A stretch of DNA of 64,000 nt from assembly GCF_002019635.1 (NCBI RefSeq), contig NZ_KV917371.1:806001-870000 (forward strand), written 5' to 3'. The position numbers and the translations under genes were made by a program. Of the stretch, positions 1-64,000 are shown piece by piece. The notes beneath the pieces are model-generated. The model did not search any database, had not been told where the DNA came from, and worked only from the letters and a program-made list of their open reading frames with translations. Within the stretch, counting starts at the first letter, position 1. The number at the start of each line of letters is the position of its first letter. Source of the DNA: Metabacillus halosaccharovorans. Its GTDB lineage: Bacteria > Bacillota > Bacilli > Bacillales > Bacillaceae.

Positions 1-260
1 TTAATTCAGCCATTTGACGAGTATGCAATAACGCCTTCCCAATAAATCCAGCCTCCCTTCTCATTTATTAGAATAAATCATATCATATGTACAACCAAAG
101 CGTACAGTAATACGTTACGGTTTAGTGTAATTGTTTTGGTGATGTTCACAGGGTATTCATATTTGGTTCAAAAAATTTATAAGGTTCATTCATTGTCTTT
201 ATTATAAAAGGGGCAGCTTTACCTTAAATTGTTTCTAAGAATACTATTTATAATCGGTTA
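1..260. other. Left edge, no assignable gene
   Basis: No gene can be called here. On the minus strand a good ribosome-binding sequence (GGGAGG, about 49-54) is followed by a TTG that opens only 13 codons before a stop at the first bases of the window. An ATG at 64 runs off the left edge but has no ribosome-binding site. An imperfect dyad around 90-115 (GTACAGTAATACGTTACGG) could be an operator for a gene lying to the left. Confidence 0.2.
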
Positions 261-386
261 GTGGAATGGAGCGGAAGACACTTTACTCCTGCGGGAAGTA
301 GAGGAAAGGCTTAGACCCCACAGGCGAAGCCGTGGAGGCTTAGCTTCCTCCCCGCGGAAAGCAAGTGTCTGGAGCGCAATGAAACG
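261..386 (+). repeat. Bacillus-type ~125 bp intergenic repeat, copy 1
   Basis: This GC-richer block in AT-rich surroundings contains GAGCGGAAGAC, ACTCCTGCGGGA, GACCCCACAGGCG, GGAGGCTTAGC, CCCGCGGAAAGC and GGAGCGCAATGAAA in order. The same blocks in the same order occur in reverse orientation at 32251-32377. The ends are partly self-complementary, so RNA from it would fold. From memory, similar sequences are common between genes in Bacillaceae. Function is unknown. Confidence 0.85.
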
Positions 387-511
387 AACTTTTTCTTACG
401 CTACTGATATAAACAACCTATTGAAAAATACCGTCAGATTACCTGACAAACCAGTTGTATCAAAAATTTCAGCCATCTATGATTATTGTGAACTTAACAT
501 ATTTCATATGA

Positions 512-585
512 TTTTCACGTATATCCTTAATAATTGGTTTAAGGGTCTCTACAAAGAAACCGTAAATTTCTTACTACGTTGAAAA
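512..585 (+). promoter_or_regulatory. Purine (guanine-class) riboswitch aptamer
   Basis: The three-way junction of the purine aptamer can be drawn. P1 pairs TTTTCACGTA with TACGTTGAAAA (one bulge). P2 pairs CCTTAA with TTAAGG. The J2/3 segment is TCTCTAC. P3 pairs AGAAA with TTTCT and is capped by the hallmark loop CCGTAAA (560-566). The J3/1 segment TACTACG carries C at the position that pairs with the ligand (C74 in xpt numbering), which predicts guanine or hypoxanthine rather than adenine. It lies just upstream of an amidohydrolase gene and runs into a terminator hairpin. Confidence 0.88.
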
Positions 586-611
586 TATGCTTTTAGTGGC
601 ATATTTTTTCG
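582..611 (+). terminator. Riboswitch expression-platform terminator
   Basis: AAATATGC and GCATATTTTTT form a hairpin followed by a T run. Its 5' arm overlaps the 3' strand of aptamer P1 (GAAAA), so ligand binding and antitermination are mutually exclusive. This predicts repression by guanine, the usual OFF logic of this class. Confidence 0.75.
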
Positions 612-658
612 TAGTTATTTTTATGCCTTAGTTTGAGATTAGGAGATGACCATAGAAG

Positions 659-1981
659 ATGAATATACTCATAAAAAATGCACAAATCATTACGATGAAT
701 AAGGAAGAGGAAATCATTACCGGTGATATTCATATTGAGGATGATCTCATAAAAAATATTGGACCTGATTTAACCGTTCAACAACCTGATAAAATCATTG
801 ATGCAACAGGAAAAACCGTCATACCCGGCTTTGTTCAAACACATATTCATCTATGTCAAACCGTTTTCCGTGGTCAAGGAGATGATTTGGAATTAATGGA
901 CTGGCTAAAACAGAGAATTTGGCCATTAGAAGCGGCACATGATGAGGAATCCATTTATTACTCTGCCATGCTCGGAATTGGTGAACTCATTCAAAGCGGT
1001 ACAACAACCATTGTTGATATGGAAACTGTCCACCATACTGAGTATGCATTTAAAGCGATTGCTGAAAGTGGAATAAGAGCTTTATCAGGCAAGGTGATGA
1101 TGGATAAGGGAGATGAAGTACCACTTCCTCTACAGGAAAACACAGAAAGATCGATTAGAGAAAGCGTCGACTTATTGGAAAAATGGCATAACTATGATGA
1201 AGGCCGGATTAAATATGCGTTCTCTCCAAGATTTGTTGTTTCTTGCACAGAACAGTTACTTCGAGAAGTCCAATCTTTATCTGAATACTATAATGTAATG
1301 GTTCATACACACGCTTCGGAAAATCGCGGTGAAATTGAAATTGTCCAAAAAGAAACAGGAATGAGAAATATAGTGTATTTGGACCATTTAGGTTTAGCCA
1401 ATAACCAGTTAATTCTCGCTCATTGTATTTGGCTGGATGAAGAGGAAAAACGTATCATTCGCGAAAAAGGTGTTCATGTTAGCCATTGTCCCGGATCAAA
1501 TCTGAAATTGGCGTCAGGTATAGCAGATACACCTTACATGGTAAATGAACAAGTGTCACTCAGCCTGGGAGCTGACGGAGCACCTTGTAATAATAATTTA
1601 GATATGTTCAATGAAATGAGACTAGCCGCACTCATTCAAAAACCAGTACACGGTCCGACCTCAATGGATGCACATACTGTTTTTAAAATGGCGACTATTG
1701 GAGGGGCGAAGGCAGTTGGAATGGAAAATGAAATCGGGAGTATAGAAATCGGCAAAAAAGCAGACCTGGCTATCTTAAACTTACAAGACTTTCATACCTA
1801 CCCATCTTATGGAGTTGACCCTATCTCCAGAATCGTCTACTCTGCCACAAGAGCCGACGTCGAAACAACCATTATTAATGGTCAAATCGTAATGGAAAAC
1901 CGCATCATGAAATCCATCAACAAAAAAGCCATCCTAACAGAAGCCAACCACTCAATCAAACGTTTGCTGGGCCGAATATGA
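659..1981 (+). CDS. TRZ/ATZ-family amidohydrolase, likely purine deaminase
   Basis: This 440-residue cytosolic metal-dependent amidohydrolase matches the chlorohydrolase / SAH-deaminase / guanine-deaminase superfamily in length and motifs. Visible metal and catalytic residues are H62-x-H64 (THIHLCQ), H216 and H218 (VHTHASE), H255 (ILAHC), H276 (VSHCPGS) and D306 (GADGAPC). Database names for this branch are often 5'-deoxyadenosine or SAH deaminase. The guanine-class riboswitch directly upstream points instead to deamination of guanine or an oxidised or related purine; that is inference from context. The ATG at 659 is preceded by AGGAG at 641-645, a rather long 13-nt spacing. It appears monocistronic; the next gene is 75 bp downstream beyond a palindromic repeat. 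Confidence 0.85.
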   Translation: MNILIKNAQIITMNKEEEIITGDIHIEDDLIKNIGPDLTVQQPDKIIDATGKTVIPGFVQTHIHLCQTVFRGQGDDLELMDWLKQRIWPLEAAHDEESIYYSAMLGIGELIQSGTTTIVDMETVHHTEYAFKAIAESGIRALSGKVMMDKGDEVPLPLQENTERSIRESVDLLEKWHNYDEGRIKYAFSPRFVVSCTEQLLREVQSLSEYYNVMVHTHASENRGEIEIVQKETGMRNIVYLDHLGLANNQLILAHCIWLDEEEKRIIREKGVHVSHCPGSNLKLASGIADTPYMVNEQVSLSLGADGAPCNNNLDMFNEMRLAALIQKPVHGPTSMDAHTVFKMATIGGAKAVGMENEIGSIEIGKKADLAILNLQDFHTYPSYGVDPISRIVYSATRADVETTIINGQIVMENRIMKSINKKAILTEANHSIKRLLGRI

Positions 1982-1985
1982 ACCA

Positions 1986-2007
1986 GGGGGACAGGTCCCT
2001 TGTCCCA
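1986..2007 (+). repeat. GGGACAGGT palindromic element, half copy
   Basis: A single half-element (GGGGGACAGGTCCCTTGTCCCA) begins a few bases after the amidohydrolase stop. The core is itself a near-palindrome (GGGACAGG / CTTGTCCC). It belongs to the family seen at 2521, 8186, 10013, 10711, 14267 and 20534. Confidence 0.85.
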
Positions 2008-2055
2008 ATAGTTGTTTAATATTTAATTCAATGGCAAAAATGATGATGGAGGTGG

Positions 2056-2517
2056 ATGTCTATTTTTCTACTATTTATATCGGTCATCATATTTGGCTTG
2101 GTTATTTATTTTATGCCAAAAAGAATTTCTTATTTTGAAATGTATACAACATCACTATTTTCAACGGTTCTACAACTTATCACAGATATTTATCTGGAAT
2201 TTAAACACAACTTTTATTGGTATTTTAGTCCAGGGGTAGACTACATTACTCTTTGGGTCGTGTTTTGGATTTATCCTTCGGTTAATATAATATTTTTGAA
2301 TTTTTATCCTACAAACAAAAAATTCAGCACTTCCGTATATTACATCTTGGGATGGACATTATTTGCACTAGTCTATGAATGGTTCGCTGTAAACTCAAGC
2401 TTATTTCAATATAACGGTTGGAAATTATGGTATTCCGCTCTGATCTATCCATTCCTATATCTCCTGTTATATATTAATTGGAAAATAATTAGACGGCTGT
2501 ACCGCTTGAGTTTGTGA
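2056..2517 (+). CDS. Small multi-pass membrane protein, CBO0543-like
   Basis: This 153-residue, very hydrophobic protein has about five predicted membrane segments (roughly residues 2-20, 32-48, 64-84, 92-112 and 124-146) and aromatic-rich loops. The segment around SPGVDYITLWVVFWIYP and the FLNFYP motif recall the CBO0543 family of Bacillus membrane proteins of unknown function. I recognise it by general pattern only. The gene at 35248-35844 looks like a distant relative. GGAGG (2048-2052) is only 3 nt from the ATG, unusually close, so the start is less certain than the frame. No function can be assigned. Confidence 0.65.
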   Translation: MSIFLLFISVIIFGLVIYFMPKRISYFEMYTTSLFSTVLQLITDIYLEFKHNFYWYFSPGVDYITLWVVFWIYPSVNIIFLNFYPTNKKFSTSVYYILGWTLFALVYEWFAVNSSLFQYNGWKLWYSALIYPFLYLLLYINWKIIRRLYRLSL

Positions 2518-2520
2518 ACC

Positions 2521-2567
2521 ATGGGGACAGGTCCCTTGTCCCAATGGGACGAGGGACCTGTCCCCAT
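2521..2567. repeat. GGGACAGGT palindromic element, full inverted pair
   Basis: Two arms of about 23 bp (2521-2543 and 2545-2567) are inverted copies with a single mismatch and a 1-nt loop. The element fills the gap between convergent genes and would fold into a very strong hairpin on either strand, so it probably also ends transcription from both sides. Confidence 0.92.
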
Positions 2568-2571
2568 GTTC

Positions 2572-3390
2572 CTACCCTAACGCAAATCGCAGTGATCTGC
2601 TAATGAGTGGCGGCAAGACAGAGACATGGCCTTCGTTTTCGAATTGGATGAACTCTACTTTTAAGCAGGATCGGGTTGATAAACGATCGACCATTGATTT
2701 GGCAAGTTCACCGACATTTGTGTGGTGCCATCTTTCCAATTCCCCGATTCCAACCAGTACGTTGGCTTTTATTTCTCCGGTTTCACATAGTTGATGAAAC
2801 AGCCTTTCTTCTTCTAGAATGATGCTCTGATTCCAATGGATCGAAGGACTTCCGGCTATATATGTTTGAAAAGAGGTTGGGCTTGTAAACAAGGTATGTA
2901 AAACAAATAAGCCGCCAAGTGAATGGCCAAATAATGTTTGTTTCTTTTGATCGATTGGATAATTTTGTTCCATGGCAGGCTTTAATTTGTTCTGTAAAAA
3001 CTGCAGAAACTCCTCTGCCCCGCCATGTCTCTGACTTGTTGCATTATCCATCTTATTTGCGGGGATCTCAATTTCAGGCTCCCCCATCGTATAATCATAA
3101 AACCGTTCTTTTGAAAACGGTTCTGAAGTGGAATATCCTACACCGACAACAATTGATGGTATGACACCGGTTTTCTCCGGTTTTCTTGATTGAATTCTAA
3201 CAGCCTCCACAACTGATCCAAAAATAGAATTTCCATCTAATAAATAGATAATAGGAAACCCCGTTTCCGGTGGTGCTTCATTCGGAATGAAAACAAGGAT
3301 TTGATAGAGTCGATTCTTTTCAGACTCAAAGGTAAACTGTTTTGTCCCTGTGATTGTAAACGGAATCTTGTTTGTTAGTACGTTCTTCAT
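2572..3390 (-). CDS. Siderophore trilactone esterase (YbbA/BesA-like)
   Basis: This 272-residue alpha/beta hydrolase belongs to the putative-esterase (esterase D / Fes-like) family. It has the nucleophile motif GHSLGG with Ser157 and a C-terminal His255 (ENEGHVSV). Such enzymes hydrolyse catecholate trilactone siderophores after import to release iron in the cytosol. It is the last gene of a feuABC-ybbA-type operon, the position YbbA holds in B. subtilis. A longer reading frame starts at 3510 inside the permease gene, but AGGAGGAG sits 7 nt before the ATG at 3390, so that start is used. No signal peptide is seen. YbbA-like is chosen over BesA-like from synteny only. Confidence 0.85.
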   Translation of the reverse strand: MKNVLTNKIPFTITGTKQFTFESEKNRLYQILVFIPNEAPPETGFPIIYLLDGNSIFGSVVEAVRIQSRKPEKTGVIPSIVVGVGYSTSEPFSKERFYDYTMGEPEIEIPANKMDNATSQRHGGAEEFLQFLQNKLKPAMEQNYPIDQKKQTLFGHSLGGLFVLHTLFTSPTSFQTYIAGSPSIHWNQSIILEEERLFHQLCETGEIKANVLVGIGELERWHHTNVGELAKSMVDRLSTRSCLKVEFIQFENEGHVSVLPPLISRSLRFALG

Positions 3391-3403
3391 TTGTCTCTCC
3401 TCC

Positions 3404-4426
3404 TTACACCTCTTTATTTTTAAATAATAAGTAAACAAAATAAGGCACGCCGATAATCGCAATAACGATTCCAACAGGTATTTCCCCGGGAGCAACAACT
3501 GTTTTTCCAATAAAATCGGATCCTACAAGTAAAATCATCCCGATCAAAGCTGACAGCGGAACAATGTTTTTATGATTGTGACCTACTAGTAATCTCGCAA
3601 TATGCGGGGAAATTAAACCAACGAAGGATATACTTCCCGCTACAGAAACACAAGCACTCACGAGTCCTATACTACTGATTAATAAAAAGATCTTCTCCTT
3701 CTCAACCGAAACACCAACACTAATTTGAGATTCCTCTGAAAGCTGGAACAAATCCAGTAAATACGATTTCCTTAAAATAATGGGCAAGCAGATGAGAAAC
3801 CACGGAATAATCGATAGAATATAGGTCCAATTCGCAATATAAATACTTCCTGATAACCACACTGTGGCCATCTCAAAGTCTTGGGCCTTCATTTTTAAGG
3901 AAAGAAAGACGGTGAATGCCCCAAAGCCCGATCCTATCGCAATCCCCGTTAACAAAAGCCGCTGTGAATCAAGTCGTCCATTTTCCCGTGAAATGAAAAA
4001 GATACACAGCGCGGCACATAATCCACCCAGCAGACCAAATAGAGGCATCGTCATTGTCGCTACCCAGCTTGTGCTCGCTTGTTGTCCTTGAAAGAAAAAC
4101 ATAAAAACAACGATGGCAGCACCTGCCCCGCTATTAATTCCTAAAATCCCCGGGTCAGCTAATTTATTTTTCGAAATGCCCTGAAGAACAGCCCCCGCTA
4201 CTCCCAGACCAAGCCCGACAAATGCAGCCAAAATCATTCTCGGTAAGCGCAGCTGAAAAACCACCATATCAAGCTTTTCAGATACATGCTGCAGAAAAAG
4301 CGTCTCAACTAATTGACTAAAGGTCATATCATAGATTCCATAAGACAAATTGATATAGAAAAGCATCAGAACAAAAAGAAAGCCAACACTCATCGTTAGT
4401 CGAAAACGTTGCTGGATATTAAGCAT
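3404..4426 (-). CDS. feuC: FecCD-family siderophore permease (FeuC-like)
   Basis: This 340-residue membrane protein has about nine or ten hydrophobic helices. It carries the cytoplasmic coupling motif typical of iron-siderophore permeases (SFVGLISPHIARLLVG). It forms the import channel with the preceding permease. Its ATG overlaps the stop of the upstream permease by 8 nt and has AAGGAGGAG 6 nt upstream, so the two are translationally coupled. The esterase follows after 13 nt. The symbol rests on feuABC-ybbA synteny; substrate is not proven. Confidence 0.88.
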   Translation of the reverse strand: MLNIQQRFRLTMSVGFLFVLMLFYINLSYGIYDMTFSQLVETLFLQHVSEKLDMVVFQLRLPRMILAAFVGLGLGVAGAVLQGISKNKLADPGILGINSGAGAAIVVFMFFFQGQQASTSWVATMTMPLFGLLGGLCAALCIFFISRENGRLDSQRLLLTGIAIGSGFGAFTVFLSLKMKAQDFEMATVWLSGSIYIANWTYILSIIPWFLICLPIILRKSYLLDLFQLSEESQISVGVSVEKEKIFLLISSIGLVSACVSVAGSISFVGLISPHIARLLVGHNHKNIVPLSALIGMILLVGSDFIGKTVVAPGEIPVGIVIAIIGVPYFVYLLFKNKEV

Positions 4427-5423
4427 GTGAAGCTCCTCCTTTCGTTTTGATTAAATATAAAAAGAAAGGAACACCAAGCATGGCTGTAACAACGCCAATA
4501 GGGGTTTCATACGGATAATTAATATAAATACTTAGACTATCACTTAACGTTAAAAACACGCCGCCTATAATCCCTGCACATGGAATAATCGACCGATATT
4601 GGCCGCCAATCAAAAACCTTGTGATATGAGGGATAATAAGGCCAACAAACCCAACTTTACCAACAAGAGCAACTGAAATTCCTGTCATCATCACAACAGA
4701 AAGAATGGTGAACATTTTCACCATTCCCTTTCGCTGTCCCAAGCCTGCAGACGTTTCTTCACCTAACGATAAAATCGAAATAGAATTTGCCAGCAAAAGA
4801 GCCAGTAATAACCCAATTCCTGCGAATGGTAGAGAAAATACTAGTAAATCAGTATTTATCTGGTGAATCCTCGCGTTATACCAAAAGCTCATCGTCTGAG
4901 ATACTTGAAAATAGGTTGCCAATGCTGAAGAAATGCTGCTAAAGAAAGTGCCAATGATTGTCCCAATAATGGCCAGCTTCACAGGTGACAGGCCGTTTCG
5001 AATCAGTGAAGCAATTCCAAAAACAATGCCGACACCTAAGGCTGATCCTAATAACGAAAACACCATCATGTGCAAGGAAGACATGCTCGGTAAAAAAATA
5101 ACCGCAAGTGTAATGACAAATCCTGCTCCATCTGAAACCCCCATAATGGAAGGTGAGGCCAAATAATTCCTTGTCATTCCCTGCATTAAGGCTCCCGACA
5201 TCGCTAACAGCGCTCCTACTACCATTGCTCCGATCGCACGGGGTAATCTTGACGTCATGATGATCGTATGGGTCATATTTCCGGGATCATATGAAAGGAA
5301 TGCTCCCATAATTTCACCATAGCTAATAGGTGTTGACCCGCTGCGAATAGAGAGAAATAAAGATAAAATCACAGCAACCGGTGATAATAGAAATATCGTT
5401 CGTGTAGACATTCTTCCTTGCAT
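4419..5423 (-). CDS. feuB: FecCD-family siderophore permease (FeuB-like)
   Basis: This protein of about 334 residues is the second permease of the heterodimer, with the same coupling motif (GFVGLIIPHITRFLIGG) and a similar helix pattern. A GTG at 5432 would extend it by three residues, but the ribosome-binding sequence AAAGGTG abuts that codon. The ATG at 5423 has about 8 nt of spacing and is preferred. It is followed directly by its partner permease. No ATPase gene is present in the operon, so energy must come from an ATPase encoded elsewhere, as with FhuC/YusV in B. subtilis. Confidence 0.87.
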   Translation of the reverse strand: MQGRMSTRTIFLLSPVAVILSLFLSIRSGSTPISYGEIMGAFLSYDPGNMTHTIIMTSRLPRAIGAMVVGALLAMSGALMQGMTRNYLASPSIMGVSDGAGFVITLAVIFLPSMSSLHMMVFSLLGSALGVGIVFGIASLIRNGLSPVKLAIIGTIIGTFFSSISSALATYFQVSQTMSFWYNARIHQINTDLLVFSLPFAGIGLLLALLLANSISILSLGEETSAGLGQRKGMVKMFTILSVVMMTGISVALVGKVGFVGLIIPHITRFLIGGQYRSIIPCAGIIGGVFLTLSDSLSIYINYPYETPIGVVTAMLGVPFFLYLIKTKGGASHA

Positions 5424-5441
5424 CAAACCCACACCTTTTTA

Positions 5442-6401
5442 TTATTGAGCTAATGTTTCTTTGATAACATTGATGAACTCTGTTTTACTCCATGCTGTTC
5501 CACCAGCTGCTAAAGGTGACACAGCATTCACAAATACATTCTCATTTTTGACTGCATTCATGCTTTTCCAAATCGCATTTTCCTGTAATTCTTTCAAACT
5601 ATCAGGTGCTTCTGCATTTTCCTGTTCTTCGAATTGTACAAATAAGTAATCAGGATTGATTTCTGCAAGTTTTTCCAATGTAATCATTTCCTGGCTTTTC
5701 GCAGCCTTGACAGCTTCAGGTACAGGTAGTCCTAAATCTTGATATAATACCGGGTTAAAATAAATGTCCGGGGAATAGATAAATAGATTTCCTCCACGAA
5801 TGCGAATCATGAGAACTTGTTGATCTTCCATTGATCCTGACACTTTTTCTTTCACTTCTGAAATAGAGCTTTCATAATCTGCAATGATTTGATTTGCTTC
5901 TTCTTTCTTATCCGTTAACTCAGCTAAAACTAGTAAATTATCCTTCCAATTAGTAGAAATATGAGAGATCGGAATCATCGGCGCAACATCGGTTAATTTC
6001 TCAGCTACTTCCGGTTGAAACTTCGATGTTCCAAGGATCACATCCGGCTCTAGTTGCAATAATTTTTCAATGCTCGGTTGTGTCTTTTCGCCGATTTCTG
6101 TTGCTTCGGACATTGAATCACCCAGATATTCAGGGAACTTTCCGCCAGTTGCAATTGCTCCGATTGGTTTTACACCTAAAATCGCTGCATCTTCCATCGC
6201 TTCTTGACTTGCTGTTACGATTTTTGTTGGATTGCTTGTTACTGTATATTCTTCATTTAAATAAGTGATCGTCTGCTCATTGCTTTCACTTGTTTCTATA
6301 ACTGTTTCTTTTTCACCTGCAGTTGAATCAACAGACTCATTTCCACACGCAGCTAAAAGAAATAACGCAAAAAATATCATAAATAGACCATTTTTCTTCA
6401 T
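5442..6401 (-). CDS. feuA: Iron-siderophore-binding lipoprotein (FeuA-like)
   Basis: This protein of about 319 residues starts with a lipoprotein signal peptide ending in LLAACGN, so Cys is the lipidated residue. It continues as a class III periplasmic-binding-protein fold of the FhuD/FeuA type (motifs TASQEAMEDAAILGVKPIG, EKLLQLEPDVILG, LEKLAEINPDYLFV). It would capture a ferri-siderophore outside the membrane and deliver it to the two permeases that follow. AAAGGGAG lies 9 nt before the ATG at 6401 but only 3 nt before the GTG at 6407, so the ATG is chosen. A perfect Fur box lies 40 nt upstream. Confidence 0.88.
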   Translation of the reverse strand: MKKNGLFMIFFALFLLAACGNESVDSTAGEKETVIETSESNEQTITYLNEEYTVTSNPTKIVTASQEAMEDAAILGVKPIGAIATGGKFPEYLGDSMSEATEIGEKTQPSIEKLLQLEPDVILGTSKFQPEVAEKLTDVAPMIPISHISTNWKDNLLVLAELTDKKEEANQIIADYESSISEVKEKVSGSMEDQQVLMIRIRGGNLFIYSPDIYFNPVLYQDLGLPVPEAVKAAKSQEMITLEKLAEINPDYLFVQFEEQENAEAPDSLKELQENAIWKSMNAVKNENVFVNAVSPLAAGGTAWSKTEFINVIKETLAQ

Positions 6402-6440
6402 ATACACTCTCTCCCTTTATATCGATCACCTAATAGATGA

Positions 6441-6455
6441 TGATAATCATTATCA
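6441..6455. promoter_or_regulatory. Fur box upstream of the siderophore uptake operon
   Basis: TGATAATCATTATCA is an exact match to the 7-1-7 Fur site (TGATAATnATTATCA). Next to it (6450-6470) is a second AT-rich dyad, TTATCATTT/AAATGATAA, which may bind the Btr-like regulator or end the btr transcript. Iron-dependent repression is predicted. Confidence 0.92.
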
Positions 6456-6506
6456 TTTAAAATGATAAATGAAGTCCAGTAACCTGAACATGGACATTAT
6501 CTTGTT

Positions 6507-8090
6507 TTATCCTTGGACTTTTCCCATAAGGGTGAGTGTATCCCTTAAAACACGCTCATGTGCACTTGCAGAATATTCCCGCCATGGATCTGATGTAATG
6601 TCATAGACTCGATTTAAACGAACCGCCTCTAAGCTGTTCCACAAGGGTTGCTCCTGATACTCATTCCACCTTTCGAGTGTTTGTGATTCCTGGCAAATAT
6701 TTAATAAAACAGCATCAGGGTTAATCTTGCTAATTTCCTCTATTGGTATCACACCATTCTTTTTTTCAATTAAAGCAGCTTTCATTTGAAGATCACCATA
6801 AAAAACCTCATTCATTGTTCGGGAATGATCTATATACATGCCCCCTTGGAAAAAACGCAATGGAAGAAATGTCGTTTGTCCCATATGTTTATGTAGTTGT
6901 TGTCTTATCATCACGACTTGATGTTCATAGTGTTGGAGCCATTCTTCCGCTTCCTGTAATTCTCCTAATTGCTTTGCCATATAAAGCAATTGCTCCTTCC
7001 AATCCACTGACTCAGGATAATATAAAACCGGGGCGACCTGTGATAAACGTTCCTTTTCTTCAACGGTAATACCACTTTTACTCACGATGATATCCGGCTT
7101 GTTATTCATTAAAATATCAATGTTCGTTTCCCAATCCTTATTAATTTGAAAGGCGCTTAAATGCACAGGGATATCATTTCGAAAGGTTTGATAATAGAAG
7201 GACGTCCATTTTGGGTGAATGGGAGCGGCATATGGGAAAATATGCAGAGCAAGTAAATGGCCGATACTTGAAAAATCATATGCTGCCACCTTACGCTTTC
7301 GTTTCTGTCGATAGGTAGACGGTGCCATTCCTACAGCCTTCTTAAACTTGCGGCTTAAGTAAAACTCATCACTATACCCGATCTGTGCCGCAATCTGACG
7401 GACCGTCTCATCTCCGCTCACAAGGCGTCGCTTTGCTTCATTCACTCGTAATCTTGTTATAAAGTCACTGACACTAATTCCACATTCTTTTTTAAAAAGC
7501 GCAGAAAAATATTTTGGACTAAGATCCGCCTTCTCAGCTAATAATTCAATGGAAATTTGTTCATTAAAGTGGCAATCAATATATTGTTTAGCCTCCTCTA
7601 TGGCCGTAAACGTATCTTTCACAAGAGGGACATCTTGATGCTGCAGCAGTTTATAGATGATGTTTTCAAACAATAATCTCTGATAAAATACCTGTTCTTT
7701 GTTTTTTGATGAATATAGAATTTCGACTTCTTCTATGATATGTGAATGACCAGGAATAGCTAATTTCCCCTGCAACGGAAACTGTTCATCGTTCCCTAAT
7801 TTATGAAAAGACTCACCTTCAGTCTGCATACTTGAAAAAATATCAAAGGTAAAAATCATATAATCTATTGACTCATCTGGACTTGTGTATATTTCATATA
7901 CCTGTGAAGGATGAATCACACAAATATCCTGCTGATGTAAAAGGATGTTATCATGATCGAGCATCATATGTCCCTTTCCTTCCATCACAACCAAAAGCTC
8001 AAAACAATTCGTTAACTTTGCAGGTATATGCCCCGCTCTACCCTTCATCATACTCTTAGGCTGATACATAAAATGATTCCAAAAATCCAA
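6507..8090 (-). CDS. btr: AraC-type siderophore uptake regulator (Btr-like)
   Basis: This 527-residue regulator has three parts: an N-terminal cupin-like sensor (about 1-150), an AraC double helix-turn-helix (about 164-262, including LAEKADLSPKYFSALFKKE and IAAQIGYSDEFYLSRKFKK), and a C-terminal domain resembling a siderophore-binding protein (about 280-527). This matches B. subtilis Btr (about 529 residues), which senses Fe-bacillibactin and activates feuABC. It lies immediately upstream of the uptake genes in the same direction. The start is the TTG at 8090, with GGAG 8 nt upstream. An in-frame TTG at 8132 abuts a Fur box and is rejected. Two Fur boxes precede the gene. Confidence 0.9.
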   Translation of the reverse strand: MDFWNHFMYQPKSMMKGRAGHIPAKLTNCFELLVVMEGKGHMMLDHDNILLHQQDICVIHPSQVYEIYTSPDESIDYMIFTFDIFSSMQTEGESFHKLGNDEQFPLQGKLAIPGHSHIIEEVEILYSSKNKEQVFYQRLLFENIIYKLLQHQDVPLVKDTFTAIEEAKQYIDCHFNEQISIELLAEKADLSPKYFSALFKKECGISVSDFITRLRVNEAKRRLVSGDETVRQIAAQIGYSDEFYLSRKFKKAVGMAPSTYRQKRKRKVAAYDFSSIGHLLALHIFPYAAPIHPKWTSFYYQTFRNDIPVHLSAFQINKDWETNIDILMNNKPDIIVSKSGITVEEKERLSQVAPVLYYPESVDWKEQLLYMAKQLGELQEAEEWLQHYEHQVVMIRQQLHKHMGQTTFLPLRFFQGGMYIDHSRTMNEVFYGDLQMKAALIEKKNGVIPIEEISKINPDAVLLNICQESQTLERWNEYQEQPLWNSLEAVRLNRVYDITSDPWREYSASAHERVLRDTLTLMGKVQG

Positions 8091-8116
8091 CGAACGTACT
8101 CCTCTCTTCAAATAAA

Positions 8117-8131
8117 TGAAAATGATTATCA
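8117..8131. promoter_or_regulatory. Fur box, proximal to btr
   Basis: TGAAAATGATTATCA matches the 7-1-7 Fur consensus with one mismatch, 27 nt upstream of the btr start codon. Confidence 0.8.
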
Positions 8132-8149
8132 ATACCCGTTAAGTCTAAT

Positions 8150-8164
8150 TGATAAAAATTATCA
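8150..8164. promoter_or_regulatory. Fur box, distal to btr
   Basis: TGATAAAAATTATCA matches the Fur consensus with one mismatch, 33 bp from the proximal site (three helical turns). The pair could bind two Fur dimers on the same face. Confidence 0.75.
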
Positions 8165-8185
8165 ATGTCAAGTGAGGCTGGTCCA

Positions 8186-8219
8186 GGGGGACAGGTTCCT
8201 CGTCCCAGTATGGGCAAAG
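8186..8219 (+). repeat. GGGACAGGT palindromic element with decayed right arm
   Basis: The left arm (GGGGGACAGGTTCCTCGTCCCA, 8186-8207) is intact. The following TGGGCAAAGAAC looks like a degraded right arm (compare TGGGTCAAGGAAC at 10050). The preceding nine bases GGCTGGTCC also precede the copy at 10021, so the mobile unit is longer than the core. Confidence 0.75.
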
Positions 8220-8249
8220 AACGCTCTCGCTATTGGAAATTTTATCCGT

Positions 8250-8276
8250 TTCAATTTTAATATTAATCGCCGATAT
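8250..8276 (+). promoter_or_regulatory. Sigma-D promoter of chemoreceptor gene
   Basis: GCCGATAT (8269-8276) is an exact sigma-D -10 element. The -35 four bases at N15 are TTCA rather than TAAA, so the -35 is weak. The start codon is 31 nt downstream. Confidence 0.7.
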
Positions 8277-8306
8277 AAATAGAAAGTCAATAAAAGGGGG
8301 AAGAGG

Positions 8307-10004
8307 ATGAAACATGTCCTTGCGTTTAAAAGTATAAGAGCAAAGCTAATGGCATCATTTTTATTTATTACATTATTGGTATTTGGCTTTGGGGTATATT
8401 TAATTTCTTCAATCGGAACGATGGGAGATCACACGAAAAAACTGGCTGAGGAAGATATCCCATTGCTTTCTTCGGATTTCAGCTTATTAGGTATCCTAAC
8501 CCAGCAACAAAGTGAACTTAGAGGCTATTTGTTGACAGGGGAAGAGGAATATAAAGAAATTTATTTCGGATTAAAAGAACCGAGCCTCTCTATTCAAGCA
8601 GAATTAGTGAAAGTATCAGATTCGCCGGCGATCGATGATGTTGCAGCACAAACAGAAAATGTCTACAAGATCATCGAAGAGGAATTCTTCCCAGCCTATG
8701 AACAAGGTAATATAGAGGAAGCCAAGCAATTACTAAACAATGAAATCGAACCGGTATTAGTCAATACCGTTGAACAGATGACTGAAATAGCGTTAGCAAG
8801 AAGTGAAAAAAGCAAGAAAAATGGTGAAGAAGCCTCAAAACAAGCAGAATTGACTTCTACAACCGCCATTGGATTTGGTTTTCTTTTATTAATCATCGTA
8901 ATTCTTGTGTCTATTCTTATTTCAAGAAATATCGCAAAACCTATTAATCAACTAAAAATGCGCATGGATGATATCGCAAGCGGAGACTTAAGTCATGAAC
9001 CACTGACCACAACGTCCCAAGATCAAATTGGTATGCTTGTACAAGCTTCGAACGATGTAAATGAACACCTAAGAGATATGCTACAGAAAATCGGTGAAGT
9101 ATCTGATTCATTATCAACTCAAAGTGGAAATTTAACTCATATTTCAAAAGAAGTGAATGAAAGCAGCAACCAAGTCGCGACTACCATGCAGGAACTCGCA
9201 AAAGGTTCGGAAACCCAAGCAGGCATCAGTCAGGAAGTCTTAGCTTCCATGACGAGTTTTTCTAATAAAATTAAGGAAGCAAATAGCCGTGGTGAATCTG
9301 TTTTTTCATCCTCACAACAAGTCACGGGATTAACGACAGAAGGCAGCAAATTAATGACATCCTCCATTACACAAATGGAGCTTATCGATAGCATTGTAAA
9401 AGAGGCGGTCCAAAAAGTAATGGGCTTAGATAAAAAATCTCAAGAAATTTCCAAGCTTGTTGCCGTTATCAAAGCGATTGCAGAGCAAACTAATTTATTA
9501 GCTTTAAACGCAGCCATTGAAGCAGCACGTGCGGGTGAGCAAGGGAAAGGCTTTGCAGTTGTTGCCGATGAGGTACGGAAATTAGCTGAACAAGTATCGA
9601 TTTCTGTTACTGATATCACTCAAATCGTTACGATGATCCAACAAGAAACAGAGTCTGTCACACAATCTCTTCAAAACGGATATAAAGAAGTTGAAAAAGG
9701 GAAGGAACAAATCATCACAACTGGTCACACGTTCGAACAAATTGATACTTCACTTTCAGAAGTAGCGGTAGGAGTAAAATTCATCTCTGAAAATCTGGGA
9801 GACCTTGCGGAAAACAGTGATATTATTAATCAATCTATTGAAGAAATAGCATCTGTATCTGAGCAATCAGCCGCAGGAATAGAAGAAACAGCAGCATCTG
9901 CTGACCAATCAAACCATTCCATGAAACAAGTCTCAACAAGCGCAACAAGCCTATCACACCTAGCCAATGACCTAAAAGTATTAATGCAGAGATTTAAATT
10001 GTAG
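8307..10004 (+). CDS. Methyl-accepting chemotaxis protein
   Basis: This 565-residue transmembrane chemoreceptor has a first membrane helix (about 14-35), an extracytoplasmic four-helix-bundle-like sensor rich in E and Q (about 36-185), a second membrane helix (about 186-206), a HAMP domain (about 207-260) and a long cytoplasmic coiled coil. The hairpin tip has the conserved [21 protein letters not shown]. It signals to CheA/CheW at the membrane; the ligand cannot be read from sequence. GGGGGAAGAGG precedes the ATG. The sigma-D -10 element upstream places it in the motility regulon. It is monocistronic and flanked on both sides by copies of the GGGACAGGT repeat. Confidence 0.93.
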
Positions 10005-10012
10005 GAATAGAG

Positions 10013-10077
10013 GCTGGTCCGGGGGGACAGGTTCCTCGTCCCAACATTCTGGGTCAAGGAACCTGTCCCTCTGTCCC
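10013..10077. repeat. GGGACAGGT palindromic element, full inverted pair
   Basis: The left arm (10013-10043, with the GGCTGGTCC prefix) and the right arm (10050-10077) are inverted copies with a 6-nt loop. The element starts 8 bp after the chemoreceptor stop codon and probably acts as its terminator hairpin. Confidence 0.9.
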
Positions 10078-10181
10078 TTCTAAGCCTAAAGACTTAGAGC
10101 GAAATACAGCCACAGATTCTTCATTCAATTGCCTGGATTCTTGATAATAGGATTTGGGTTACTTGAGGGGAGGAATTTACG

Positions 10182-10778
10182 GTGGATGAAAAAAAGATTT
10201 ATATTTTACTTACTGACACTGGAACATTGTTTACTAGACTTATCAAATTATATACAAAAAAATCGTTCAATCATGCATCCATTTCTTTTGACCGTTCTTT
10301 ATCAGAAGTATACAGTTTTGGAAGAAAAACACCTTCAAACCCCTTCATTGGCGGCTTTGTGAAAGAAAATATAGAATCGCATTTTTTCAATCTAGCAACA
10401 TGTCGGGTATACAGCTGTACAGTCTCTACTATTCAATATGAAGAAATGAAATGCTTCATACAAAAAATAAATGACGAAAAGTCCCTGTACCGTTATAACC
10501 TGCTAGGCTTATTTGCCATTCTATTAAACAAACAACTAAATAGAAAATATGCTTTTTTCTGTTCACAATTTGTTGCAACTGTCCTGCAAGAGTGTGAATG
10601 TGTTCATTTCTCTAAACCCCTTTCACTTATAACACCACAGGACCTCATTAAAGGAAACGATTTTCATCTTGTTTATGAGGGGAAACTTAGGAACTATCGT
10701 GAGTTGGAACAGAGGGACAGGTCTCTTGTCCCACATGGGACAAGGGACCTGTCCCCCCGTTCCTCACTCAGTATCTAA
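10182..10778 (+). CDS. Permuted papain-like (NlpC/P60-type) hydrolase, putative
   Basis: This 198-residue protein has the layout of the YiiX/YebB permuted NlpC/P60-like group: an early His (SFNHASISFD, near residue 30) and a later Cys (FFCSQFVATVLQE, near residue 126), the reverse of the usual Cys-His order. Substrate is unknown. The start is GTG at 10182 with GGGGAGGA 7 nt upstream. The last 23 or so residues, from about QRDRSLVPHGTRDLSPR, are encoded by an inserted copy of the GGGACAGGT palindrome, so the natural C-terminus has been replaced or extended. The end overlaps the convergent gene by 15 bp. Confidence 0.65.
   Translation: MDEKKIYILLTDTGTLFTRLIKLYTKKSFNHASISFDRSLSEVYSFGRKTPSNPFIGGFVKENIESHFFNLATCRVYSCTVSTIQYEEMKCFIQKINDEKSLYRYNLLGLFAILLNKQLNRKYAFFCSQFVATVLQECECVHFSKPLSLITPQDLIKGNDFHLVYEGKLRNYRELEQRDRSLVPHGTRDLSPRSSLSI
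10711..10757. repeat. GGGACAGGT palindromic element inside a coding 3' end
   Basis: The left arm (10711-10733) and right arm (10735-10757) are inverted copies separated by 1 nt. Unlike the other copies it lies within an open reading frame and contributes the C-terminal tail of the upstream protein. Confidence 0.9.
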
Positions 10779-11261
10779 TATATTTTTCAGGAAACCGTCC
10801 TGTCCGGTTTGGGTAAATAATAAGTCAAAGCCGAAATACGATAGAAGCCCCATCACAACTGCCCAGAAAACAACACTAACTGTGATCCAAAAGAAGATTT
10901 GTTTTCTTGTGCCTCCAAAGCTCATTGCTAAAATAACACCAAGATGGCTACCGATCAAAAATGGCGCAACAAATGTTAATCCAGGCAAACCGTACTTTTT
11001 CCAAATTGATTCTGCTCGCTTCTGCTTTTTGTCTGATACTTCTTTGCCTTTCTTTTCCTTACGTCTTTGTAACCACTCTTTTACTCGGTCCATTAATAAG
11101 ATGAGTAACCAAAGGGTCAGAATATTCCCCAATAACGCAAGAATGGCCACAGGAAGTGCCGGCAGTCCTGCTGCAACTCCGATTGGAATTACCCCGACTA
11201 CCTCAAAAAATGGTGTCGCCCCTAACAAAAAAATAATGACATACGCTAAAATAATACTCAC
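10764..11261 (-). CDS. Small multidrug-export-family membrane protein
   Basis: This 165-residue membrane protein has about four hydrophobic helices and a charged central loop (KEWLQRRKEKKGKE...). The opening (IIFLLGATPFFEVVGVIPIGVAAGLP) and the GLPGLTFVAPFLIGSHLG segment are typical of the Sm_multidrug_ex family, whose members are named for export but poorly characterised. GTG at 11261 has AGGAGG about 10 nt upstream. It converges with the papain-like gene; a palindromic repeat lies right at its 3' end and may end the transcript. Confidence 0.75.
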   Translation of the reverse strand: MSIILAYVIIFLLGATPFFEVVGVIPIGVAAGLPALPVAILALLGNILTLWLLILLMDRVKEWLQRRKEKKGKEVSDKKQKRAESIWKKYGLPGLTFVAPFLIGSHLGVILAMSFGGTRKQIFFWITVSVVFWAVVMGLLSYFGFDLLFTQTGQDGFLKNILDTE

Positions 11262-11469
11262 GAATTCTTTTCCTCCTTCAATATCACTAACTGATGTAGA
11301 TCTTAATTCAAAATAAATGGATACTCAGGTTATTATGTAATACGATTATCCTTAGCAAAAGTTCCCAACCTCATTATATTGAAGCAATGCATTTTCTTTT
11401 TCTCTAGGAATGGCTTAAAATAAAAGGAAGGTATTGAATTTCAAAAATTCAGCATAAGGGGGAAAAGTA

Positions 11470-12294
11470 ATGAAATTCAAATTCCAGGAATCATATGAAC
11501 TTAAACAATTCTTTGAAAACAATATTCAAAATTTTGAAGAGAGATTATTGGCGGAAGCAGTCAATGTAACAGATAAGATTGATGAAATCCTGGCAATTGG
11601 TAACATTGATCTCGTTAATAATGCGAAAAAGCTTGTTACGTATATCGTTGACGGCAAGGAAAAAGAGTTGCAACTCTTTGCAAAACAAGAAGGCATCGCC
11701 TGGTCTACACATTCCATTGATTTAACATTTAAACTTGAATGGATTCAAGCAATCCGCAGGACTGTGTGGTATTTTATCGAAAAGTATAACGAATATACAA
11801 ACGGGAAAATTGTAGCTGACTTTTTTACCCTTGAAAAGAAAATAAATAATCACATTGATGAATTTTTAAATAGCTTTTTTATTAGTTATTCTACATACAA
11901 AGATTCTTTGATCAAAGCACACAGAAAATTAGTAGAGAACCTTTCTGTCCCGATTATCCCGATTAATTCATCTGTTTGTATTCTACCTTTGATCGGGTCA
12001 ATTGATGAATACCGGACAAATATTCTGGAAGAAAAGGTTTTAACTGAAATTGGCATATCACGTATTCAAACATTGATTATTGATTTATCAGGTATTGCAG
12101 ATATGGAACCTAATGTTATTGAACATCTATTAAAAATCATCCATGGTGCTTCCATGATGGGCTGTAATTCCGTAATTACTGGATTGAGAAAAGAAGTTGT
12201 ACGGAAAGTGATCCATCTCGGAGTTTCCTTTGACAACAGAACAGAAACTCTAGGAACTTTGCAGCAAGCTTTAACTAAATACTTGGTACTTTAA
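11470..12294 (+). CDS. RsbR-family STAS-domain stressosome protein
   Basis: This 274-residue cytoplasmic protein has an N-terminal helical, globin-like RsbR sensor (about 10-140) and a C-terminal STAS domain (about 160-274). RsbR paralogues form the stressosome core with RsbS and RsbT and control sigma-B. The two STAS phosphosites of B. subtilis RsbR are Thr171 and Thr205. Here the first is replaced by Ser207 (IIDLSGIADME) and the second is present as Thr237 (VITGLRKE). No rsbS, rsbT or sigB lies nearby, so this is an orphan paralogue. The ATG follows AAGGGGGAAAAG. It ends at a bidirectional hairpin shared with the convergent gene. Confidence 0.87.
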   Translation: MKFKFQESYELKQFFENNIQNFEERLLAEAVNVTDKIDEILAIGNIDLVNNAKKLVTYIVDGKEKELQLFAKQEGIAWSTHSIDLTFKLEWIQAIRRTVWYFIEKYNEYTNGKIVADFFTLEKKINNHIDEFLNSFFISYSTYKDSLIKAHRKLVENLSVPIIPINSSVCILPLIGSIDEYRTNILEEKVLTEIGISRIQTLIIDLSGIADMEPNVIEHLLKIIHGASMMGCNSVITGLRKEVVRKVIHLGVSFDNRTETLGTLQQALTKYLVL

Positions 12295-12303
12295 TCCATC
12301 AAA

Positions 12304-12332
12304 AAAGTGTGGAAGCTACTCCTCCACACTTT
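12304..12332. terminator. Bidirectional terminator between rsbR-like and ltaS-like genes
   Basis: AAAGTGTGGA and TCCACACTTT form a perfect 10-bp stem with a 9-nt loop. It overlaps the last codons of the minus-strand gene. Confidence 0.85.
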
Positions 12333-14199
12333 CCTCTTCTTTATTATAAAATCTTAGCAAATCCCCATAAATAATTTTATCTGAAAAACTCAGCTCATGA
12401 TGAGCCATGTCCTCGTAGACATCACACGTTCCTTCACGTTCAATCTCTTCACCTGATTCACGATCATAACACAAAGTTGAAACAGAAATATAATCCTCTG
12501 TGATAAAGCTTCCATTTCTTAATACAGCAAATGGAGTTCGCTCTGGTGAAAACAAATCCTGACCAAATTGAATCCTCTCAGTCGTATCAACCCCTAACAA
12601 ATGTAAAAGAGTCGGCTTTACATCAATTTGACCTGAAATATCTGAAATCAATTCCGGATGCTGATTTGTAAGACCAGGTATATGAATGATAAATGGTACA
12701 CGTTGAAGCTGAATCGTATCATATAGTGTAATCTCATCTTTTCCTAAAAATTGCGCTAATGCCTCATTATGATTTTCTGAAATTCCATAATGATCACCCA
12801 TTAAGACGATAATTGAATTTTCATACAGGTTTTCTTCTTTTAATTTCTCAATAAATCGTTTTAATGCTTCATCCTGGTAGCGAACCGTTTGAAGATATCG
12901 GTTGAAGATCTCACTATTTGAATCATATTCATCAATAAACTTATCTTCTTCCTCAAGCTCAAAAGGAAAATGATTTGTCAGTGTAATCGAGTAGCTATAA
13001 AAAGGCTGTGGCAATGTTTTCATCAAATCAACCGTTTGCTCGAAGAACTCCTTATCCTTTAAGCCCCATCCAAATGAATTTTCAGGTGTGATGTCATAGC
13101 TTTCGATATCAAAAAATGTATCCACCTCAAAGGAATCATACACGATATCTCTGTTCCAAAAGGTCGCATTATTCGCATGAAATGTCGCGGAGTAATAGCC
13201 ATAATCCTTTAAAATTTCAGGTGTTGCATTGTACTCATTTTCACTATTTGTAAAAAAGACAGAACCGCGTCCCAGCGGGTATAATGAATTCGCCACAATA
13301 AATTCCGAATCTGACGTTTTCCCCTGTTCTGTTTGGTGGTAAAAATTTTCAAAGTAATAACTTTCATTTAAAAAATCATTCAAAAATGGTGTAATCTCCT
13401 TGCCATTTAATGTTTCATTCAACACAAAGCTTTGTGTCGATTCTAATGAAACAAAAATCACATTACGATCTTTTGCAATTCCAAACATCTCTTCACTCGG
13501 CTTTTTTTCATTTGCATTCACATAGTTTTGAATTTCCACAAGCTCATCACTATCTGCCAGTGCTCTCTGTGCCGTTGTTGCTGATTGCACAATTCCATCA
13601 TATATATGGAAATTAAAGATCCCAATGTTTTTCACTAAGATTTCTCTGTCAAATGAACGGGTTAAAAACTGCGGACGCTGTATTTCAGCTAATCCTACAT
13701 TGAATATAAACACGACACAAACAACGAGAAAATATGATCTTCTTTCCTTAACCGTCACAGCACCGTCATCTTTATGTCTATTTTTTCTCGCTAACCAAAT
13801 CAAAATAAGAATATCAACAAACATAAGGAAATAGCTCGGCTTCACGATTTCTTGAATACTACTATCAAGATCCCCCATATTACTTGATTGAAATAATACC
13901 GGGATGGTCAGAAAATCATTGTAAAAACTATAAAAACTCATATTCGAAATTAACAAAATCGTCCCAAGTGTACTAACAACGATTATGTATATATGTCTTA
14001 TCCTCTGCTTCATAAATAAACCAAACCCAAAAACTAATAAAAAGAAGCTTAATGGATTAATTAAGAGAATAAAAGATTGCATCGCATTTTCTATTTTTAA
14101 ATCAAAACCTGTTCGATACACAATATATGTCTTCACCCACATAAAAACTGTGGCCACACTCAAGAAAACATACTTGCTCCATAATTTTTCAGTCTGCAT
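12316..14199 (-). CDS. Lipoteichoic acid synthase family protein
   Basis: This 627-residue membrane enzyme of the LtaS/YfnI/YqgS/YvgJ group transfers glycerol phosphate from phosphatidylglycerol onto lipoteichoic acid (or its primer) outside the membrane. Five membrane helices occupy about residues 8-175. The extracellular sulfatase-like domain shows the catalytic Thr295 ([10 protein letters not shown]), metal ligand Glu253 (SLESTQS), a His in [11 protein letters not shown] and the late GDHYG motif. Which of the four B. subtilis paralogues it matches cannot be decided. It is divergent from the alkaline phosphatase gene, with a PHO box between them. Confidence 0.9.
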
Positions 14200-14266
14200 T
14201 GCTACCCCCGCTTAAACAAAACTATTCCTATAATAAAAATACCTCTCTCTCCCTATATTTTCAAGT

Positions 14267-14294
14267 GGGACGTAGGGACAGGTTCCTTGACCCA
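14267..14294 (+). repeat. GGGACAGGT element, half copy
   Basis: TAGGGACAGGTTCCTTGACCCA is a single half-element, preceded by TGGGACG, in the 464-bp gap between the divergent ltaS-like and alkaline phosphatase genes. The rest of that gap, apart from the PHO box, shows nothing recognisable. Confidence 0.8.
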
Positions 14295-14494
14295 CAATCA
14301 AATAAGGGTTGTTGGGCATTTTATGATCATCATAATCAACGTTTTCCCTTAGACTTACAATAAAAAACATCTAAACTACCTTTTCATAAATATCATTTCT
14401 TTGGTAATAATCCAACCTCCCGCTAAATACAAGATTCCATTCTACTTTTTTTAAAATCAGGATAAAAATACTGTTTTTATCAATCTTCTTAAAC

Positions 14495-14537
14495 TTTACA
14501 ATTCCTTAACGTCCAGTTTACATAGTGAACTTATAAT
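14495..14537 (+). promoter_or_regulatory. PHO box and -10 element of alkaline phosphatase gene
   Basis: Three TT(A/T)AC(A/G) hexamers, TTTACA (14495), TTAACG (14506) and TTTACA (14517), are spaced exactly 5 bp apart (11-bp period), the layout bound by PhoP~P. TATAAT follows at 14532-14537, which places the boxes at roughly -27 to -49. Induction on phosphate starvation is predicted. Confidence 0.82.
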
Positions 14538-14663
14538 TACGTAAGCATAAGGGCTATAGAACATATTCATAGGAGTTGATCGTTACATTTACTAGATTTA
14601 ACATTCTTCATTAACCATTACCCACAATCACCGAAAATGAAGCAAATATTGGAGGAAACATTC

Positions 14664-16298
14664 ATGAAATTAAACAAAAAAGTCGTTGGAATTACACTTG
14701 CAAGTACCTTAGCACTCGGTTCACTCGGTTTCTCTTCAGCTAACGAAAAAGTTGAAGCAAAAAAAGATTCTCAAAAGGCAAAAAACGTCATTGTCCTTGT
14801 GATGGATGGTGTTAGCTCCAGTACAACAACTCTTGCAAGATGGTATAAAGGACAACCGCTTGCAATGGATGAGATTTTAACTGGAGGCGTTCGTACATAC
14901 TCAGCTGAGTCTGCAATTACTGACTCAGCACCGGCAGGAACAGCAATGGCAACAGGCAATAAATCAAATGATAAATTTGTGGGCGTACTCCCTGAAAAAG
15001 TGGCCAATCCCGGAGTCGATGCTGATTTAGCAGATAACCCTTACAAACCTGTTGCAAACGTATTAGAAGGTGCAAAAATAAGCGGAAAAGCAACAGGAAT
15101 TATCTCAACATCTGAAATACAACACGCAACACCTGCTGCATTTTCTTCACATGCAGCACACAGAAGTGACTATGACAGCATTGCCGAGCAACAAGTATAC
15201 CAGGATATGGATGTTGTCTTAGGCGGCGGTAAAAATTCTTTATTAGCTGAAAACCGTAAAGACGGTGAAAACCTGGTAGAGGTTATTGACAATAAAGGTT
15301 ATGATCTTGTTGAAACACGTGATGAGCTATTAAACTCAAAATCAAGCAAGCTATGGGGATCATTCGCACCATCTGCACTTGCTTATGATATGGATCGTGA
15401 ACAAACAAATCCAGATGAACCAACACTTGCTGAAATGACGAAAAAGGCCATTTCAACTCTTTCAAAAGATAAAGACGGATTCTTCTTATTTGTTGAAGGA
15501 AGCAAACCTGATTGGGCTGCACATGCAAATGATCCGATCGGAATGATCAGTGATACTCTTTCATTTGACGCAGCTGTAAAAGAAGCACTGGATTTTGCGA
15601 AAAAGAATAAGAATACGATGATTGTTGCCGTATCTGATCATGGAAACAGCGGAATTTCCATCGGAAACCAAAATACAAGCGGATCTTATCCTTCTATCCC
15701 TGTTTCTACTTATATTGATCCACTTAAAGAAGCAGAAATGACGCTGGAAGGTGCTTTAAAGCAACTAAAATCTGATAAATCAAATGTGTTGGAAGTTGCC
15801 GCATTATACGGAATTGACAATCCTACACAAGAAGAAACAAAAGCCATCCAAGAATCAAAAGATTTAGGTAAAACACTTGTACAATTACTTGCAAATCGTG
15901 CTAACATCGGCTTTACAACAGGCGGTCATACTGGTGAAGATTTATTCCTGTATTCATTTGGCCCTGGAAGCCCAACAGGATTGGTCGAGAATACAGAGAT
16001 TGCCCATTCTGCTGCAAAAGCAATGGGATTTGACTTAAAGAAATTAGATAACCAAGTATTTGTAAATGCTGAAGCTGAATTCAAGAAAATCGGCGCCAAA
16101 GTAAAAGTAGATTCAGCTGATGCAACTAACCCTGTATTAGTTGTGACAAAAGGAAAAACAAACGCTCAATTCCCTGTTAATAAAAACGTGTTAATTATGA
16201 ATGGAAAAGAAATTGATCTAGAAACTGTTACTGTTCAAAGTAATGGAGAATTCTATGTATCAAAAGAAGCGATTCAACTTGTGAAAAAAGGGAAATAA
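14664..16298 (+). CDS. Alkaline phosphatase, secreted
   Basis: This 544-residue phosphomonoesterase has an N-terminal signal peptide (basic start, hydrophobic stretch to about residue 25). It has the PhoA-family metal and catalytic motifs: MDGVSSS near 50, the nucleophile Ser in ITDSAPAGTAMATG (about residue 92), SHAAHR, VSDHGNSG and TTGGHTGED. It releases phosphate from organic esters outside the cell. It is longer than the roughly 460-residue B. subtilis PhoA/PhoB, with extra C-terminal sequence after about 475. GGAGG lies about 8 nt before the ATG at 14664; the ATG at 14637 has no site. PhoP control is indicated by the upstream PHO box. Confidence 0.93.
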   Translation: MKLNKKVVGITLASTLALGSLGFSSANEKVEAKKDSQKAKNVIVLVMDGVSSSTTTLARWYKGQPLAMDEILTGGVRTYSAESAITDSAPAGTAMATGNKSNDKFVGVLPEKVANPGVDADLADNPYKPVANVLEGAKISGKATGIISTSEIQHATPAAFSSHAAHRSDYDSIAEQQVYQDMDVVLGGGKNSLLAENRKDGENLVEVIDNKGYDLVETRDELLNSKSSKLWGSFAPSALAYDMDREQTNPDEPTLAEMTKKAISTLSKDKDGFFLFVEGSKPDWAAHANDPIGMISDTLSFDAAVKEALDFAKKNKNTMIVAVSDHGNSGISIGNQNTSGSYPSIPVSTYIDPLKEAEMTLEGALKQLKSDKSNVLEVAALYGIDNPTQEETKAIQESKDLGKTLVQLLANRANIGFTTGGHTGEDLFLYSFGPGSPTGLVENTEIAHSAAKAMGFDLKKLDNQVFVNAEAEFKKIGAKVKVDSADATNPVLVVTKGKTNAQFPVNKNVLIMNGKEIDLETVTVQSNGEFYVSKEAIQLVKKGK

Positions 16299-16306
16299 TA
16301 ATGTTG

Positions 16307-16335
16307 AAAACCTCATCCATACGATGGGGTTTTTT
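16307..16335 (+). terminator. Terminator of alkaline phosphatase gene
   Basis: AAAACCTCATC pairs with GATGGGGTTTT and is followed by TTTTTC, 9 bp after the stop codon. Confidence 0.9.
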
Positions 16336-16534
16336 CATCTTTAATATTCTGGTTGTTTTGAGATACCGTTACAACTATCATTTTCATAATGGTTATTCAA
16401 TCAAGGTTAAGATAATTTAAAAATGAAAACCCTATTAACTGTGTTAACATATGAATTAGGTATACATAATGACAAGCTAGAAGAAAATGATGAAAAATGG
16501 ATAACGATCAACTTATAAAGGGAGTGCGTTCATA

Positions 16535-16969
16535 ATGGTAGGAGTAGAAATTGATTTGGTTGTGACAGATAGTATAAAAGCATTGGAATTATACGAAAAG
16601 ATATTTGAAATCGAACGTGTTGAGGTTTCAGATTTACCAAAAGGTACAAATGAAGCCGTTTTTACCCTTTACGGTGTACGCTTTCACATGTTGGATGAAA
16701 ATCCGGAATTTCAATTGGTTGCACCAACCCAAGATGACCCTAAAACAATTTGGTTTAACGTCACTGTCCCTGATATCAAGGAAACATATACAAAGGCAAT
16801 GAGTTTGGGATGTACGGAGATCCAACCGGTTACTGACCTACCTGATTACGGATTGTCAAATGCAATGTTTATGGACTCTTTTGGCTATGTATGGATGCTT
16901 CACCAAATTCATAAAGTAGTGAGTCATGAAGATCGTATACGAATTTGGCAGGAAAAAAGAGATAGTTGA
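16535..16969 (+). CDS. VOC-family (glyoxalase-like) protein
   Basis: This 144-residue protein has the vicinal-oxygen-chelate fold seen in PhnB-like and glyoxalase/bleomycin-resistance proteins. It opens with the first beta-alpha-beta unit (VEIDLVVTDSIKALELYEKIFEIERVE) and has a second module beginning TIWFNVTVPDIKETYTKAMSLG. It ends with the characteristic MFMDSFGYVWMLHQ. Substrate and metal cannot be read. GGGAG precedes the ATG by about 13 nt. It stands alone, followed by a clear terminator. The gap 16336-16534 upstream shows no recognisable element beyond a possible AT-rich promoter. Confidence 0.85.
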   Translation: MVGVEIDLVVTDSIKALELYEKIFEIERVEVSDLPKGTNEAVFTLYGVRFHMLDENPEFQLVAPTQDDPKTIWFNVTVPDIKETYTKAMSLGCTEIQPVTDLPDYGLSNAMFMDSFGYVWMLHQIHKVVSHEDRIRIWQEKRDS

Positions 16970-17000
16970 TTAAAATATTGGTTCTTTAGCTACAACCTAA

Positions 17001-17035
17001 ACAAAGAACTCGCCAAGGCTAGTTCTTTGTTTTTT
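17001..17035 (+). terminator. Terminator of VOC gene
   Basis: ACAAAGAACT and AGTTCTTTGT form a 10-bp stem with a 10-nt loop and a T run. Confidence 0.92.
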
Positions 17036-17073
17036 ATATGCCAATATAAATGACATTTTGGCCTTCTTTCTTC

Positions 17074-17817
17074 TTACTTTCTAAATCTCCTAATAACCTC
17101 TATCACAATCCCAACAACAAGTAACACAACAGCCACCTTACTTGCTGTAACAATTGCAGGATGGTCACTTTGTTCCACCATAATCGCGATAAATGCCCAT
17201 ATAAAAACAAGGGAATAAGCAATGTCATGCTGTGTTAACGTAAAAACGACTCCCAGTATTGCACCGACAATCAGCATTATAATCGCCCACATTTGTTCAT
17301 TTAAACCCCAAAATTGTTCAATACCATTCGCTTCAAAAATAACGAATACATTGACGATTGTGGCAACTGAGATCCAGCCAATATACACAGAAAAGGGAAA
17401 CCTCATAAACCAAGTTGAATGAGGTAAATGTTGAATAATCTTATAGATGATGATCAGTGTAAGCAAAATCCCTAACATGATAAAAATTGATACATTAAAG
17501 TACTCGTATTGAAACACAATAACCCATAAGCTGTTAAGAATGGCATTTATAAAGAACCAAACACCAATTTTCCGATAGTTTTCCTTTTGCTCGTCATCTA
17601 CAAAAAATTGACGAATGACCCATACGGTCAGCAGAAAATAAATCAATCCCCATATAGCAAACGCATATCCTGCAGGGGTAAAGAGTGTAAACACCTTGTC
17701 TGATACTTCTCCTGTTGTTTGACCACCAATTGGCAATGCATTCGCTAAGTAATTCACTGTTAAAACAGTTAGTAATCCAATTACATTTAAAATGGCATAA
17801 AACCTAAAACGATTCAA
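17074..17817 (-). CDS. TspO/MBR-family-like membrane protein
   Basis: This protein of about 247 residues has seven or eight hydrophobic segments. The motif AGYAFAIWGLIYFLLTVWVI (near residue 50) and Trp-rich helices (NAILNSLWVIVFQYEY, YIGWISVATIVNVF) resemble the TspO/MBR tryptophan-rich sensory group, in its longer variant common in Firmicutes. TspO proteins bind porphyrins; function here is not proven. The first possible start, TTG at 17835, sits on the ribosome-binding sequence. TTG at 17817 has AAAGGTGG 6-7 nt upstream and is preferred. Confidence 0.78.
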   Translation of the reverse strand: MNRFRFYAILNVIGLLTVLTVNYLANALPIGGQTTGEVSDKVFTLFTPAGYAFAIWGLIYFLLTVWVIRQFFVDDEQKENYRKIGVWFFINAILNSLWVIVFQYEYFNVSIFIMLGILLTLIIIYKIIQHLPHSTWFMRFPFSVYIGWISVATIVNVFVIFEANGIEQFWGLNEQMWAIIMLIVGAILGVVFTLTQHDIAYSLVFIWAFIAIMVEQSDHPAIVTASKVAVVLLVVGIVIEVIRRFRK

Positions 17818-17896
17818 CCGAGTTCCACCTTTCAAGGATGATTGGCTTCCTACCTTCTTGCTACTTCGATTATATTTAGGTTTTCCCCTTTACATA

Positions 17897-18091
17897 CTAA
17901 GAAATATTTTTCAACTTTTCCGTTAATCGCAGGAATTCACTTTTGTTTTTATCTTGTAAGGATTGGTCAATTTTCTGTTGAATTTTCTTTTTTCGGAATT
18001 CTAGTAAAGCCTTTTCCAATACGATTTCAGCAGATATAGAATCTATAATTGTGACATCAGGCTGTTGTGAACGAAACAAATCCTTTTTCAT
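17897..18091 (-). CDS. IDEAL-domain small protein
   Basis: This 64-residue protein ends with KIDQSLQDKNKSEFLRLTEKLK, which fits the short IDEAL domain (IDxxLDxxDxxxFxxLxxxL). That domain is found at the C-terminus of several Bacillus proteins and is thought to mediate protein-protein contact. The N-terminal half is a charged helix. AAGGAG lies 9 nt before the ATG at 18091. The function is unknown. Confidence 0.75.
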   Translation of the reverse strand: MKKDLFRSQQPDVTIIDSISAEIVLEKALLEFRKKKIQQKIDQSLQDKNKSEFLRLTEKLKNIS

Positions 18092-18170
18092 AAAAAACAA
18101 CTCCTTGATCTTTTTCTATTTATATTAACCAGATTTTATAATCCGAAACATTTAAGTGGGCTAAAGAGTT

Positions 18171-18284
18171 TGCAAGTTTACTAATCTCTGAAAAATTTCT
18201 TTTAATAACATGTTTAAACTTGCACACTTTGGGATATTATTTATATTATATGGATAGCTCTGATTTGGTTTTTACTAAAACCAA
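18171..18284. other. Intergenic inverted repeats
   Basis: The 261-bp gap between the IDEAL gene and the UspA gene holds two dyads. TGCAAGTTTA (18171-18180) pairs with TAAACTTGCA (18215-18224). TTGGTTTT...AAAACCAA (18265-18284) forms a tight hairpin. Neither has a clear T run, so they could be weak terminators or operators. Confidence 0.45.
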
Positions 18285-18352
18285 GTTAACCTACGTGTTT
18301 TACGATTGTGGGGCTAAATTTACTACTAGTTAGCCGTGAAAACCTCAAACTT

Positions 18353-18772
18353 CTATTTAACAATCAAAACTGGACATTGAGCATGCTTTGTAACCCGGTG
18401 ACTTACACTTCCCAACAGCATTTCCTGAAAAGAATTAAGCCCTCTGCTTCCCATTACAATTAAATCGAATGGTTTTTCTTTAGCATATGTTAAAATAGTG
18501 TTGGCAGGATCTCCTCTTAAGATCTTAATAGCATATTTCACACCTGCGTTATTAGCTAGATTAACGGTTGCATGAAGTTTCTTTTCTCTGCTTTCTCTAA
18601 TACCTGCTGAATCCCAACTTCTCAACACATCTTGTTTCGAGGTGTTTCCATCTACGACATAAATGACTTCAATTTCACTGTTTTCGCTCAGCTTGGCAAT
18701 CTGAATTGCTTTCTCAGCAGCTCTAATTGAGTGGATGGATCCATCAGTTGGAAGTAAAATATGACGAAACAT
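18353..18772 (-). CDS. UspA-family universal stress protein
   Basis: This 139-residue cytoplasmic protein has the Usp fold: a first strand MFRHILLPTDGS and the ATP-binding glycine motif GSRGLNSFQEMLLGSVS followed by CPVLIVK at the end. Members of this ATP-binding type modulate stress responses or partner transporters. The reading frame opens at 18826, but GAGGGG lies 5 nt before the ATG at 18772. It follows a SulP transporter in the same direction, separated by a terminator, an association seen in other bacteria. Confidence 0.9.
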   Translation of the reverse strand: MFRHILLPTDGSIHSIRAAEKAIQIAKLSENSEIEVIYVVDGNTSKQDVLRSWDSAGIRESREKKLHATVNLANNAGVKYAIKILRGDPANTILTYAKEKPFDLIVMGSRGLNSFQEMLLGSVSHRVTKHAQCPVLIVK

Positions 18773-18882
18773 ATAATCCCCTCTTTCATCCAGCATTATA
18801 CATCTATTATATTGGTGCATTAGCAATAATTAAAGCGTTTACAATTCATTTTAATGAAAGTCCTAGCTTATATAGCGCAAAA

Positions 18883-18914
18883 AAAGAACACCAAAATAGA
18901 TTTGATGTTCTTTT
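18883..18914 (-). terminator. Terminator of sulP gene
   Basis: On the minus strand AAAGAACA pairs with TGTTCTTT and is followed by TTTTT, 13 bp beyond the sulP stop. Confidence 0.85.
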
Positions 18915-18926
18915 ATATTCACATTC

Positions 18927-20405
18927 TTAATGATTTGTTACTTTACTAAGACCGCCCGGTTTATTATGAACAGATATTTTTTCTAAAAGCTTATTGCTTT
19001 CCGTATTTACACCAAGTAAATTAACTTTCACACCATTTTGATGGTATTTTAAAACGATTTTATCAATAGCACCAACTGCCGAATCATCCCACAAATGTGC
19101 GTTTGTTAAATCTAAGTCAACTTCTTTTACATCTTCTTTATAATCAAAGCTTTCCACAAAGTCAGTAACAGAAGCAAAGAATAGTTGACCCGTCACCCGG
19201 TATATCTTTTTATCAGATTGACCTGTAGATAATGTTGTAATCTTCACTTTAGATATTTTAGCCGCGAAGAAGATCGCACTTAAAATAATGCCGACAAGAA
19301 CACCTTTAGATAAATCATGTGTCATAATCACCGTAATAACTGTCACTACCATAACTAATGTATCAGTTAAAGGTACCTTATGCAGAGTTTTTAATGCTGA
19401 CCAATCAAATGTACCGATTGATACCATAATCATAACCCCTACAAGAGCAGCCATTGGAATTTGGACAAGAACGTCATTTAACAGCAGGATTAAAACCATC
19501 AAGAAAGCCCCGGCCACAAATGTTGATAAACGACCTCTACCACCTGATTTCACATTAATAACAGATTGGCCGATCATCGCGCATCCTGCCATACCACCAA
19601 AGAAACCTGAGACGATATTGGCAATTCCCTGTCCACGTGCTTCTTTGTTTTTGTCACTTCCTGTATCTGTCATATCATCGACAATTTGAGCTGTTAGTAA
19701 AGACTCAACTAACCCAACAATTGCAATTGATAAAGAATAAGGAAAAATGATTTGTAATGTTTCAAAATTTAAAGGAATATCAGGAAGTAAAAAGATTGGC
19801 AATGTTTGTGATAACTCACCCATATCCCCTACAGTCCTAACGTTACTTCCAGTCATAACCGCAATTAGACTAATCACAATGATCGCAACCAATGGAGATG
19901 GAACAGCCTTTGTGAAACGCGGCAGAATGTAAATAATCGCAAGCGCTCCAGCTACCATCGCAAACATCGGCCATGATTCACCTACAAAATGAGGTAATTG
20001 TGCTGTAAAAATTAGAATAGCTAGCGCATTTACAAAACCTGTCATAACAGAACGAGGCACAAATTTCATTAGCCTTCCTAACTTTAATACACCCATGATG
20101 ATTTGAATAACTCCAGTCAAAATAGTGGCTGCAAGTAAATATTGCAAACCATAATCAGCAACTAATGTCGTCATCAACAAAGCTGTTGCACCTGTTGCAG
20201 CTGAAATCATTCCCGGACGTCCCCCAACAAATGCTATGGTCACAGCAATACAAAACGACGCATACAAACCAATCATAGGATCTACACCAGCAATAATTGA
20301 GAAAGCAATAGCCTCAGGAATTAGAGCTAGTGCCACCACAATACCTGCTAAAACATCGCCTTTAATATTTCCAAACCAAGAATATTTAATTGTACTTACA
20401 TCCAA
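18927..20405 (-). CDS. SulP-family anion transporter with STAS domain
   Basis: This 492-residue SLC26/SulP transporter has an N-terminal membrane domain with about 12-14 helices (signature stretch [27 protein letters not shown]) and a shortened C-terminal STAS domain (about 385-480, [22 protein letters not shown]). Family members carry sulfate, bicarbonate or other anions; the substrate cannot be deduced. The start codon is TTG at 20405 with GAGAGGA 7 nt upstream. No sulfate-assimilation genes are nearby. Confidence 0.88.
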
Positions 20406-20533
20406 AAAAAATCCTCTCCCTTTTCATTTTTTTATATAAGTTAATGACTTTCAACTCTCATGAAAGTCGGGACCGTTGTTAACAAATTGCATTATAAACT
20501 ATTTTGGATGGTTTGTGAAGTTTAATGTGGGTC

Positions 20534-20594
20534 GGGGGGACAGGTTCCTCGTCCCAAATAAAAAAACGGGACGAGGTACCTGTCCCTCTGTCCC
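20534..20594. repeat. GGGACAGGT palindromic element, full inverted pair
   Basis: The left arm (20534-20555) and right arm (20568-20594) are inverted copies with a 12-nt A-rich loop. This is the last copy of the family seen in the window. Confidence 0.9.
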
Positions 20595-20639
20595 GTTTTT
20601 CAATTGAAATTAATAAGAGCCATTAAATTGGCATATAAT

Positions 20640-20671
20640 AAAAAAGACACAGATCGTGTCGGCATTTTTTT
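20640..20671 (+). terminator. Possible hairpin-T-run before XRE gene
   Basis: GACAC and GTGTC form a 5-bp stem, followed by GGCATTTTTTT. There is no gene before it on this strand, so it could be an attenuator of the XRE transcript or part of the flanking repeat. Confidence 0.4.
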
Positions 20672-20830
20672 GTTTGGAAAGGGAGAACCAACCAAGTTGT
20701 TAAAAAAATTACGAACGCTTTCCAGTGCCGCCTATATCTCTTGTTACGTCTTTTCTTTCATCTTTTGTCACGTTTAGCACCTCTCTTTTTTTGTTAAGCA
20801 TATCTTGTCCACGTTTAGGAGGCGATATAC

Positions 20831-21460
20831 ATGAACATGAGGAAAAAAAATAATGCCGATCATTCTAAAGTTGTGTATATGGGCTTTGGCGAAAATGACA
20901 CAACAGACACAGAGGGTACACCGGAAGATGATGGGTTTGTATATGTAAAAGTAGGTTTCAAAAAGGAGAATTTTGAAAAGCTACAGTCCTATACGACCTA
21001 TGCCAATGTGGAAGCTAAAATGGATAAAATAAATGTTGAGTATACCCCGGAAGATTTTATCAAGGGGGCAACCATGTATTTTATCGATTCTATGCTAGAC
21101 AACATTGATGCTCATAAACCCAAAGAAATAACCAGGAAATTGTATGAATCTCTTCCAGAGTTTCTTCCCATTTTAAATGAAGCAGCAAAAAAACTAGGGA
21201 GTACGCCAAAGGAAAATGTTGAACCGCTTATTCTTTATCATGATGGGTTGATAAAAAATAACATCAAGAAAATAATGAAAGAACGAAAATTGACTCAGAA
21301 AGAACTTTCAGAAATAACAGGCATCGATAAAAGTAATTTATCCATTTATATGAATAATAAATCACAACCATCTATCGAATTCTTTCTTAGAATATGGCAT
21401 GCCCTTGATTACCCTCCACTCAACGAAATATTATATAGAGAAAAATCTAGTGATGCTTAA
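20831..21460 (+). CDS. XRE-family transcriptional regulator
   Basis: This 209-residue protein has a C-terminal helix-turn-helix of the Cro/CI type (about 140-200: IKKIMKERKLTQKELSEITGIDKSNLSIYMNNKSQPS). The N-terminal region (about 1-135) is charged and unrecognised, with an acidic start and the segment VYVKVGFKKENFEKLQSYTTYA; it could be a sensor or oligomerisation domain. AGGAGG lies 8 nt before the ATG. A 13-bp direct repeat (TTAAGCATATCTT) lies just before the ribosome-binding site and again across the stop codon, so the gene is neatly bracketed. The targets are unknown. Confidence 0.82.
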   Translation: MNMRKKNNADHSKVVYMGFGENDTTDTEGTPEDDGFVYVKVGFKKENFEKLQSYTTYANVEAKMDKINVEYTPEDFIKGATMYFIDSMLDNIDAHKPKEITRKLYESLPEFLPILNEAAKKLGSTPKENVEPLILYHDGLIKNNIKKIMKERKLTQKELSEITGIDKSNLSIYMNNKSQPSIEFFLRIWHALDYPPLNEILYREKSSDA

Positions 21461-21483
21461 GCATATCTTTTTTGGCATTAGAG

Positions 21484-21517
21484 TTGAAAATTTTTAACTT
21501 TTATTAAAAATTTTCAA
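21484..21517. repeat. AT-rich perfect palindrome after XRE gene
   Basis: TTGAAAATTTTTAA and TTAAAAATTTTCAA are perfect 14-bp inverted arms around a 6-nt loop. There is no GC stem or T run, so it is more likely an operator or extrusion site than a classical terminator. Confidence 0.6.
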
Positions 21518-21679
21518 AAAAGAGTCATAAGACATGCACCAAGCTCAATATCCTATATCATAACTGCCAAAGTTTATTCTAATCACGATTGGGAAGACAG
21601 GTCCACTTTTTCTGCGATGACAAAAAGACACTCGCATAAGGGTTGACGGTCTTAGCCTCTCATAAGGGAGGTGCAACTG

Positions 21680-21757
21680 ATGGACATGAATACAGCAATG
21701 TTTATGATAGCATTAGTAACTTTAATCGTCCTATTAATTGAGAAAACAAAAGAGTAA
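21680..21757 (+). CDS. Tiny hydrophobic peptide, candidate type I holin-like toxin
   Basis: This 25-residue ORF has an excellent ribosome-binding site (GGGAGGTG, about 7 nt before the ATG). It encodes a short N-terminus, a single membrane helix (AMFMIALVTLIVLLI) and a charged tail (EKTKE). This is the pattern of holin-like type I toxins such as TxpA, BsrG or Fst. A strong hairpin begins at its stop codon. Facing it on the other strand is a sigma-A-type promoter (21796-21825) that would make an RNA antisense to the whole ORF. The toxin assignment is inference from size, topology and layout; no sequence match was tested. Confidence 0.6.
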   Translation: MDMNTAMFMIALVTLIVLLIEKTKE

Positions 21758-21790
21758 TTCACCCTGCTGTTGGCGACAGGGGTGAATTAC
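21754..21790. terminator. Terminator hairpin of toxin candidate
   Basis: GTAATTCACCC and GGGTGAATTAC form a perfect 11-bp stem. The loop contains GTTGGCG, a potential U-turn (YUNR) motif used for RNA-RNA recognition in type I systems. On the minus strand the hairpin would be the 5' end of the antisense RNA. Confidence 0.75.
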
Positions 21791-21795
21791 TCTCA

Positions 21796-21825
21796 AGTAT
21801 AAAACCTTATTACTGCGAATCGCAA
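21796..21825 (-). promoter_or_regulatory. Candidate antisense-RNA promoter
   Basis: On the minus strand TTGCGA (21820-21825) and TATACT (21796-21801) are separated by 18 bp. Transcription would start near 21789 and run back through the hairpin and the toxin ORF. The RNA end is not certain; a weak hairpin with a T run lies near 21620-21655. Confidence 0.55.
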
Positions 21826-21833
21826 TTGAATAG

Positions 21834-21865
21834 ATAACCGTAGTGTTGGCGCACTGCGGTTATTT
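21834..21865. terminator. Second hairpin with repeated loop
   Basis: ATAACCG-AGTG and CACT-CGGTTAT form a 12-bp stem (one mismatch) with the loop TTGGCG, followed by TTTTTC on the plus strand. The loop repeats the TGTTGGCG of the first hairpin. Confidence 0.65.
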
Positions 21866-21976
21866 TTCATTATATGTGTTAGTTAAATAATTATTCTTTT
21901 CACCTTTACTGGATATTGCGACTATTTTTGAATCACTCTAAGTGCATTTCGTTACAATTTATGCGCAATTACACAA

Positions 21977-23152
21977 TTATACGGCTTCGTCTTCCCACTT
22001 CTTATGGTCTTGTACAAAAAGTATTCCTAATTCATGGTGCTCACCATCATATAATGCACGCTGGTCGAAGCGGATTTCTCCGTTGAAGCCAATGACTTCC
22101 AGTTTACAGAATGCACGGTTTTTTTGTAGGGCTTGATAAAACTCATCAACGGTGTGAACAGAATATCCGTTTACTTTCATGATGATTTCGCCTACCTTGA
22201 GATTCATCTTTTCTGCAGGAGATTGCGGCAGGATCCCTAATATCATTAAGCCATGATCCCGTTTTGAAAAATAAAAGGCGGCAGAAGCATCATTCATTCG
22301 TTGACGAATGGTAATGAATTCACGACCTACCATTGCAGTACCTACAGCTATAAATGCTAGCGGTGTCCACCAAATACTGCCTGCAGCTAATACTAGCGTA
22401 ATCACACCGAGCCACATAACCCGCTGTCCTGTTGTGTTTATGCTCTCTTTCGGCAGGGAACCTTGAACTCGCTGGCTAAATCCTAAGAAAAAGGGAATCA
22501 CCAGTAATAAGAACGGCTCACCATTAATGGATAAAACCGGCCACCATGTTAAAGATGAAGTTAAATCTCCACCAGGAACTAAAAGGAGAAGCGGCAGCAT
22601 CCACGTTCGATTTGCCTGATGGATACCGATCGGCAATCCTCTTGTACTCGTTTTTAAAAAAGGAGATGTATTCTGATGTGCTGTTCGCATCACCAATATT
22701 CCCTCAGCAACAAGCAAAATTCCTGCTAAAATACTAAGAGAAGCAAGGCTTGTCCCGGAAAAGCCCACAAAAAAAGACTCTAATTGATCCGGAATGAACG
22801 CAACAGCCAATAATGTTAGCCCGATGATAAAGGCAGTCGACAACCATCTTAGCTGAAGTGAAAAACTCAGCACCGCTGTTATGATGGCCAAAATAACAAC
22901 TGTTCCAAACGGAAGACTCAGACCAAGCGCGAAAATCGCGATCGAGACAAACAGTCCCATCAAAAGTCCCTTTGTATACGTAAACTTCATTTCATCATAT
23001 ATATCCTGTACACGAATATGAAAAGAACTTCGCTCACGCTTAATACGAAGCATGCCATACATGAATGAAATAAGGAAAAATAAATAAAATAGCGGATGGA
23101 TAAAAAAGCGACCAATTGCCCACAGCAACTCTAGTAACCAATTTTCAACCAA
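21977..23152 (-). CDS. minJ: Cell-division topology protein MinJ
   Basis: This 391-residue protein has six or seven membrane segments (about 10-255) and a C-terminal PDZ domain (about 290-385: GLMILGILPQSPAEKMNLKVGEIIMKVNGYSVHT). Length (B. subtilis MinJ about 397), topology and position after swrA and ctpB all fit MinJ. MinJ bridges DivIVA and MinD at the poles and septum and is needed for normal division and motility. The start is TTG at 23152 with AAGGTGGG 8-9 nt upstream. Confidence 0.92.
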   Translation of the reverse strand: MVENWLLELLWAIGRFFIHPLFYLFFLISFMYGMLRIKRERSSFHIRVQDIYDEMKFTYTKGLLMGLFVSIAIFALGLSLPFGTVVILAIITAVLSFSLQLRWLSTAFIIGLTLLAVAFIPDQLESFFVGFSGTSLASLSILAGILLVAEGILVMRTAHQNTSPFLKTSTRGLPIGIHQANRTWMLPLLLLVPGGDLTSSLTWWPVLSINGEPFLLLVIPFFLGFSQRVQGSLPKESINTTGQRVMWLGVITLVLAAGSIWWTPLAFIAVGTAMVGREFITIRQRMNDASAAFYFSKRDHGLMILGILPQSPAEKMNLKVGEIIMKVNGYSVHTVDEFYQALQKNRAFCKLEVIGFNGEIRFDQRALYDGEHHELGILFVQDHKKWEDEAV

Positions 23153-23233
23153 AACAGAATCCCACCTTACTGTTTCTACCCGTATCTACTAGGTTACTCA
23201 TATTTTACCATCTCAAGGTATAATTGAGTATGC

Positions 23234-23581
23234 TTATTTTAAGTTCTCCCAGAGACTGCTGTTCGAAAGAGAGAAATCACGAAAGTTTTGCTCTTCTTCC
23301 ATTCCTAGTAAATCCACAATCACTTTCATCGACTTTTTAATATCACTTAAAGAAAGTGATAAACGCTTATGATTTTGCAGCAAGTATTGGAAATACTCAT
23401 TTACACAGTTTTCATCAATTTGTTCTACCTTTTTAATTGACGTGTAGTTTGCCACATACATGCTAAATAGCCTAATCGGCTTACTTGGGCTCGAATGAAA
23501 AGGCTGTGCCGAACTGCTTTCGGTTAATTGTGTAAAAATCTCCTGATATACCTGCTCCTTTTGAAAGCTTGAATTTCTCAT
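23234..23581 (-). CDS. swrA: Swarming motility regulator SwrA
   Basis: This 115-residue protein matches B. subtilis SwrA in its key segments: FSMYVANYTSIKKVE, EYFQYLLQNHKRLSLSLSDIKKSM and the C-terminal RDFSLSNSSLW. SwrA acts with DegU to activate the fla/che operon and so sigma-D-dependent swarming genes. Starting at 23581 makes the N-terminus align residue for residue with SwrA. In-frame upstream starts at 23587 and 23599 are too close to or inside GGGAGG. The reading frame is intact; domesticated B. subtilis strains carry a frameshift in swrA. It sits between minJ and ctpB as in B. subtilis. Confidence 0.93.
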   Translation of the reverse strand: MRNSSFQKEQVYQEIFTQLTESSSAQPFHSSPSKPIRLFSMYVANYTSIKKVEQIDENCVNEYFQYLLQNHKRLSLSLSDIKKSMKVIVDLLGMEEEQNFRDFSLSNSSLWENLK

Positions 23582-23710
23582 TAACATAAAACCTCCCAAA
23601 TTTCACCGAATACGACGAATATGATCTACTATATAAGTTCGGAAACACTTGGATTTTTACGACCTTAAACGAAAAATAAGAACTAGCATCAGCCAGTTCT
23701 TATTCCATCC

Positions 23711-25174
23711 TTATTTAAAAAGAGCTTTAATCGCCATCTTCAGTTGTAAATCATTCTCTTCTTTTTCTCTTTGCTCCAATACTTTTTGGTTCAGCGTATT
23801 AGCTGTTTGTTGGTCAATTTTTCCGCTAATCGGAAGTTCATTTGTCTGTTGAAAAGCCTTTACAGCAGTTTCCGTTCCTTTACTAAAATACCCATCTTCC
23901 CTTTCAGGTTCAAAACCTAATCCTTTTAACGCAACTTGCGCCGTTTTGACCTGTTCATTGTTCATATCAGGTACTAATGGTTTTTCAATTTGGAGTGGGC
24001 TGGCCTGATACAATTCCGGTTGCTCAACTTTTATTGTCGGCTCGACTCCTTTTTTGTGAATCCAATTACCTTCCGGTGTTAACCATTTGTAGAGCGTTAA
24101 TTTAATGTTACTTCCATCCCCCATCGGAACTGCCTGCTGAACGGTTCCTTTTCCAAATGAAGTAACACCAACAATATCATAGCCTGACGCTTCTTTTAAC
24201 GCACCAGCAAGGATTTCAGAAGCTGAAGCACTACCTTTATCAATCAAGACTGTTACCGGATACTCCTTTTTCTTGGAAAGTGTTGAGAAATAGCGCTTTT
24301 TATCACCATTTCGCTCCTCAATTTGAATATATGGAGAATCCTTTGTCACAAACTGCTTTAGAATTTCCTCAACGCTTTGTAAGTATCCACCTGGATTTCC
24401 ACGAACATCTAATACAAGACCTTCAATCTTTTCTTTTTCAAGCTTAGATAAAGTGTTTTTGAAATCGTCTGCTGTATTCTCCGAGAAGGACGTAACCTCA
24501 ATATACCCAACCTTTTTACCTTGATATTCCTTCGTTGATCCAAACACTGTTTCAAGTGGGATTTCATCGCGAACAACATCAAACGTTAGCTTTTCCCTTG
24601 AGTTTGGACGAAGCACTTCAATGGCTACCTTTGTTCCTTTTTTGCCGCGAATTTTTAAAACAGTTTCATGAAGGTCCAACCCTTCAACATTTTCTCCATT
24701 AATGCTGATGATCTGATCATTTGGTTGTAGACCTGCTTTTTCAGCCGGCGATCCTTTAAAAGGAGACACAATCGTTACTTTACCATCATTCATCCCGACC
24801 TCTGCACCGATTCCTTCGAAGGATGAATCAAGTGATTGAGAGAATTGCTTAGCTGTGTCTTTATCCATATACACAGAGTAAGGATCATCCAATGTAGAAA
24901 GCATGCCCTGTATCGCACCTTCTAAAAGTTCTTCCTGATCCACTTCCTCCACATATTTTGTTGAAATTAATTCAAGTGCCTGCTGAAACTTTTCAAACCC
25001 TTCACTTTCTGTTGCTTGTTGTTCTTCTTCAGCTTGAAACACGTTTCCAAAGGTTGGGACCGCCTCAACCTCTTGTGACGATTTGTCTTCCGTTAAATCC
25101 ATTCCTACATACATACCACCAGCGCCAACTATTAGGGCTAAGGTCATTAACATTGCTGTGATTTTCTGATTCAT
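23711..25174 (-). CDS. ctpB: Carboxy-terminal processing protease CtpB
   Basis: This 487-residue S41 serine protease has an N-terminal membrane anchor or signal (about 5-25), a PDZ domain (about 90-175), the S41 core with catalytic Ser in DKGSASASEILAG and Lys in SFGKGTVQ, and a C-terminal peptidoglycan-binding domain (about 405-470, AQVALKGLGFEPE). In sporulation CtpB cleaves SpoIVFA between the two membranes of the forespore and tunes pro-sigma-K activation. AGGAGG is 6 nt before the ATG. Synteny with swrA and minJ supports the name. Confidence 0.93.
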   Translation of the reverse strand: MNQKITAMLMTLALIVGAGGMYVGMDLTEDKSSQEVEAVPTFGNVFQAEEEQQATESEGFEKFQQALELISTKYVEEVDQEELLEGAIQGMLSTLDDPYSVYMDKDTAKQFSQSLDSSFEGIGAEVGMNDGKVTIVSPFKGSPAEKAGLQPNDQIISINGENVEGLDLHETVLKIRGKKGTKVAIEVLRPNSREKLTFDVVRDEIPLETVFGSTKEYQGKKVGYIEVTSFSENTADDFKNTLSKLEKEKIEGLVLDVRGNPGGYLQSVEEILKQFVTKDSPYIQIEERNGDKKRYFSTLSKKKEYPVTVLIDKGSASASEILAGALKEASGYDIVGVTSFGKGTVQQAVPMGDGSNIKLTLYKWLTPEGNWIHKKGVEPTIKVEQPELYQASPLQIEKPLVPDMNNEQVKTAQVALKGLGFEPEREDGYFSKGTETAVKAFQQTNELPISGKIDQQTANTLNQKVLEQREKEENDLQLKMAIKALFK

Positions 25175-25339
25175 CGTTTACCTCCTATTTCCAACGTCGC
25201 CAGGTTATGTCATTCCTAATTTTTTTAGACTATTTTAGTATATGACAAGCTTGGCCAAATCATGTAAGGCAATTGGGAGGGGAATTTGGGATGGATTGTA
25301 AGGTTAGCTGTGTGACCTTCGAACTGCATGTTTGCTTGT

Positions 25340-25560
25340 TTTGTCTTTTACTAATTATGGCAGACATATCTTTTTTGATTCTCATCTGATTTGTCTTTCA
25401 TAAATTCTATAAAAGACTTTTCTCGTTTGATTCTAATCTGTTTTGTTCTTCATCCCTCTTATGAAAGACATTTCTCCTTTGGTTCTCACCTGTTTTGTCC
25501 CTCATCCCCTCTGTAAAAGACATTTCCAAACTATACACCACACATTATGTCCTTCATCTA
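25340..25560. repeat. 52-bp tandem repeat with hairpin units
   Basis: About four and a half diverged copies start at 25340, 25390, 25442, 25494 and 25546. Each begins TTTGTC(C/T)(C/T)TCAT and continues to AAAGACATTTCTC and (G/A)TTCTCA(C/T)CTG. Within each unit GTCTTTCAT faces ATGAAAGAC, so every copy can form its own hairpin. It fills the gap between ctpB and the M23 gene. No spacers of CRISPR type are present. Confidence 0.8.
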
Positions 25561-25614
25561 CCAACCACCGAAAAACCGTCCTAACCCACAGAGTTCCCAA
25601 CCAATTCAAAACAC

Positions 25615-25651
25615 AAAAAACCTCCTAAAACAACTTGTTTTAGAAGGTTTT
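25615..25651 (-). terminator. Terminator of M23 peptidase gene
   Basis: AAAACCT-CTAAAACA and TGTTTTAG-AGGTTTT form a long stem, followed on the minus strand by TTTTTT. It ends the ftsE-ftsX-M23 unit. Confidence 0.92.
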
Positions 25652-25664
25652 TATCCGGGTATTG

Positions 25665-27005
25665 TTATGGTAAATAGTTTAACGGGTTTACAGAACTCGC
25701 AGATCCGTTCCATGCACCTTTATGAATTTCAAAGTGTAAATGCTGTCCTGTTGAACGGCCTGTGTTCCCCATGATTCCGATTTGTTGGCCTTTTGATACA
25801 GATTGTCCGGCACTTACCATCAGTCTTTCTTGGTGTGCGTAAACAGTTGTAAAGACTTGTCCATTTATTCTATGAGAAATGTATACAACATTCCCAAAGC
25901 TGCTGGAGTAGTTTGCGCGAATGACTGTTCCACTTGCAGCTGCAACGATTGGTACATCTGCACTATTGGCAATATCAATTCCGCCATGTAGTTTTCTCCC
26001 GCCTGTTACAGGATGCTCACGGTAACCATATCCTGACGTAAATGTTCCGGATGCCGGCCACATGAACGAACCGCTGCTTACAGCTGGTTTTTGAGATGAT
26101 GCTGAGCTACTGCTACTGCTGCTTGAGCTTGATGATGATGACGAAGAAGAGCTTGATGAACTTGACTTCGCCGCTGCTGCTGCAGCTGCCTCTGCTTCAG
26201 CCTTTTTCTTAGCTTCTGCTGCAGCTCTTGCCGCTTCTTCACGCTGACGTTTTTCTTCTGCTTCAATTGCGCTTTTTTGTTCTGCTAGGAAGGCTGCTTC
26301 ATCTTCCAATTCATGTATTTCATGAAGGGCATCATCTTGTTTCTGCATAACTTGTGACATTAACTCTTCTTTTTTCTTCTTTTGAACAGCTAATTGCTTT
26401 TTAAGAGATTCTAATTCTGTTAAAGCTATCTCTAATTCTTTTAGCTTACTATTTAGATCTGCCTCTGATTGCTCTAAAAGCTGTTTATCAGCTTCATGTG
26501 CTTTAATAATTTCACGATCAGCTTCTACAATGGTTGATACAGCACTTACACGACCAACAAAATCTCCAAAGTCCTGAGCACCTAGAAGCACATCTAAATA
26601 GCTAATCATTCCACCTGTTTCCTGAAGTGCACGTGCCCGATCTTCAAGTAACTTATTGCGCTCTTCAATACGCGCCTTTACTTCAGCAATCTGTACTTTT
26701 AGCTCTTCGATTTGCTTTTGCGTTTCTTTTATTTTTTCTTCTTGCTCTCTAATTTTCCCATTTGTTTCTGAATATTGAGTGTCAATTTTTTGAATCTCCG
26801 AATCGATATTTGCCTGTTGACCTTTTAGTTCATTGATTTCACTTTCTTTTTCACTTAAGCTTGATGACACATCTGATTGTTTGCTTTCTATTTCCTGCTT
26901 CTTTTCCTGTAGTGTTTCTGCAAGGGCGAGGTGGTTATTCGGAAGTAACAACCCGCTTGTCCCAACTACAGCAGCCAAGCTATACGCAACTAGCTTTCTT
27001 TTCAT
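25665..27005 (-). CDS. Secreted coiled-coil M23 metallopeptidase (EnvC-like)
   Basis: This protein of about 446 residues has a signal peptide ending near ALAETLQ and a long coiled coil (about 30-265, EnvC/PcsB-like). Next come an Ala/Glu/Lys stretch, an uninterrupted serine tract of about 20 residues near 290, and a C-terminal M23 LytM domain with zinc motifs HGGIDIA and GQHLHFEIH. It would cut peptide cross-links in peptidoglycan. It lies directly after ftsX, which suggests that FtsEX activates it, as FtsEX does for EnvC or PcsB. In B. subtilis the partner is CwlO (NlpC/P60), so this pairing is inference. GGAGG precedes two adjacent ATGs; the second (27005) has the better spacing. Confidence 0.87.
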   Translation of the reverse strand: MKRKLVAYSLAAVVGTSGLLLPNNHLALAETLQEKKQEIESKQSDVSSSLSEKESEINELKGQQANIDSEIQKIDTQYSETNGKIREQEEKIKETQKQIEELKVQIAEVKARIEERNKLLEDRARALQETGGMISYLDVLLGAQDFGDFVGRVSAVSTIVEADREIIKAHEADKQLLEQSEADLNSKLKELEIALTELESLKKQLAVQKKKKEELMSQVMQKQDDALHEIHELEDEAAFLAEQKSAIEAEEKRQREEAARAAAEAKKKAEAEAAAAAAAKSSSSSSSSSSSSSSSSSSSSSASSQKPAVSSGSFMWPASGTFTSGYGYREHPVTGGRKLHGGIDIANSADVPIVAAASGTVIRANYSSSFGNVVYISHRINGQVFTTVYAHQERLMVSAGQSVSKGQQIGIMGNTGRSTGQHLHFEIHKGAWNGSASSVNPLNYLP

Positions 27006-27067
27006 CATTCATCCTCCCCCATAATTATGTAAAAACTAGTAAACTAGCAATTAAGAAAATTGCTAGT

Positions 27068-27958
27068 TTACACTTTTAAGAATTTACGAACAGACATTAA
27101 ACTTCCCCAAACACCGATCAACGCACCAATAAACAATAATAGAGCTGAAACTTGGAACACAAACGGGCTAAATGGTAATACTTCAACAAATGATCCTTGA
27201 AGCTTAGGTAATGCCCATGTATATAATGATTGGTAACTGACACTAATTAATACGATTGGAATAACTGATCCAAGTACACCTAATAATAATCCTTCAAGGA
27301 AAAATGGCCAGCGGATAAAGCCGTTAGTTGCACCAACTAATTTCATAATTTCAATTTCACGTCTACGAGCAATAATCGTAATTTTGATTGTATTTGAAAT
27401 TAGGAACATCGCAGTGAAAATCAACCCGATAATTAAGGCAATTCCGATGTTACGTGCAACAGAAATGGCATTGAATAATTTATCAACCTGATCCTGTCCA
27501 TAACGAACTTTTGACGCATTTTCTAATTTTTCTATTTTCTCAGCAACAACAGTTGTATCACGCGGTTCCTTTGCTTTTACAACAAACACGTCATTCAACG
27601 GATTGTTTTGCTCAAATAGTTCAAACGATTTTCCTTCTTCTCCCAAGCTATCCACTAAGTTTTCAAGTTCTTTTTCCTTAGGTGAAAAAACAACCGAATC
27701 TACTTGGCTTATTTTTTCAATTTCGCCTTTCAGAGTTTGCTGTGCTTTTTCATCTGCAGTGACATCAATTAACACGCGAATTTCTACGTCTTGTTCAAGA
27801 TTATCTGCGACATGATTTAAGTTCATCATAATCACAAGAAATGTTCCAACTAAAATTAACGTGACTGTTACAGCACTGACGGATGCAAATGTCATCCAAG
27901 TATTTCTTGCTAAACTTTTTAAGCTTTCACGTAAATGACGGCCAAGAGTATTAATCAT
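27068..27958 (-). CDS. ftsX: Cell-division ABC transporter permease FtsX
   Basis: This 296-residue protein has four membrane helices: one near residue 25-45, then an extracellular domain (about 50-165), and three near 175-290. FtsX transmits ATP hydrolysis by FtsE to an extracellular peptidoglycan hydrolase. A frame starting at 28021 is longer but lies inside ftsE. AAGAGGGGAG precedes the ATG at 27958, which overlaps the ftsE stop by 8 nt, indicating translational coupling. Confidence 0.95.
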   Translation of the reverse strand: MINTLGRHLRESLKSLARNTWMTFASVSAVTVTLILVGTFLVIMMNLNHVADNLEQDVEIRVLIDVTADEKAQQTLKGEIEKISQVDSVVFSPKEKELENLVDSLGEEGKSFELFEQNNPLNDVFVVKAKEPRDTTVVAEKIEKLENASKVRYGQDQVDKLFNAISVARNIGIALIIGLIFTAMFLISNTIKITIIARRREIEIMKLVGATNGFIRWPFFLEGLLLGVLGSVIPIVLISVSYQSLYTWALPKLQGSFVEVLPFSPFVFQVSALLLFIGALIGVWGSLMSVRKFLKV

Positions 27959-28637
27959 ATATACCGTACTCCCCTCTTGCTTCGTCACGCACAATTTTTC
28001 CATCTTCAACAGCAATAACACGTTTTTTTAATGTATTTACAATTTCTTTATTATGAGTTGCCATCACAATGGTTGTGCCACGATTATTAATTTCTTCAAA
28101 CAAATTCATAATTTCCCATGATGTATCAGGGTCAAGGTTTCCTGTCGGCTCATCCGCGATCATCACTGCCGGATTGTTGACAATCGAGCGGGCGATGGAC
28201 ACACGCTGCTGCTCCCCACCAGATAACTCATCAGGGAAAAACCTTGCTTTATGTTTAAGCTGAACTAAATCTAAAACATCTAGCACTCTCTTTTTAATAC
28301 TTTTCGGATTTTCACCGATAACTTCTAATGCAAATGCGACATTTTCAAAGACTGTTAGTTTTGGTAATAATTTAAAGTCCTGGAAAACGACACCGATTTG
28401 ACGTCGTAACATCGGAACCTTAGATTCTTTCAGGGTTGAAAGATCAACACCATTAATTACGATTTTACCGCTTGAAGGCTTTTCTTCACGGTACATCATT
28501 TTAATGAAAGTCGATTTCCCTGCACCACTTGGTCCGACCACATATACAAATTCGCCTTGATTTATCATAATATCTATTCCATTTATAGCTAACACACCAT
28601 TTGGATATGTTTTATATACTTCTGACATTTCAATCAT
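27951..28637 (-). CDS. ftsE: Cell-division ABC transporter ATPase FtsE
   Basis: This 228-residue ATPase has Walker A (GPSGAGKST), the signature LSGGEQQRV, Walker B (VMIADEPTG) and the H-loop (MATHNKE). The family hallmark RRQIGVVFQDFKLLP is present. It energises FtsX. AGGTGG lies 9 nt before the ATG. ftsEX is followed by the M23 gene after 60 bp. Confidence 0.96.
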   Translation of the reverse strand: MIEMSEVYKTYPNGVLAINGIDIMINQGEFVYVVGPSGAGKSTFIKMMYREEKPSSGKIVINGVDLSTLKESKVPMLRRQIGVVFQDFKLLPKLTVFENVAFALEVIGENPKSIKKRVLDVLDLVQLKHKARFFPDELSGGEQQRVSIARSIVNNPAVMIADEPTGNLDPDTSWEIMNLFEEINNRGTTIVMATHNKEIVNTLKKRVIAVEDGKIVRDEARGEYGIYD

Positions 28638-28895
28638 AGATATAAACCACCTAAAGTTGTTTTTTTACACTTTGAAACTATGTCAATACCTGTCGATAAA
28701 TGTCGACGAAATAGACATAGTAACCCCTTGTCCTTAAATTACAAAATTAATTATACCATCAAATTTCGGCAAATATAGACTAAATTATATTACATTTTCA
28801 TTTCATCTGTGTGAAGTGCCGTCGAAACGTTGGCATATAAGGAGTTTCCTGCTGAAATAATGGTATAATGTAACAAACATATTTCATGAAAAAAT

Positions 28896-28927
28896 AAAAA
28901 GATAACCTTTTGCGGGCTATCTTTTTT
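28896..28927. terminator. Terminator of cccB
   Basis: AAAAAGATA and TATCTTTTTT form an A/T-flanked hairpin that works in either direction, 11 bp past the cccB stop. The rest of the 300-bp gap before ftsE shows only AT-rich promoter-like sequence. Confidence 0.82.
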
Positions 28928-28937
28928 GTATTTTACC

Positions 28938-29270
28938 TTATTTCTTTTCTGCTAACCAAGAAGCGACAACTTCAGCATCTGCATCATTTAACAATCCTTT
29001 TGGCATACCGCCTTGTCCATTAATAATGATGCTTTTAATTTCATCTTCACTATATTTTGCGCCAACTTCTTGTAAATTTGGACCTGATCCGCCTTCAAGG
29101 TCGCGACCATGACAGCCGATGCAGCTTTTTTGAACGATTTCCTCAGCATTGCCTGCTGTTTCAGTTGTAGTACCGCCTTCAGTTGTTTCTTCTGCTGGTT
29201 CTTCAGCACCTCCGCAAGCACTTAACACAAGAACTGCTCCAAATAATAAGGCAAATAATTTTGTTTTCAT
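28938..29270 (-). CDS. cccB: Cytochrome c-551 lipoprotein CccB
   Basis: This 110-residue membrane-anchored c-type cytochrome has a lipoprotein signal (VLVLSACGG), a Glu/Thr-rich linker, one haem site (CIGCH near residue 50) and a distal methionine in QGGMPKG. It carries electrons to terminal oxidases outside the membrane. AGGAG is 8 nt before the ATG at 29270; the longer frame from 29288 contains that site. Its place beside yvjA and ftsEX is as in B. subtilis. Confidence 0.94.
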   Translation of the reverse strand: MKTKLFALLFGAVLVLSACGGAEEPAEETTEGGTTTETAGNAEEIVQKSCIGCHGRDLEGGSGPNLQEVGAKYSEDEIKSIIINGQGGMPKGLLNDADAEVVASWLAEKK

Positions 29271-29332
29271 CACAGCCACTCCTAGCACACGTATTATGGT
29301 AAATACTCCAATTCAAGGATATTATAACCTAT

Positions 29333-30196
29333 CTATACCCGTTTGAAACCCTCACCCAGCACCTCAGATGCGTCTGTCACCGTGACAAAAGCATGTGGAT
29401 CGATATGTCTGACAACTTGTTTCAATTTTGTGAATTCTGTTTGATCAACCACACACATTAACACTGGCCGTTCATTATTAGTGAATCCCCCGTGTGCTGC
29501 AAGCCTAGTGACACCGCGATCAATTTCATGTAAAATCGCATCCTGCACTTCCTGCTGTTTATTCGTAATAATCATCGTCATTTTCGAACGTCCCCAGCCA
29601 ATTTGAACAATATCAATCGTTTTGCTTGTCACATATAAACCAATTAGCGCATAAAGACCTCTTTCAATATCAAACACAAAAGCAGCCGATAACACAATTA
29701 AACCATCTATAAGTGCCACACATGTCCCAAGTGATAAACCTGTATACTTATGTATAATTTGTGCCGCAAGATCTGTTCCACCTGTTGACGCTTTTCCTCG
29801 GAAGACAATGCCAAGGCCAAGTCCTATACAAATCCCGCCAAAAAGTGATCCTAGTAACGGATCCATTGTTGCAGGTTCCCAATCTCTGGTGAGGTACACA
29901 ACGAATGGAACAAAAATCGTTCCAATCAAAGTTTTGAAACCAAATTGTTTTCCTAAAAGGATTACACCTGCAATAAATAACGGGATATTAAAAGCCCATT
30001 GCACATAAGCTGGCTCAAATCCAAATGTTGCATCAAGGATCGTACTGATTCCACTAACACCCCCAGAAGCTACACGATTCGGCAATAAAAACAAGTTAAA
30101 ACCGATGGCGACAAAAGCAGAACCTACTACTATGTATATGTACTCCAGGATTTTTTCAAGCTTAGGATTTTCGATGTTTCTTCTTTTCATGTTCAA
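29333..30196 (-). CDS. yvjA: YitT-family membrane protein YvjA
   Basis: This protein of about 287 residues has five or six membrane helices (DUF161/YitT, with VASGGVSGISTIL and GKASTGGTDLAAQI) and a cytoplasmic C-terminal DUF2179 domain (from about 215, MTMIITNKQQEVQDAILHEIDRGVTRLAAHGGFT). Function is unknown. GGGAGG is 8 nt before TTG at 30196, making that the likely start; the next ATG (30190) is a close alternative. Confidence 0.86.
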   Translation of the reverse strand: MNMKRRNIENPKLEKILEYIYIVVGSAFVAIGFNLFLLPNRVASGGVSGISTILDATFGFEPAYVQWAFNIPLFIAGVILLGKQFGFKTLIGTIFVPFVVYLTRDWEPATMDPLLGSLFGGICIGLGLGIVFRGKASTGGTDLAAQIIHKYTGLSLGTCVALIDGLIVLSAAFVFDIERGLYALIGLYVTSKTIDIVQIGWGRSKMTMIITNKQQEVQDAILHEIDRGVTRLAAHGGFTNNERPVLMCVVDQTEFTKLKQVVRHIDPHAFVTVTDASEVLGEGFKRV

Positions 30197-30396
30197 ACCA
30201 TTTTCCTCCCTATTCACATAGTGAATGTTCCTAGAAGAGTATAGCACCGGTGTTTTCCTATGTGAATAACAGCTAGATAACGTGGTAGTGAGGTAAAGAA
30301 GTTATGGTTAGTGTTTGTTAGATGTGGGGATTTTACACAAGGAAACTTTGAGGTGATGTTTTTTTGGGGAGAAAAAAAAACGCACTTATATCGGCG

Positions 30397-30972
30397 TTAG
30401 TTATTTTCACGATTTTCAAGAATAAAGAGTCGTTTATCATTCTTTGTAATACGATTGTTCACTTAATGGAATTCATCCTCTGTTTTTTTGTTCATCAGTT
30501 TTAATAGGGCAACAACGTCTTCCGTTTGTGACCGTTCTATTCGATTTACTGTTTCTTTAATATCTACTACATCTGATTTTAATTTTCCAGTGTCACTTTT
30601 AAGTAGTTTTACATCAGTCTTTAATTCTTGTGTATCGTTTTTTAATAACTGAACATTCACCTTAAGTTCTTTCGTATCTGTTTTTAGAAGCCGGACGTCT
30701 CCTTTTAGTTCTTTCGTGTCTGTTTTTAATAGCCGGACGTCTCCTTTTAGTTCTTTCGCGTCTGCTTTTAATAGCCGGACGTCTCCTTTTAGTTCTTTCG
30801 TGTCTGCTTTTAATAGCCGGACGTCTCCTCTTAGTTCTTTCGTGTCTGCTTTTAATAGCCGGACATCTCCTCTTAGTTCTTTCGTGTCTACTTTTAATAT
30901 CTTGACGTTAGATATTACTCCTTTCATATCCTTTTGTAGTTCTAATAAGATGTTCAGTATTTGTTTCTCCAT
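30397..30972 (-). pseudogene. Coiled-coil repeat protein with premature stop
   Basis: The open part (30463-30972) encodes 169 residues: a short N-terminus (MEKQILNILLELQKDMKG), about eight copies of a 14-residue repeat of the form LKxDTKELxGDVRL (two heptads each), and a tail KLMNKKTEDEFH. Immediately after the TAA the same frame continues with VNNRITKNDKRLFILENRENN before the next stop at 30397. That reads as the natural end of the protein, so the TAA at 30463-30465 is probably a nonsense mutation, although the shorter product may still be made. GAGGTG is 9 nt before the ATG. No signal or membrane segment; function unknown. Confidence 0.65.
30559..30897 (-). repeat. 42-bp coding minisatellite
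   Basis: Tandem 42-bp units (AGCCGGACGTCTCCTTTTAG on the plus strand recurs) encode 14-residue coiled-coil repeats. Five central copies are nearly identical at the DNA level while the outer ones have drifted, so copy number has probably changed recently. Confidence 0.9.
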
Positions 30973-31060
30973 AGTCTCTATCACCTCTCTTAGATTTTTC
31001 GCCTTAAGCACTTACCATTATTATGACATGTTTTCTCTCAGAAGAAAAATAGTCAAAATT

Positions 31061-31103
31061 AAAAAATCACACTGATTTTTGGATATAAACAGTGTGATTT
31101 TTT
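31061..31103 (-). terminator. Terminator of prfB
   Basis: AAAAAATCACACTG and CAGTGTGATTTTTT form a perfect 14-bp stem 10 bp after the prfB stop codon. Confidence 0.92.
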
Positions 31104-31112
31104 ACTTTTATA

Positions 31113-32214
31113 TTATGAAAGCTTCGAACGTAAAAAGGCATCAATAAATGGATCCAGTTCTCCATCCATCACCGCATGAACGTTTCCAATTTCTGTGTTT
31201 GTACGGTGGTCTTTTACCATTGAGTATGGGTGGAAAACGTATGAACGGATTTGGCTTCCCCAGCCGATGTCCTTTTGTTCGCCACGGATTTCCGCAAGCT
31301 CTGCTTCCTGCTCTTCAATACGTTTTTGATAGAGTTTAGCTTGAAGCATTTTCATCGCACGTTCACGGTTTTTAATTTGTGAACGCTCTGTTTGACATGT
31401 TACAACGATGTTCGTTGGTGTATGTGTGATACGAACTGCAGAGTCAGTTGTATTGATGTGCTGTCCACCGGCTCCACTTGCACGGTACGTATCAATTTTC
31501 AAATCTTCTGTACGGATTTCAATGTCGATTTCTTCATTGAATTCAGGCATGACTTCACAAGAAACGAATGACGTATGACGACGACCTGATGAGTCGAATG
31601 GAGAAATACGGACTAAACGGTGTACCCCTTTTTCAGCTTTTAAATAGCCATATGCATTATGACCTTTTATTAACAGCGTCACACTCTTGATCCCCGCTTC
31701 GTCACCTGGTAGGTAATCAAGTGTTTCAACCTTAAAGCCTTTTTTCTCTGCCCAGCGAGTGTACATACGAAGAAGCATGGAGCCCCAGTCCTGTGACTCG
31801 GTTCCACCTGCACCCGGGTGAAGCTCAAGGATGGCGTTGTTTTTATCATGTTGTTCGCTTAGTAAGAGTTGAAGTTCAAAGTCGTTTAGTTGTGAAACAA
31901 GTTCTTTCATTTCGGACACAAGTTCACCTTGGAGATCTTCGTCTTCTTCTTCTTTTACAAGTTCATATGTTAGTTGAAGATTTTCGTAGGATTCGTTTAG
32001 GTTGTGGAATTGGTCCACCATTTCTTTTAGTGCGTTTGTTTCATTGATAATGGCTTGGGCTGCGTTTTGGCTGTCCCAGAAGTCCGGGGCTGTCATTTGT
32101 GCTTCTAGTTGTTGGATTCGTGCTTCTTTGATGTCGAGGTCAAAGAGACCCCCTAAAGTCCGCTAAACGTTTAGCTGTTTTTTCAAGTTCTTGTCTAATT
32201 TCTACTAGTTCCAT
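31113..32214 (-). CDS. prfB: Peptide chain release factor 2, with programmed +1 frameshift
   Basis: RF2 recognises UGA and UAA stop codons. It is encoded in two frames: 24 codons from ATG 32214 up to an in-frame TGA (32142-32140), then a +1 shift into the frame ending at 31113, giving 366 residues, the length of B. subtilis RF2. The shift site is the classical one: AGGGGG (32154-32149) placed just before CTT TGA C. The frameshift lets RF2 regulate itself. The main part shows the tripeptide anticodon SPF (RISPFDSSG) and the catalytic GGQ (GAGGQHIN). GGAGTG precedes the ATG. Confidence 0.97.
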
Positions 32215-32250
32215 AATGTTCACTCCATTTATAGTCTCTGAAAATTGTCC

Positions 32251-32377
32251 GTTGATTTCCGCTGCAGGTTGCTCGCTTTCCGCGGGGTGGGCGGTGAGCC
32301 TCCTCGGCGTGAACGCCTGTGGGGTCTCACCTCCCCACTCATCCCGCAGGAGTCTCGCACCTTCCGCTACATTCAAC
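32251..32377 (-). repeat. Bacillus-type ~125 bp intergenic repeat, copy 2
   Basis: The reverse complement carries the same ordered blocks as copy 1 at 261-386 (AGCGGAAG, ACTCCTGCGGGA, GACCCCACAGGCG, GGAGGCTCACC, CCCGCGGAAAGC). It lies between secA and prfB, a transcription unit in B. subtilis, so it may uncouple them. Confidence 0.85.
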
Positions 32378-32435
32378 TAATTGCTACATACATTGTAAGC
32401 TTAATAAATAATCGTTCAATTATATATTCGCAAAC

Positions 32436-32470
32436 AAGAGAGAGGTGATCTGCTTATCAACCTCTCTCTT
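32436..32470. terminator. Hairpin after secA
   Basis: AAGAGAGAGGT and ACCTCTCTCTT form a perfect 11-bp stem 47 bp past the secA stop. The T run is weak on the minus strand. Confidence 0.65.
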
Positions 32471-32516
32471 CTTCAATAATTGTTTATTATATCCTGTAGT
32501 GGCTGTGGAATGCTAG

Positions 32517-35027
32517 TTATTGTCCGCAGCAGTTTTTATATTTTTTTCCGCTTCCGCAGATGCAAGCGTCGTTGCGGCCGATTTCTACTACTTTACGTTT
32601 TGGTTTCTTTTTCGGTGCTTCGTCGCCTTCTTTTGGGTGTACGGCTGTTTGTCCTTGGGCCACTTCCTGGCGTTCAAGGTTGTTGCGGATTTGGGCTTTC
32701 ATTATGAATTTTGCTACATCTTCTTCAATGGCAGCGATCATGTTTTCAAACATGGCGAAGCCTTCCATTTGGTATTCACGTAGCGGATCGTTTTGACCGT
32801 ATGCACGTAAATGGATACCTTGACGAAGTTGATCCATTGCATCGATATGGTCCATCCACTTCGTATCAACTGCACGAAGAAGGATAACTTTTTCAAATTC
32901 ACGCATTTGTTCTTGGCCGAAGTCTTCTTCTTTCGTATCGTAGTGTGCATGGGCTTTTGCATAGATAAACTCAACCATTTCTTCCGGATCTTTACGACGA
33001 AGATCACCGATTGTTAGCTCATCCTCTTGAAGAATATTCGCATTCATATAATCAAGAATTCCTTCAAGATTCCACTCTTCCTCTACCTCATCTTTAGGAG
33101 TGTACATCGCAACTGCACGCTCGATTGTTGATTTAAGCATTTTCTCAACGATTTCACGCAGGTTGTCAGAATCAAGAACCTCGAAGCGCTGTTTATAAAT
33201 GACTTCACGTTGCTGACGAAGGACATCGTCATATTGAAGAAGCTGTTTACGTGCATCAAAGTTATTACCTTCTACACGTTTTTGCGCTGATTCAACTGCA
33301 CGTGAAACGATTTTACTTTGAATTGGCTGTGTATCGTCCATGCCAAGACGATCCATCATATTCATCATGTTTTCAGAGCCAAAGCGGCGCATTAATTCAT
33401 CTTCCATGGAAAGATAGAATTGCGTAATACCAGGATCACCTTGACGACCGGAACGTCCACGAAGCTGGTTATCAATACGACGTGATTCATGGCGCTCTGT
33501 CCCGATAACAGCTAACCCGCCAAGTTCACGGACACCTTCACCAAGCTTGATATCTGTACCACGACCAGCCATATTTGTCGCGATCGTTACCGCTCCACGC
33601 TGACCTGCGTTTTCGATGATCTCCGCTTCTTTTTCGTGGTTTTTCGCATTCAAGACATGGTGTGGCACGCCTTTTTTCTTTAACAACTGAGAAATTAATT
33701 CAGATGTTTCAACCGCAACTGTCCCAACAAGGATAGGCTGACCAAGATCATAGCGTTGCTTCACTTCTTCCACAACAGCACGGAATTTCCCTTCCATAGA
33801 ACGGTATACTAAGTCTGCTCTATCATCACGAGCGATCTGTCTGTTCGTTGGAATTGCCACAACCTGCATGTTGTAAATATTACGGAACTCTTCTTCCTCT
33901 GTTTTCGCAGTACCTGTCATACCAGACAGCTTTTTATACATACGGAAATAGTTTTGGAATGTGATTGTTGCTAATGTCATGCTTTCGTTTTGGATTTCAA
34001 GGCCTTCTTTTGCCTCAATTGCCTGGTGAAGTCCATCACTATAGCGACGTCCCTTCATTAAACGACCTGTGAATGAGTCGACGATGACAACTTGTCCTTC
34101 TTCCACAACATAGTCCACATCATTTTGCATAACGAACTGTGCTTTTAATGCCTGGTTAATGTGGTGTAGAAGCGCAACATGTGAGATATCATAGAGATTT
34201 TCAATTCCGAACGCTTTTTCAGCTTTTGTCATACCTTCTTCTGTTAGCTGAACTGCCTTTGTTTTCACATCATAAGTGAAGTCATCGTCTTGTTTAAGTT
34301 GACGGACAAATCCGTTCGCTTGAATATAGAGCTTCGTCGACTTCGCTGCCTGCCCGGAGATAATCAGCGGTGTTCTCGCTTCATCGACTAAAATCGAGTC
34401 AACCTCATCGATAACGGCAAAATTAAGCGGACGCTGTACCATCTGTTCACGATAAAGAACCATGTTGTCACGTAAGTAATCAAAACCTAATTCATTATTT
34501 GTTGAATACGTGATATCTGCAGCATATGCTTCACGCTTTTCATCTTTGCTTAATGAATTTAAATTAAGACCGACTGTTAACCCTAAAAACTCAAACAGCT
34601 GCCCCATTTCATGAGCATCACGACTAGCTAAGTATTCATTGACTGTCACAACATGTACACCTTCACCAGAAAGTGCATTTAAATAAACAGGCATCGTAGA
34701 AGTTAATGTTTTCCCTTCCCCTGTTTTCATCTCGGAAATATTCCCTTCATGTAAGGAAATACCACCCATTAACTGTACTTTATAAGGATATAATCCCAAT
34801 ACACGCTTCGCTGCTTCACGAACAACAGCAAACGACTCTATTAATAAATCATCAAGCGAAGCACCTTTTGCTACGCGATCTTTAAATTCTTCTGTTTTTG
34901 CTTTCAAAGCCTCATCAGATAAGCCGCTCATTTGACCGCTTAATGCATCAATTTGATCAGCCATCTTTTCGTAACGATTTAACGCACGTTTGTTAAAATC
35001 AAACACCTTATTTAAAATTCCAAGCAT
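32517..35027 (-). CDS. secA: Preprotein translocase ATPase SecA
   Basis: This 836-residue cytosolic motor pushes unfolded preproteins through SecYEG. Walker A ([11 protein letters not shown], about residue 105), the DEAD-like [14 protein letters not shown], the preprotein cross-linking domain, NBD2 ([13 protein letters not shown] and [11 protein letters not shown]) and the C-terminal zinc/SecB-type motif [13 protein letters not shown] are all present. The frame opens at 35063, but GGAG lies 8 nt before the ATG at 35027, the usual SecA start ([10 protein letters not shown]). The length matches B. subtilis SecA (841). Confidence 0.98.
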
Positions 35028-35247
35028 GTAATACGCTCCTCTGTGTTTAGAGTGAAAGATCATATAAAACTATTGTCTACCCTTTATTTTAGCACTATTT
35101 ATGGTGGGGGACAACTGAACAGATGCCTATGTGAAAAAATGATAGATAGCATTGTTACTAACTAGACTGCTACTTCATTTTATCTCCTTCAAGGTAAAAA
35201 GATTATCAACCAAAAAAAGGACTTGAAGAGTGCTTTTGACATGTTTT

Positions 35248-35844
35248 CTACTCTGCTTCGCTCACTATAGCCTTGGAATTAAGGTGTAGAAACACATTTG
35301 TAATGGCTCTAGAAAATAGAACAACAAATACATATAACAAAAAAACATAAAAGTAATTGGCACCATTTTTCAAATGAAAGAGATGATGAGCAACGATTAT
35401 TGGCTTAAATATAAAAGATAAAAATAAAATTAACCCAAAATTATAAAGATAAAAGTTTTTCTTATTTTTTAAGATCCATTGATACAACAAAATAAATAAC
35501 ACCGGTACTAAAGAAGTATCAATTCCAACATGGATCGGTAAAAAAGGGACTGCTTTATACGGATATTCAAAAAAATTATATCTTGTCCCTATTGCATCCG
35601 TGTATACCATCCATGCATGGATATTAAAACCATAGAAACCTAATAAAAATACCCTTTTTTTATCAATAAGAAGATATAGAACAACTAATGGAATAATAAT
35701 AAAACTAACATTTAACCAAAATTGCCAAGTATCGAAAGCTGAATAATCCAGCCAGTAATCAATCCATCCGTTTGAAACCTTTTCTTGCGTTTCTTTTAAT
35801 TCGTTTAGCTGATTGAGCTGTTCTTGTGGGAGATCTTTCCTCAT
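35248..35844 (-). CDS. Membrane protein, CBO0543-like
   Basis: This 198-residue protein has a charged cytoplasmic N-terminus (about 1-35, heptad-like QEQLNQLNELKETQEKV) followed by five hydrophobic helices with many aromatic residues. The layout resembles CBO0543-family proteins and the gene at 2056, but the match is loose. No catalytic motif is seen. GAGGTGG precedes the ATG at 35844 with short spacing. It is an addition between rbsK and secA compared with the B. subtilis order. Function unknown. Confidence 0.6.
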   Translation of the reverse strand: MRKDLPQEQLNQLNELKETQEKVSNGWIDYWLDYSAFDTWQFWLNVSFIIIPLVVLYLLIDKKRVFLLGFYGFNIHAWMVYTDAIGTRYNFFEYPYKAVPFLPIHVGIDTSLVPVLFILLYQWILKNKKNFYLYNFGLILFLSFIFKPIIVAHHLFHLKNGANYFYVFLLYVFVVLFSRAITNVFLHLNSKAIVSEAE

Positions 35845-35950
35845 ACATCCACCTCTTATATAAGTTGGTCGTCTTATTATTGGCAATTGTATGGAAATAA
35901 AATCCCCCATTTTAAGCTACAAAAAAATAATTAATATGGTTAAGTAAATC

Positions 35951-36841
35951 TCAGTGAAGAAAAGACTCAACTTCTTTCTTTGTAGGCATTCCTGATTGAG
36001 CACCAAGCTTAGTGACAGAAAGTGCAGCTGCGGCATTGGCAAATTGACTGGCCTCCAGCAATGATAATCCGCTGCTAAGAGAAAAAGCCAATGCCCCATT
36101 GAACGTATCTCCCGCCCCAGTGGAGTCAACTACGTCTACCTGATATCCGTTAATAAGCTGTTCCTCTCCATCTTGTTGGAGCTGAATTCCCTTTGATCCT
36201 CTTGTTACAATGCTTTTTGCCTTCAATGCCTCTGTTTCTTTCTGTGATAGATTTGTACTTGAAAGAAGGCTTTCTAGTTCATGTTCGTTTGGTGTGAGGT
36301 AGGTCGATTTGAGAATCAACTTTTTAGGCAGCTCCTGCATTGGTGCTGGATTTAGGATGACCGGTACGTTATGTTTACGAGCTAGATCGGCTGTTTTGAC
36401 TACACTGTCCAATGGGATTTCTAATTGTAATAAAACGATATCCGCATTGCTGATCAACTGTTCATGTTGTTGGACAAGTGATGATGTGAGTTCATGATTA
36501 GCACCTGGAACCACAATGATGCTGTTGTCACCTTCTGATAATGTGATTGCTGCAACTCCGGATGAAGTATCTGAAATGGTTTGTATGTAAGATGTGTCGA
36601 CACCTTGTTTATGTAAATGTTGCTTTAGCTCACTGCCAAACGCATCGTCTCCCACACAGCCAAGTAAGGTCACATCCCCTCCCAGTTTTGCAGCAGCCAC
36701 CGCTTGATTGGCACCTTTTCCACCCGGGACTGTAATAAAATCCTCCCCTAGAACTGTCTCACCAACTTTTGGAATTGTGTTTGTTTGTGTTACAAGGTCC
36801 ATGTTGATGCTGCCGATGACAACAATGTTTGGTTTCTTCAT
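35951..36841 (-). CDS. rbsK: Ribokinase
   Basis: This 296-residue PfkB-family sugar kinase phosphorylates ribose at O5. Signature 1 (PGGKGANQAVAAAKLGG, about 39-55) and signature 2 (DSTGAGDTFNGALAF, about 240, with catalytic Asp) are both intact, and the N-terminal IGSINMDLV is typical of ribokinase. It stands alone without rbsR, rbsD or the rbsACB transporter, between hpf and the membrane-protein gene, so it may be a stand-alone salvage kinase. GGGGGAAAA precedes the ATG. Confidence 0.9.
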   Translation of the reverse strand: MKKPNIVVIGSINMDLVTQTNTIPKVGETVLGEDFITVPGGKGANQAVAAAKLGGDVTLLGCVGDDAFGSELKQHLHKQGVDTSYIQTISDTSSGVAAITLSEGDNSIIVVPGANHELTSSLVQQHEQLISNADIVLLQLEIPLDSVVKTADLARKHNVPVILNPAPMQELPKKLILKSTYLTPNEHELESLLSSTNLSQKETEALKAKSIVTRGSKGIQLQQDGEEQLINGYQVDVVDSTGAGDTFNGALAFSLSSGLSLLEASQFANAAAALSVTKLGAQSGMPTKKEVESFLH

Positions 36842-36865
36842 TAGATTTTCCCCCTCAACGTAAAA

Positions 36866-36885
36866 CAGCGCCCTTAAAGGCGCTG
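36866..36885 (-). terminator. Terminator of hpf
   Basis: CAGCGCC and GGCGCTG form a compact 7-bp GC-rich hairpin with TTTTA after it on the minus strand, 5 bp past the hpf stop. Confidence 0.85.
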
Positions 36886-36890
36886 CTCAT

Positions 36891-37445
36891 TTATACATGT
36901 GGCTCAATTAAGCCGTATTTTCCATCTTTACGTTTATATACAACATTGGTTTTATTCGTTTTTGCATCCGTGTAAACGAAGAAGCTATGTCCAAGCATAT
37001 CCATTTGAAGAATGGCTTCCTCACTGTCCATCGGCTTAAGATTGAATCGTTTCGTACGAACAACCTCTTCCTCTTCATCCAGCTCATCCTGTGGCAGATC
37101 CTCAGGCTGGTAATTGCTAAACACAAACTTTGGAGCACCTTGCTCGCGAAGCTTGCGGTTCACTTTTGTTTTATGTTTACGAATTTGTCGCTCTAATTTA
37201 TTCACAACAAGATCAATCGCTGCGTACATATCCTGGTGATTTTCCTCTGCACGTAGAACCAGATCCGTCATTGGAATGGTCACTTCTATTTTAGATTCCT
37301 GATCATTATAGTACTTTAAGTTAACATTGACATTCGCGTCAACTGACTCTTCAAAGTATCTCTCAAGCTTACCAATTTTCTTTTCTGCATATTCTCTTAA
37401 TGCTGGAGTTATTTCAATGTTTTCCCCTCTGACGTTATATCTCAT
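36891..37445 (-). CDS. hpf: Ribosome hibernation promoting factor, long form
   Basis: This 184-residue protein (YvyD in B. subtilis) has an N-terminal S30AE/YfiA domain (about 1-100, MRYNVRGENIEITPALREYAEKKIGKLE) and a C-terminal dimerisation domain (about 125-184, ending YKRKDGKYGLIEP). It pairs 70S ribosomes into inactive 100S dimers in stationary phase. It lies between fliT and secA as in B. subtilis. A candidate sigma-B promoter lies upstream. Confidence 0.96.
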   Translation of the reverse strand: MRYNVRGENIEITPALREYAEKKIGKLERYFEESVDANVNVNLKYYNDQESKIEVTIPMTDLVLRAEENHQDMYAAIDLVVNKLERQIRKHKTKVNRKLREQGAPKFVFSNYQPEDLPQDELDEEEEVVRTKRFNLKPMDSEEAILQMDMLGHSFFVYTDAKTNKTNVVYKRKDGKYGLIEPHV

Positions 37446-37492
37446 GATTGAACTCCTCCTTTATGATAAAGCTATGTAGTACTATTTCTATA

Positions 37493-37518
37493 CTTCCCTG
37501 CTTGTCTCCTGCATAAAC
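37493..37518 (-). promoter_or_regulatory. Candidate sigma-B promoter of hpf
   Basis: On the minus strand GTTTAT (37513-37518) and GGGAAG (37493-37498) are separated by 14 bp, close to the sigma-B consensus GTTTAA-N12-15-GGG(A/T)A(A/T). B. subtilis hpf is also under sigma-B. Confidence 0.6.
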
Positions 37519-37626
37519 TTAAAAAAACTTTGTGACTTTTTGTAGAAATTTGTATGGTTAGGTAAAGTTTGTGAAGAGGGCATTAAGGGTATGTAAATAG
37601 TTTATGTGTTGTGAATGGAGAAAATG

Positions 37627-37656
37627 AAAAAACTCACCCGATATTCGTGAGTTTTT
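37627..37656. terminator. Hairpin upstream of hpf
   Basis: AAAAACTCAC and GTGAGTTTTT form a 10-bp stem with T-rich ends on both sides. A very similar hairpin at 38074-38100 flanks the other side of the pseudogene. Confidence 0.7.
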
Positions 37657-37761
37657 ATTGGAATCACAGGGATTCTGTTTCTTAACTTTTAATCTCTCTA
37701 TGGGTATATGTGGTCTAGTGGCTTCGGGGGCAAGTTTTTGAGGAAAAGTAGTTAAGGTGGA

Positions 37762-37997
37762 TTAAGACTGGTTTATTTCACGCAGTTTTTTCTCATGTTG
37801 TAATGTTTTAACCGAAATGAAATCAACGGTTTCTTGTGTTTCGGTTCATTCTACGCGGAAACCGTCCATTTTCTTCTCCATTCTATCCAATCTTTCTTCA
37901 ATACGGTCGAATCTTTCATCCACCTTTTTAAATTTTTGATCCATTTTGTCTGAATGTAGTTTTAATGCATAGAGTATTTCCTTTAACGTTTATTCAT
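37762..37997 (-). pseudogene. Decayed coiled-coil protein gene
   Basis: ATG at 37997 gives four codons and stops. A +1 shift opens a frame reading LKEILYALKLHSDKMDQKF, then heptads such as KVDERFDRIEERLDRMEKKMD, then a TGA at 37846-37848. The same frame continues TETQETVDFISVKTLQHEKKLREINQS to the end. Such a heptad region plus a QHEKKLRE tail is, from memory, typical of small Bacillus coiled-coil proteins and resembles the one at 30397-30972. At least one frameshift and one nonsense codon are present. Confidence 0.7.
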
Positions 37998-38073
37998 TGT
38001 CATTATAATACAGGTATGATATTTTTTCTAGATGGACTTTTGTAAAAGTAACGTTAGAGATGAATGGAAAATG

Positions 38074-38100
38074 AAAAAACTCGCCTGTGGCGAGTTTTTT
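38074..38100 (-). terminator. Terminator of fliD-fliS-fliT operon
   Basis: AAAAAACTCGCC and GGCGAGTTTTTT form a perfect 12-bp stem with a 3-nt loop, 66 bp after fliT. Confidence 0.92.
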
Positions 38101-38165
38101 CATTAAATTACTTTAACAAGTTTAAAACACTCTATGCTGATTAGCGGAAAGATTTCCTATCTGAT

Positions 38166-38519
38166 CTATTTTCGTTTATCATAAAACATACCATCAGACA
38201 CCGATACATCTTGGTATGGATTGGAATACTGTTTAGTAGATACTTTTGTTTTTTTCAGATTTACCATATCCTGTTGAACTTGTGACTTCAATTCAATTAG
38301 CTTCTCTATTATTGTTTTATTCCATTTGGAAATTTGTTCACCTAGCTGTTTTTCTTTCTCATTTTTTGGTTTTTCACTTCTATCGATAAACTGTTGGCGT
38401 TCTTCAAGCAATGACGTAATTTGCTTAATTACGTCCTCTCTGTGGTCTGGATCTACTGGTTTTTCAACTAGGTTCAGTAGTTTTTCAGTAATTCTGTGTA
38501 TTTCAATAACAGAACTCAC
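38166..38519 (-). CDS. fliT: Flagellar export chaperone FliT-like
   Basis: This 117-residue, mostly helical, highly charged protein directly follows fliS, the place of fliT (yvyC-fliDST order) in B. subtilis. FliT chaperones the cap protein FliD. The gene starts with GTG at 38519, whose first base is the last base of the fliS stop codon (TAGTG), so translation is coupled. The longer frame beginning at 38579 lies inside fliS and is rejected. Sequence conservation in this family is low; the call rests on position, size and helicity. Confidence 0.82.
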   Translation of the reverse strand: MSSVIEIHRITEKLLNLVEKPVDPDHREDVIKQITSLLEERQQFIDRSEKPKNEKEKQLGEQISKWNKTIIEKLIELKSQVQQDMVNLKKTKVSTKQYSNPYQDVSVSDGMFYDKRK

Positions 38520-38920
38520 TAAGCCTGCCCGCCTTGTCCATGTTGTTTTTGACGATTCATTTGAATAACTTGTTTCCATGTGTCTCTAAATTCAATTGCA
38601 TAGTTCTCTACTTCTTTTAAAATAGATGGATCATTCTTAATATTTGCTTCTATTAATCGGTGATTCATATATTCATACATCACTTCAAATTTTTTAGAGA
38701 TTTCATAATCTTTATTTAAAGTAATCATTAGCTCTGTGATAATCTTTTGGGCTTTTTGAATGTTTGTATTTTTTTCTTGAATATTTGAATCTTCTATTGC
38801 TTTTGCTGCTTGTCCAATAAATTTGATACATCCGTTATAGAGCATTAGCGTAATTTCACCAGGTGTTGCTGTCGTAATTGCATTTTGTTGATAGGCTGAA
38901 TACGGATTATTGATTGCCAC
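38519..38920 (-). CDS. fliS: Flagellin chaperone FliS
   Basis: This 133-residue four-helix protein has the typical FliS start NPYSAYQQNAITTATPGEITLMLYNGCIKFI, followed by the YEYMNHRLIEANIKND helix and the FRDTWKQ segment. FliS binds the C-terminal D0 helix of flagellin in the cytosol and, with FliW and CsrA, links flagellin supply to translation. It lies between fliD and fliT. A paralogue is present at 59366. Confidence 0.96.
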   Translation of the reverse strand: MAINNPYSAYQQNAITTATPGEITLMLYNGCIKFIGQAAKAIEDSNIQEKNTNIQKAQKIITELMITLNKDYEISKKFEVMYEYMNHRLIEANIKNDPSILKEVENYAIEFRDTWKQVIQMNRQKQHGQGGQA

Positions 38921-38938
38921 TTATGACACTCCTTTTCT

Positions 38939-40510
38939 CTAAGCAAATTGTTGCATTAAGTATGTTGATTGAGAATTAGCCTTTTGTATCGCTTGTTCCA
39001 TTGCTGTAAATTGATTCCAGTATCTATTTTCAATTTGAGTGAGACGATCTTGGAATCGATCAATTTGTGAATCTAAGCCAACAATATTGCGTCCAATTGA
39101 GAATTGCTGATTTGTTGAAGTCAGTTTCCCTGCTTTTTTCTCAATTCCCTCTACTGTATCACTAATGATATTTCGAAGTCGTTTTGTTAGTCCTAGTTCT
39201 GCCTGTACAGTACTATCTTTTGTAGTTGTTGTCCCATCTGTTGCAGTTGTTGTGATACGGGTAGCTCCACTAAACATTTGAAATACAGCCTGTGGATCTT
39301 TTTCAATTGCTTCCCTTAGTTTTGTTTCATCAATCGTTAGCTTTCCATTATCTCGATAATTATTTGTTGTTTTTATACCAATTTCCGCCAATTGATTATA
39401 ATCACTATTTGCTCCAGTACCTGTATACGCAGAATATAATGCAGTTCGCATCTTATTTAAAGAAGAAGCTAAAATCGAGTCATTTTTTAATAGACCACTT
39501 TTTGCTTTTTCTTCCCATAATTCAATTTGTTTCTCAGACATTGCCTCTTTTTCTTCATCTGAGAGTGGCTGATAACTTCGATAGCGTGTTTCACTTATTT
39601 CTCCGTTTATTTTTTCGATTAATTCATTATATTTGTCAACAAACTGGACTATTTTATCTACCATATTATCTGTATCACTAGAAACTTTTATGGTAGCAGC
39701 TTTACCATTAGTTACGTCATTTAGGGTGTATGTGACATCGTTAATCGTAAATGTGTTGCTAGAGCGTGTAATGTTTTCAAGGCCATTGAGGGTAAAGGCA
39801 GCATCATCACCAGCTGTTTTTGTAGCTTCAAGAGTATATGGAACGGTGTTATTAGTTGTATCCGAGAAGCCTAAGCTTGCAAATAACGTCTTGGCAGCTT
39901 CATTTTCTATAGTAATTGAGGATTTACTTCCGGTATCATTTTTAGTCATAACGACTTTACCATTTTCCGTAAATAAGTTAATCCCTAATTCCTTTTTACT
40001 TGACAACTGTTTCAAGACATCTTCCAGAGTAGATCCAGCTTTAATTGTTAATTCGATAACATCCGTTTTCGTACCGTCACTATTTGTTACCATTGATTGT
40101 GTACCATCACCATTTGTAGCCTTTAATTGAATAACAGTGTCTGACGCAAATGTGTTTTGATCATATGTTATTCCTGAGTTGGAAATCCAGTTTGTGGAAG
40201 AAGCTAATTTATTTACTACTATCGATGTATTAACATTTCCTGCATTCGTGCTTGCTGTCGCAGTAACCGCACTGGACATAGAACTTGTTACAGTCTTTTT
40301 TAAAAAATCCTTTTGTAGTGTCATATTGTCAAATATATAATCATCAAAATCACTTAAAAGAGTGTTCATGCTACGATAATCATCTCGTTGCCATTCAAGT
40401 AATTGCTTTTTTTGAGATAGTTTATCTAATGGAATTCTTTCAGCCTTCATTAAGTCACTGACTAATGTATCAATATCCATGCCACTAGCTAATCCACCAA
40501 TTCGAACCAT
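38939..40510 (-). CDS. fliD: Flagellar cap protein FliD
   Basis: This 523-residue hook-associated protein 2 caps the filament and folds incoming flagellin. The N-terminal FliD_N (MVRIGGLASGMDIDTLVSDLMKAERIPLD), a FliD_C domain from about 230 and a C-terminal coiled coil (IENRYWNQFTAMEQAIQKANSQSTYL) are typical. Length agrees with B. subtilis FliD (498). It is transcribed with flaG upstream (12 bp gap) and fliS-fliT downstream. Confidence 0.96.
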   Translation of the reverse strand: MVRIGGLASGMDIDTLVSDLMKAERIPLDKLSQKKQLLEWQRDDYRSMNTLLSDFDDYIFDNMTLQKDFLKKTVTSSMSSAVTATASTNAGNVNTSIVVNKLASSTNWISNSGITYDQNTFASDTVIQLKATNGDGTQSMVTNSDGTKTDVIELTIKAGSTLEDVLKQLSSKKELGINLFTENGKVVMTKNDTGSKSSITIENEAAKTLFASLGFSDTTNNTVPYTLEATKTAGDDAAFTLNGLENITRSSNTFTINDVTYTLNDVTNGKAATIKVSSDTDNMVDKIVQFVDKYNELIEKINGEISETRYRSYQPLSDEEKEAMSEKQIELWEEKAKSGLLKNDSILASSLNKMRTALYSAYTGTGANSDYNQLAEIGIKTTNNYRDNGKLTIDETKLREAIEKDPQAVFQMFSGATRITTTATDGTTTTKDSTVQAELGLTKRLRNIISDTVEGIEKKAGKLTSTNQQFSIGRNIVGLDSQIDRFQDRLTQIENRYWNQFTAMEQAIQKANSQSTYLMQQFA

Positions 40511-40522
40511 GCTTTTTCACCT

Positions 40523-40864
40523 CTATATCTTTTTATCAAACAAAATCCCCATAAACTCTGTCATTTCTGAATACATATCAAGAACCTTTTTTGAGGGTAT
40601 TTCTTTTATTACTTCATTTGTCTGATCATCGACAACTGTTACATAGTATTCATTTAGTTCTTCGTGAAGTTGAAATTTAATATGTGTATTTGTTGGTTGT
40701 AGAAAATCGTTTAATCCTTTAACTATTTTTTTCAGACCCTCTTCATCTTGTACCACATTTTTTTCTATTTCAGTTTTTGCTTCTTTATCTCTTTTTTCTG
40801 CGTTACGATATGTTTGTTCTAAGTTGTGAAGTGCTGGTTGTGAAGTAATTTTGTCGATAGACAT
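40523..40864 (-). CDS. flaG: Flagellar protein FlaG
   Basis: This 113-residue protein has the FlaG domain in its second half (IKFQLHEELNEYYVTVVDDQTNEVIKEIPSKKVLDMYSEM); the first half is charged and helical. FlaG influences filament length and is usually next to fliD. GGAG lies 8 nt before the ATG at 40864. A near-perfect sigma-D promoter is 36 nt upstream, so flaG heads the fliDST unit. Confidence 0.94.
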   Translation of the reverse strand: MSIDKITSQPALHNLEQTYRNAEKRDKEAKTEIEKNVVQDEEGLKKIVKGLNDFLQPTNTHIKFQLHEELNEYYVTVVDDQTNEVIKEIPSKKVLDMYSEMTEFMGILFDKKI

Positions 40865-40899
40865 GGAAAACACTCCTCTGAATTAGATATCTATCTTTA

Positions 40900-40926
40900 A
40901 TATCGGTTAATCCTAATAGATGTTTA
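40900..40926 (-). promoter_or_regulatory. Sigma-D promoter of flaG-fliDST
   Basis: On the minus strand TAAA (40923-40926), 15 bp, then ACCGATAT (40900-40907): 7 of 8 -10 bases with exact -35 and spacing. Confidence 0.9.
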
Positions 40927-40948
40927 ACTTTTTTAGACCCTATATATT

Positions 40949-43384
40949 CTATTTTAATAGCCCTAGAACTTGTTCCTGTGATTGTTTGAGGTGTACCGCC
41001 ATTGCCTGCTGTGCTTGAGTTAATATTTGTTCCTTTAAAAGACTCATGGCTTCCCTAGCCAAATCTGTATCTTGAATTCTACTCAATGATGCAACTGTAT
41101 TTTCTTCCATTACTGATAGATTTGTTGCAATATGATCTAATCGATTTTCAACTGCTCCAACATTACCTAGTTCCTGCAAAACAAAGTCCAGTGCATTATC
41201 AATGATCTTTAACCCACGTGCAGCATCTTCTTGAGTTCGTACACAAATAATATTTGTGTCTCTTAGTAAATTATCAAATGATGCAATTTCCACCTTGAAA
41301 TTTTGACCTGAGTTAGCTCCCACTTGGAACGTAAACTCATTCGGTTCATATCCGATAGCTTGTCTTACACGATAATCAACTGATAGCGTATGATTCCCGG
41401 CACCAAGAGTGATACTATCTTTATTTAATACTACTATACTATCTTGTAGCGAATACTGATTTGTCGAAAGCAGATTGCCATCTAAGGTAACCGCTAGTTG
41501 TGAAGGATCTACTTCTGCCCCTGTTAAACTATCACCTGTTTCATGGTCGCAATAATTATGAAAATAGTTATTTGGCATATGATCATTTAATGATATCTCT
41601 AATGAATCGAAGTATTGGACGGTTAACGATACTCCAGTTAGTGAATTCGTAATATCAGGACGGGCATTACCCACAATTTCTACCTGCTGTCCTTTAACTG
41701 TGTAACCATTTCCTGTAGGATCTTGAACTTTTAAAACTTCCTCTCCATTCATAATTACTTTATAAATGTAAGAGTTTTGAGGGATATGTTGAACTAAATC
41801 ATTAGCTGTTAACGAGTAAACTTGAAAATCTCCGGAGTTATCATCAAAATCAGGACGATAAGAACCATGTAAAGAAAGTCTATTAAAGTCTCTATCATAT
41901 GTGAAACCATTTTCAGAATCGTAGGGGACCTCGACGCCACTTTGATAGACTCTAATTGCTTTTGGTCCTGTTACACTAGCTAAACCGTAATCAAGTGTAT
42001 TTGAAGCAAGCTGAAAATCATACGTGTCATTCCCCCGACTCGAAGAACTACTTTCATAGACAAAACTTACTTTAACATCAGGATTGGATGTATTATTCGC
42101 TTCAGGACGTGCATCCCCGTACAGCTCTATACGGTTGGTTTGACTATTGTAGAAATATCCATTAGTTTTTGTATCATCATATTCAACATTAGCACCATCT
42201 ACTTCGACAAGAAATGTAATTGGTTCACCTGTTCCGTATGTTTCAGGAGTTTGTGATAAAGCAATCTCTACTTTTCCATCTTGATGATGAACGTCTGCTG
42301 TCGGGACAACCATCTGAACTAAGTAGGTATCATTTACATCAGGGCGACTTGTCCCATACAGCTCGATTGTATTTGTTGTTGAATTATATTGAAAACCATT
42401 AGTATTCGAGTATTCGATTTCCTCAGTAGAATTTCGATATACACGTATCGAATTAGGTGTCACAGTACTACCAAGGTTATAAACTTCTGGTACATTATTT
42501 AATCTAATACCATATACATCCTTTGAGGTGGATGTTGAATCATAAACATACTTAATCTTAACTTCTTCATTAGAAGCAATATCCGACCGGGCATCTCCAT
42601 AAAGACTGACTCTGCCATTTTCATACGTATACCCATTTGTTTTTGATGCATCGTATACTATTTCTTCTCCTCCAACATAAACACGTAATGAACGGTTTGT
42701 TGTAAGATCCGGATTTTCTAAATTATAGTTATCAATGTAGCTTGTTAAACTAAAGGTTTGAACTTGGTTTCGATTATCCACGTCATTGTAGTATTCTACT
42801 TCTACTTCTTCAAGATAGGAAGGGCGAAGATTGCCGTAAAACTCAATTTTTCCAGTAGCATCATCTACAAAAACACCATTTGTATTGTTAACATCTGTAG
42901 GTCTTGAAGAAAGCAACTGATCACGGGTAACCACAGTTCCTCCCACTTTTATACTTAGAGAACGTGGCCCCATTTCTCCATGCATATTATAAATTTCAGC
43001 TCCAAAAGGAACTGCTGTCGTAAATATCTCATTTTGAAATGAATCGGAGACATAGGAAAATTTATAATAATCTTGTGCATCATCGTCTGGCTCACTACCT
43101 ATAATTGCATCTCCAAAAAATTCAATTTCACCACCTGAAACCGTATAATATCCCCCTACAGGTTCCAAACCAGTCCCATCCCAATAGGTCAACTCTATTT
43201 CTCCATTATCATTAACCTTTTGAACCCTTAAGGAAGCATCACCAGTGTTCATCCTGTATAAATCTGGTGATGATGGAAGTGATAGTTTGTTCACATTATC
43301 TTCTCGAGGTACTTTAAGTACATCAGAAGATGGAATTAGCTCAATAGGTCCACTTGTTATAGTTTGGTTATTAAGATTAACCAT
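40949..43384 (-). CDS. Giant flagellin, C-terminal part (second frame)
   Basis: This 811-residue frame ends in a flagellin C-terminal D1/D0 domain (about 700-811: GAVENRLDHIATNLSVMEENTVASLSRIQDTDLAREAMSLLKEQIL...AQQAMAVHLKQSQEQVLGLLK) but has no N-terminal D0. Residues about 60-680 consist of seven or eight beta-rich modules of about 75-95 residues. Each contains a TNGY-Y-NRIELYGDARPD-like core followed by VKVSYVY. Its ATG lies in an 8-nt overlap with the upstream frame and has no good ribosome-binding site. It reads as the second half of one flagellin of about 1,150 residues, separated by a 7-bp duplication. If separately made, it would rely on translational coupling. Confidence 0.85.
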   Translation of the reverse strand: MVNLNNQTITSGPIELIPSSDVLKVPREDNVNKLSLPSSPDLYRMNTGDASLRVQKVNDNGEIELTYWDGTGLEPVGGYYTVSGGEIEFFGDAIIGSEPDDDAQDYYKFSYVSDSFQNEIFTTAVPFGAEIYNMHGEMGPRSLSIKVGGTVVTRDQLLSSRPTDVNNTNGVFVDDATGKIEFYGNLRPSYLEEVEVEYYNDVDNRNQVQTFSLTSYIDNYNLENPDLTTNRSLRVYVGGEEIVYDASKTNGYTYENGRVSLYGDARSDIASNEEVKIKYVYDSTSTSKDVYGIRLNNVPEVYNLGSTVTPNSIRVYRNSTEEIEYSNTNGFQYNSTTNTIELYGTSRPDVNDTYLVQMVVPTADVHHQDGKVEIALSQTPETYGTGEPITFLVEVDGANVEYDDTKTNGYFYNSQTNRIELYGDARPEANNTSNPDVKVSFVYESSSSSRGNDTYDFQLASNTLDYGLASVTGPKAIRVYQSGVEVPYDSENGFTYDRDFNRLSLHGSYRPDFDDNSGDFQVYSLTANDLVQHIPQNSYIYKVIMNGEEVLKVQDPTGNGYTVKGQQVEIVGNARPDITNSLTGVSLTVQYFDSLEISLNDHMPNNYFHNYCDHETGDSLTGAEVDPSQLAVTLDGNLLSTNQYSLQDSIVVLNKDSITLGAGNHTLSVDYRVRQAIGYEPNEFTFQVGANSGQNFKVEIASFDNLLRDTNIICVRTQEDAARGLKIIDNALDFVLQELGNVGAVENRLDHIATNLSVMEENTVASLSRIQDTDLAREAMSLLKEQILTQAQQAMAVHLKQSQEQVLGLLK

Positions 43385-44399
43385 TAACTTTTCTAATGTT
43401 ACCTAGGTTATCCGAATATACAAATGAAGTATTTCCAATTTCAACGATGGGTGAAAAACTATATCCTACACTACCATCTTGATAATTGTATTCATACGTT
43501 TGATAAGTACTCCAACTATAAGCAGAGGAAGATCGTCTCTCTAAAATAAGCTCTGTACCACTGTCTCTTAGCCTCATTAAAGAATTGGGAGCAACAGTTT
43601 CTGGAACAGCAGTGCTTGTCGCTTGATCTACACTTGAAACCTCCCCTCCATCCTTAGGAACAACATATTGGCCTCCGTCACGGGAAGAGGTAAATACGAT
43701 TGATTGTCCATCTTGGGTCCATCTTGGAAGATGATCGTTGATAGTAGTACCAACATAGGTAACAGGTTGAGCACCTCCTGAACTAGTGGATGGATTATAG
43801 GTATAATTCATGGAGCTTGTTTCAGTCTTAGGTAGAATATAATCGTATCCGGCAGTGTTCATCGCAGTGTCAATATACTGATATTGACCCACTTGAGATA
43901 ATTGTATTGTTTTTGATGCTGTACGATCTTCATAAAGGAATTCACCGTGGGTTTTATTCGATAGTAATTTCATTTTATTAAATTCGGTATGATGGACAAT
44001 TTCGTTTAAATTTTTCTTCAATTCATCTACTTCATTTTGTATAAGTAGTGTATCAGCTGTTGTCAAAGCATTTGGTTGATCTCGCAACTCTGTGTTGGTT
44101 CCATTCATGGCTTGGACAGTTAGTTCTCGGATACGATGAATGATATCCGTCATTTCTTGCATCGCTCCATCAGCTACCTGAACAAGAGACCCTGCATCTT
44201 GCGCATTTTGAATTGCTTGATTTTCGCCTCTTGATAATGCTAGTAGCTTTTGACTAATTGCTAGGCCTACAGCATCATTGGATGCAGAACGAATTTTTTG
44301 CCCTGTAGCTATTTTATCTATTGTTTTTTGTAAATTTGTTTGTGTTTTTTTCATTTTGTTGGTTAGTCTTAATGGTAGTCCGTTGGTGTTGATGTACAT
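43377..44399 (-). CDS. Giant flagellin, N-terminal part (first frame)
   Basis: This 340-residue frame starts with a flagellin N-terminal D0/D1 domain (about 1-150: LTNKMKKTQTNLQKTIDKIATGQKIRSASNDAVGLAISQKL ... IIHRIRELTVQAMNGT ... EFNKMKLL). It continues with a TolB-like segment (LPRWTQDGQSIVFTSSRDGGQY) and stops without a C-terminal D0. The last codons read GNIRKVNG-stop. Deleting one copy of the GTTAATG/GTTAATC tandem at the junction restores a frame reading GNIRKVNLNNQTI into the next gene. ATG 44399 has AAAAGGGG about 12-13 nt upstream, a long spacing. The domain order shows one flagellin gene cut in two. Confidence 0.85.
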   Translation of the reverse strand: MYINTNGLPLRLTNKMKKTQTNLQKTIDKIATGQKIRSASNDAVGLAISQKLLALSRGENQAIQNAQDAGSLVQVADGAMQEMTDIIHRIRELTVQAMNGTNTELRDQPNALTTADTLLIQNEVDELKKNLNEIVHHTEFNKMKLLSNKTHGEFLYEDRTASKTIQLSQVGQYQYIDTAMNTAGYDYILPKTETSSMNYTYNPSTSSGGAQPVTYVGTTINDHLPRWTQDGQSIVFTSSRDGGQYVVPKDGGEVSSVDQATSTAVPETVAPNSLMRLRDSGTELILERRSSSAYSWSTYQTYEYNYQDGSVGYSFSPIVEIGNTSFVYSDNLGNIRKVNG

Positions 44400-44620
44400 G
44401 GTGTGCTGACATCCCCTTTTATTACTTTTGGTTAAAATCCGCAAAATATTGACTTATTTTTTACTTTTTTGGCTAACAAAGGGTTGTTTGTTTGCTTACT
44501 TTTTACCATAAAACTTTTATGTCTTCCAAACTAATAATTGTTGGTTATCCTCAATCTTTCCCTTTACTCAGTAGCTATAACAAACATTTAAATACCTAAA
44601 ACCTAGACCCTTTCGAACAA
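44400..44620. other. Upstream region of giant flagellin
   Basis: AT-rich. A poor sigma-D-like match (GCGGATTT near 44439) is the only promoter candidate. Nothing else is recognisable. Confidence 0.3.
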
Positions 44621-45025
44621 AAGATATTGAACAAAAAATACATGAAAAGATAAATAAACACCCAATTATTGATTCACTGTTAGGAATATTAAATACTCAG
44701 CAACTTTTTTATTAACCTATCAATTGAAAAAAGAACTAAAATACCTTTTAAAATGTCAAAGAAATAAGCTTCTTATGAAATGCTAGGTTGAAATAAGGGC
44801 ACAACTGCTTTAATTACTACAGAACTGAGCATCGATATGTACCAATCTCCAACATCTTGCATCTGCACCTTGGGGAGAGTTTGTCTTCTGGAGATCAAGA
44901 AAGTACTAGGATAAGATAAAGCACTAGAACATCCACATATAAAGTCTGCGTTATGTGATGTTGCATTTGCTATTATAGAAGTAGATACAAAAAGAGGAAA
45001 GAAAAAAGCATTTGTTGCCACATGA
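44620..45025 (+). pseudogene. IS110-family transposase remnant
   Basis: Pieces of an IS110-type transposase can be read in order on the plus strand across several frameshifts and stops. First KDIEQKIHEKINKHPIIDSLL (helical region), then NKGTTALITTELSIDMYQSPTS (the IPGI-TTA-EIG-DM region), then LASAPWG (matching HLASWAG). Last is EHPHIKSALCDVAFAI followed by TKRGKKKAFVAT (the C-terminal NPHIKSAL ... RRGKKKA-VA motif). The N-terminal DEDD catalytic part is not seen. The element is dead and strongly decayed. It lies between the giant flagellin and the glycosyltransferase genes. Confidence 0.72.
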
Positions 45026-45286
45026 CATACTTAAATTTCTATTATTTTTCAAGGAAAACCTTAGCGGTATTCTCAGTGATTTTCATTATAGACAAGAAAG
45101 AAATTATACAAGAATACTCTACTTTCCTATCTTTTAAAGTTTAATATTATTATCATTAAATTTTTGTTGAAAATATCATAATTTCATTTTGTAAAAATCA
45201 AATAATATTAACCCTTTCAGTACAGTTAGAAATATGGAATATTATTTTAAGTATACTAGATTTCCCTATACTCAATTATTGATGTT

Positions 45287-45335
45287 TTAAAGGGAGTTTA
45301 TTCTACTAAATAAAGAGAAAATAAACTCCCTTTAA
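45287..45335 (-). terminator. Terminator of the glycosyltransferase operon
   Basis: TTAAAGGGAGTTTATT and AATAAACTCCCTTTAA form a perfect 16-bp stem directly after the GT4 stop codon. Confidence 0.92.
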
Positions 45336-47207
45336 TTAAGGAAGGTACATCTTACATAACGTTTTTATATCATCAAATGTTTCCCCATAATGTGTTGCAG
45401 AACCAACCTCTTGAGCTATTTTAAGTAATTCACTACTTAAATTTGATTGGCCTAGAATGATACAAACACGACCAAATAAATAGGAAATATCTGAGTAGGT
45501 AATATCCTGTTTAATTGCCTCATTAGCAATAGTTACTAATTCATCAATCCTATCTAATTCCAAAAGAGATAATATAAGCCATTTGGTGGCTATAAGTTTT
45601 TCTTCCTCTGTTAGAGTCGAAAATTTTTCTTTAGTCCATTCGATAATACCAAGATAATTCCTATTTTTATATAACTTTCTAATTTCCCCTAACCACTTGG
45701 AAAGAAAATACGATTCATTAGCATTTCCTATTTTAATTGGTAAAAACAACAGATCACTGTTCTGAAAAGGTAAAACTCCTCTTTTTAAAAGACGTTGTTC
45801 AGTCCTTATTATTGTATGATCTGGAACATCATTAGAATAAAGGACTTGTACACTAAAAGGAATATCTACTCCGATTGATATTATACGCTTAATTTGTTCA
45901 ATAGATTCATTATCTATTGTTTCTCCTTCAATTAAGTATAAACACCAGTCCTTATTTAATTTAAGTTGAACTTCGTTAATCATAATATATACTTGTTCAG
46001 AACTTAACCCTTTTGGCAGAACCTCAATGTGAAGAGATGTTTGTGAGAATAACTGAGAAACATTATTCCATTGTTCAATAGTTGCATATAGATACTGTTC
46101 CCAGTTCAAAATAATGCTTTCCCAATTAAATTTCTCGGAAGTTACATAACCATTTTCCACCAATTCCATTCGTTTTTCATAATCATCAATTAACAGCATT
46201 ATCTGCTCAGCTAAACTTTTCGGGTCCCCTATTCGGCCGAATAAACAATTATATCCATCTATACCATATTCTTGTACCCCTTTATTGTTTGTCGATATAA
46301 CAGCACATCCACAAGTCATAGCCTCTAGCGGTGGCAATGGAAATGATTCGTAATAAGAACCCGAAACAAAAATATCACAAGACCTATAAATATCACCTAA
46401 ATCTATTTGGCTTGGATTCACTACCAAAGTTCCGTCAAAATGTGATTGTGGGGCTTGTTGAGTTACCCATACTTCATCAAAGTCTCTTCCTGATTTGCGA
46501 ACAACTTTTAGTGCTTCTCTTATATCCTTTATACCCTTAAAGGCATTTTCCTCTTGTCCTACAAATAAGATTCTGGGTTTTCCTTTTAATTGATTTGTTC
46601 TCGGATAAAAATACTTGTTATCTAAAGCATTGTGTAAAACTTGTCCCTTTCTTCCAAAATTCTTTTCAAGAGTATCTACCAAAATCTTTGAAACTCCAAC
46701 TACCGGAACCGGAAAATTCCAAATTTCTTTAAAATATGATTGAACATTTTCACCGAGCTTATCATATTCATAAATGTAAGTATCACCTTGTTCAAATAAT
46801 ATTACAGGTGCCTTTTGCATTGAGTAACACTCAGGTAATTGGTCTGCTACAGTGCAAACAATAATATCAACATCTGGCATCATTTGCATAAATCCTACAT
46901 GCAGTGGAACCTTAATGAAATTAGCCTTTACATCTCGCCAATCAGGCTTATCATCTCTACAAAGTATCACTACATCGTGACCTCTATCAACAAGATGATT
47001 TGTATGTTCTAAAAGAATTTTAACTCCACCACAGACACGTGCATGGTTCATTACATAGACAATTTTAAGTTTTGTTTGGTTGTTCTTTGGTGAAAATAAC
47101 ACATCAATTCTTTTAGAAAGTTCGCTTAAGTAATGCTTGTTTCTATTATTAACTATTTTTTGAATATATTTTATATAATGGTACCTTAATTCATTCATGA
47201 TATTCAC
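45336..47207 (-). CDS. GT4-family glycosyltransferase with C-terminal extension
   Basis: This 623-residue protein has a GT-B glycosyltransferase (about 45-400): the acceptor domain begins KIVYVMNHARVCGGVKILLEHTNHL and the donor domain shows VGVSKILVDTLE, RILFVGQEENAFKGIKDI and the nucleotide-sugar motif SYYESFPLPPLEAMTCGCAVIST with E-x7-E spacing. Residues about 410-623 form an unassigned alpha-helical, TPR-like extension. Position in the flagellar locus next to flagellin genes suggests flagellin glycosylation (inference). AAGGAG lies 9 nt before the GTG start. Confidence 0.85.
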   Translation of the reverse strand: MNIMNELRYHYIKYIQKIVNNRNKHYLSELSKRIDVLFSPKNNQTKLKIVYVMNHARVCGGVKILLEHTNHLVDRGHDVVILCRDDKPDWRDVKANFIKVPLHVGFMQMMPDVDIIVCTVADQLPECYSMQKAPVILFEQGDTYIYEYDKLGENVQSYFKEIWNFPVPVVGVSKILVDTLEKNFGRKGQVLHNALDNKYFYPRTNQLKGKPRILFVGQEENAFKGIKDIREALKVVRKSGRDFDEVWVTQQAPQSHFDGTLVVNPSQIDLGDIYRSCDIFVSGSYYESFPLPPLEAMTCGCAVISTNNKGVQEYGIDGYNCLFGRIGDPKSLAEQIMLLIDDYEKRMELVENGYVTSEKFNWESIILNWEQYLYATIEQWNNVSQLFSQTSLHIEVLPKGLSSEQVYIMINEVQLKLNKDWCLYLIEGETIDNESIEQIKRIISIGVDIPFSVQVLYSNDVPDHTIIRTEQRLLKRGVLPFQNSDLLFLPIKIGNANESYFLSKWLGEIRKLYKNRNYLGIIEWTKEKFSTLTEEEKLIATKWLILSLLELDRIDELVTIANEAIKQDITYSDISYLFGRVCIILGQSNLSSELLKIAQEVGSATHYGETFDDIKTLCKMYLP

Positions 47208-47235
47208 AAGGTTAATCTCCTTATATCACATTTAA

Positions 47236-48297
47236 CTAAATTAGTTTAAGTGTCTTATCTAATTGTTCCTTAGCAAATTTAACAACTATATGACTTAGCC
47301 TATTTTTATTATCTAAGACCTTTGAGTACATTTCAATCGCATGGAAATAATCCCTATTAGTTTGAGAAATTAGACCAATCCAAAAGTAACTCTCCGGACA
47401 CAGAGACTTATCAATACTTTCTAAAATTGTAAGGCTTTCATCAAGATTACCCTCATCAATTATATTAAATGCTGTCATCAATTGTTCATATGAAAGAATT
47501 ATTTCATTAATTCTTTCATCTATACGGGTTAAATCAGTGCTATTTGATGCCTTTGTTGATAAGAAAGGAAATAGCTTTCTCATCTTTAACAAATTAAGTT
47601 TCTCTATTCCTTTGTCTACTGAATCCATTTGATTTTGTCCCTCAACCTGAGCATTTGTACAAACATAAACTATTACAAAGCCGTTTTCACCACGAACCAT
47701 GTTATTTGGACACTGAGTAAAATTATCGACCACTGAAAATCCACTTTCTGATAAAGCATTCTTGAGTTGTTGTGGTGTGTAGTGTCGATAATGATGTGGA
47801 TTCTTTCCGTCCTTATAAAATGGGTTTTGGTCACATGGTATTACATCCTCATTCGGTGAAGAAATTAATAGTATTCCTCCAGGTTTCAGAAGGCTATTTA
47901 TTTTTTTAAGGAAATTTCCATCTTCACTTAAATGTTCAATTGTTTCAAAGCAAGTTATAACATCAAATTCTTTTATTGGCAATTTTGTATCGAAATCCCC
48001 TAGAAGATCAACATTTATATATTGATTTTTGGGAGTAGAGAAATATGTTTTTGCCCAATCTAATGCGTGGTCGTTAACATCTAAACCAACAACAAGCTCA
48101 CATCCTGAATTAGCAGCCATATAATATGAGCCATATCCGGCACCAGAGGCAGCGTCTAATACCCTGTCTCCACTTTTAATATAATTTATCGCAAGTTGAT
48201 AACGTTCTTTATGATCATGTGATGCTTCATTAAAAAATTTAGGATATATTCTTTCTCCTCCTTGTAATTCCTTATAATTCCCCTCTAAAATACCCAA
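47236..48297 (-). CDS. SAM-dependent methyltransferase with C-terminal helical domain
   Basis: This protein of about 353 residues has a class I methyltransferase domain (about 25-210): SAM motif I VLDAASGAGYGSYYMA, acidic loop VVGLDVN, then FDVITCFETIEHLSEDGNFLKKINSLLKPGG. The remaining 140 residues are helical and TPR-like (YFWIGLISQTNRDYFHAIEMYSKVLDN). It probably methylates a sugar made by its neighbours, as seen in other flagellin-glycan loci (inference). The ATG at 48306 abuts AAAGG, so TTG at 48297 with 9-nt spacing is the better start. Confidence 0.82.
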   Translation of the reverse strand: MGILEGNYKELQGGERIYPKFFNEASHDHKERYQLAINYIKSGDRVLDAASGAGYGSYYMAANSGCELVVGLDVNDHALDWAKTYFSTPKNQYINVDLLGDFDTKLPIKEFDVITCFETIEHLSEDGNFLKKINSLLKPGGILLISSPNEDVIPCDQNPFYKDGKNPHHYRHYTPQQLKNALSESGFSVVDNFTQCPNNMVRGENGFVIVYVCTNAQVEGQNQMDSVDKGIEKLNLLKMRKLFPFLSTKASNSTDLTRIDERINEIILSYEQLMTAFNIIDEGNLDESLTILESIDKSLCPESYFWIGLISQTNRDYFHAIEMYSKVLDNKNRLSHIVVKFAKEQLDKTLKLI

Positions 48298-48405
48298 AAA
48301 TATCATCCTTTCAAATAAAAATCCTAATACATTAGCTCATATAATAAGTAATCTTCACGATAATTACCCTTTGATTTTTATAATTTCATTTTAATTATGG
48401 ATCTT

Positions 48406-49497
48406 TTAATTAATATTTTTTTTAACAAAATTATTTTTAGTTAATTGTCCAACACGAGCTTTAGCTTGTGAATAACCATAATTAGATGATAAATAATAAT
48501 ATTCGATAGCCCTCTCCATATCACCGAACACCTCATAATATACACCTAAGTTATAGGCAGGAAGATATGTGCTTGTACCCTGTAAGTATTGAATATGTGG
48601 TTTGACGTTCAACTTTAAACAAGATAAAAAACTTTTTTCAATTTCATCAATGTATCTCATCGAATTACTTATATCTGTGAGACAATAGTTTAGATAAAAT
48701 AACCCTTTCGAAAAATGGAAATCTGTTACATTAAACAGTAACTGTTCATTATCTCTAATAATTCCTACTACTTCCTCTTTTACATATTCTTTACCACAAT
48801 TAATTATTTCTATTACCAATCGACTATAGTAAGCTGATTTCTTATCTGTCAGATTATAGGATTTAACTAATAATTTTAATGCTTTCTCAAATTCATTATT
48901 TATTCTTAATTCTTTTCCTAACTGAAAAAGAAAGTAAGAGTCATTAGCATTTTTATTTAACTCTTTCTGTAATAAGGGGATATTTCTTTTACACTTTTCA
49001 GTTGAGTCAATATACCCACTATGCTTAGCAATAATATTCATATTAAATCTCGGGATATTACTGTCAAGTTGTTCATGAACGCTACCTACATATTTAATGT
49101 CTCTTGGAAAGAATCTAGATACAAACTGATTTGACTGGAATATTTGACCATCTTTTATAAATTCACTACTGATTAATATTCTACCTATAGAATTTTTTTT
49201 CATTATTATAGAAAAATCATCTATTGTTCCTTCAATAATATGTTCATCAGCATCTAACATTAGTATATAATTCCCTGAAGTTTTGCTAATGGCAAAGTTG
49301 CGTGCAGCTGAAAAATCATCACACCATTCAAAATAAAATAAATTTACACCTTGATACTGTTTAATAATACTAACCGTATTATCAGTAGAACCAGTATCTA
49401 CTATTACTATTTCATCAACAAAATTTTCTACACTATCTAGACATTTTTTTATATGATTTTCCTCATTTTTAACAATTAATGCCAAGGAAATCTTCAA
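48406..49497 (-). CDS. GT2-family glycosyltransferase with TPR repeats
   Basis: This 363-residue protein has an N-terminal GT-A domain (about 1-170): MKISLALIVKNEENHIKKCLDSV, VDTGSTDNT and the DxD-like LMLDADEHI. TPR-like helices follow to the end (DSYFLFQLGKELRINNEFEKALKLL; GVYYEVFGDMERAIEYYYLSSNYG). It is a shorter paralogue of the next gene upstream. Such GT2-TPR proteins next to flagellin genes are candidates for O-glycosylating filament protein. The start is TTG at 49497 after AGGTGGG. GC content is lower than in the core flagellar genes, in keeping with acquisition. Confidence 0.87.
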   Translation of the reverse strand: MKISLALIVKNEENHIKKCLDSVENFVDEIVIVDTGSTDNTVSIIKQYQGVNLFYFEWCDDFSAARNFAISKTSGNYILMLDADEHIIEGTIDDFSIIMKKNSIGRILISSEFIKDGQIFQSNQFVSRFFPRDIKYVGSVHEQLDSNIPRFNMNIIAKHSGYIDSTEKCKRNIPLLQKELNKNANDSYFLFQLGKELRINNEFEKALKLLVKSYNLTDKKSAYYSRLVIEIINCGKEYVKEEVVGIIRDNEQLLFNVTDFHFSKGLFYLNYCLTDISNSMRYIDEIEKSFLSCLKLNVKPHIQYLQGTSTYLPAYNLGVYYEVFGDMERAIEYYYLSSNYGYSQAKARVGQLTKNNFVKKNIN

Positions 49498-49532
49498 TAA
49501 AAACCCACCTTTAATTAAATTGAACAGTTGAT

Positions 49533-51446
49533 CTAATGCTTAATACTTTCTAAATAGTAACTTACTTTAAATATACTTTTAGCTTTCTCTAAAGTAGGTA
49601 TATATTGGTGTGTATCTACATTTTCTAAAATATATGCATAAAATCTAAAATCATTTTCATATATTGATATGCCATATTGAGCAACTTCAATAGCATATTC
49701 TTTATTATTTGTTTCCAGAAAGCTATTGATAATATTAATAAAATCCTGTTCTATGAAGTTATTCCATTCTCCAGTATCATATAATTGTAAAGCCTCAACT
49801 CTAAAACCCTTAGCAAATAATACACTAGCTACTCTAGTCGTAACCTCACTATCAATATTCTCAACATTCTTTAATAATAAAGTACATAATGAATACATTT
49901 TATAGTTCAACAAGATTTCAAAAGAAGTTATAAAGAGATTTTTATCAAGTAATTCCAAGTTAGTATTACCATTCTTAATATCTATTAATGACTTTAGAGC
50001 ATCTTCAATATCAAGTTCCTTCATTAATTTTTTAAAATATTCATCTTCTGTAAGAATATCCCTTAACAGAAAAAGATCTACAACATTAATCCAATTTGAT
50101 TTAATAAGATCCTTTGCAACTGAAACTTTGAGAATATCATGCAAATCTTCAAACTGTCCTTTTCCTTCAATTGCTATTTTTTTTAGTATACCCACTTTAT
50201 ATAATAAACCATCTTCTTCTTTTAATTGCTTTAATAAGCATAAAGCCAATTCTATATTTCCAATATCATAACAAGCTCTTACATAACTTGTTATATTTTT
50301 ATTATTTATTAAGTTTTTACTTTTAAGAAAATCTGCTATTTCATTTACTGTATGGAACCTATTGAGTATATATATGCTTTTTTTTATAGCATCCTCATTA
50401 TATTTATTTATATTTAACACACTTATAAAGTTAAAGATTGATTCTTGGTAAGATTCCTCATATAGAAAGATATCTCCTAACCTACTATAAGGTTTTTGGT
50501 CCCTAAAATCTGGTCTAAATAAAATATGATTGTACTTTTCATAATTGTTTATTAAATCCGAAAACAAAAGCTTTGCATCTTTCATTTGACCCCTTAAATA
50601 GAATATTTCACCTTTTAAATATGGAAATTCAGGAGAATCCCCATAGATTTTTTCAGCATCATGTATTACATTTAATGCATCATTGTACCTCTTTAATTGT
50701 ATTAAACATATAATTATTTGTACTAAGGTTGTAGAAACCCAAGCTAGCCTAAAATCAGATTTTAGCTTATATGCTTCGATGTAGCATTCTAACGCTTTAT
50801 TAATTTCTCCGCCAGAAGAATACTCATTTCCAAGGTTAAAATAGTCAAATGCATTTTTATTTTTCATTTCATTTTCTAGAAGTTTCTTATTTCTATTACT
50901 TTTGTCTTTTTCATTAACAGTTTGTTTTAAATATCCAGAATGAAAAATTAGCAGGTTGGAATTGTTATATTTTATCTCCTGACCAGTCTGATTTCTAAAC
51001 TGTTCATGGATTTTACGATAATAACTTATCTCCCCGTTATTTTTATATATTCTATCATGGAAATTTTGAACAAGAACCTCTCCTAAATTCCCTGTAAAAT
51101 TTAAAATTTTAGCATAATATGCATCATAAATCCCATTATCTTTCTTTAGCTCTTTTATAAAAACCTCAAAATTTTCTTCATCAACATACTCATCAGCATC
51201 TAAAACTAAAATCCATTTTCCAGTTGCTTTAGAAGCAGCATAATTACGGGCAGCTGAAAAATCATGAACCCATTCAAAATCATATATATTAGTTGTATAT
51301 TTAGATACTAATTCTTTTGTATTATCTGTAGAACCAGTATCTACAACTATAATTTCATCTACGAGATTTTTGATTGAACTTAAACAACGGTCTATTACTT
51401 TCTCTTCATTTTTAACTATCATACACAGGGAGATGAATTTATCCAT
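49533..51446 (-). CDS. GT2-family glycosyltransferase with long TPR region
   Basis: This 637-residue protein has an N-terminal GT2 domain (about 1-190: FISLCMIVKNEEKVIDRCLSS, VDTGSTDNTKEL, WILVLDADEYVDEE). About 430 residues of helical repeats follow, several clearly TPR-like (NAFDYFNLGNEYSSGGEINKALECYIEAY). The repeats could dock flagellin or its chaperones. It is the first gene after hag, separated by a strong terminator, so a separate promoter or read-through is needed. GGAGG precedes the ATG. Confidence 0.87.
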   Translation of the reverse strand: MDKFISLCMIVKNEEKVIDRCLSSIKNLVDEIIVVDTGSTDNTKELVSKYTTNIYDFEWVHDFSAARNYAASKATGKWILVLDADEYVDEENFEVFIKELKKDNGIYDAYYAKILNFTGNLGEVLVQNFHDRIYKNNGEISYYRKIHEQFRNQTGQEIKYNNSNLLIFHSGYLKQTVNEKDKSNRNKKLLENEMKNKNAFDYFNLGNEYSSGGEINKALECYIEAYKLKSDFRLAWVSTTLVQIIICLIQLKRYNDALNVIHDAEKIYGDSPEFPYLKGEIFYLRGQMKDAKLLFSDLINNYEKYNHILFRPDFRDQKPYSRLGDIFLYEESYQESIFNFISVLNINKYNEDAIKKSIYILNRFHTVNEIADFLKSKNLINNKNITSYVRACYDIGNIELALCLLKQLKEEDGLLYKVGILKKIAIEGKGQFEDLHDILKVSVAKDLIKSNWINVVDLFLLRDILTEDEYFKKLMKELDIEDALKSLIDIKNGNTNLELLDKNLFITSFEILLNYKMYSLCTLLLKNVENIDSEVTTRVASVLFAKGFRVEALQLYDTGEWNNFIEQDFINIINSFLETNNKEYAIEVAQYGISIYENDFRFYAYILENVDTHQYIPTLEKAKSIFKVSYYLESIKH

Positions 51447-51480
51447 TAGTATTCCTCCAAATTTTAATGATTCTAATAAA

Positions 51481-51513
51481 AATATCGTACTTATGTAAAA
51501 TAAGTACGATATT
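51481..51513 (-). terminator. Terminator of hag
   Basis: AATATCGTACTTAT and ATAAGTACGATATT form a perfect 14-bp stem with a 5-nt loop, followed by TTTTA on the minus strand. Confidence 0.95.
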
Positions 51514-51538
51514 CCTTTAGAACCATTACGGACTTTAA

Positions 51539-52354
51539 TTAACGTAGTAATTGTAAAACACCTTGTGGTTGTTGGTTTGCTTGTGCAAGCATTGCTTGAG
51601 CAGCTTGAGATAGAATTGAATTCTTAGTTTGAGACATCATTTCACTTGCCATATCAACATCACGTACACGAGACTCTGCTGCAGTTAAGTTTTCTTGAGA
51701 AGCACCTAAGTTGTTAATTGTGTGCTCTAAACGGTTTTGAACGGCACCTAGTACAGAACGTTGTTTTGATACTTTGTCGATCGCAGCATCGATTTGACTA
51801 ATAGAAGAACTTGCCGCAGCATTAGTACTAACAGAAACTAGTGCTGAGCTTAAGCTTAATCCAGTAGTGTTCATTGCAGAAATTCCGATATTTATAACTT
51901 GTCCTTCATTTGCTCCAATTTGAAGAGTACCAGAGAAACTTCCACCTAAAAGGTTTTGAGTATTGAATTCAGTAGTACCAGCAATTCTATCAACTTCTGA
52001 CATTAACTGATTTAACTCATCTTGGATTGCACTACGGTCTTCAGTAACGTTAGTATCGTTACCACCTTGAACTGCAAGTTCACGCATACGTTGAAGGATT
52101 GCATGTGTTTCGTTTAATGCACCCTCAGCAGTTTGAATTAAAGAGATACCATCTTGAGAGTTCTTTCCAGCCATTTCTAAACCGCGGATTTGTCCACGCA
52201 TTTTTTCAGAAATTGCAAGACCTGCAGCATCGTCACCAGCACGGTTGATACGAAGACCTGAAGATAGTTTTTCCATTGATTTTGCTTGTCCGTTGTTAGC
52301 AGATGATAACTGACGGTAAGTGTTTAAAGCTGCGATATTGTGATTAATTCTCAT
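51539..52354 (-). CDS. hag: Flagellin Hag
   Basis: This 271-residue major filament subunit is close to the minimal flagellin size (B. subtilis Hag is 304). The N-terminal D0/D1 (MRINHNIAALNTYRQLSSANNGQAKSMEKLSSGLRINRAGDDAAGLAISEKM) and C-terminal D1/D0 (VQNRLEHTINNLGASQENLTAAESRVRDVDMASEMM ... LAQANQQPQGVLQLLR) are intact, with almost no variable domain between about 165 and 190. A frame from 52384 adds ten residues but overlaps the ribosome-binding site AGGGAGG; ATG 52354 is right. It lies after csrA-fliW, with a sigma-D promoter and an upstream 31-codon ORF. Confidence 0.97.
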   Translation of the reverse strand: MRINHNIAALNTYRQLSSANNGQAKSMEKLSSGLRINRAGDDAAGLAISEKMRGQIRGLEMAGKNSQDGISLIQTAEGALNETHAILQRMRELAVQGGNDTNVTEDRSAIQDELNQLMSEVDRIAGTTEFNTQNLLGGSFSGTLQIGANEGQVINIGISAMNTTGLSLSSALVSVSTNAAASSSISQIDAAIDKVSKQRSVLGAVQNRLEHTINNLGASQENLTAAESRVRDVDMASEMMSQTKNSILSQAAQAMLAQANQQPQGVLQLLR

Positions 52355-52355
52355 T

Positions 52356-52451
52356 TTAATTTTCCTCCCTGAATGTAAGTTCATCCACTTCCTTGTAGAT
52401 GAAAGTTAAGTTTTTGTAGTTAGAGAGGAAGCACTTTTTGTCGGCCGCCAT
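52356..52451 (-). CDS. 31-codon leader ORF coupled to hag
   Basis: This ORF has a strong ribosome-binding site (AGGGAGGAA, 52458-52466, 6 nt before the ATG). It encodes a charged 31-residue peptide (MAADKKCFLSNYKNL...) and ends with TAA one base before the hag ATG. The hag site AGGGAGGAA lies in its final codons. The two initiation regions share an identical 9-mer 96 nt apart. It could be a true leader peptide giving translational coupling, or the first AGGGAGGA may be an extra CsrA site and the ORF incidental. Confidence 0.5.
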   Translation of the reverse strand: MAADKKCFLSNYKNLTFIYKEVDELTFREEN

Positions 52452-52476
52452 TTTGTGTTCCTCCCTTACACTAATA

Positions 52477-52502
52477 TTATCGACACTATTTATAATTGTT
52501 TA
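52477..52502 (-). promoter_or_regulatory. Sigma-D promoter of hag
   Basis: On the minus strand TAAA (52499-52502), 14 bp, then GTCGATAA (52477-52484), 6 of 8 matches to GCCGATAT. Confidence 0.78.
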
Positions 52503-52572
52503 ATAGTTTTTAAAAAGAATTTGATATTTATCTAATGGTATTTTTTACTAATTAAATTTTCATATCAAAAAA

Positions 52573-52602
52573 ATAAACCCCGAATTATTTTTCAGGGTTT
52601 AT
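52573..52602 (-). terminator. Terminator of csrA
   Basis: ATAAACCC and GGGTTTAT pair, followed on the minus strand by TTTTTTT. The stem overlaps the last csrA codons. Confidence 0.85.
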
Positions 52603-52821
52603 CTGCTTATTCCTAAGCTCATTAAGTATCGTAGCCGAAATAGATGCTGCTTCACTGTTCGATTCTTGGATTGAAAGGTATATTTCTTTTCGATGAACGT
52701 CAATGTCCTTTGGTGCATTAATTCCTATCTTAACCTGATCTCCGTTTACAGAAAGCACCGTAATTTCTATATCTTCACCAACTTTTATTGATTCACTTAT
52801 CCGTCTAGTCAAGACTAACAT
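52585..52821 (-). CDS. csrA: Carbon storage / translation regulator CsrA
   Basis: This 78-residue RNA-binding protein ([48 protein letters not shown]) represses hag translation by covering its ribosome-binding site and is itself antagonised by FliW. AAGGAGG precedes the ATG. It sits 11 bp after fliW and directly upstream of hag, the standard Bacillus arrangement. Confidence 0.97.
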
Positions 52822-52832
52822 ATCCTGCCTCC

Positions 52833-53270
52833 TTATTTAACATCCAAGTTTGCAAATAATCGGTGTCTTATACTGTAGTTTGAATTATTTAGAATTATTT
52901 GCTTTCCTAGATTTTCCTGATGATTAATTATTACAGGGGCCATTAGATTTACGGTAGATTCCTTTAATGAATCTTTGAGTGTAATTATTGCCAAAACATT
53001 CACATCTTTTTCATTGGATATCTTTAATACATCTTTATCACTATCAGTGAGGTCAAACTCATAATCTGTTGTATAAACAAATGGATCTACAACAATAAAC
53101 CCTAATCCCGCAGTCTCTATTGATTGTAATATCAAAAATGGAGATTCTTTATTTAATGAAAGAAGAGTGAATTTTTTTTCATCATTAAATCCAGGTATTC
53201 CGTTAACAAATTTAATAATTTCATTATCATCTATGTCGATTTCACCATGATATTTCGTCTCTATCAACAT
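52833..53270 (-). CDS. fliW: Flagellar assembly factor FliW
   Basis: This 145-residue beta-barrel protein matches FliW ([57 protein letters not shown]). FliW binds either flagellin or CsrA. When flagellin has been exported, FliW frees itself to inhibit CsrA and lets hag be translated. AAGGATG precedes the ATG. It is followed 11 bp later by csrA. Confidence 0.97.
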
Positions 53271-53289
53271 TCATCATCATCCTTTTTGG

Positions 53290-53859
53290 TTAGACCATTA
53301 TATCTATTGTTTCAAAGTCAATATTTAGATTATTTTCTTGTGCCAGGCTAATATCTACTTTTCCTGGTTGATAGTCATGAACGGGTTTATTTACCTGTAC
53401 CGAAATCATAGGTTTATTAGGAGTTATATTAGTTTTTACCACTGAAGGTTGGTAGTTAATCTTCACACTTCCAACAGAAGGTACGAACCCTATACCAAAC
53501 TCTTTTGTGGGTTTATGTCCATGCCTTTTTGCCTGGATAGAAATAGGATTGCCACCATTTTCTATTTTCATAAGTTCTTCGCCTTCTTGGGCTCTCCTTT
53601 GTATTCCTGCTAACAATCCTTGTTTCCCTAATTGAGCATGCTCTTCTGTTCTGAGAAAAACTGACTTTAAGTCAACATCTGCTCTAGCTTGCGATTGATC
53701 AATTGTTAATTTTCCATGAGTAGTTCGTACTGATAAATCCGCTTTGGGTTGTTCAATTGACATATCTGCTTTCGGTTGATGGATTTGACTAATAGCGTTT
53801 CTAGTTGTCATAGAAATTTGAGCATTTGTACTTTCGAGTCTAATTTGGGGTATATTCAC
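53290..53859 (-). CDS. yviE: DUF6470-family flagellar-cluster protein YviE
   Basis: This 189-residue protein has an N-terminal half made of short beta-like repeats (MSIEQPKADLSVRTTHGKLTIDQSQARADVDL) and a second half with the segment GFVPSVGSVKINYQPSVVKTNI. Size and position between flgL and fliW match B. subtilis YviE; its role in flagella is unknown. GTG at 53859 has AGGAG 8 nt upstream and is preferred to the track start nine bases earlier. A terminator just before it partly separates it from flgL. Confidence 0.88.
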   Translation of the reverse strand: MNIPQIRLESTNAQISMTTRNAISQIHQPKADMSIEQPKADLSVRTTHGKLTIDQSQARADVDLKSVFLRTEEHAQLGKQGLLAGIQRRAQEGEELMKIENGGNPISIQAKRHGHKPTKEFGIGFVPSVGSVKINYQPSVVKTNITPNKPMISVQVNKPVHDYQPGKVDISLAQENNLNIDFETIDIMV

Positions 53860-53875
53860 TACAATCACTCCTAGT

Positions 53876-53901
53876 AAAAAAGCTATCCTAAAAAAGATAG
53901 C
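53876..53901 (-). terminator. Terminator after flgL
   Basis: AAGCTATC and GATAGCTT pair, followed by a T run on the minus strand, placed right at the flgL stop codon. Confidence 0.88.
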
Positions 53902-54810
53902 TTAACGTAAAAAGTCCATTAAAGTTGGTTGAATAATCTTAGATCCCGCTGCTAGTGAAGCACGATGAATACTCTCTTGAATCGTTAAGTCAGTAATCAC
54001 TCGTTCCATGTCAGCATCTTCATTATCTGAAAGTATTCTGTTTGCGATAACCTCCTGATCGGCAAGGCGGCTATCAATTAATTCAAGTCTATTATACCTA
54101 GCCCCCAGCTCGGCTCTTTCAGCAGTTAAGTTACCCAAATGTTTATCCAGATCAGTTAATAGTTGATCACCATTTTCTAAAGTCCCAACACTATCAGTCA
54201 AGTTTCTTTCTAATTCTTCCAACGTATTGAAAAAGTCCTTACCAAAAATATTGTTTGAATTTATATTTACCTTTAACTGAACTCCTTTTGACACTTCAAC
54301 ATTATAAGAGGAAGTATCTTGAGAAAAGGTATATTCTTTGTTACCAACAGCATCTGTTGTAAAAGCATCGTCTGCAATTGGTGCAGTCTGAGTTTTTTGC
54401 CCATTAAATATATACTTTCCCGCTATTTGAGTATTAGCTACACCGATTAAATCTTCTTTAAGCTGTCCAATTTCAACACCGACTGCCTTTAAATCTTCTG
54501 GACTGTTTGTTCCGTTCTGTGCCTGAACTACTAATTCACGAATTCTTTGTGTAATTTGTGTAGCCTGCTCAATTCCTGCTTCTGAATTTTCCATCCAAGT
54601 ATATGCCTCAGATAAATTTCTCTGATATTGTTCATTTTCAGTTAAATTCGTACGATAGAACATCCCTTTAATTGCTACAACCGGGTCATCAGAAGGACGT
54701 GTTATCTTTTTACCTGTGGCTAATTGATCTTGATATTTGCTTAGTTTTGCATAGCTGTTACTTAGGTTTCTTAATGAATTATTCGCTAACATACTTTGTG
54801 TTACACGCAT
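53902..54810 (-). CDS. flgL: Hook-filament junction protein FlgL
   Basis: This 302-residue hook-associated protein 3 joins filament to hook. It has a flagellin-like N-terminus (MRVTQSMLANNSLRNLSNSYAKLSKYQDQLATGKKITRPSDDP) and C-terminus (NRLELIDSRLADQEVIANRILSDNEDADMERVITDLTIQE). Length agrees with B. subtilis FlgL (298). It follows flgK after 10 bp. Confidence 0.96.
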   Translation of the reverse strand: MRVTQSMLANNSLRNLSNSYAKLSKYQDQLATGKKITRPSDDPVVAIKGMFYRTNLTENEQYQRNLSEAYTWMENSEAGIEQATQITQRIRELVVQAQNGTNSPEDLKAVGVEIGQLKEDLIGVANTQIAGKYIFNGQKTQTAPIADDAFTTDAVGNKEYTFSQDTSSYNVEVSKGVQLKVNINSNNIFGKDFFNTLEELERNLTDSVGTLENGDQLLTDLDKHLGNLTAERAELGARYNRLELIDSRLADQEVIANRILSDNEDADMERVITDLTIQESIHRASLAAGSKIIQPTLMDFLR

Positions 54811-54820
54811 AATTGCTCAC

Positions 54821-56413
54821 CTACCTTCCTGCACCCATACCGTTAATGATTTTATCAAGTATCTCGTCCTGTAGTGAAATCATTCTAGCAGATGCATTAT
54901 ATGCATGCTGGAATTGAATCATATTCGTCATCTCTTCATCTAGTGAAACTGCGCTAACAGATTGTCTTCGCTCTTCAACTGAATCTCGAAGGACTGTACT
55001 ATTCGTTGTCAATCTTTCTGCTTCCTGTGCGTCTACAGCCATTCCACCTATAATGCCTTCATAGAAATTTTGAAGTGTTGTATTCGTGCCACCGATGTCA
55101 ATAAAGGCATTTTTAACATTTGATAGAGAAACAGCGTTATTCCCGTTTCCTATTTCAGGAAGATCATCAGCTACTTTACTACCAGCTGCTATATAATCAG
55201 TAGATTCTATTATTTTATCTGATAGACTTAACGTACTTGCAGCGCCTTTTACACTTGAGCCGATATTAAAGAAGTCTATATCCACTTTGTCCAATTCATC
55301 AATAGGGTTTTTGTTTGTATCATAATCTCTGAGATTCCATCCTTCATGATGGACAGCATTAAATTCTGTTGCAAATTCATATGCCATTGTGTCTAAATTG
55401 TTTAGCATATCTGGATATAAACCATATTCAACAACACTACCGTCGTATAACGTTTCAGAATAACCGTATGAATCTATTATTCCACTAATCTTACCAGCAC
55501 TGTTAAAGTCCAAAATAGTAATAGATGTTGGGCCAATATTAATTCCTTCAGCAAGCCCATCTGTTATGTTTCCATTTTCATCAGTGATTTTTCTGTAAGA
55601 AACACTAAACTCATTTACTCGTTGACTTTTTGCATCAACTAAAGTCCCTAATACTTTACCATTGTCATCTACTATTTCAATCGATGCTGTTCCTTCAGCA
55701 ATTTTCAGAGCATTTCCACCTGACGAATTATAAGAAACTTTTATATTTGCAAGTGAAGACAATTTATCCAGCAAACGATCACGTTCGTCATAAAGGTCAT
55801 TTGGCAAGTAGCCATTTGGCTCAATTTCTGAAATTTGCTTATTAATATTATTTAATTGATTTGCTAGTGAATTAATTTCTTTTACAGATACATCTAGTTC
55901 ATTTTTTAAGTCACCTTGTACCGACTTAAGAGATGTTGCTAGATAATTAAATGTATCAGCTACTGCATTTCCTCTTTCACGAACAACAGAACGTGCCCCT
56001 GCATTTGTTGGGTCTAGAGCTAGATCCTGTAGTGATTGCCAAAACTGATCAAGTGAGTTGGCTAAACCAGTATCAGAAGGCTCGTTCATGATTTCTTCCA
56101 TCTTTTGAAGAGCATTTGCTCTTGATTCCCAGTAACCTAATTTATTATTTTCCGAGCGATATTGGATATCTAAAAAACTTTCCTTTACACGTTGAACACT
56201 TTCAACCTCAACGCCTGTTCCAATCTGACCAGGTATTTGTGGACGATTAATCCCCAGTGAAGGATAAGCTTCTGTTGCTTTAAAATTAACACGTTGACGC
56301 GTATAACCCTCAGTGTTTGCATTGGCAATATTATTTCCTGTTGTATGCAATGCACTTTGCTGGGTGAACATTCCACGTTTTGCTGTTTCTAACCCCATAA
56401 AAGTTGAACGCAT
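54821..56413 (-). CDS. flgK: Hook-filament junction protein FlgK
   Basis: This 530-residue hook-associated protein 1 has the rod-type N-terminus (LETAKRGMFTQQSALHTTGNNIANANTEGYTRQRV) and the C-terminal AVSLDEEMTNMIQFQHAYNASARMISLQDEILDKIING. Length is close to B. subtilis FlgK (507). AGGAGG precedes the ATG. It is chaperoned by FlgN, whose gene is immediately upstream. Confidence 0.96.
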   Translation of the reverse strand: MRSTFMGLETAKRGMFTQQSALHTTGNNIANANTEGYTRQRVNFKATEAYPSLGINRPQIPGQIGTGVEVESVQRVKESFLDIQYRSENNKLGYWESRANALQKMEEIMNEPSDTGLANSLDQFWQSLQDLALDPTNAGARSVVRERGNAVADTFNYLATSLKSVQGDLKNELDVSVKEINSLANQLNNINKQISEIEPNGYLPNDLYDERDRLLDKLSSLANIKVSYNSSGGNALKIAEGTASIEIVDDNGKVLGTLVDAKSQRVNEFSVSYRKITDENGNITDGLAEGINIGPTSITILDFNSAGKISGIIDSYGYSETLYDGSVVEYGLYPDMLNNLDTMAYEFATEFNAVHHEGWNLRDYDTNKNPIDELDKVDIDFFNIGSSVKGAASTLSLSDKIIESTDYIAAGSKVADDLPEIGNGNNAVSLSNVKNAFIDIGGTNTTLQNFYEGIIGGMAVDAQEAERLTTNSTVLRDSVEERRQSVSAVSLDEEMTNMIQFQHAYNASARMISLQDEILDKIINGMGAGR

Positions 56414-56430
56414 TTAGTTCCCTCCTATCA

Positions 56431-56922
56431 TTAAGCCTTAGAATCGAAAATAGAACGATTAATACTTTGGTTCTCATCCGAAGTTTGACCATTATAATTA
56501 CTGGATTCTTGTCCCAAAAGAAGATCAAGATTTAAATTAACAAAATTTAGTGACTGCTGTAGCATATCCTGATTCAATTCATTGATTTCTTTTATTATTT
56601 TCATTTGCTCTATCAGCTGCTCTTGTAAACTTCTCAGTTTTTCTTTTTCTTCAATTCCGTCAGAAGAAAGTAATTCAGATATCGTTAAATGTTCTGGAGA
56701 TAATGAAATCTCGTTTGCTAGTTCATGCTGAATTTGTTCTCTTTCATTATTAACAACTTCAATTGCTTTAATATGTTTCAGTTCATCTTTCAGTAATTCA
56801 CCGAGGGCTTCAATATTATCTGCCTTTAAAATCTCTGTTTTCTTTAAGGCAATTTGATGAAGACTTTTTTGGAGCTTCAGTATTTTTTCTAAGTTATTAC
56901 ACAGTTGAGATTCAGCAGACAT
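56431..56922 (-). CDS. flgN: Flagellar chaperone FlgN
   Basis: This 163-residue, all-helical protein is the export chaperone of FlgK and FlgL (SAESQLCNNLEKILKLQKSLHQIALKKTEILKADNIEALGELLKDE; C-terminal NFVNLNLDLLLGQ). The frame opens at 56970, but GGGAG lies 4-5 nt before ATG 56922. In B. subtilis flgN directly follows flgM; here about 5.7 kb of extra genes lie between the two. Confidence 0.92.
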   Translation of the reverse strand: MSAESQLCNNLEKILKLQKSLHQIALKKTEILKADNIEALGELLKDELKHIKAIEVVNNEREQIQHELANEISLSPEHLTISELLSSDGIEEKEKLRSLQEQLIEQMKIIKEINELNQDMLQQSLNFVNLNLDLLLGQESSNYNGQTSDENQSINRSIFDSKA

Positions 56923-56991
56923 ACGACTCCCTCTTTCTATCATATTTTCTCTAACCTTTATATCGGCCATTCTTTATTATTATTTAGACCA

Positions 56992-57429
56992 TTAAGTGTA
57001 TATATTTATCAAAAGACCTTGAACTTCTCCAACCATATTAAGAATGTTAAGTCCTTTTTGTTGCTTATTAATTACTTCATTTGTTAAGTCAATTAGTTTG
57101 CTATCCACTTCTTTTACGATTTTATAAATCTTTGTCCGACCTCTTCGATTAAAACCACGTTGGTTTTCTAATTGAAGGGCATTGTTAACCGCTTCCTCAA
57201 GGAATGATTTCACTAATTTTTTATATTTTTTCAAATCCTCTACTGTTCTTGATTCTGAAAGGACTTTACCTTGATCTTCAATGTCTTTTGCTAAAGTAGC
57301 GAACCTTTCATATAGAGCATTCTCCCTCTTTTTTGCCATAACTTCTGTAAAGCTGACAGATTCAGTTGCTACTTGCTGTTTCTTTTCTAATTTATTTAAA
57401 GTTGCTCTACCAACCTTTTGAACATCCAC
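56992..57429 (-). CDS. YaaR-family (DUF327) protein
   Basis: This 145-residue helical protein has the YaaR/DUF327 hallmarks: VGRATLNKLEKK near the start, then SESRTVEDLKKYKKLVKSFLEEAV, GFNRRGRTKIYKIVKEVD and the end GLLINIYT. YaaR function is unknown. In B. subtilis yaaR lies elsewhere, near holB, so its presence between a flagellin and flgN is unusual and suggests either a duplicate or a flagellar role for the family. Whether another copy exists in the genome cannot be seen. Confidence 0.82.
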   Translation of the reverse strand: MDVQKVGRATLNKLEKKQQVATESVSFTEVMAKKRENALYERFATLAKDIEDQGKVLSESRTVEDLKKYKKLVKSFLEEAVNNALQLENQRGFNRRGRTKIYKIVKEVDSKLIDLTNEVINKQQKGLNILNMVGEVQGLLINIYT

Positions 57430-57505
57430 TTATTTCACCTCATTGGGTTATTAATAATAACGATTGTTTTTACTATATTCATTTTATAAGAAGCCTATAA
57501 GAAAA

Positions 57506-57540
57506 AAAAGAGGAGGAGCCACTAAATGACTTACCTCCTG
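57506..57540 (-). terminator. Terminator of second flagellin gene
   Basis: On the minus strand AGGAGG pairs with CCTCCT and is followed by TTTTTTTT, 8 bp after the stop. Confidence 0.78.
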
Positions 57541-57547
57541 TTGGTAA

Positions 57548-59362
57548 TTATTTCAATAGTTGTAGAATTCCTTGCGGTAATTGGTTTGCTTGTGCAAGCA
57601 TTGCTTGTCCAGCTTGGTTAAGAATATTATTTTTCGTGTATTCAGTCATCGACTTTGCCATATCAGTATCACGTATACGTGATTCTGCAGATGTTAGATT
57701 TTCATTTGCTGTTTGCAGATTTGTAACAGTATGTTCAAGTCGATTCTGGAATGCACCAAGCTTACTACGCTCTGCAGATACAAGGCTGATTGCCTTATCA
57801 AAAGCAGTAATAGCTAATTGTGCAGCCTCTGAATTAGAAACATTTACACCCACAACAGCATTTACACCAGCTGTTGATAAGATAGAGAAATCAGCATTAC
57901 GTGCAATTCCAAGTGTTGCTGCATCCATTACGCCAAGTGATAAACTTAATGATTCAGATGCATTTGCACCAATTTGTAATGCTACCTCTAATTCTTTCCC
58001 TTTATCTGCCTCGAAGTCTCCATCGATTAGTGCAATATCAAGACCATTTGTTGGGAGACCAATAGGACTTATACCATCATCTGTTTTTGTTGTTCCTAAT
58101 ATTAAACTGTTATTAGAAACTGAGTGTACAGGTGCTAGGGCAGGTACTGGTGTTGGGTTGTCATTACTAGCTTGTGTAATGATTGAATCAATGTCATTAA
58201 GAACCTCATCTAAATCTTTGTTTGTTACATCAATAGTAGCAGAACCATTGCTATAAGAAATTGCAGGGCTATCAAATGAAATTGTTAGTCCATCAATTTT
58301 TAGCGTGTCACCTGCTTTAGGTACTTCTGAGAATGTTATTGCTATTGGTTTAGCTTGAGCTGCTTCCGGATTTGCTACTAATGTAGTTGTCGATGTGTTC
58401 GTTAAAGGATTATTAAAGGTTACACCACTTGTAATTGTTGTATTAATCTGATTTAAAGATCCTAAATCTTGAACATCTTTAGGTGACATTGGACTTGTAG
58501 TAGAAAGTGTTAACGTTCCATTATTAATCACACCATCATTTGCTGTACCTGCATTTGTTGGTAAGTTCTTATTAACATTAAACATTTGACTATCATTTTG
58601 AATAACCGCACTTTCTAATGCGTTCATTAATTTTGTGATGTTAGAAGTAATGTTTGCATCAGAAGTACCAACATTATCAATCCAACCAGATATGTTAACT
58701 GCTATATTTCTACCAGTTATCCCTTGTGATGTACCATCTGTATTATCAATTTCATAAATTTTCCCGTTTATCGTAAATGTTTTACCCTCAAGTTGTGCTT
58801 TTGTTAGTGAACCCAAATTCTTATCAAATTGAATCTCTACTTGTGCAGGCTCTGTTGGTTCAGCAGTCACAACTCCACTCCATGTACCGTTTGAAGCATA
58901 TGAAACTTCAGATGAATTCACTTCTGCAAACGGTCTACCTTCTGCAGATCCACTTAACAGTTTCTTAGTATTAAACTGTGTTGTATCGGCAATACGGTCA
59001 ATTTCATATGTTAATTGATTGATTTCTTTTTGAATTGCTTCACGGTCACTGTCTTCTAACGTTCCGTTCGCTGCTTGTACAGATAATTCACGCATTCTTT
59101 GTAATATACTATGTGTTTCATTTAGGGCACCTTCTGCTGTTTGAATTAGGGATATTGCATCAAGTGAATTTCTCTCCGCTGTTTCTAAGCCGCGAATTTG
59201 CGAACGCATTTTTTCTGAAATAGCAAGACCTGCTGCATCATCCGCCGCTCTGTTAATGCGTAAACCAGATGATAATTTCTCTAATGTTTTGGACGTTTGT
59301 CCCATTGTTTGAGATAAATTTTTATAGGCATTTAACGCTTGTATATTATGGTTAATTCTCAT
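57548..59362 (-). CDS. Second flagellin, with large variable domain
   Basis: This 604-residue flagellin has N-terminal (about 1-150) and C-terminal (about 505-604) D0/D1 domains very close to Hag (MRINHNIQALNAYKNLS ... LRINRAADDAAGLAISEKM; QNRLEHTVTNLQTANENLTSAESRIRDTDMAKSM ... QGILQLLK). About 350 surface residues lie between. The central part is Thr/Asn/Ser-rich and contains KIDGLTISFDS and a repeat-like beta pattern. It starts 3 bp after the fliS-like gene stop with its ribosome-binding site inside that gene, so the two are translationally coupled. A sigma-D promoter precedes the pair. Confidence 0.95.
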   Translation of the reverse strand: MRINHNIQALNAYKNLSQTMGQTSKTLEKLSSGLRINRAADDAAGLAISEKMRSQIRGLETAERNSLDAISLIQTAEGALNETHSILQRMRELSVQAANGTLEDSDREAIQKEINQLTYEIDRIADTTQFNTKKLLSGSAEGRPFAEVNSSEVSYASNGTWSGVVTAEPTEPAQVEIQFDKNLGSLTKAQLEGKTFTINGKIYEIDNTDGTSQGITGRNIAVNISGWIDNVGTSDANITSNITKLMNALESAVIQNDSQMFNVNKNLPTNAGTANDGVINNGTLTLSTTSPMSPKDVQDLGSLNQINTTITSGVTFNNPLTNTSTTTLVANPEAAQAKPIAITFSEVPKAGDTLKIDGLTISFDSPAISYSNGSATIDVTNKDLDEVLNDIDSIITQASNDNPTPVPALAPVHSVSNNSLILGTTKTDDGISPIGLPTNGLDIALIDGDFEADKGKELEVALQIGANASESLSLSLGVMDAATLGIARNADFSILSTAGVNAVVGVNVSNSEAAQLAITAFDKAISLVSAERSKLGAFQNRLEHTVTNLQTANENLTSAESRIRDTDMAKSMTEYTKNNILNQAGQAMLAQANQLPQGILQLLK

Positions 59363-59365
59363 AAA

Positions 59366-59821
59366 CTATTTCCCTTCCTCCACAGTATTCATGTCTCTTT
59401 CATATACCATTACATTTTTTTCATAAGCATTTGCTTTTTTGAAAAGTTGTTGTTGTATTTGAGTCGATTTATTATTTTTCATTGCTGTCTGCCAAGCTCC
59501 GGAGATATCCTCTAAAATAGATAGAACTTCTTTTAAAGGCTTAATATCTTTCTTAATATTAGCCTTAATCACGAGGTCTGCCATATAGTTATAGAGAGCA
59601 TCAAGCTGATCGGCAATTATTCCTGCTTCGTAATTTATCCCCACACCCAAACGTTCTAATATATCGTTCACTTTTTTTAGTTTTCCATTTGCCTCTATTA
59701 GTTTAGATGCTTCAATATCTTGTATTGCTTGTTTTGTATTATCTATTAATGCTTCATACAATAATGAAGTAATTTCTTGAGAAGATTTCTGGTAAATGAT
59801 TTCTTTTGTTAAAAAATCCAT
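59366..59821 (-). CDS. FliS-family chaperone paralogue
   Basis: This 151-residue four-helix protein resembles FliS (YQKSSQEITSLLYEALIDNTKQAIQDIEASKLIEANGKLKKVNDILERLG ... LDALYNYMADLVIKANIKKD ... ISGAWQTAMK) but is distant from the main FliS at 38519. Tight coupling to the second flagellin suggests a dedicated chaperone for that subunit (inference). GGGAGG precedes the ATG. Confidence 0.85.
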   Translation of the reverse strand: MDFLTKEIIYQKSSQEITSLLYEALIDNTKQAIQDIEASKLIEANGKLKKVNDILERLGVGINYEAGIIADQLDALYNYMADLVIKANIKKDIKPLKEVLSILEDISGAWQTAMKNNKSTQIQQQLFKKANAYEKNVMVYERDMNTVEEGK

Positions 59822-59842
59822 AAATTCTACCTCCCATTTTAT

Positions 59843-59868
59843 TTATCGGAATATCTAGTCAACTTTTA
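59843..59868 (-). promoter_or_regulatory. Sigma-D promoter of fliS2-flagellin 2
   Basis: On the minus strand TAAA (59865-59868), 14 bp, then TCCGATAA (59843-59850), 6 of 8 -10 matches. It overlaps the stop codon of the preceding gene. Confidence 0.72.
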
Positions 59869-60165
59869 ATACTTTTTTTCCATTTCTTCAATAAGAAGTA
59901 GAATTTCAGCTATTACAGAATAAAGTTGTGGTGGAACATTTTCACCTAAATCTATATCTAAAAGATGTTGAACAAGCCCTTCATCTTCCTGCATCTGGAT
60001 GTTATGCTGTTCTGCTAGTTCCATAATTTTTGTTGCCAGTAGTCCCTTACCTTGGGCTATGACAGTTGGTGAACCATCTTTCGATTCATCATAACGAATA
60101 ACCGCTGCAGAAGGACCATTTATTTTACGACGATTTTTTTGATTAATATATTGCTGTGTAATCAT
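59866..60165 (-). CDS. FlhB C-terminal-domain homologue (YlqH-like)
   Basis: This 99-residue protein corresponds to the cytoplasmic domain of FlhB without the membrane part (AAVIRYDESKDGSPTVIAQGKGLLATKIMELAEQHNIQMQEDEGLVQHLLDIDLGENVPPQLYSVIAEILLLI). In FlhB the NPTH autocleavage site precedes this region; here it is absent. Such small proteins (FhlB/YlqH) may substitute for the cleaved FlhB fragment in export switching. Its ATG overlaps the stop of the FliK-like gene by 4 nt (ATGA). In B. subtilis ylqG-ylqH lie away from this locus. Confidence 0.87.
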   Translation of the reverse strand: MITQQYINQKNRRKINGPSAAVIRYDESKDGSPTVIAQGKGLLATKIMELAEQHNIQMQEDEGLVQHLLDIDLGENVPPQLYSVIAEILLLIEEMEKKY

Positions 60166-62555
60166 ACTGAAAAATCGTATCCTTTCTCTGTCATTTTTGA
60201 CAATTGGGTTTGTTGAGCATTTAATGACACAGATTCTGTTTTCTCAAGTTTGTTAAGTGGTTCAAATTTAATGCCACCAATGTTATACCCTATATCACTT
60301 AGCCTTTCTTTCGCTAGTACGGCAAGAGGCTCCATTTTTTCCTGAAAACCTTGTTGATCATTTTTTATTTTTATAGATAGTGTTCGTTCGGTAGATGTAA
60401 GAGAAATCCCTACTTCTCCAAGCCTTTTCGTTTCAAACAGAAAAAATAAACTGCAATTCTCCCAATCTATTTTTTCATTCTGATTTTTGGAATTTACAAA
60501 AACCTTCACATTCTCTAATTTTTCTTGTAGTAATAAAGGTAATGTGAACATTAGACTTTGAAGTCCAGATGGATCGTTTTTACTTAGTAACTGCTGTCCA
60601 GTTATTGAATTGAGCACTCCGTCAGCTTTACCCTCTCCATCATTCATTTTCAACAAAAAACTTTTAAGCGACTGAGGTAGAGCTTCCTGATTTCGGTCTC
60701 TTGATACAAGTGCCTGAGCATGATCTGCTTCATGTGTTAATCCAAGATGACGTAAATATTCATACGCATTTCTAGCCATCGGCTCTTGTTTTAATGCATT
60801 CATTGACATCTCAAGGTTTTGCGTTACTTGTTTTGAGGCTGGTAAGTTCTCTAAATTCCCTAGTTCTTGAGATACATAATGCTTCACTCGAACATCTGAA
60901 GGTTTAAAGATCATTTTATCTAATACAGACCTAACCTCAGAGACAATCCTAGTTGCACCACTGTAATCACCTTTAGAAAGAAGCTTTTTAGCTTCAGCTA
61001 ACTGAGCGCTTGCTGTTAACATCTTTTTCTCTGTTCTCATATCCGCATACAACATAAAATCACTTCGTAGTATCGCTTGATCTAACTTTTGAATATTCGT
61101 TTCTAACATCGGCTTCGCAGTGACAGTTGAACGCGATTTAAACTGTTGAACAAGCTGCTCCACAGTTTGTAAGCTTTTTGAAATATCATTCTTGAAGTTT
61201 TTAAAATCAATGGCTACTTGAGAAAGCTTCTTTGATACTGTTTCCACGATAAAGTTCTTAGATTGAATTGGCAGCGAAGCAATTAGCTCTTCTTGCATTT
61301 GATATGCCTCTGCTTGATCTACTTGAGTAGTTAAATTTTGATTTGAGACCACAGGGATTTCATTATTTATTTTTGTTAGAGATTGCATTAATTCTTGCCT
61401 AGCACCGAGTTCTTTTCCACTTTGAACAAGCTCTTCTGCTTTAGCTAATGATTTCGTAAGCATTTCTTGATGCTTTTCATCTAAACTAGTAGCTTGATCA
61501 AGAAGTGCTGATACTTGCTGAAAAACTTCATTCATATTTGGTTCTTTTTTCAGCACATGTATAGCCTTCTGAATGAGTTGATTTGAATTTATATTGTTGT
61601 CAATTAATTTTGTTGGTTCTTTTTGGACTGGTTCTAGTTTTGACTGCTGAACCTGCTCTTGAGTCTGTGTAGCAACTCTTGCCATGTTCGCTAGCTTCAC
61701 TGCATCGGAAAGTTTTGATGCCACATTCTGTAATCGTCTTAATTCAAAAGAAAACGATTCTCTTAACTTTTGAACAACTTCTTTTATATTATTTGAGTTA
61801 ATATCTGCTTTTAGCTGTTTAAGCATCCCTAACTTCTTCGGATCAACCGTTACTGTTTCTAATAGATTAATAGCTTCTGCTACCCTTTGGACAGCTGCTT
61901 TTAATTGAAGTTGTGATTGTGCTGAATTTCCTTCTGATTTCAAGGAAGCGTCTGTTCTTTCCTGTGATTTGAAGCGAAACTCTGGGTCTATTCCCTTTAT
62001 CACATCCTCAATCGAGCTCGCAAATGAATTCTCATGCAATGCCTGGTGAACAACCTTTATATGAGTAGCTGTTGGTTCTAAACCTTTTTTCACTAAGGCA
62101 GAAAGAGTTTCAAGCTTTTGTTCTAGTGTTCCATTTTTATCATCCATAAAGGTTTGGATTTGTTGAAAGGTATCTTTATTAAGGGGGATTCCTTTTGAAT
62201 GAAGGAAGTCGACAGCTGATTGTGTTTCATTAGAAACAAGTGCTCCACCATTTAATTGTCTCGCTAAAGCATTTGTGCTATTTAACGAGTTTATCTTTTC
62301 CGTAGTAGACAAAGAGATTTCTTTAACTTGTGGTACTTCCTGTTTACCGCTTGTTATTTCAACTGTCACTTGGTTTTGCTTAGGAGGCTCTCCTTCGAAC
62401 TTTACTTTTACGTCCTGGCCCTTTATTTGTAGAATGGCTTCATTTTGAGGCAATCTTTCTTTGACGAGCGCACTGTATATATCTCCTTCTTTTAATTGTA
62501 CTAATTTTGTAGAAGGGATTTGAGAAGAGACTTTAAGCTCTTGATTAATTTGCAC
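60162..62555 (-). CDS. Large FliK/YlqG-like protein
   Basis: This 797-residue protein is rich in Gln, Lys and helices and has no signal peptide or membrane segment. The N-terminal 80 residues form a small beta domain (KLVQLKEGDIYSALVKERLPQNEAILQIKGQDVKVKFEG). The C-terminal 150 (LFFLFETKRLGEVGISLTSTERTLSIKIKND) resemble the FliK hook-length-control C-terminal fold. The pair with the FlhB-like gene (overlap ATGA) mirrors ylqG-ylqH of B. subtilis and the functional FliK-FlhB partnership. Start GTG at 62555 has GGAGAG upstream. Function is inferred. Confidence 0.75.
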   Translation of the reverse strand: MQINQELKVSSQIPSTKLVQLKEGDIYSALVKERLPQNEAILQIKGQDVKVKFEGEPPKQNQVTVEITSGKQEVPQVKEISLSTTEKINSLNSTNALARQLNGGALVSNETQSAVDFLHSKGIPLNKDTFQQIQTFMDDKNGTLEQKLETLSALVKKGLEPTATHIKVVHQALHENSFASSIEDVIKGIDPEFRFKSQERTDASLKSEGNSAQSQLQLKAAVQRVAEAINLLETVTVDPKKLGMLKQLKADINSNNIKEVVQKLRESFSFELRRLQNVASKLSDAVKLANMARVATQTQEQVQQSKLEPVQKEPTKLIDNNINSNQLIQKAIHVLKKEPNMNEVFQQVSALLDQATSLDEKHQEMLTKSLAKAEELVQSGKELGARQELMQSLTKINNEIPVVSNQNLTTQVDQAEAYQMQEELIASLPIQSKNFIVETVSKKLSQVAIDFKNFKNDISKSLQTVEQLVQQFKSRSTVTAKPMLETNIQKLDQAILRSDFMLYADMRTEKKMLTASAQLAEAKKLLSKGDYSGATRIVSEVRSVLDKMIFKPSDVRVKHYVSQELGNLENLPASKQVTQNLEMSMNALKQEPMARNAYEYLRHLGLTHEADHAQALVSRDRNQEALPQSLKSFLLKMNDGEGKADGVLNSITGQQLLSKNDPSGLQSLMFTLPLLLQEKLENVKVFVNSKNQNEKIDWENCSLFFLFETKRLGEVGISLTSTERTLSIKIKNDQQGFQEKMEPLAVLAKERLSDIGYNIGGIKFEPLNKLEKTESVSLNAQQTQLSKMTEKGYDFSV

Positions 62556-62649
62556 TTTTTCTCACTCTCCACAATTTTTGAATGTTTTGGGTACGCTCGT
62601 CCTTGAGCTATAGTAAACATCCTTGTTTTAAAGAAAAATATTAATAGAT

Positions 62650-62913
62650 TTATTTTTTATAAAAGTCTAGCAATCCCTTCGCAATCGCCTGCGGATCAAT
62701 CGTATACGTCCCATTCTCTACTTGAGTTTTAATTGCTTGTACTTTTTCCTGTCTTGCTTTAACCAAATCATTTGATTGCTGTAAATCTTTCGCTTTTGAA
62801 GAGATCTCCACTTTATCTTCTCTTGATTGTGCTTTTGATGGTGTTGCTATATTTTTGTCGATGCTTTTTTTATATGGATTCACACCCATTGAACCTATAT
62901 TATTTATTTTCAT
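62650..62913 (-). CDS. flgM: Anti-sigma-D factor FlgM
   Basis: This 87-residue protein has the FlgM pattern: short disordered N-terminus (MKINNIGSMGVNPYKK) and C-terminal sigma-binding helices (DKVEISSKAKDLQQSN ... RQEKVQAIKTQVENGTYTIDPQAIAKGLLDFY). It holds sigma-D inactive until the hook is complete. GAGG is 7 nt before the ATG and a sigma-D-like promoter lies upstream. Confidence 0.97.
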   Translation of the reverse strand: MKINNIGSMGVNPYKKSIDKNIATPSKAQSREDKVEISSKAKDLQQSNDLVKARQEKVQAIKTQVENGTYTIDPQAIAKGLLDFYKK

Positions 62914-62958
62914 AAGTAATCCTCACTTTCAAAGAGAACATGCTTTGTCATAATATTA

Positions 62959-62984
62959 GTATCGGTATCTTTATTAAAACCTTA
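62959..62984 (-). promoter_or_regulatory. Candidate sigma-D promoter of flgM
   Basis: On the minus strand TAAG (62981-62984), 14 bp, then ACCGATAC (62959-62966), 6 of 8 -10 matches. Auto-activation through sigma-D is known for B. subtilis flgM. Confidence 0.68.
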
Positions 62985-62993
62985 AGCATTTTA

Positions 62994-63413
62994 TCATTTT
63001 TTAGGACTTTGGGAGTAGAAGGTCGTTTCTCTTGCTGTGTGTTTATTTCGATCACTAATCATTTTTTCCTGTTCCAATTGGTGGATTTGTTTGTGTATTC
63101 CATCTTTGCATTCCTCACATAACCGATCCTCTCTAATTGCTTTCCCACATTTTTCGCATGGATAGCCCAGGTTAGGAAAGTTAATTAACTGTATTCTTCC
63201 TTGACGTATAAATTTAAGAATTAAATCTTTTGAAACACCAGTCTCGTCAACAACTTCATCTAATTGCGCTTTTCGATTTTCACGCTTTCTTAAAAATTTA
63301 TAGACTGTTTCATAAGCCTGTTCTTCTTCTTTAAAACACTTATCACAGACAGTCCTAAACTGACTTTGAACAAATAATACATTACACTTCGGACAATTTG
63401 CTAATTCACCCAT
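62994..63413 (-). CDS. yvyF: Flagellar operon protein YvyF
   Basis: This 139-residue protein has an N-terminal zinc ribbon (CPKC ... CDKC, residues about 7-32), a helix-turn-helix-like centre (ETGVSKDLILKFIRQGRIQLINFPNLGYP) and a second zinc ribbon (CEKC ... CEEC, about 92-110). It matches the TIGR03826 family found between comFC and flgM. The function is unknown, perhaps regulatory. Confidence 0.93.
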   Translation of the reverse strand: MGELANCPKCNVLFVQSQFRTVCDKCFKEEEQAYETVYKFLRKRENRKAQLDEVVDETGVSKDLILKFIRQGRIQLINFPNLGYPCEKCGKAIREDRLCEECKDGIHKQIHQLEQEKMISDRNKHTARETTFYSQSPKK

Positions 63414-63471
63414 TGTTATTTCTCCTATCGATTCGTTTTCTACTTATTATATCGGCTAGGATTTCTTCTTT

Positions 63472-64000
63472 TTAACTTCTAATTAATGTTAAAGAAGAGA
63501 TGGATGTTGCACCAGAGTCTCTTAGACGTTTGGCTGCGTGTCTTAGTGTGGTTCCTGTTGTATAAATGTCATCGATTAATAAAATGTTTTTCCCTTCTAT
63601 TATACTATGGTCGATAATAGAAAACACGTTTGAAGAAGTTAGTCGTTCATGACGGGATTTTTTGGATTGTTTTTCATGATGGGTTCGCTCGAGGACGTCC
63701 AACTGTGGGAGAGGAAGAAAGTCTGCTAAGAGTTTTGCTTGGTTAAAGCCGCGTTCGTAGAGCCGTTCAGGACTTAGTGGGATTGGGATAGTTGCATCGA
63801 ACTTTATCTTCTTGAAGTTTGTTTTGTAGCTTGTTTTGAGGTCTTTTTGGAAAACAGCTGCCAGGGCTGCATCCCCGCGGAATTTAAATGTTGAGAGAAT
63901 GTCCTTCATTGCGTCATTGTATTCATAGACAGATACATTACGCTCTAGAACCCCTTTCCATTTAGGGTCATTTTCCCAAGATTGGCAGTCTGAGCAATAA
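63472..64000 (-). CDS. comFC: ComFC competence protein, partial
   Basis: This phosphoribosyltransferase-fold protein is needed for DNA uptake during competence. The visible part (176 residues, N-terminus beyond the window) begins in a zinc-finger region (YCSDCQSW), continues PIPLSPERLYERGFNQAKLLA and ends with the PRPP loop ILLIDDIYTTGTTLRHAA. An internal ATG at 63909 would truncate it, so the frame is taken to the window edge. Its neighbours yvyF-flgM follow in the usual order. Confidence 0.95.
   Translation of the reverse strand, partial: YCSDCQSWENDPKWKGVLERNVSVYEYNDAMKDILSTFKFRGDAALAAVFQKDLKTSYKTNFKKIKFDATIPIPLSPERLYERGFNQAKLLADFLPLPQLDVLERTHHEKQSKKSRHERLTSSNVFSIIDHSIIEGKNILLIDDIYTTGTTLRHAAKRLRDSGATSISSLTLIRS

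What the first reader, a model, noticed from the sequence alone, without database searches (positions are those of the whole stretch)
40949..44399. Giant modular flagellin split by a 7-bp tandem duplication
Two overlapping frames carry the two halves of one flagellin: D0/D1-N in the first (43377-44399), D0/D1-C in the second (40949-43384). At the junction the sequence reads GTTAATG GTTAATC. Removing one 7-mer gives ...GNIRKVNLNNQTI..., a smooth continuation and a single protein of about 1,150 residues. The duplication also creates the overlapping ATG of the second frame. This could be a phase-variable switch (slippage of a 7-bp repeat), a recent loss-of-function, or a two-piece flagellin made by stop-start coupling. 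Split filament subunits would be new to me.
Basis: partly seen in the sequence, partly recalled or inferred. Interest (0 to 1): 0.82.

Follow-up and report, generated by a model that had tools for sequence, protein, structure and literature searches.

The report
Giant flagellin gene broken by frameshift
A very large flagellar-filament gene is cut in two by a single extra base while most relatives that carry it keep it whole, so this looks like an ordinary recent gene breakage (or a sequence error) and not a new two-part flagellin or an on/off switch.

Summary
The two overlapping frames are real: Flagellin_N plus PD40 at 43377-44399 and Flagellin_C at 40949-43384, minus strand. They are two parts of one giant flagellin gene. 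A congener, G002, has it as one 1149-aa frame (83% and 87% identical to the two parts) before flaG-fliD-fliS.

The claimed 7-bp duplication is not supported. Over about 3,450 nt, window and G002 differ by one gap of one base, at the junction; the repeat-like letters are family coding sequence. The lesion is a one-base frameshift.

No switch-like tract is visible there. Of 8 other carriers found as DNA, 7 have one frame; the eighth (G267) keeps only a C-terminal remnant. None is split at this junction. The break falls inside a predicted propeller-like domain. Both parts still show purifying selection (dN/dS 0.12), so the break is recent or a sequence error; 1 of 119 comparable genes is frame-split. 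Reads would decide.

The patchy family of propeller-bearing giant flagellins is the more interesting part.

The parts
43377..44399 (-). First frame: N-terminal part of the giant flagellin (340 aa; D0/D1-N, PD40 motif), ending inside the propeller-like domain
   Evidence: ORF (listed there from an upstream TTG at 44444); Flagellin_N and PD40 above Pfam cut-offs; 83% identical to residues 1-339 of the G002 protein
40949..43384 (-). Second frame: C-terminal part of the giant flagellin (811 aa; repeat region, D1-C/D0-C)
   Evidence: ORF; Flagellin_C; 87% identical to the G002 protein from residue 340 on
43375..43388 (-). Junction: frame break, one base longer than in the intact congener; the stop of frame 1 overlaps the ATG of frame 2
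   Evidence: Sequence; single one-base gap in about 3,450 columns against G002; family alignment
40523..40873 (-). flaG, followed by fliD (38939-40510) and fliS (38519-38920): flagellar genes downstream, conserved beside the giant gene in G002, G136 and G208
   Evidence: FlaG by Pfam; neighbourhood comparison (fliD and fliS named from order and by eye)
40901..40926 (-). Sigma-D-like promoter of flaG-fliD-fliS, inside the gap after the giant gene
   Evidence: Pattern match; 0 of 100 shuffles as good in the 88-nt upstream stretch

Best explanation
A giant flagellin gene of an existing family has been broken by one inserted base about 30% of the way in. The first frame stops inside the propeller-like outer domain; the remainder survives only as a second, probably poorly translated frame. 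Shown: the two frames, the one-base difference from an intact congener, the lack of any other carrier split at this point, and the position inside a predicted domain. Inferred: the N piece cannot be built in (it lacks the C-terminal D1/D0 helices), the C piece is not exported (it lacks the N-terminal region; recalled flagellin biology), and the filament is made from the shorter flagellins of the same locus (281 aa at 51539-52384, 604 aa at 57548-59362). The break is recent.
For: Intact single frame in the congener, same neighbourhood. One gap of one base. 40 full-length relatives and 7 of 8 other DNA carriers uninterrupted. Loss also seen independently: G267 keeps only a 231-aa C-terminal remnant, and the gene is patchy (2 of 21 genomes of the genus). 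Break inside a confidently predicted domain. Two complete shorter flagellins nearby.
Against: No sign of decay besides the one base: dN/dS 0.12 in both parts and only a slight excess of derived residues (11 v 9 and 23 v 15 against G002). This fits a recent event but equally a sequence error or a still useful gene. Reads and other strains of the species were not available.
Confidence: 0.63

Rival explanations
1. Assembly or base-calling error: the living strain has an intact giant flagellin and the extra base exists only in the record.
For: One-base length change; no other sign of decay; one frame-split in 119 comparable genes (about 45,000 aa) is a number a good assembly could still show as an error.
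Against: The assembly is otherwise clean in that comparison: 0 further splits in 119 genes (195 of 314 ORFs had no match of 65% or more and were not tested). The site is not a long homopolymer (GG).
Confidence: 0.27
2. Phase-variable or mixed population: the site flips between whole and broken states by slippage.
For: A repeat-like hexamer pair at the site; flagellin and surface genes are common targets of phase variation in other bacteria (listing only).
Against: The change is one base, the tract is GG, the repeat is imperfect, and G002 lacks it.
Confidence: 0.05
3. Two-piece flagellin: stop-start coupling gives two chains that assemble together.
For: Overlapping stop and ATG; both parts keep low dN/dS.
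Against: No other carrier found is split there; 7 partial protein records start or end elsewhere (positions 218, 275-823, 327, 383-939, 387, 628, 776 of P0002 against 339). The break divides a predicted domain.
Confidence: 0.03
4. Programmed +1 frameshifting restores one long protein.
For: The two frames overlap and a +1 step would join them.
Against: Relatives need no shift; I recognise no known +1 slip site before the stop (recalled, by eye).
Confidence: 0.02

Closest known systems
About 1,150-aa flagellins of Bacillaceae and some other Firmicutes, e.g. records named for Metabacillus fastidiosus, Falsibacillus albus, Cytobacillus suaedae, Ornithinibacillus contaminans, Heliorestis convoluta
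   Same: Same length, same flagellin ends, same mid-region over the whole length (40 full-length proteins, 36-69% identical to P0002)
   Different: Theirs are one frame; the window's is broken
Giant flagellins (Thomson et al. 2018, PMC6248924; passages seen)
   Same: Flagellin over 1,000 aa with a very large central insert; Firmicutes are named among the carriers
   Different: The studied ones (Bermanella, Oleibacter) have other inserts (DE/DX regions); no frameshift is discussed in the passages seen
Flagellinolysin (NF033876)
   Same: Flagellin with an extra domain in the variable region
   Different: P0002 scores 38.6 bits against a cut-off of 205, best stretch in the flagellin C-terminal end
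TolB / WD40 beta-propellers
   Same: PD40 motif; structural neighbours of the domain are propellers as far as I recognise them
   Different: Only a short propeller-like segment inside a flagellin; scores are weak

Membership tests
Flagellin (filament subunit) | Flagellin_N and Flagellin_C ends in one chain | tested here: not met
   Both ends are present but in two frames; met in G002 and in the 40 full-length relatives
Giant flagellin | More than 1,000 aa in one chain | tested here: not met
   340 and 811 aa here; 1149 aa in G002. The gene belongs to the family by sequence, the product as recorded does not
Slippage-type phase-variable gene | Repeat tract whose length change switches the frame | tested here: not met
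   Site has GG and an imperfect hexamer pair; congener differs by one base and lacks the repeat
Slippage-type phase-variable gene | Variation between cells of one strain | not testable with these tools
   No reads available
Beta-propeller domain | PD40 motif and bladed fold | tested here: inconclusive

The most novel reading that the evidence does not exclude
The strain's population is mixed at this site, some cells with the whole giant flagellin and some with the broken one, so that filaments with and without the large propeller-bearing outer layer coexist and the repeat-like coding stretch makes the loss frequent.
Probability: 0.05. Interest if true: 0.6.

Novelty: new member of a known kind. 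Interest (0 to 1): 0.24.

Why it matters
A split filament subunit would have been new; the evidence points to a frameshifted copy of a gene that is whole in relatives. What remains of use is a patchy family of giant flagellins with a propeller-like outer segment (2 of 21 genomes of the genus; 6 of 397 sampled from the order, one of them a remnant), for which two paper searches listed no paper on it by title or abstract. It also shows how a short coding repeat at a frame break can look like a switch.

Tried and rejected
7-bp duplication: rejected on the alignments with G002 and the family.

Promoter loss as independent proof of decay: four relatives have a sigma-D-like site (0-1 mismatches, 0 of 100 shuffles as good: G136, G208, G265, G127), and the window's giant gene has none in 936 nt (best 3 mismatches). 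But O. contaminans is marginal (7 of 100), the intact G002 has none of quality at standard spacing in 400 nt (2 mismatches, 37 of 100; one CCGATA at a 12-nt spacing), and the window's own hag reaches only 2 mismatches (32 of 100). I do not use it as evidence.

Faster evolution of the window copy: derived residues 11 v 9 (N) and 23 v 15 (C) against G002, P0002 having 5 and 7; no clear excess over G002.

'All relatives are intact': I had counted G267 as an ordinary weak match. On checking its 231-aa frame carries this family's C-terminal signature letters and no full gene stands around it, so it is a remnant; the report now says 7 of 8. That reading of L101 is by eye.

Partial protein records as recurrent design: seven exist but at different places, several on short contigs and perhaps simply cut.

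Foldseek's top match for the whole model, 9au6 (Geovibrio flagellin, E 3.7e-21), has rmsd 30.6 and TM 0.22-0.31; I take it as a shared flagellin core only. The repeat region was not folded alone, so nothing is claimed on its fold. A self-BLASTP of the C part printed no internal pair at E 1e-3, although relatives show shifted self-like matches to P0002.

Scans: the first genome-contig scan, with the N part, confirmed nothing; the second, with the mid-region alignment, gave one locus. The class sample gave only the window's own genome (1 of 398).

Literature: listings for giant flagellin (6 papers), large flagellins with other terms, two-piece or split flagellin (1 unrelated paper) showed no split filament subunit; PMC7018530 passages hold no 'frameshift' or 'pseudogene'.

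The first attempt at filing this report had broken fields and was returned; this is the mended version.

Full report
What is there. On the minus strand the window holds two overlapping frames, 43377-44399 (340 aa) and 40949-43384 (811 aa). The first has Flagellin_N and a PD40 motif, the second Flagellin_C. Downstream lie flaG, fliD, fliS and a possible fliT; upstream lie what look by eye like glycosyltransferase and methyltransferase genes and a 281-aa hag. The genome has 4 contigs and is 100% complete by the tool's estimate.

One gene, whole in most carriers. G002, of the same genus, has a single frame of 1149 aa here, 82.6% identical over the N part and 86.9% over the C part. Of 50 protein hits to the C part, 40 are full-length with both flagellin ends, 7 are partial, 1 is the window's own and 2 match only in the flagellin ends. 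By DNA the 701-aa mid-region was found in 2 of 21 genomes of the genus, 2 of 80 of the family, 6 of 397 sampled from the order, 1 of 398 sampled from the class, the window's own, and 2 of 29 and 1 of 17 in two other families; these samples overlap and include the window's own genome in the first four. Other carriers found as DNA number 8: G002, G136, G208, G265, G127, G824, G267 and O. contaminans. Seven have one frame (open frames 1131-1174 aa; ORFs). G267 has only a 231-aa frame with the family's C-terminal letters, cut at both ends: a remnant, so the gene has been lost elsewhere too, at another place.

The lesion. BLASTN over 3,449 columns and a global alignment each show one gap of one base between window and G002, at the junction. 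The repeat-like stretch codes for part of a blade-like strand; 39 of 40 full-length relatives have no gap there and one has a two-residue gap. A seven-base event would not fit. The window has 29 places where a 6-mer recurs at period 7 and 6 perfect 7-mer tandems.

Real or error? Of 314 G002 ORFs of at least 100 aa, 119 have a match of 65% or more in the 464-kb stretch of G000, and only this one is frame-split; in reverse, 118 of 369 have such a match and 1 is split, a different gene (the G002 stretch holds 2,500 N). The assembly is thus clean, but a single error in that amount of sequence cannot be excluded. dN/dS is 0.120 and 0.119 in the two parts, a little below the other two flagellins compared (0.137 and 0.213) and above FliD (0.084). 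The window copy has a slight excess of derived residues. So the break is recent, or is not in the living strain.

Phase variation. The site offers GG and an imperfect hexamer pair, and G002 lacks the repeat. Known slippage loci use longer tracts (general knowledge; one search was seen as a listing only). Population variation cannot be tested without reads.

Side result. The intact protein is a giant flagellin with a PD40/TolB-type propeller-like segment and six matches to a repeat motif in its C part. Giant flagellins are known, Firmicutes included (PMC6248924, passages). The gene stands at the edge of a variable gene block: DNA similarity between G000 and G002 stops at its start codon. Searches for flagellin with PD40 and with beta-propeller listed nothing on this family by title or abstract; other wording was not tried.

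Verdict. Interest low for the split, moderate for the family.

Noticed in passing
window 57548-59821, minus strand: A 604-aa flagellin with a FliS-like gene (33% identical to FliS over 108 aa) directly upstream: a second flagellin and chaperone pair, also present in G002.
   Followed up: no
window 40901-40926, 56961-56986, 59844-59868, 63450-63474 (minus strand); 3432-3455, 38182-38206, 41332-41357 (plus strand): Seven sigma-D-like pattern matches against 0.91 expected; some lie upstream of flagellar genes, one (41332-41357) inside the giant flagellin gene on the other strand.
   Followed up: partly
window 44400-51538: Variable block of glycosyltransferase-like and methyltransferase-like genes between hag and the giant flagellin; G002 has a different, longer set there.
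   Followed up: partly
window 43377-44399 and relatives: PD40/TolB-like propeller-like segment inside a flagellin, conserved across the family.
   Followed up: partly
L101 1321-2016, minus strand (G267): Remnant of the same giant flagellin, 231 aa, cut at both ends, between unrelated genes.
   Followed up: partly
window 30463-31011, minus strand: ORF of tandem 'LKADTKELRGDVRLL'-type coiled repeats.
   Followed up: no
window 31113-32096, minus strand: Release-factor-2-like ORF starting at MTAPDFWD; the usual programmed frameshift should lie just upstream (recalled).
   Followed up: no
G002 stretch: G002 has a frame-split counterpart of a 795-aa G000 ORF (73% and 69% identical parts).
   Followed up: no
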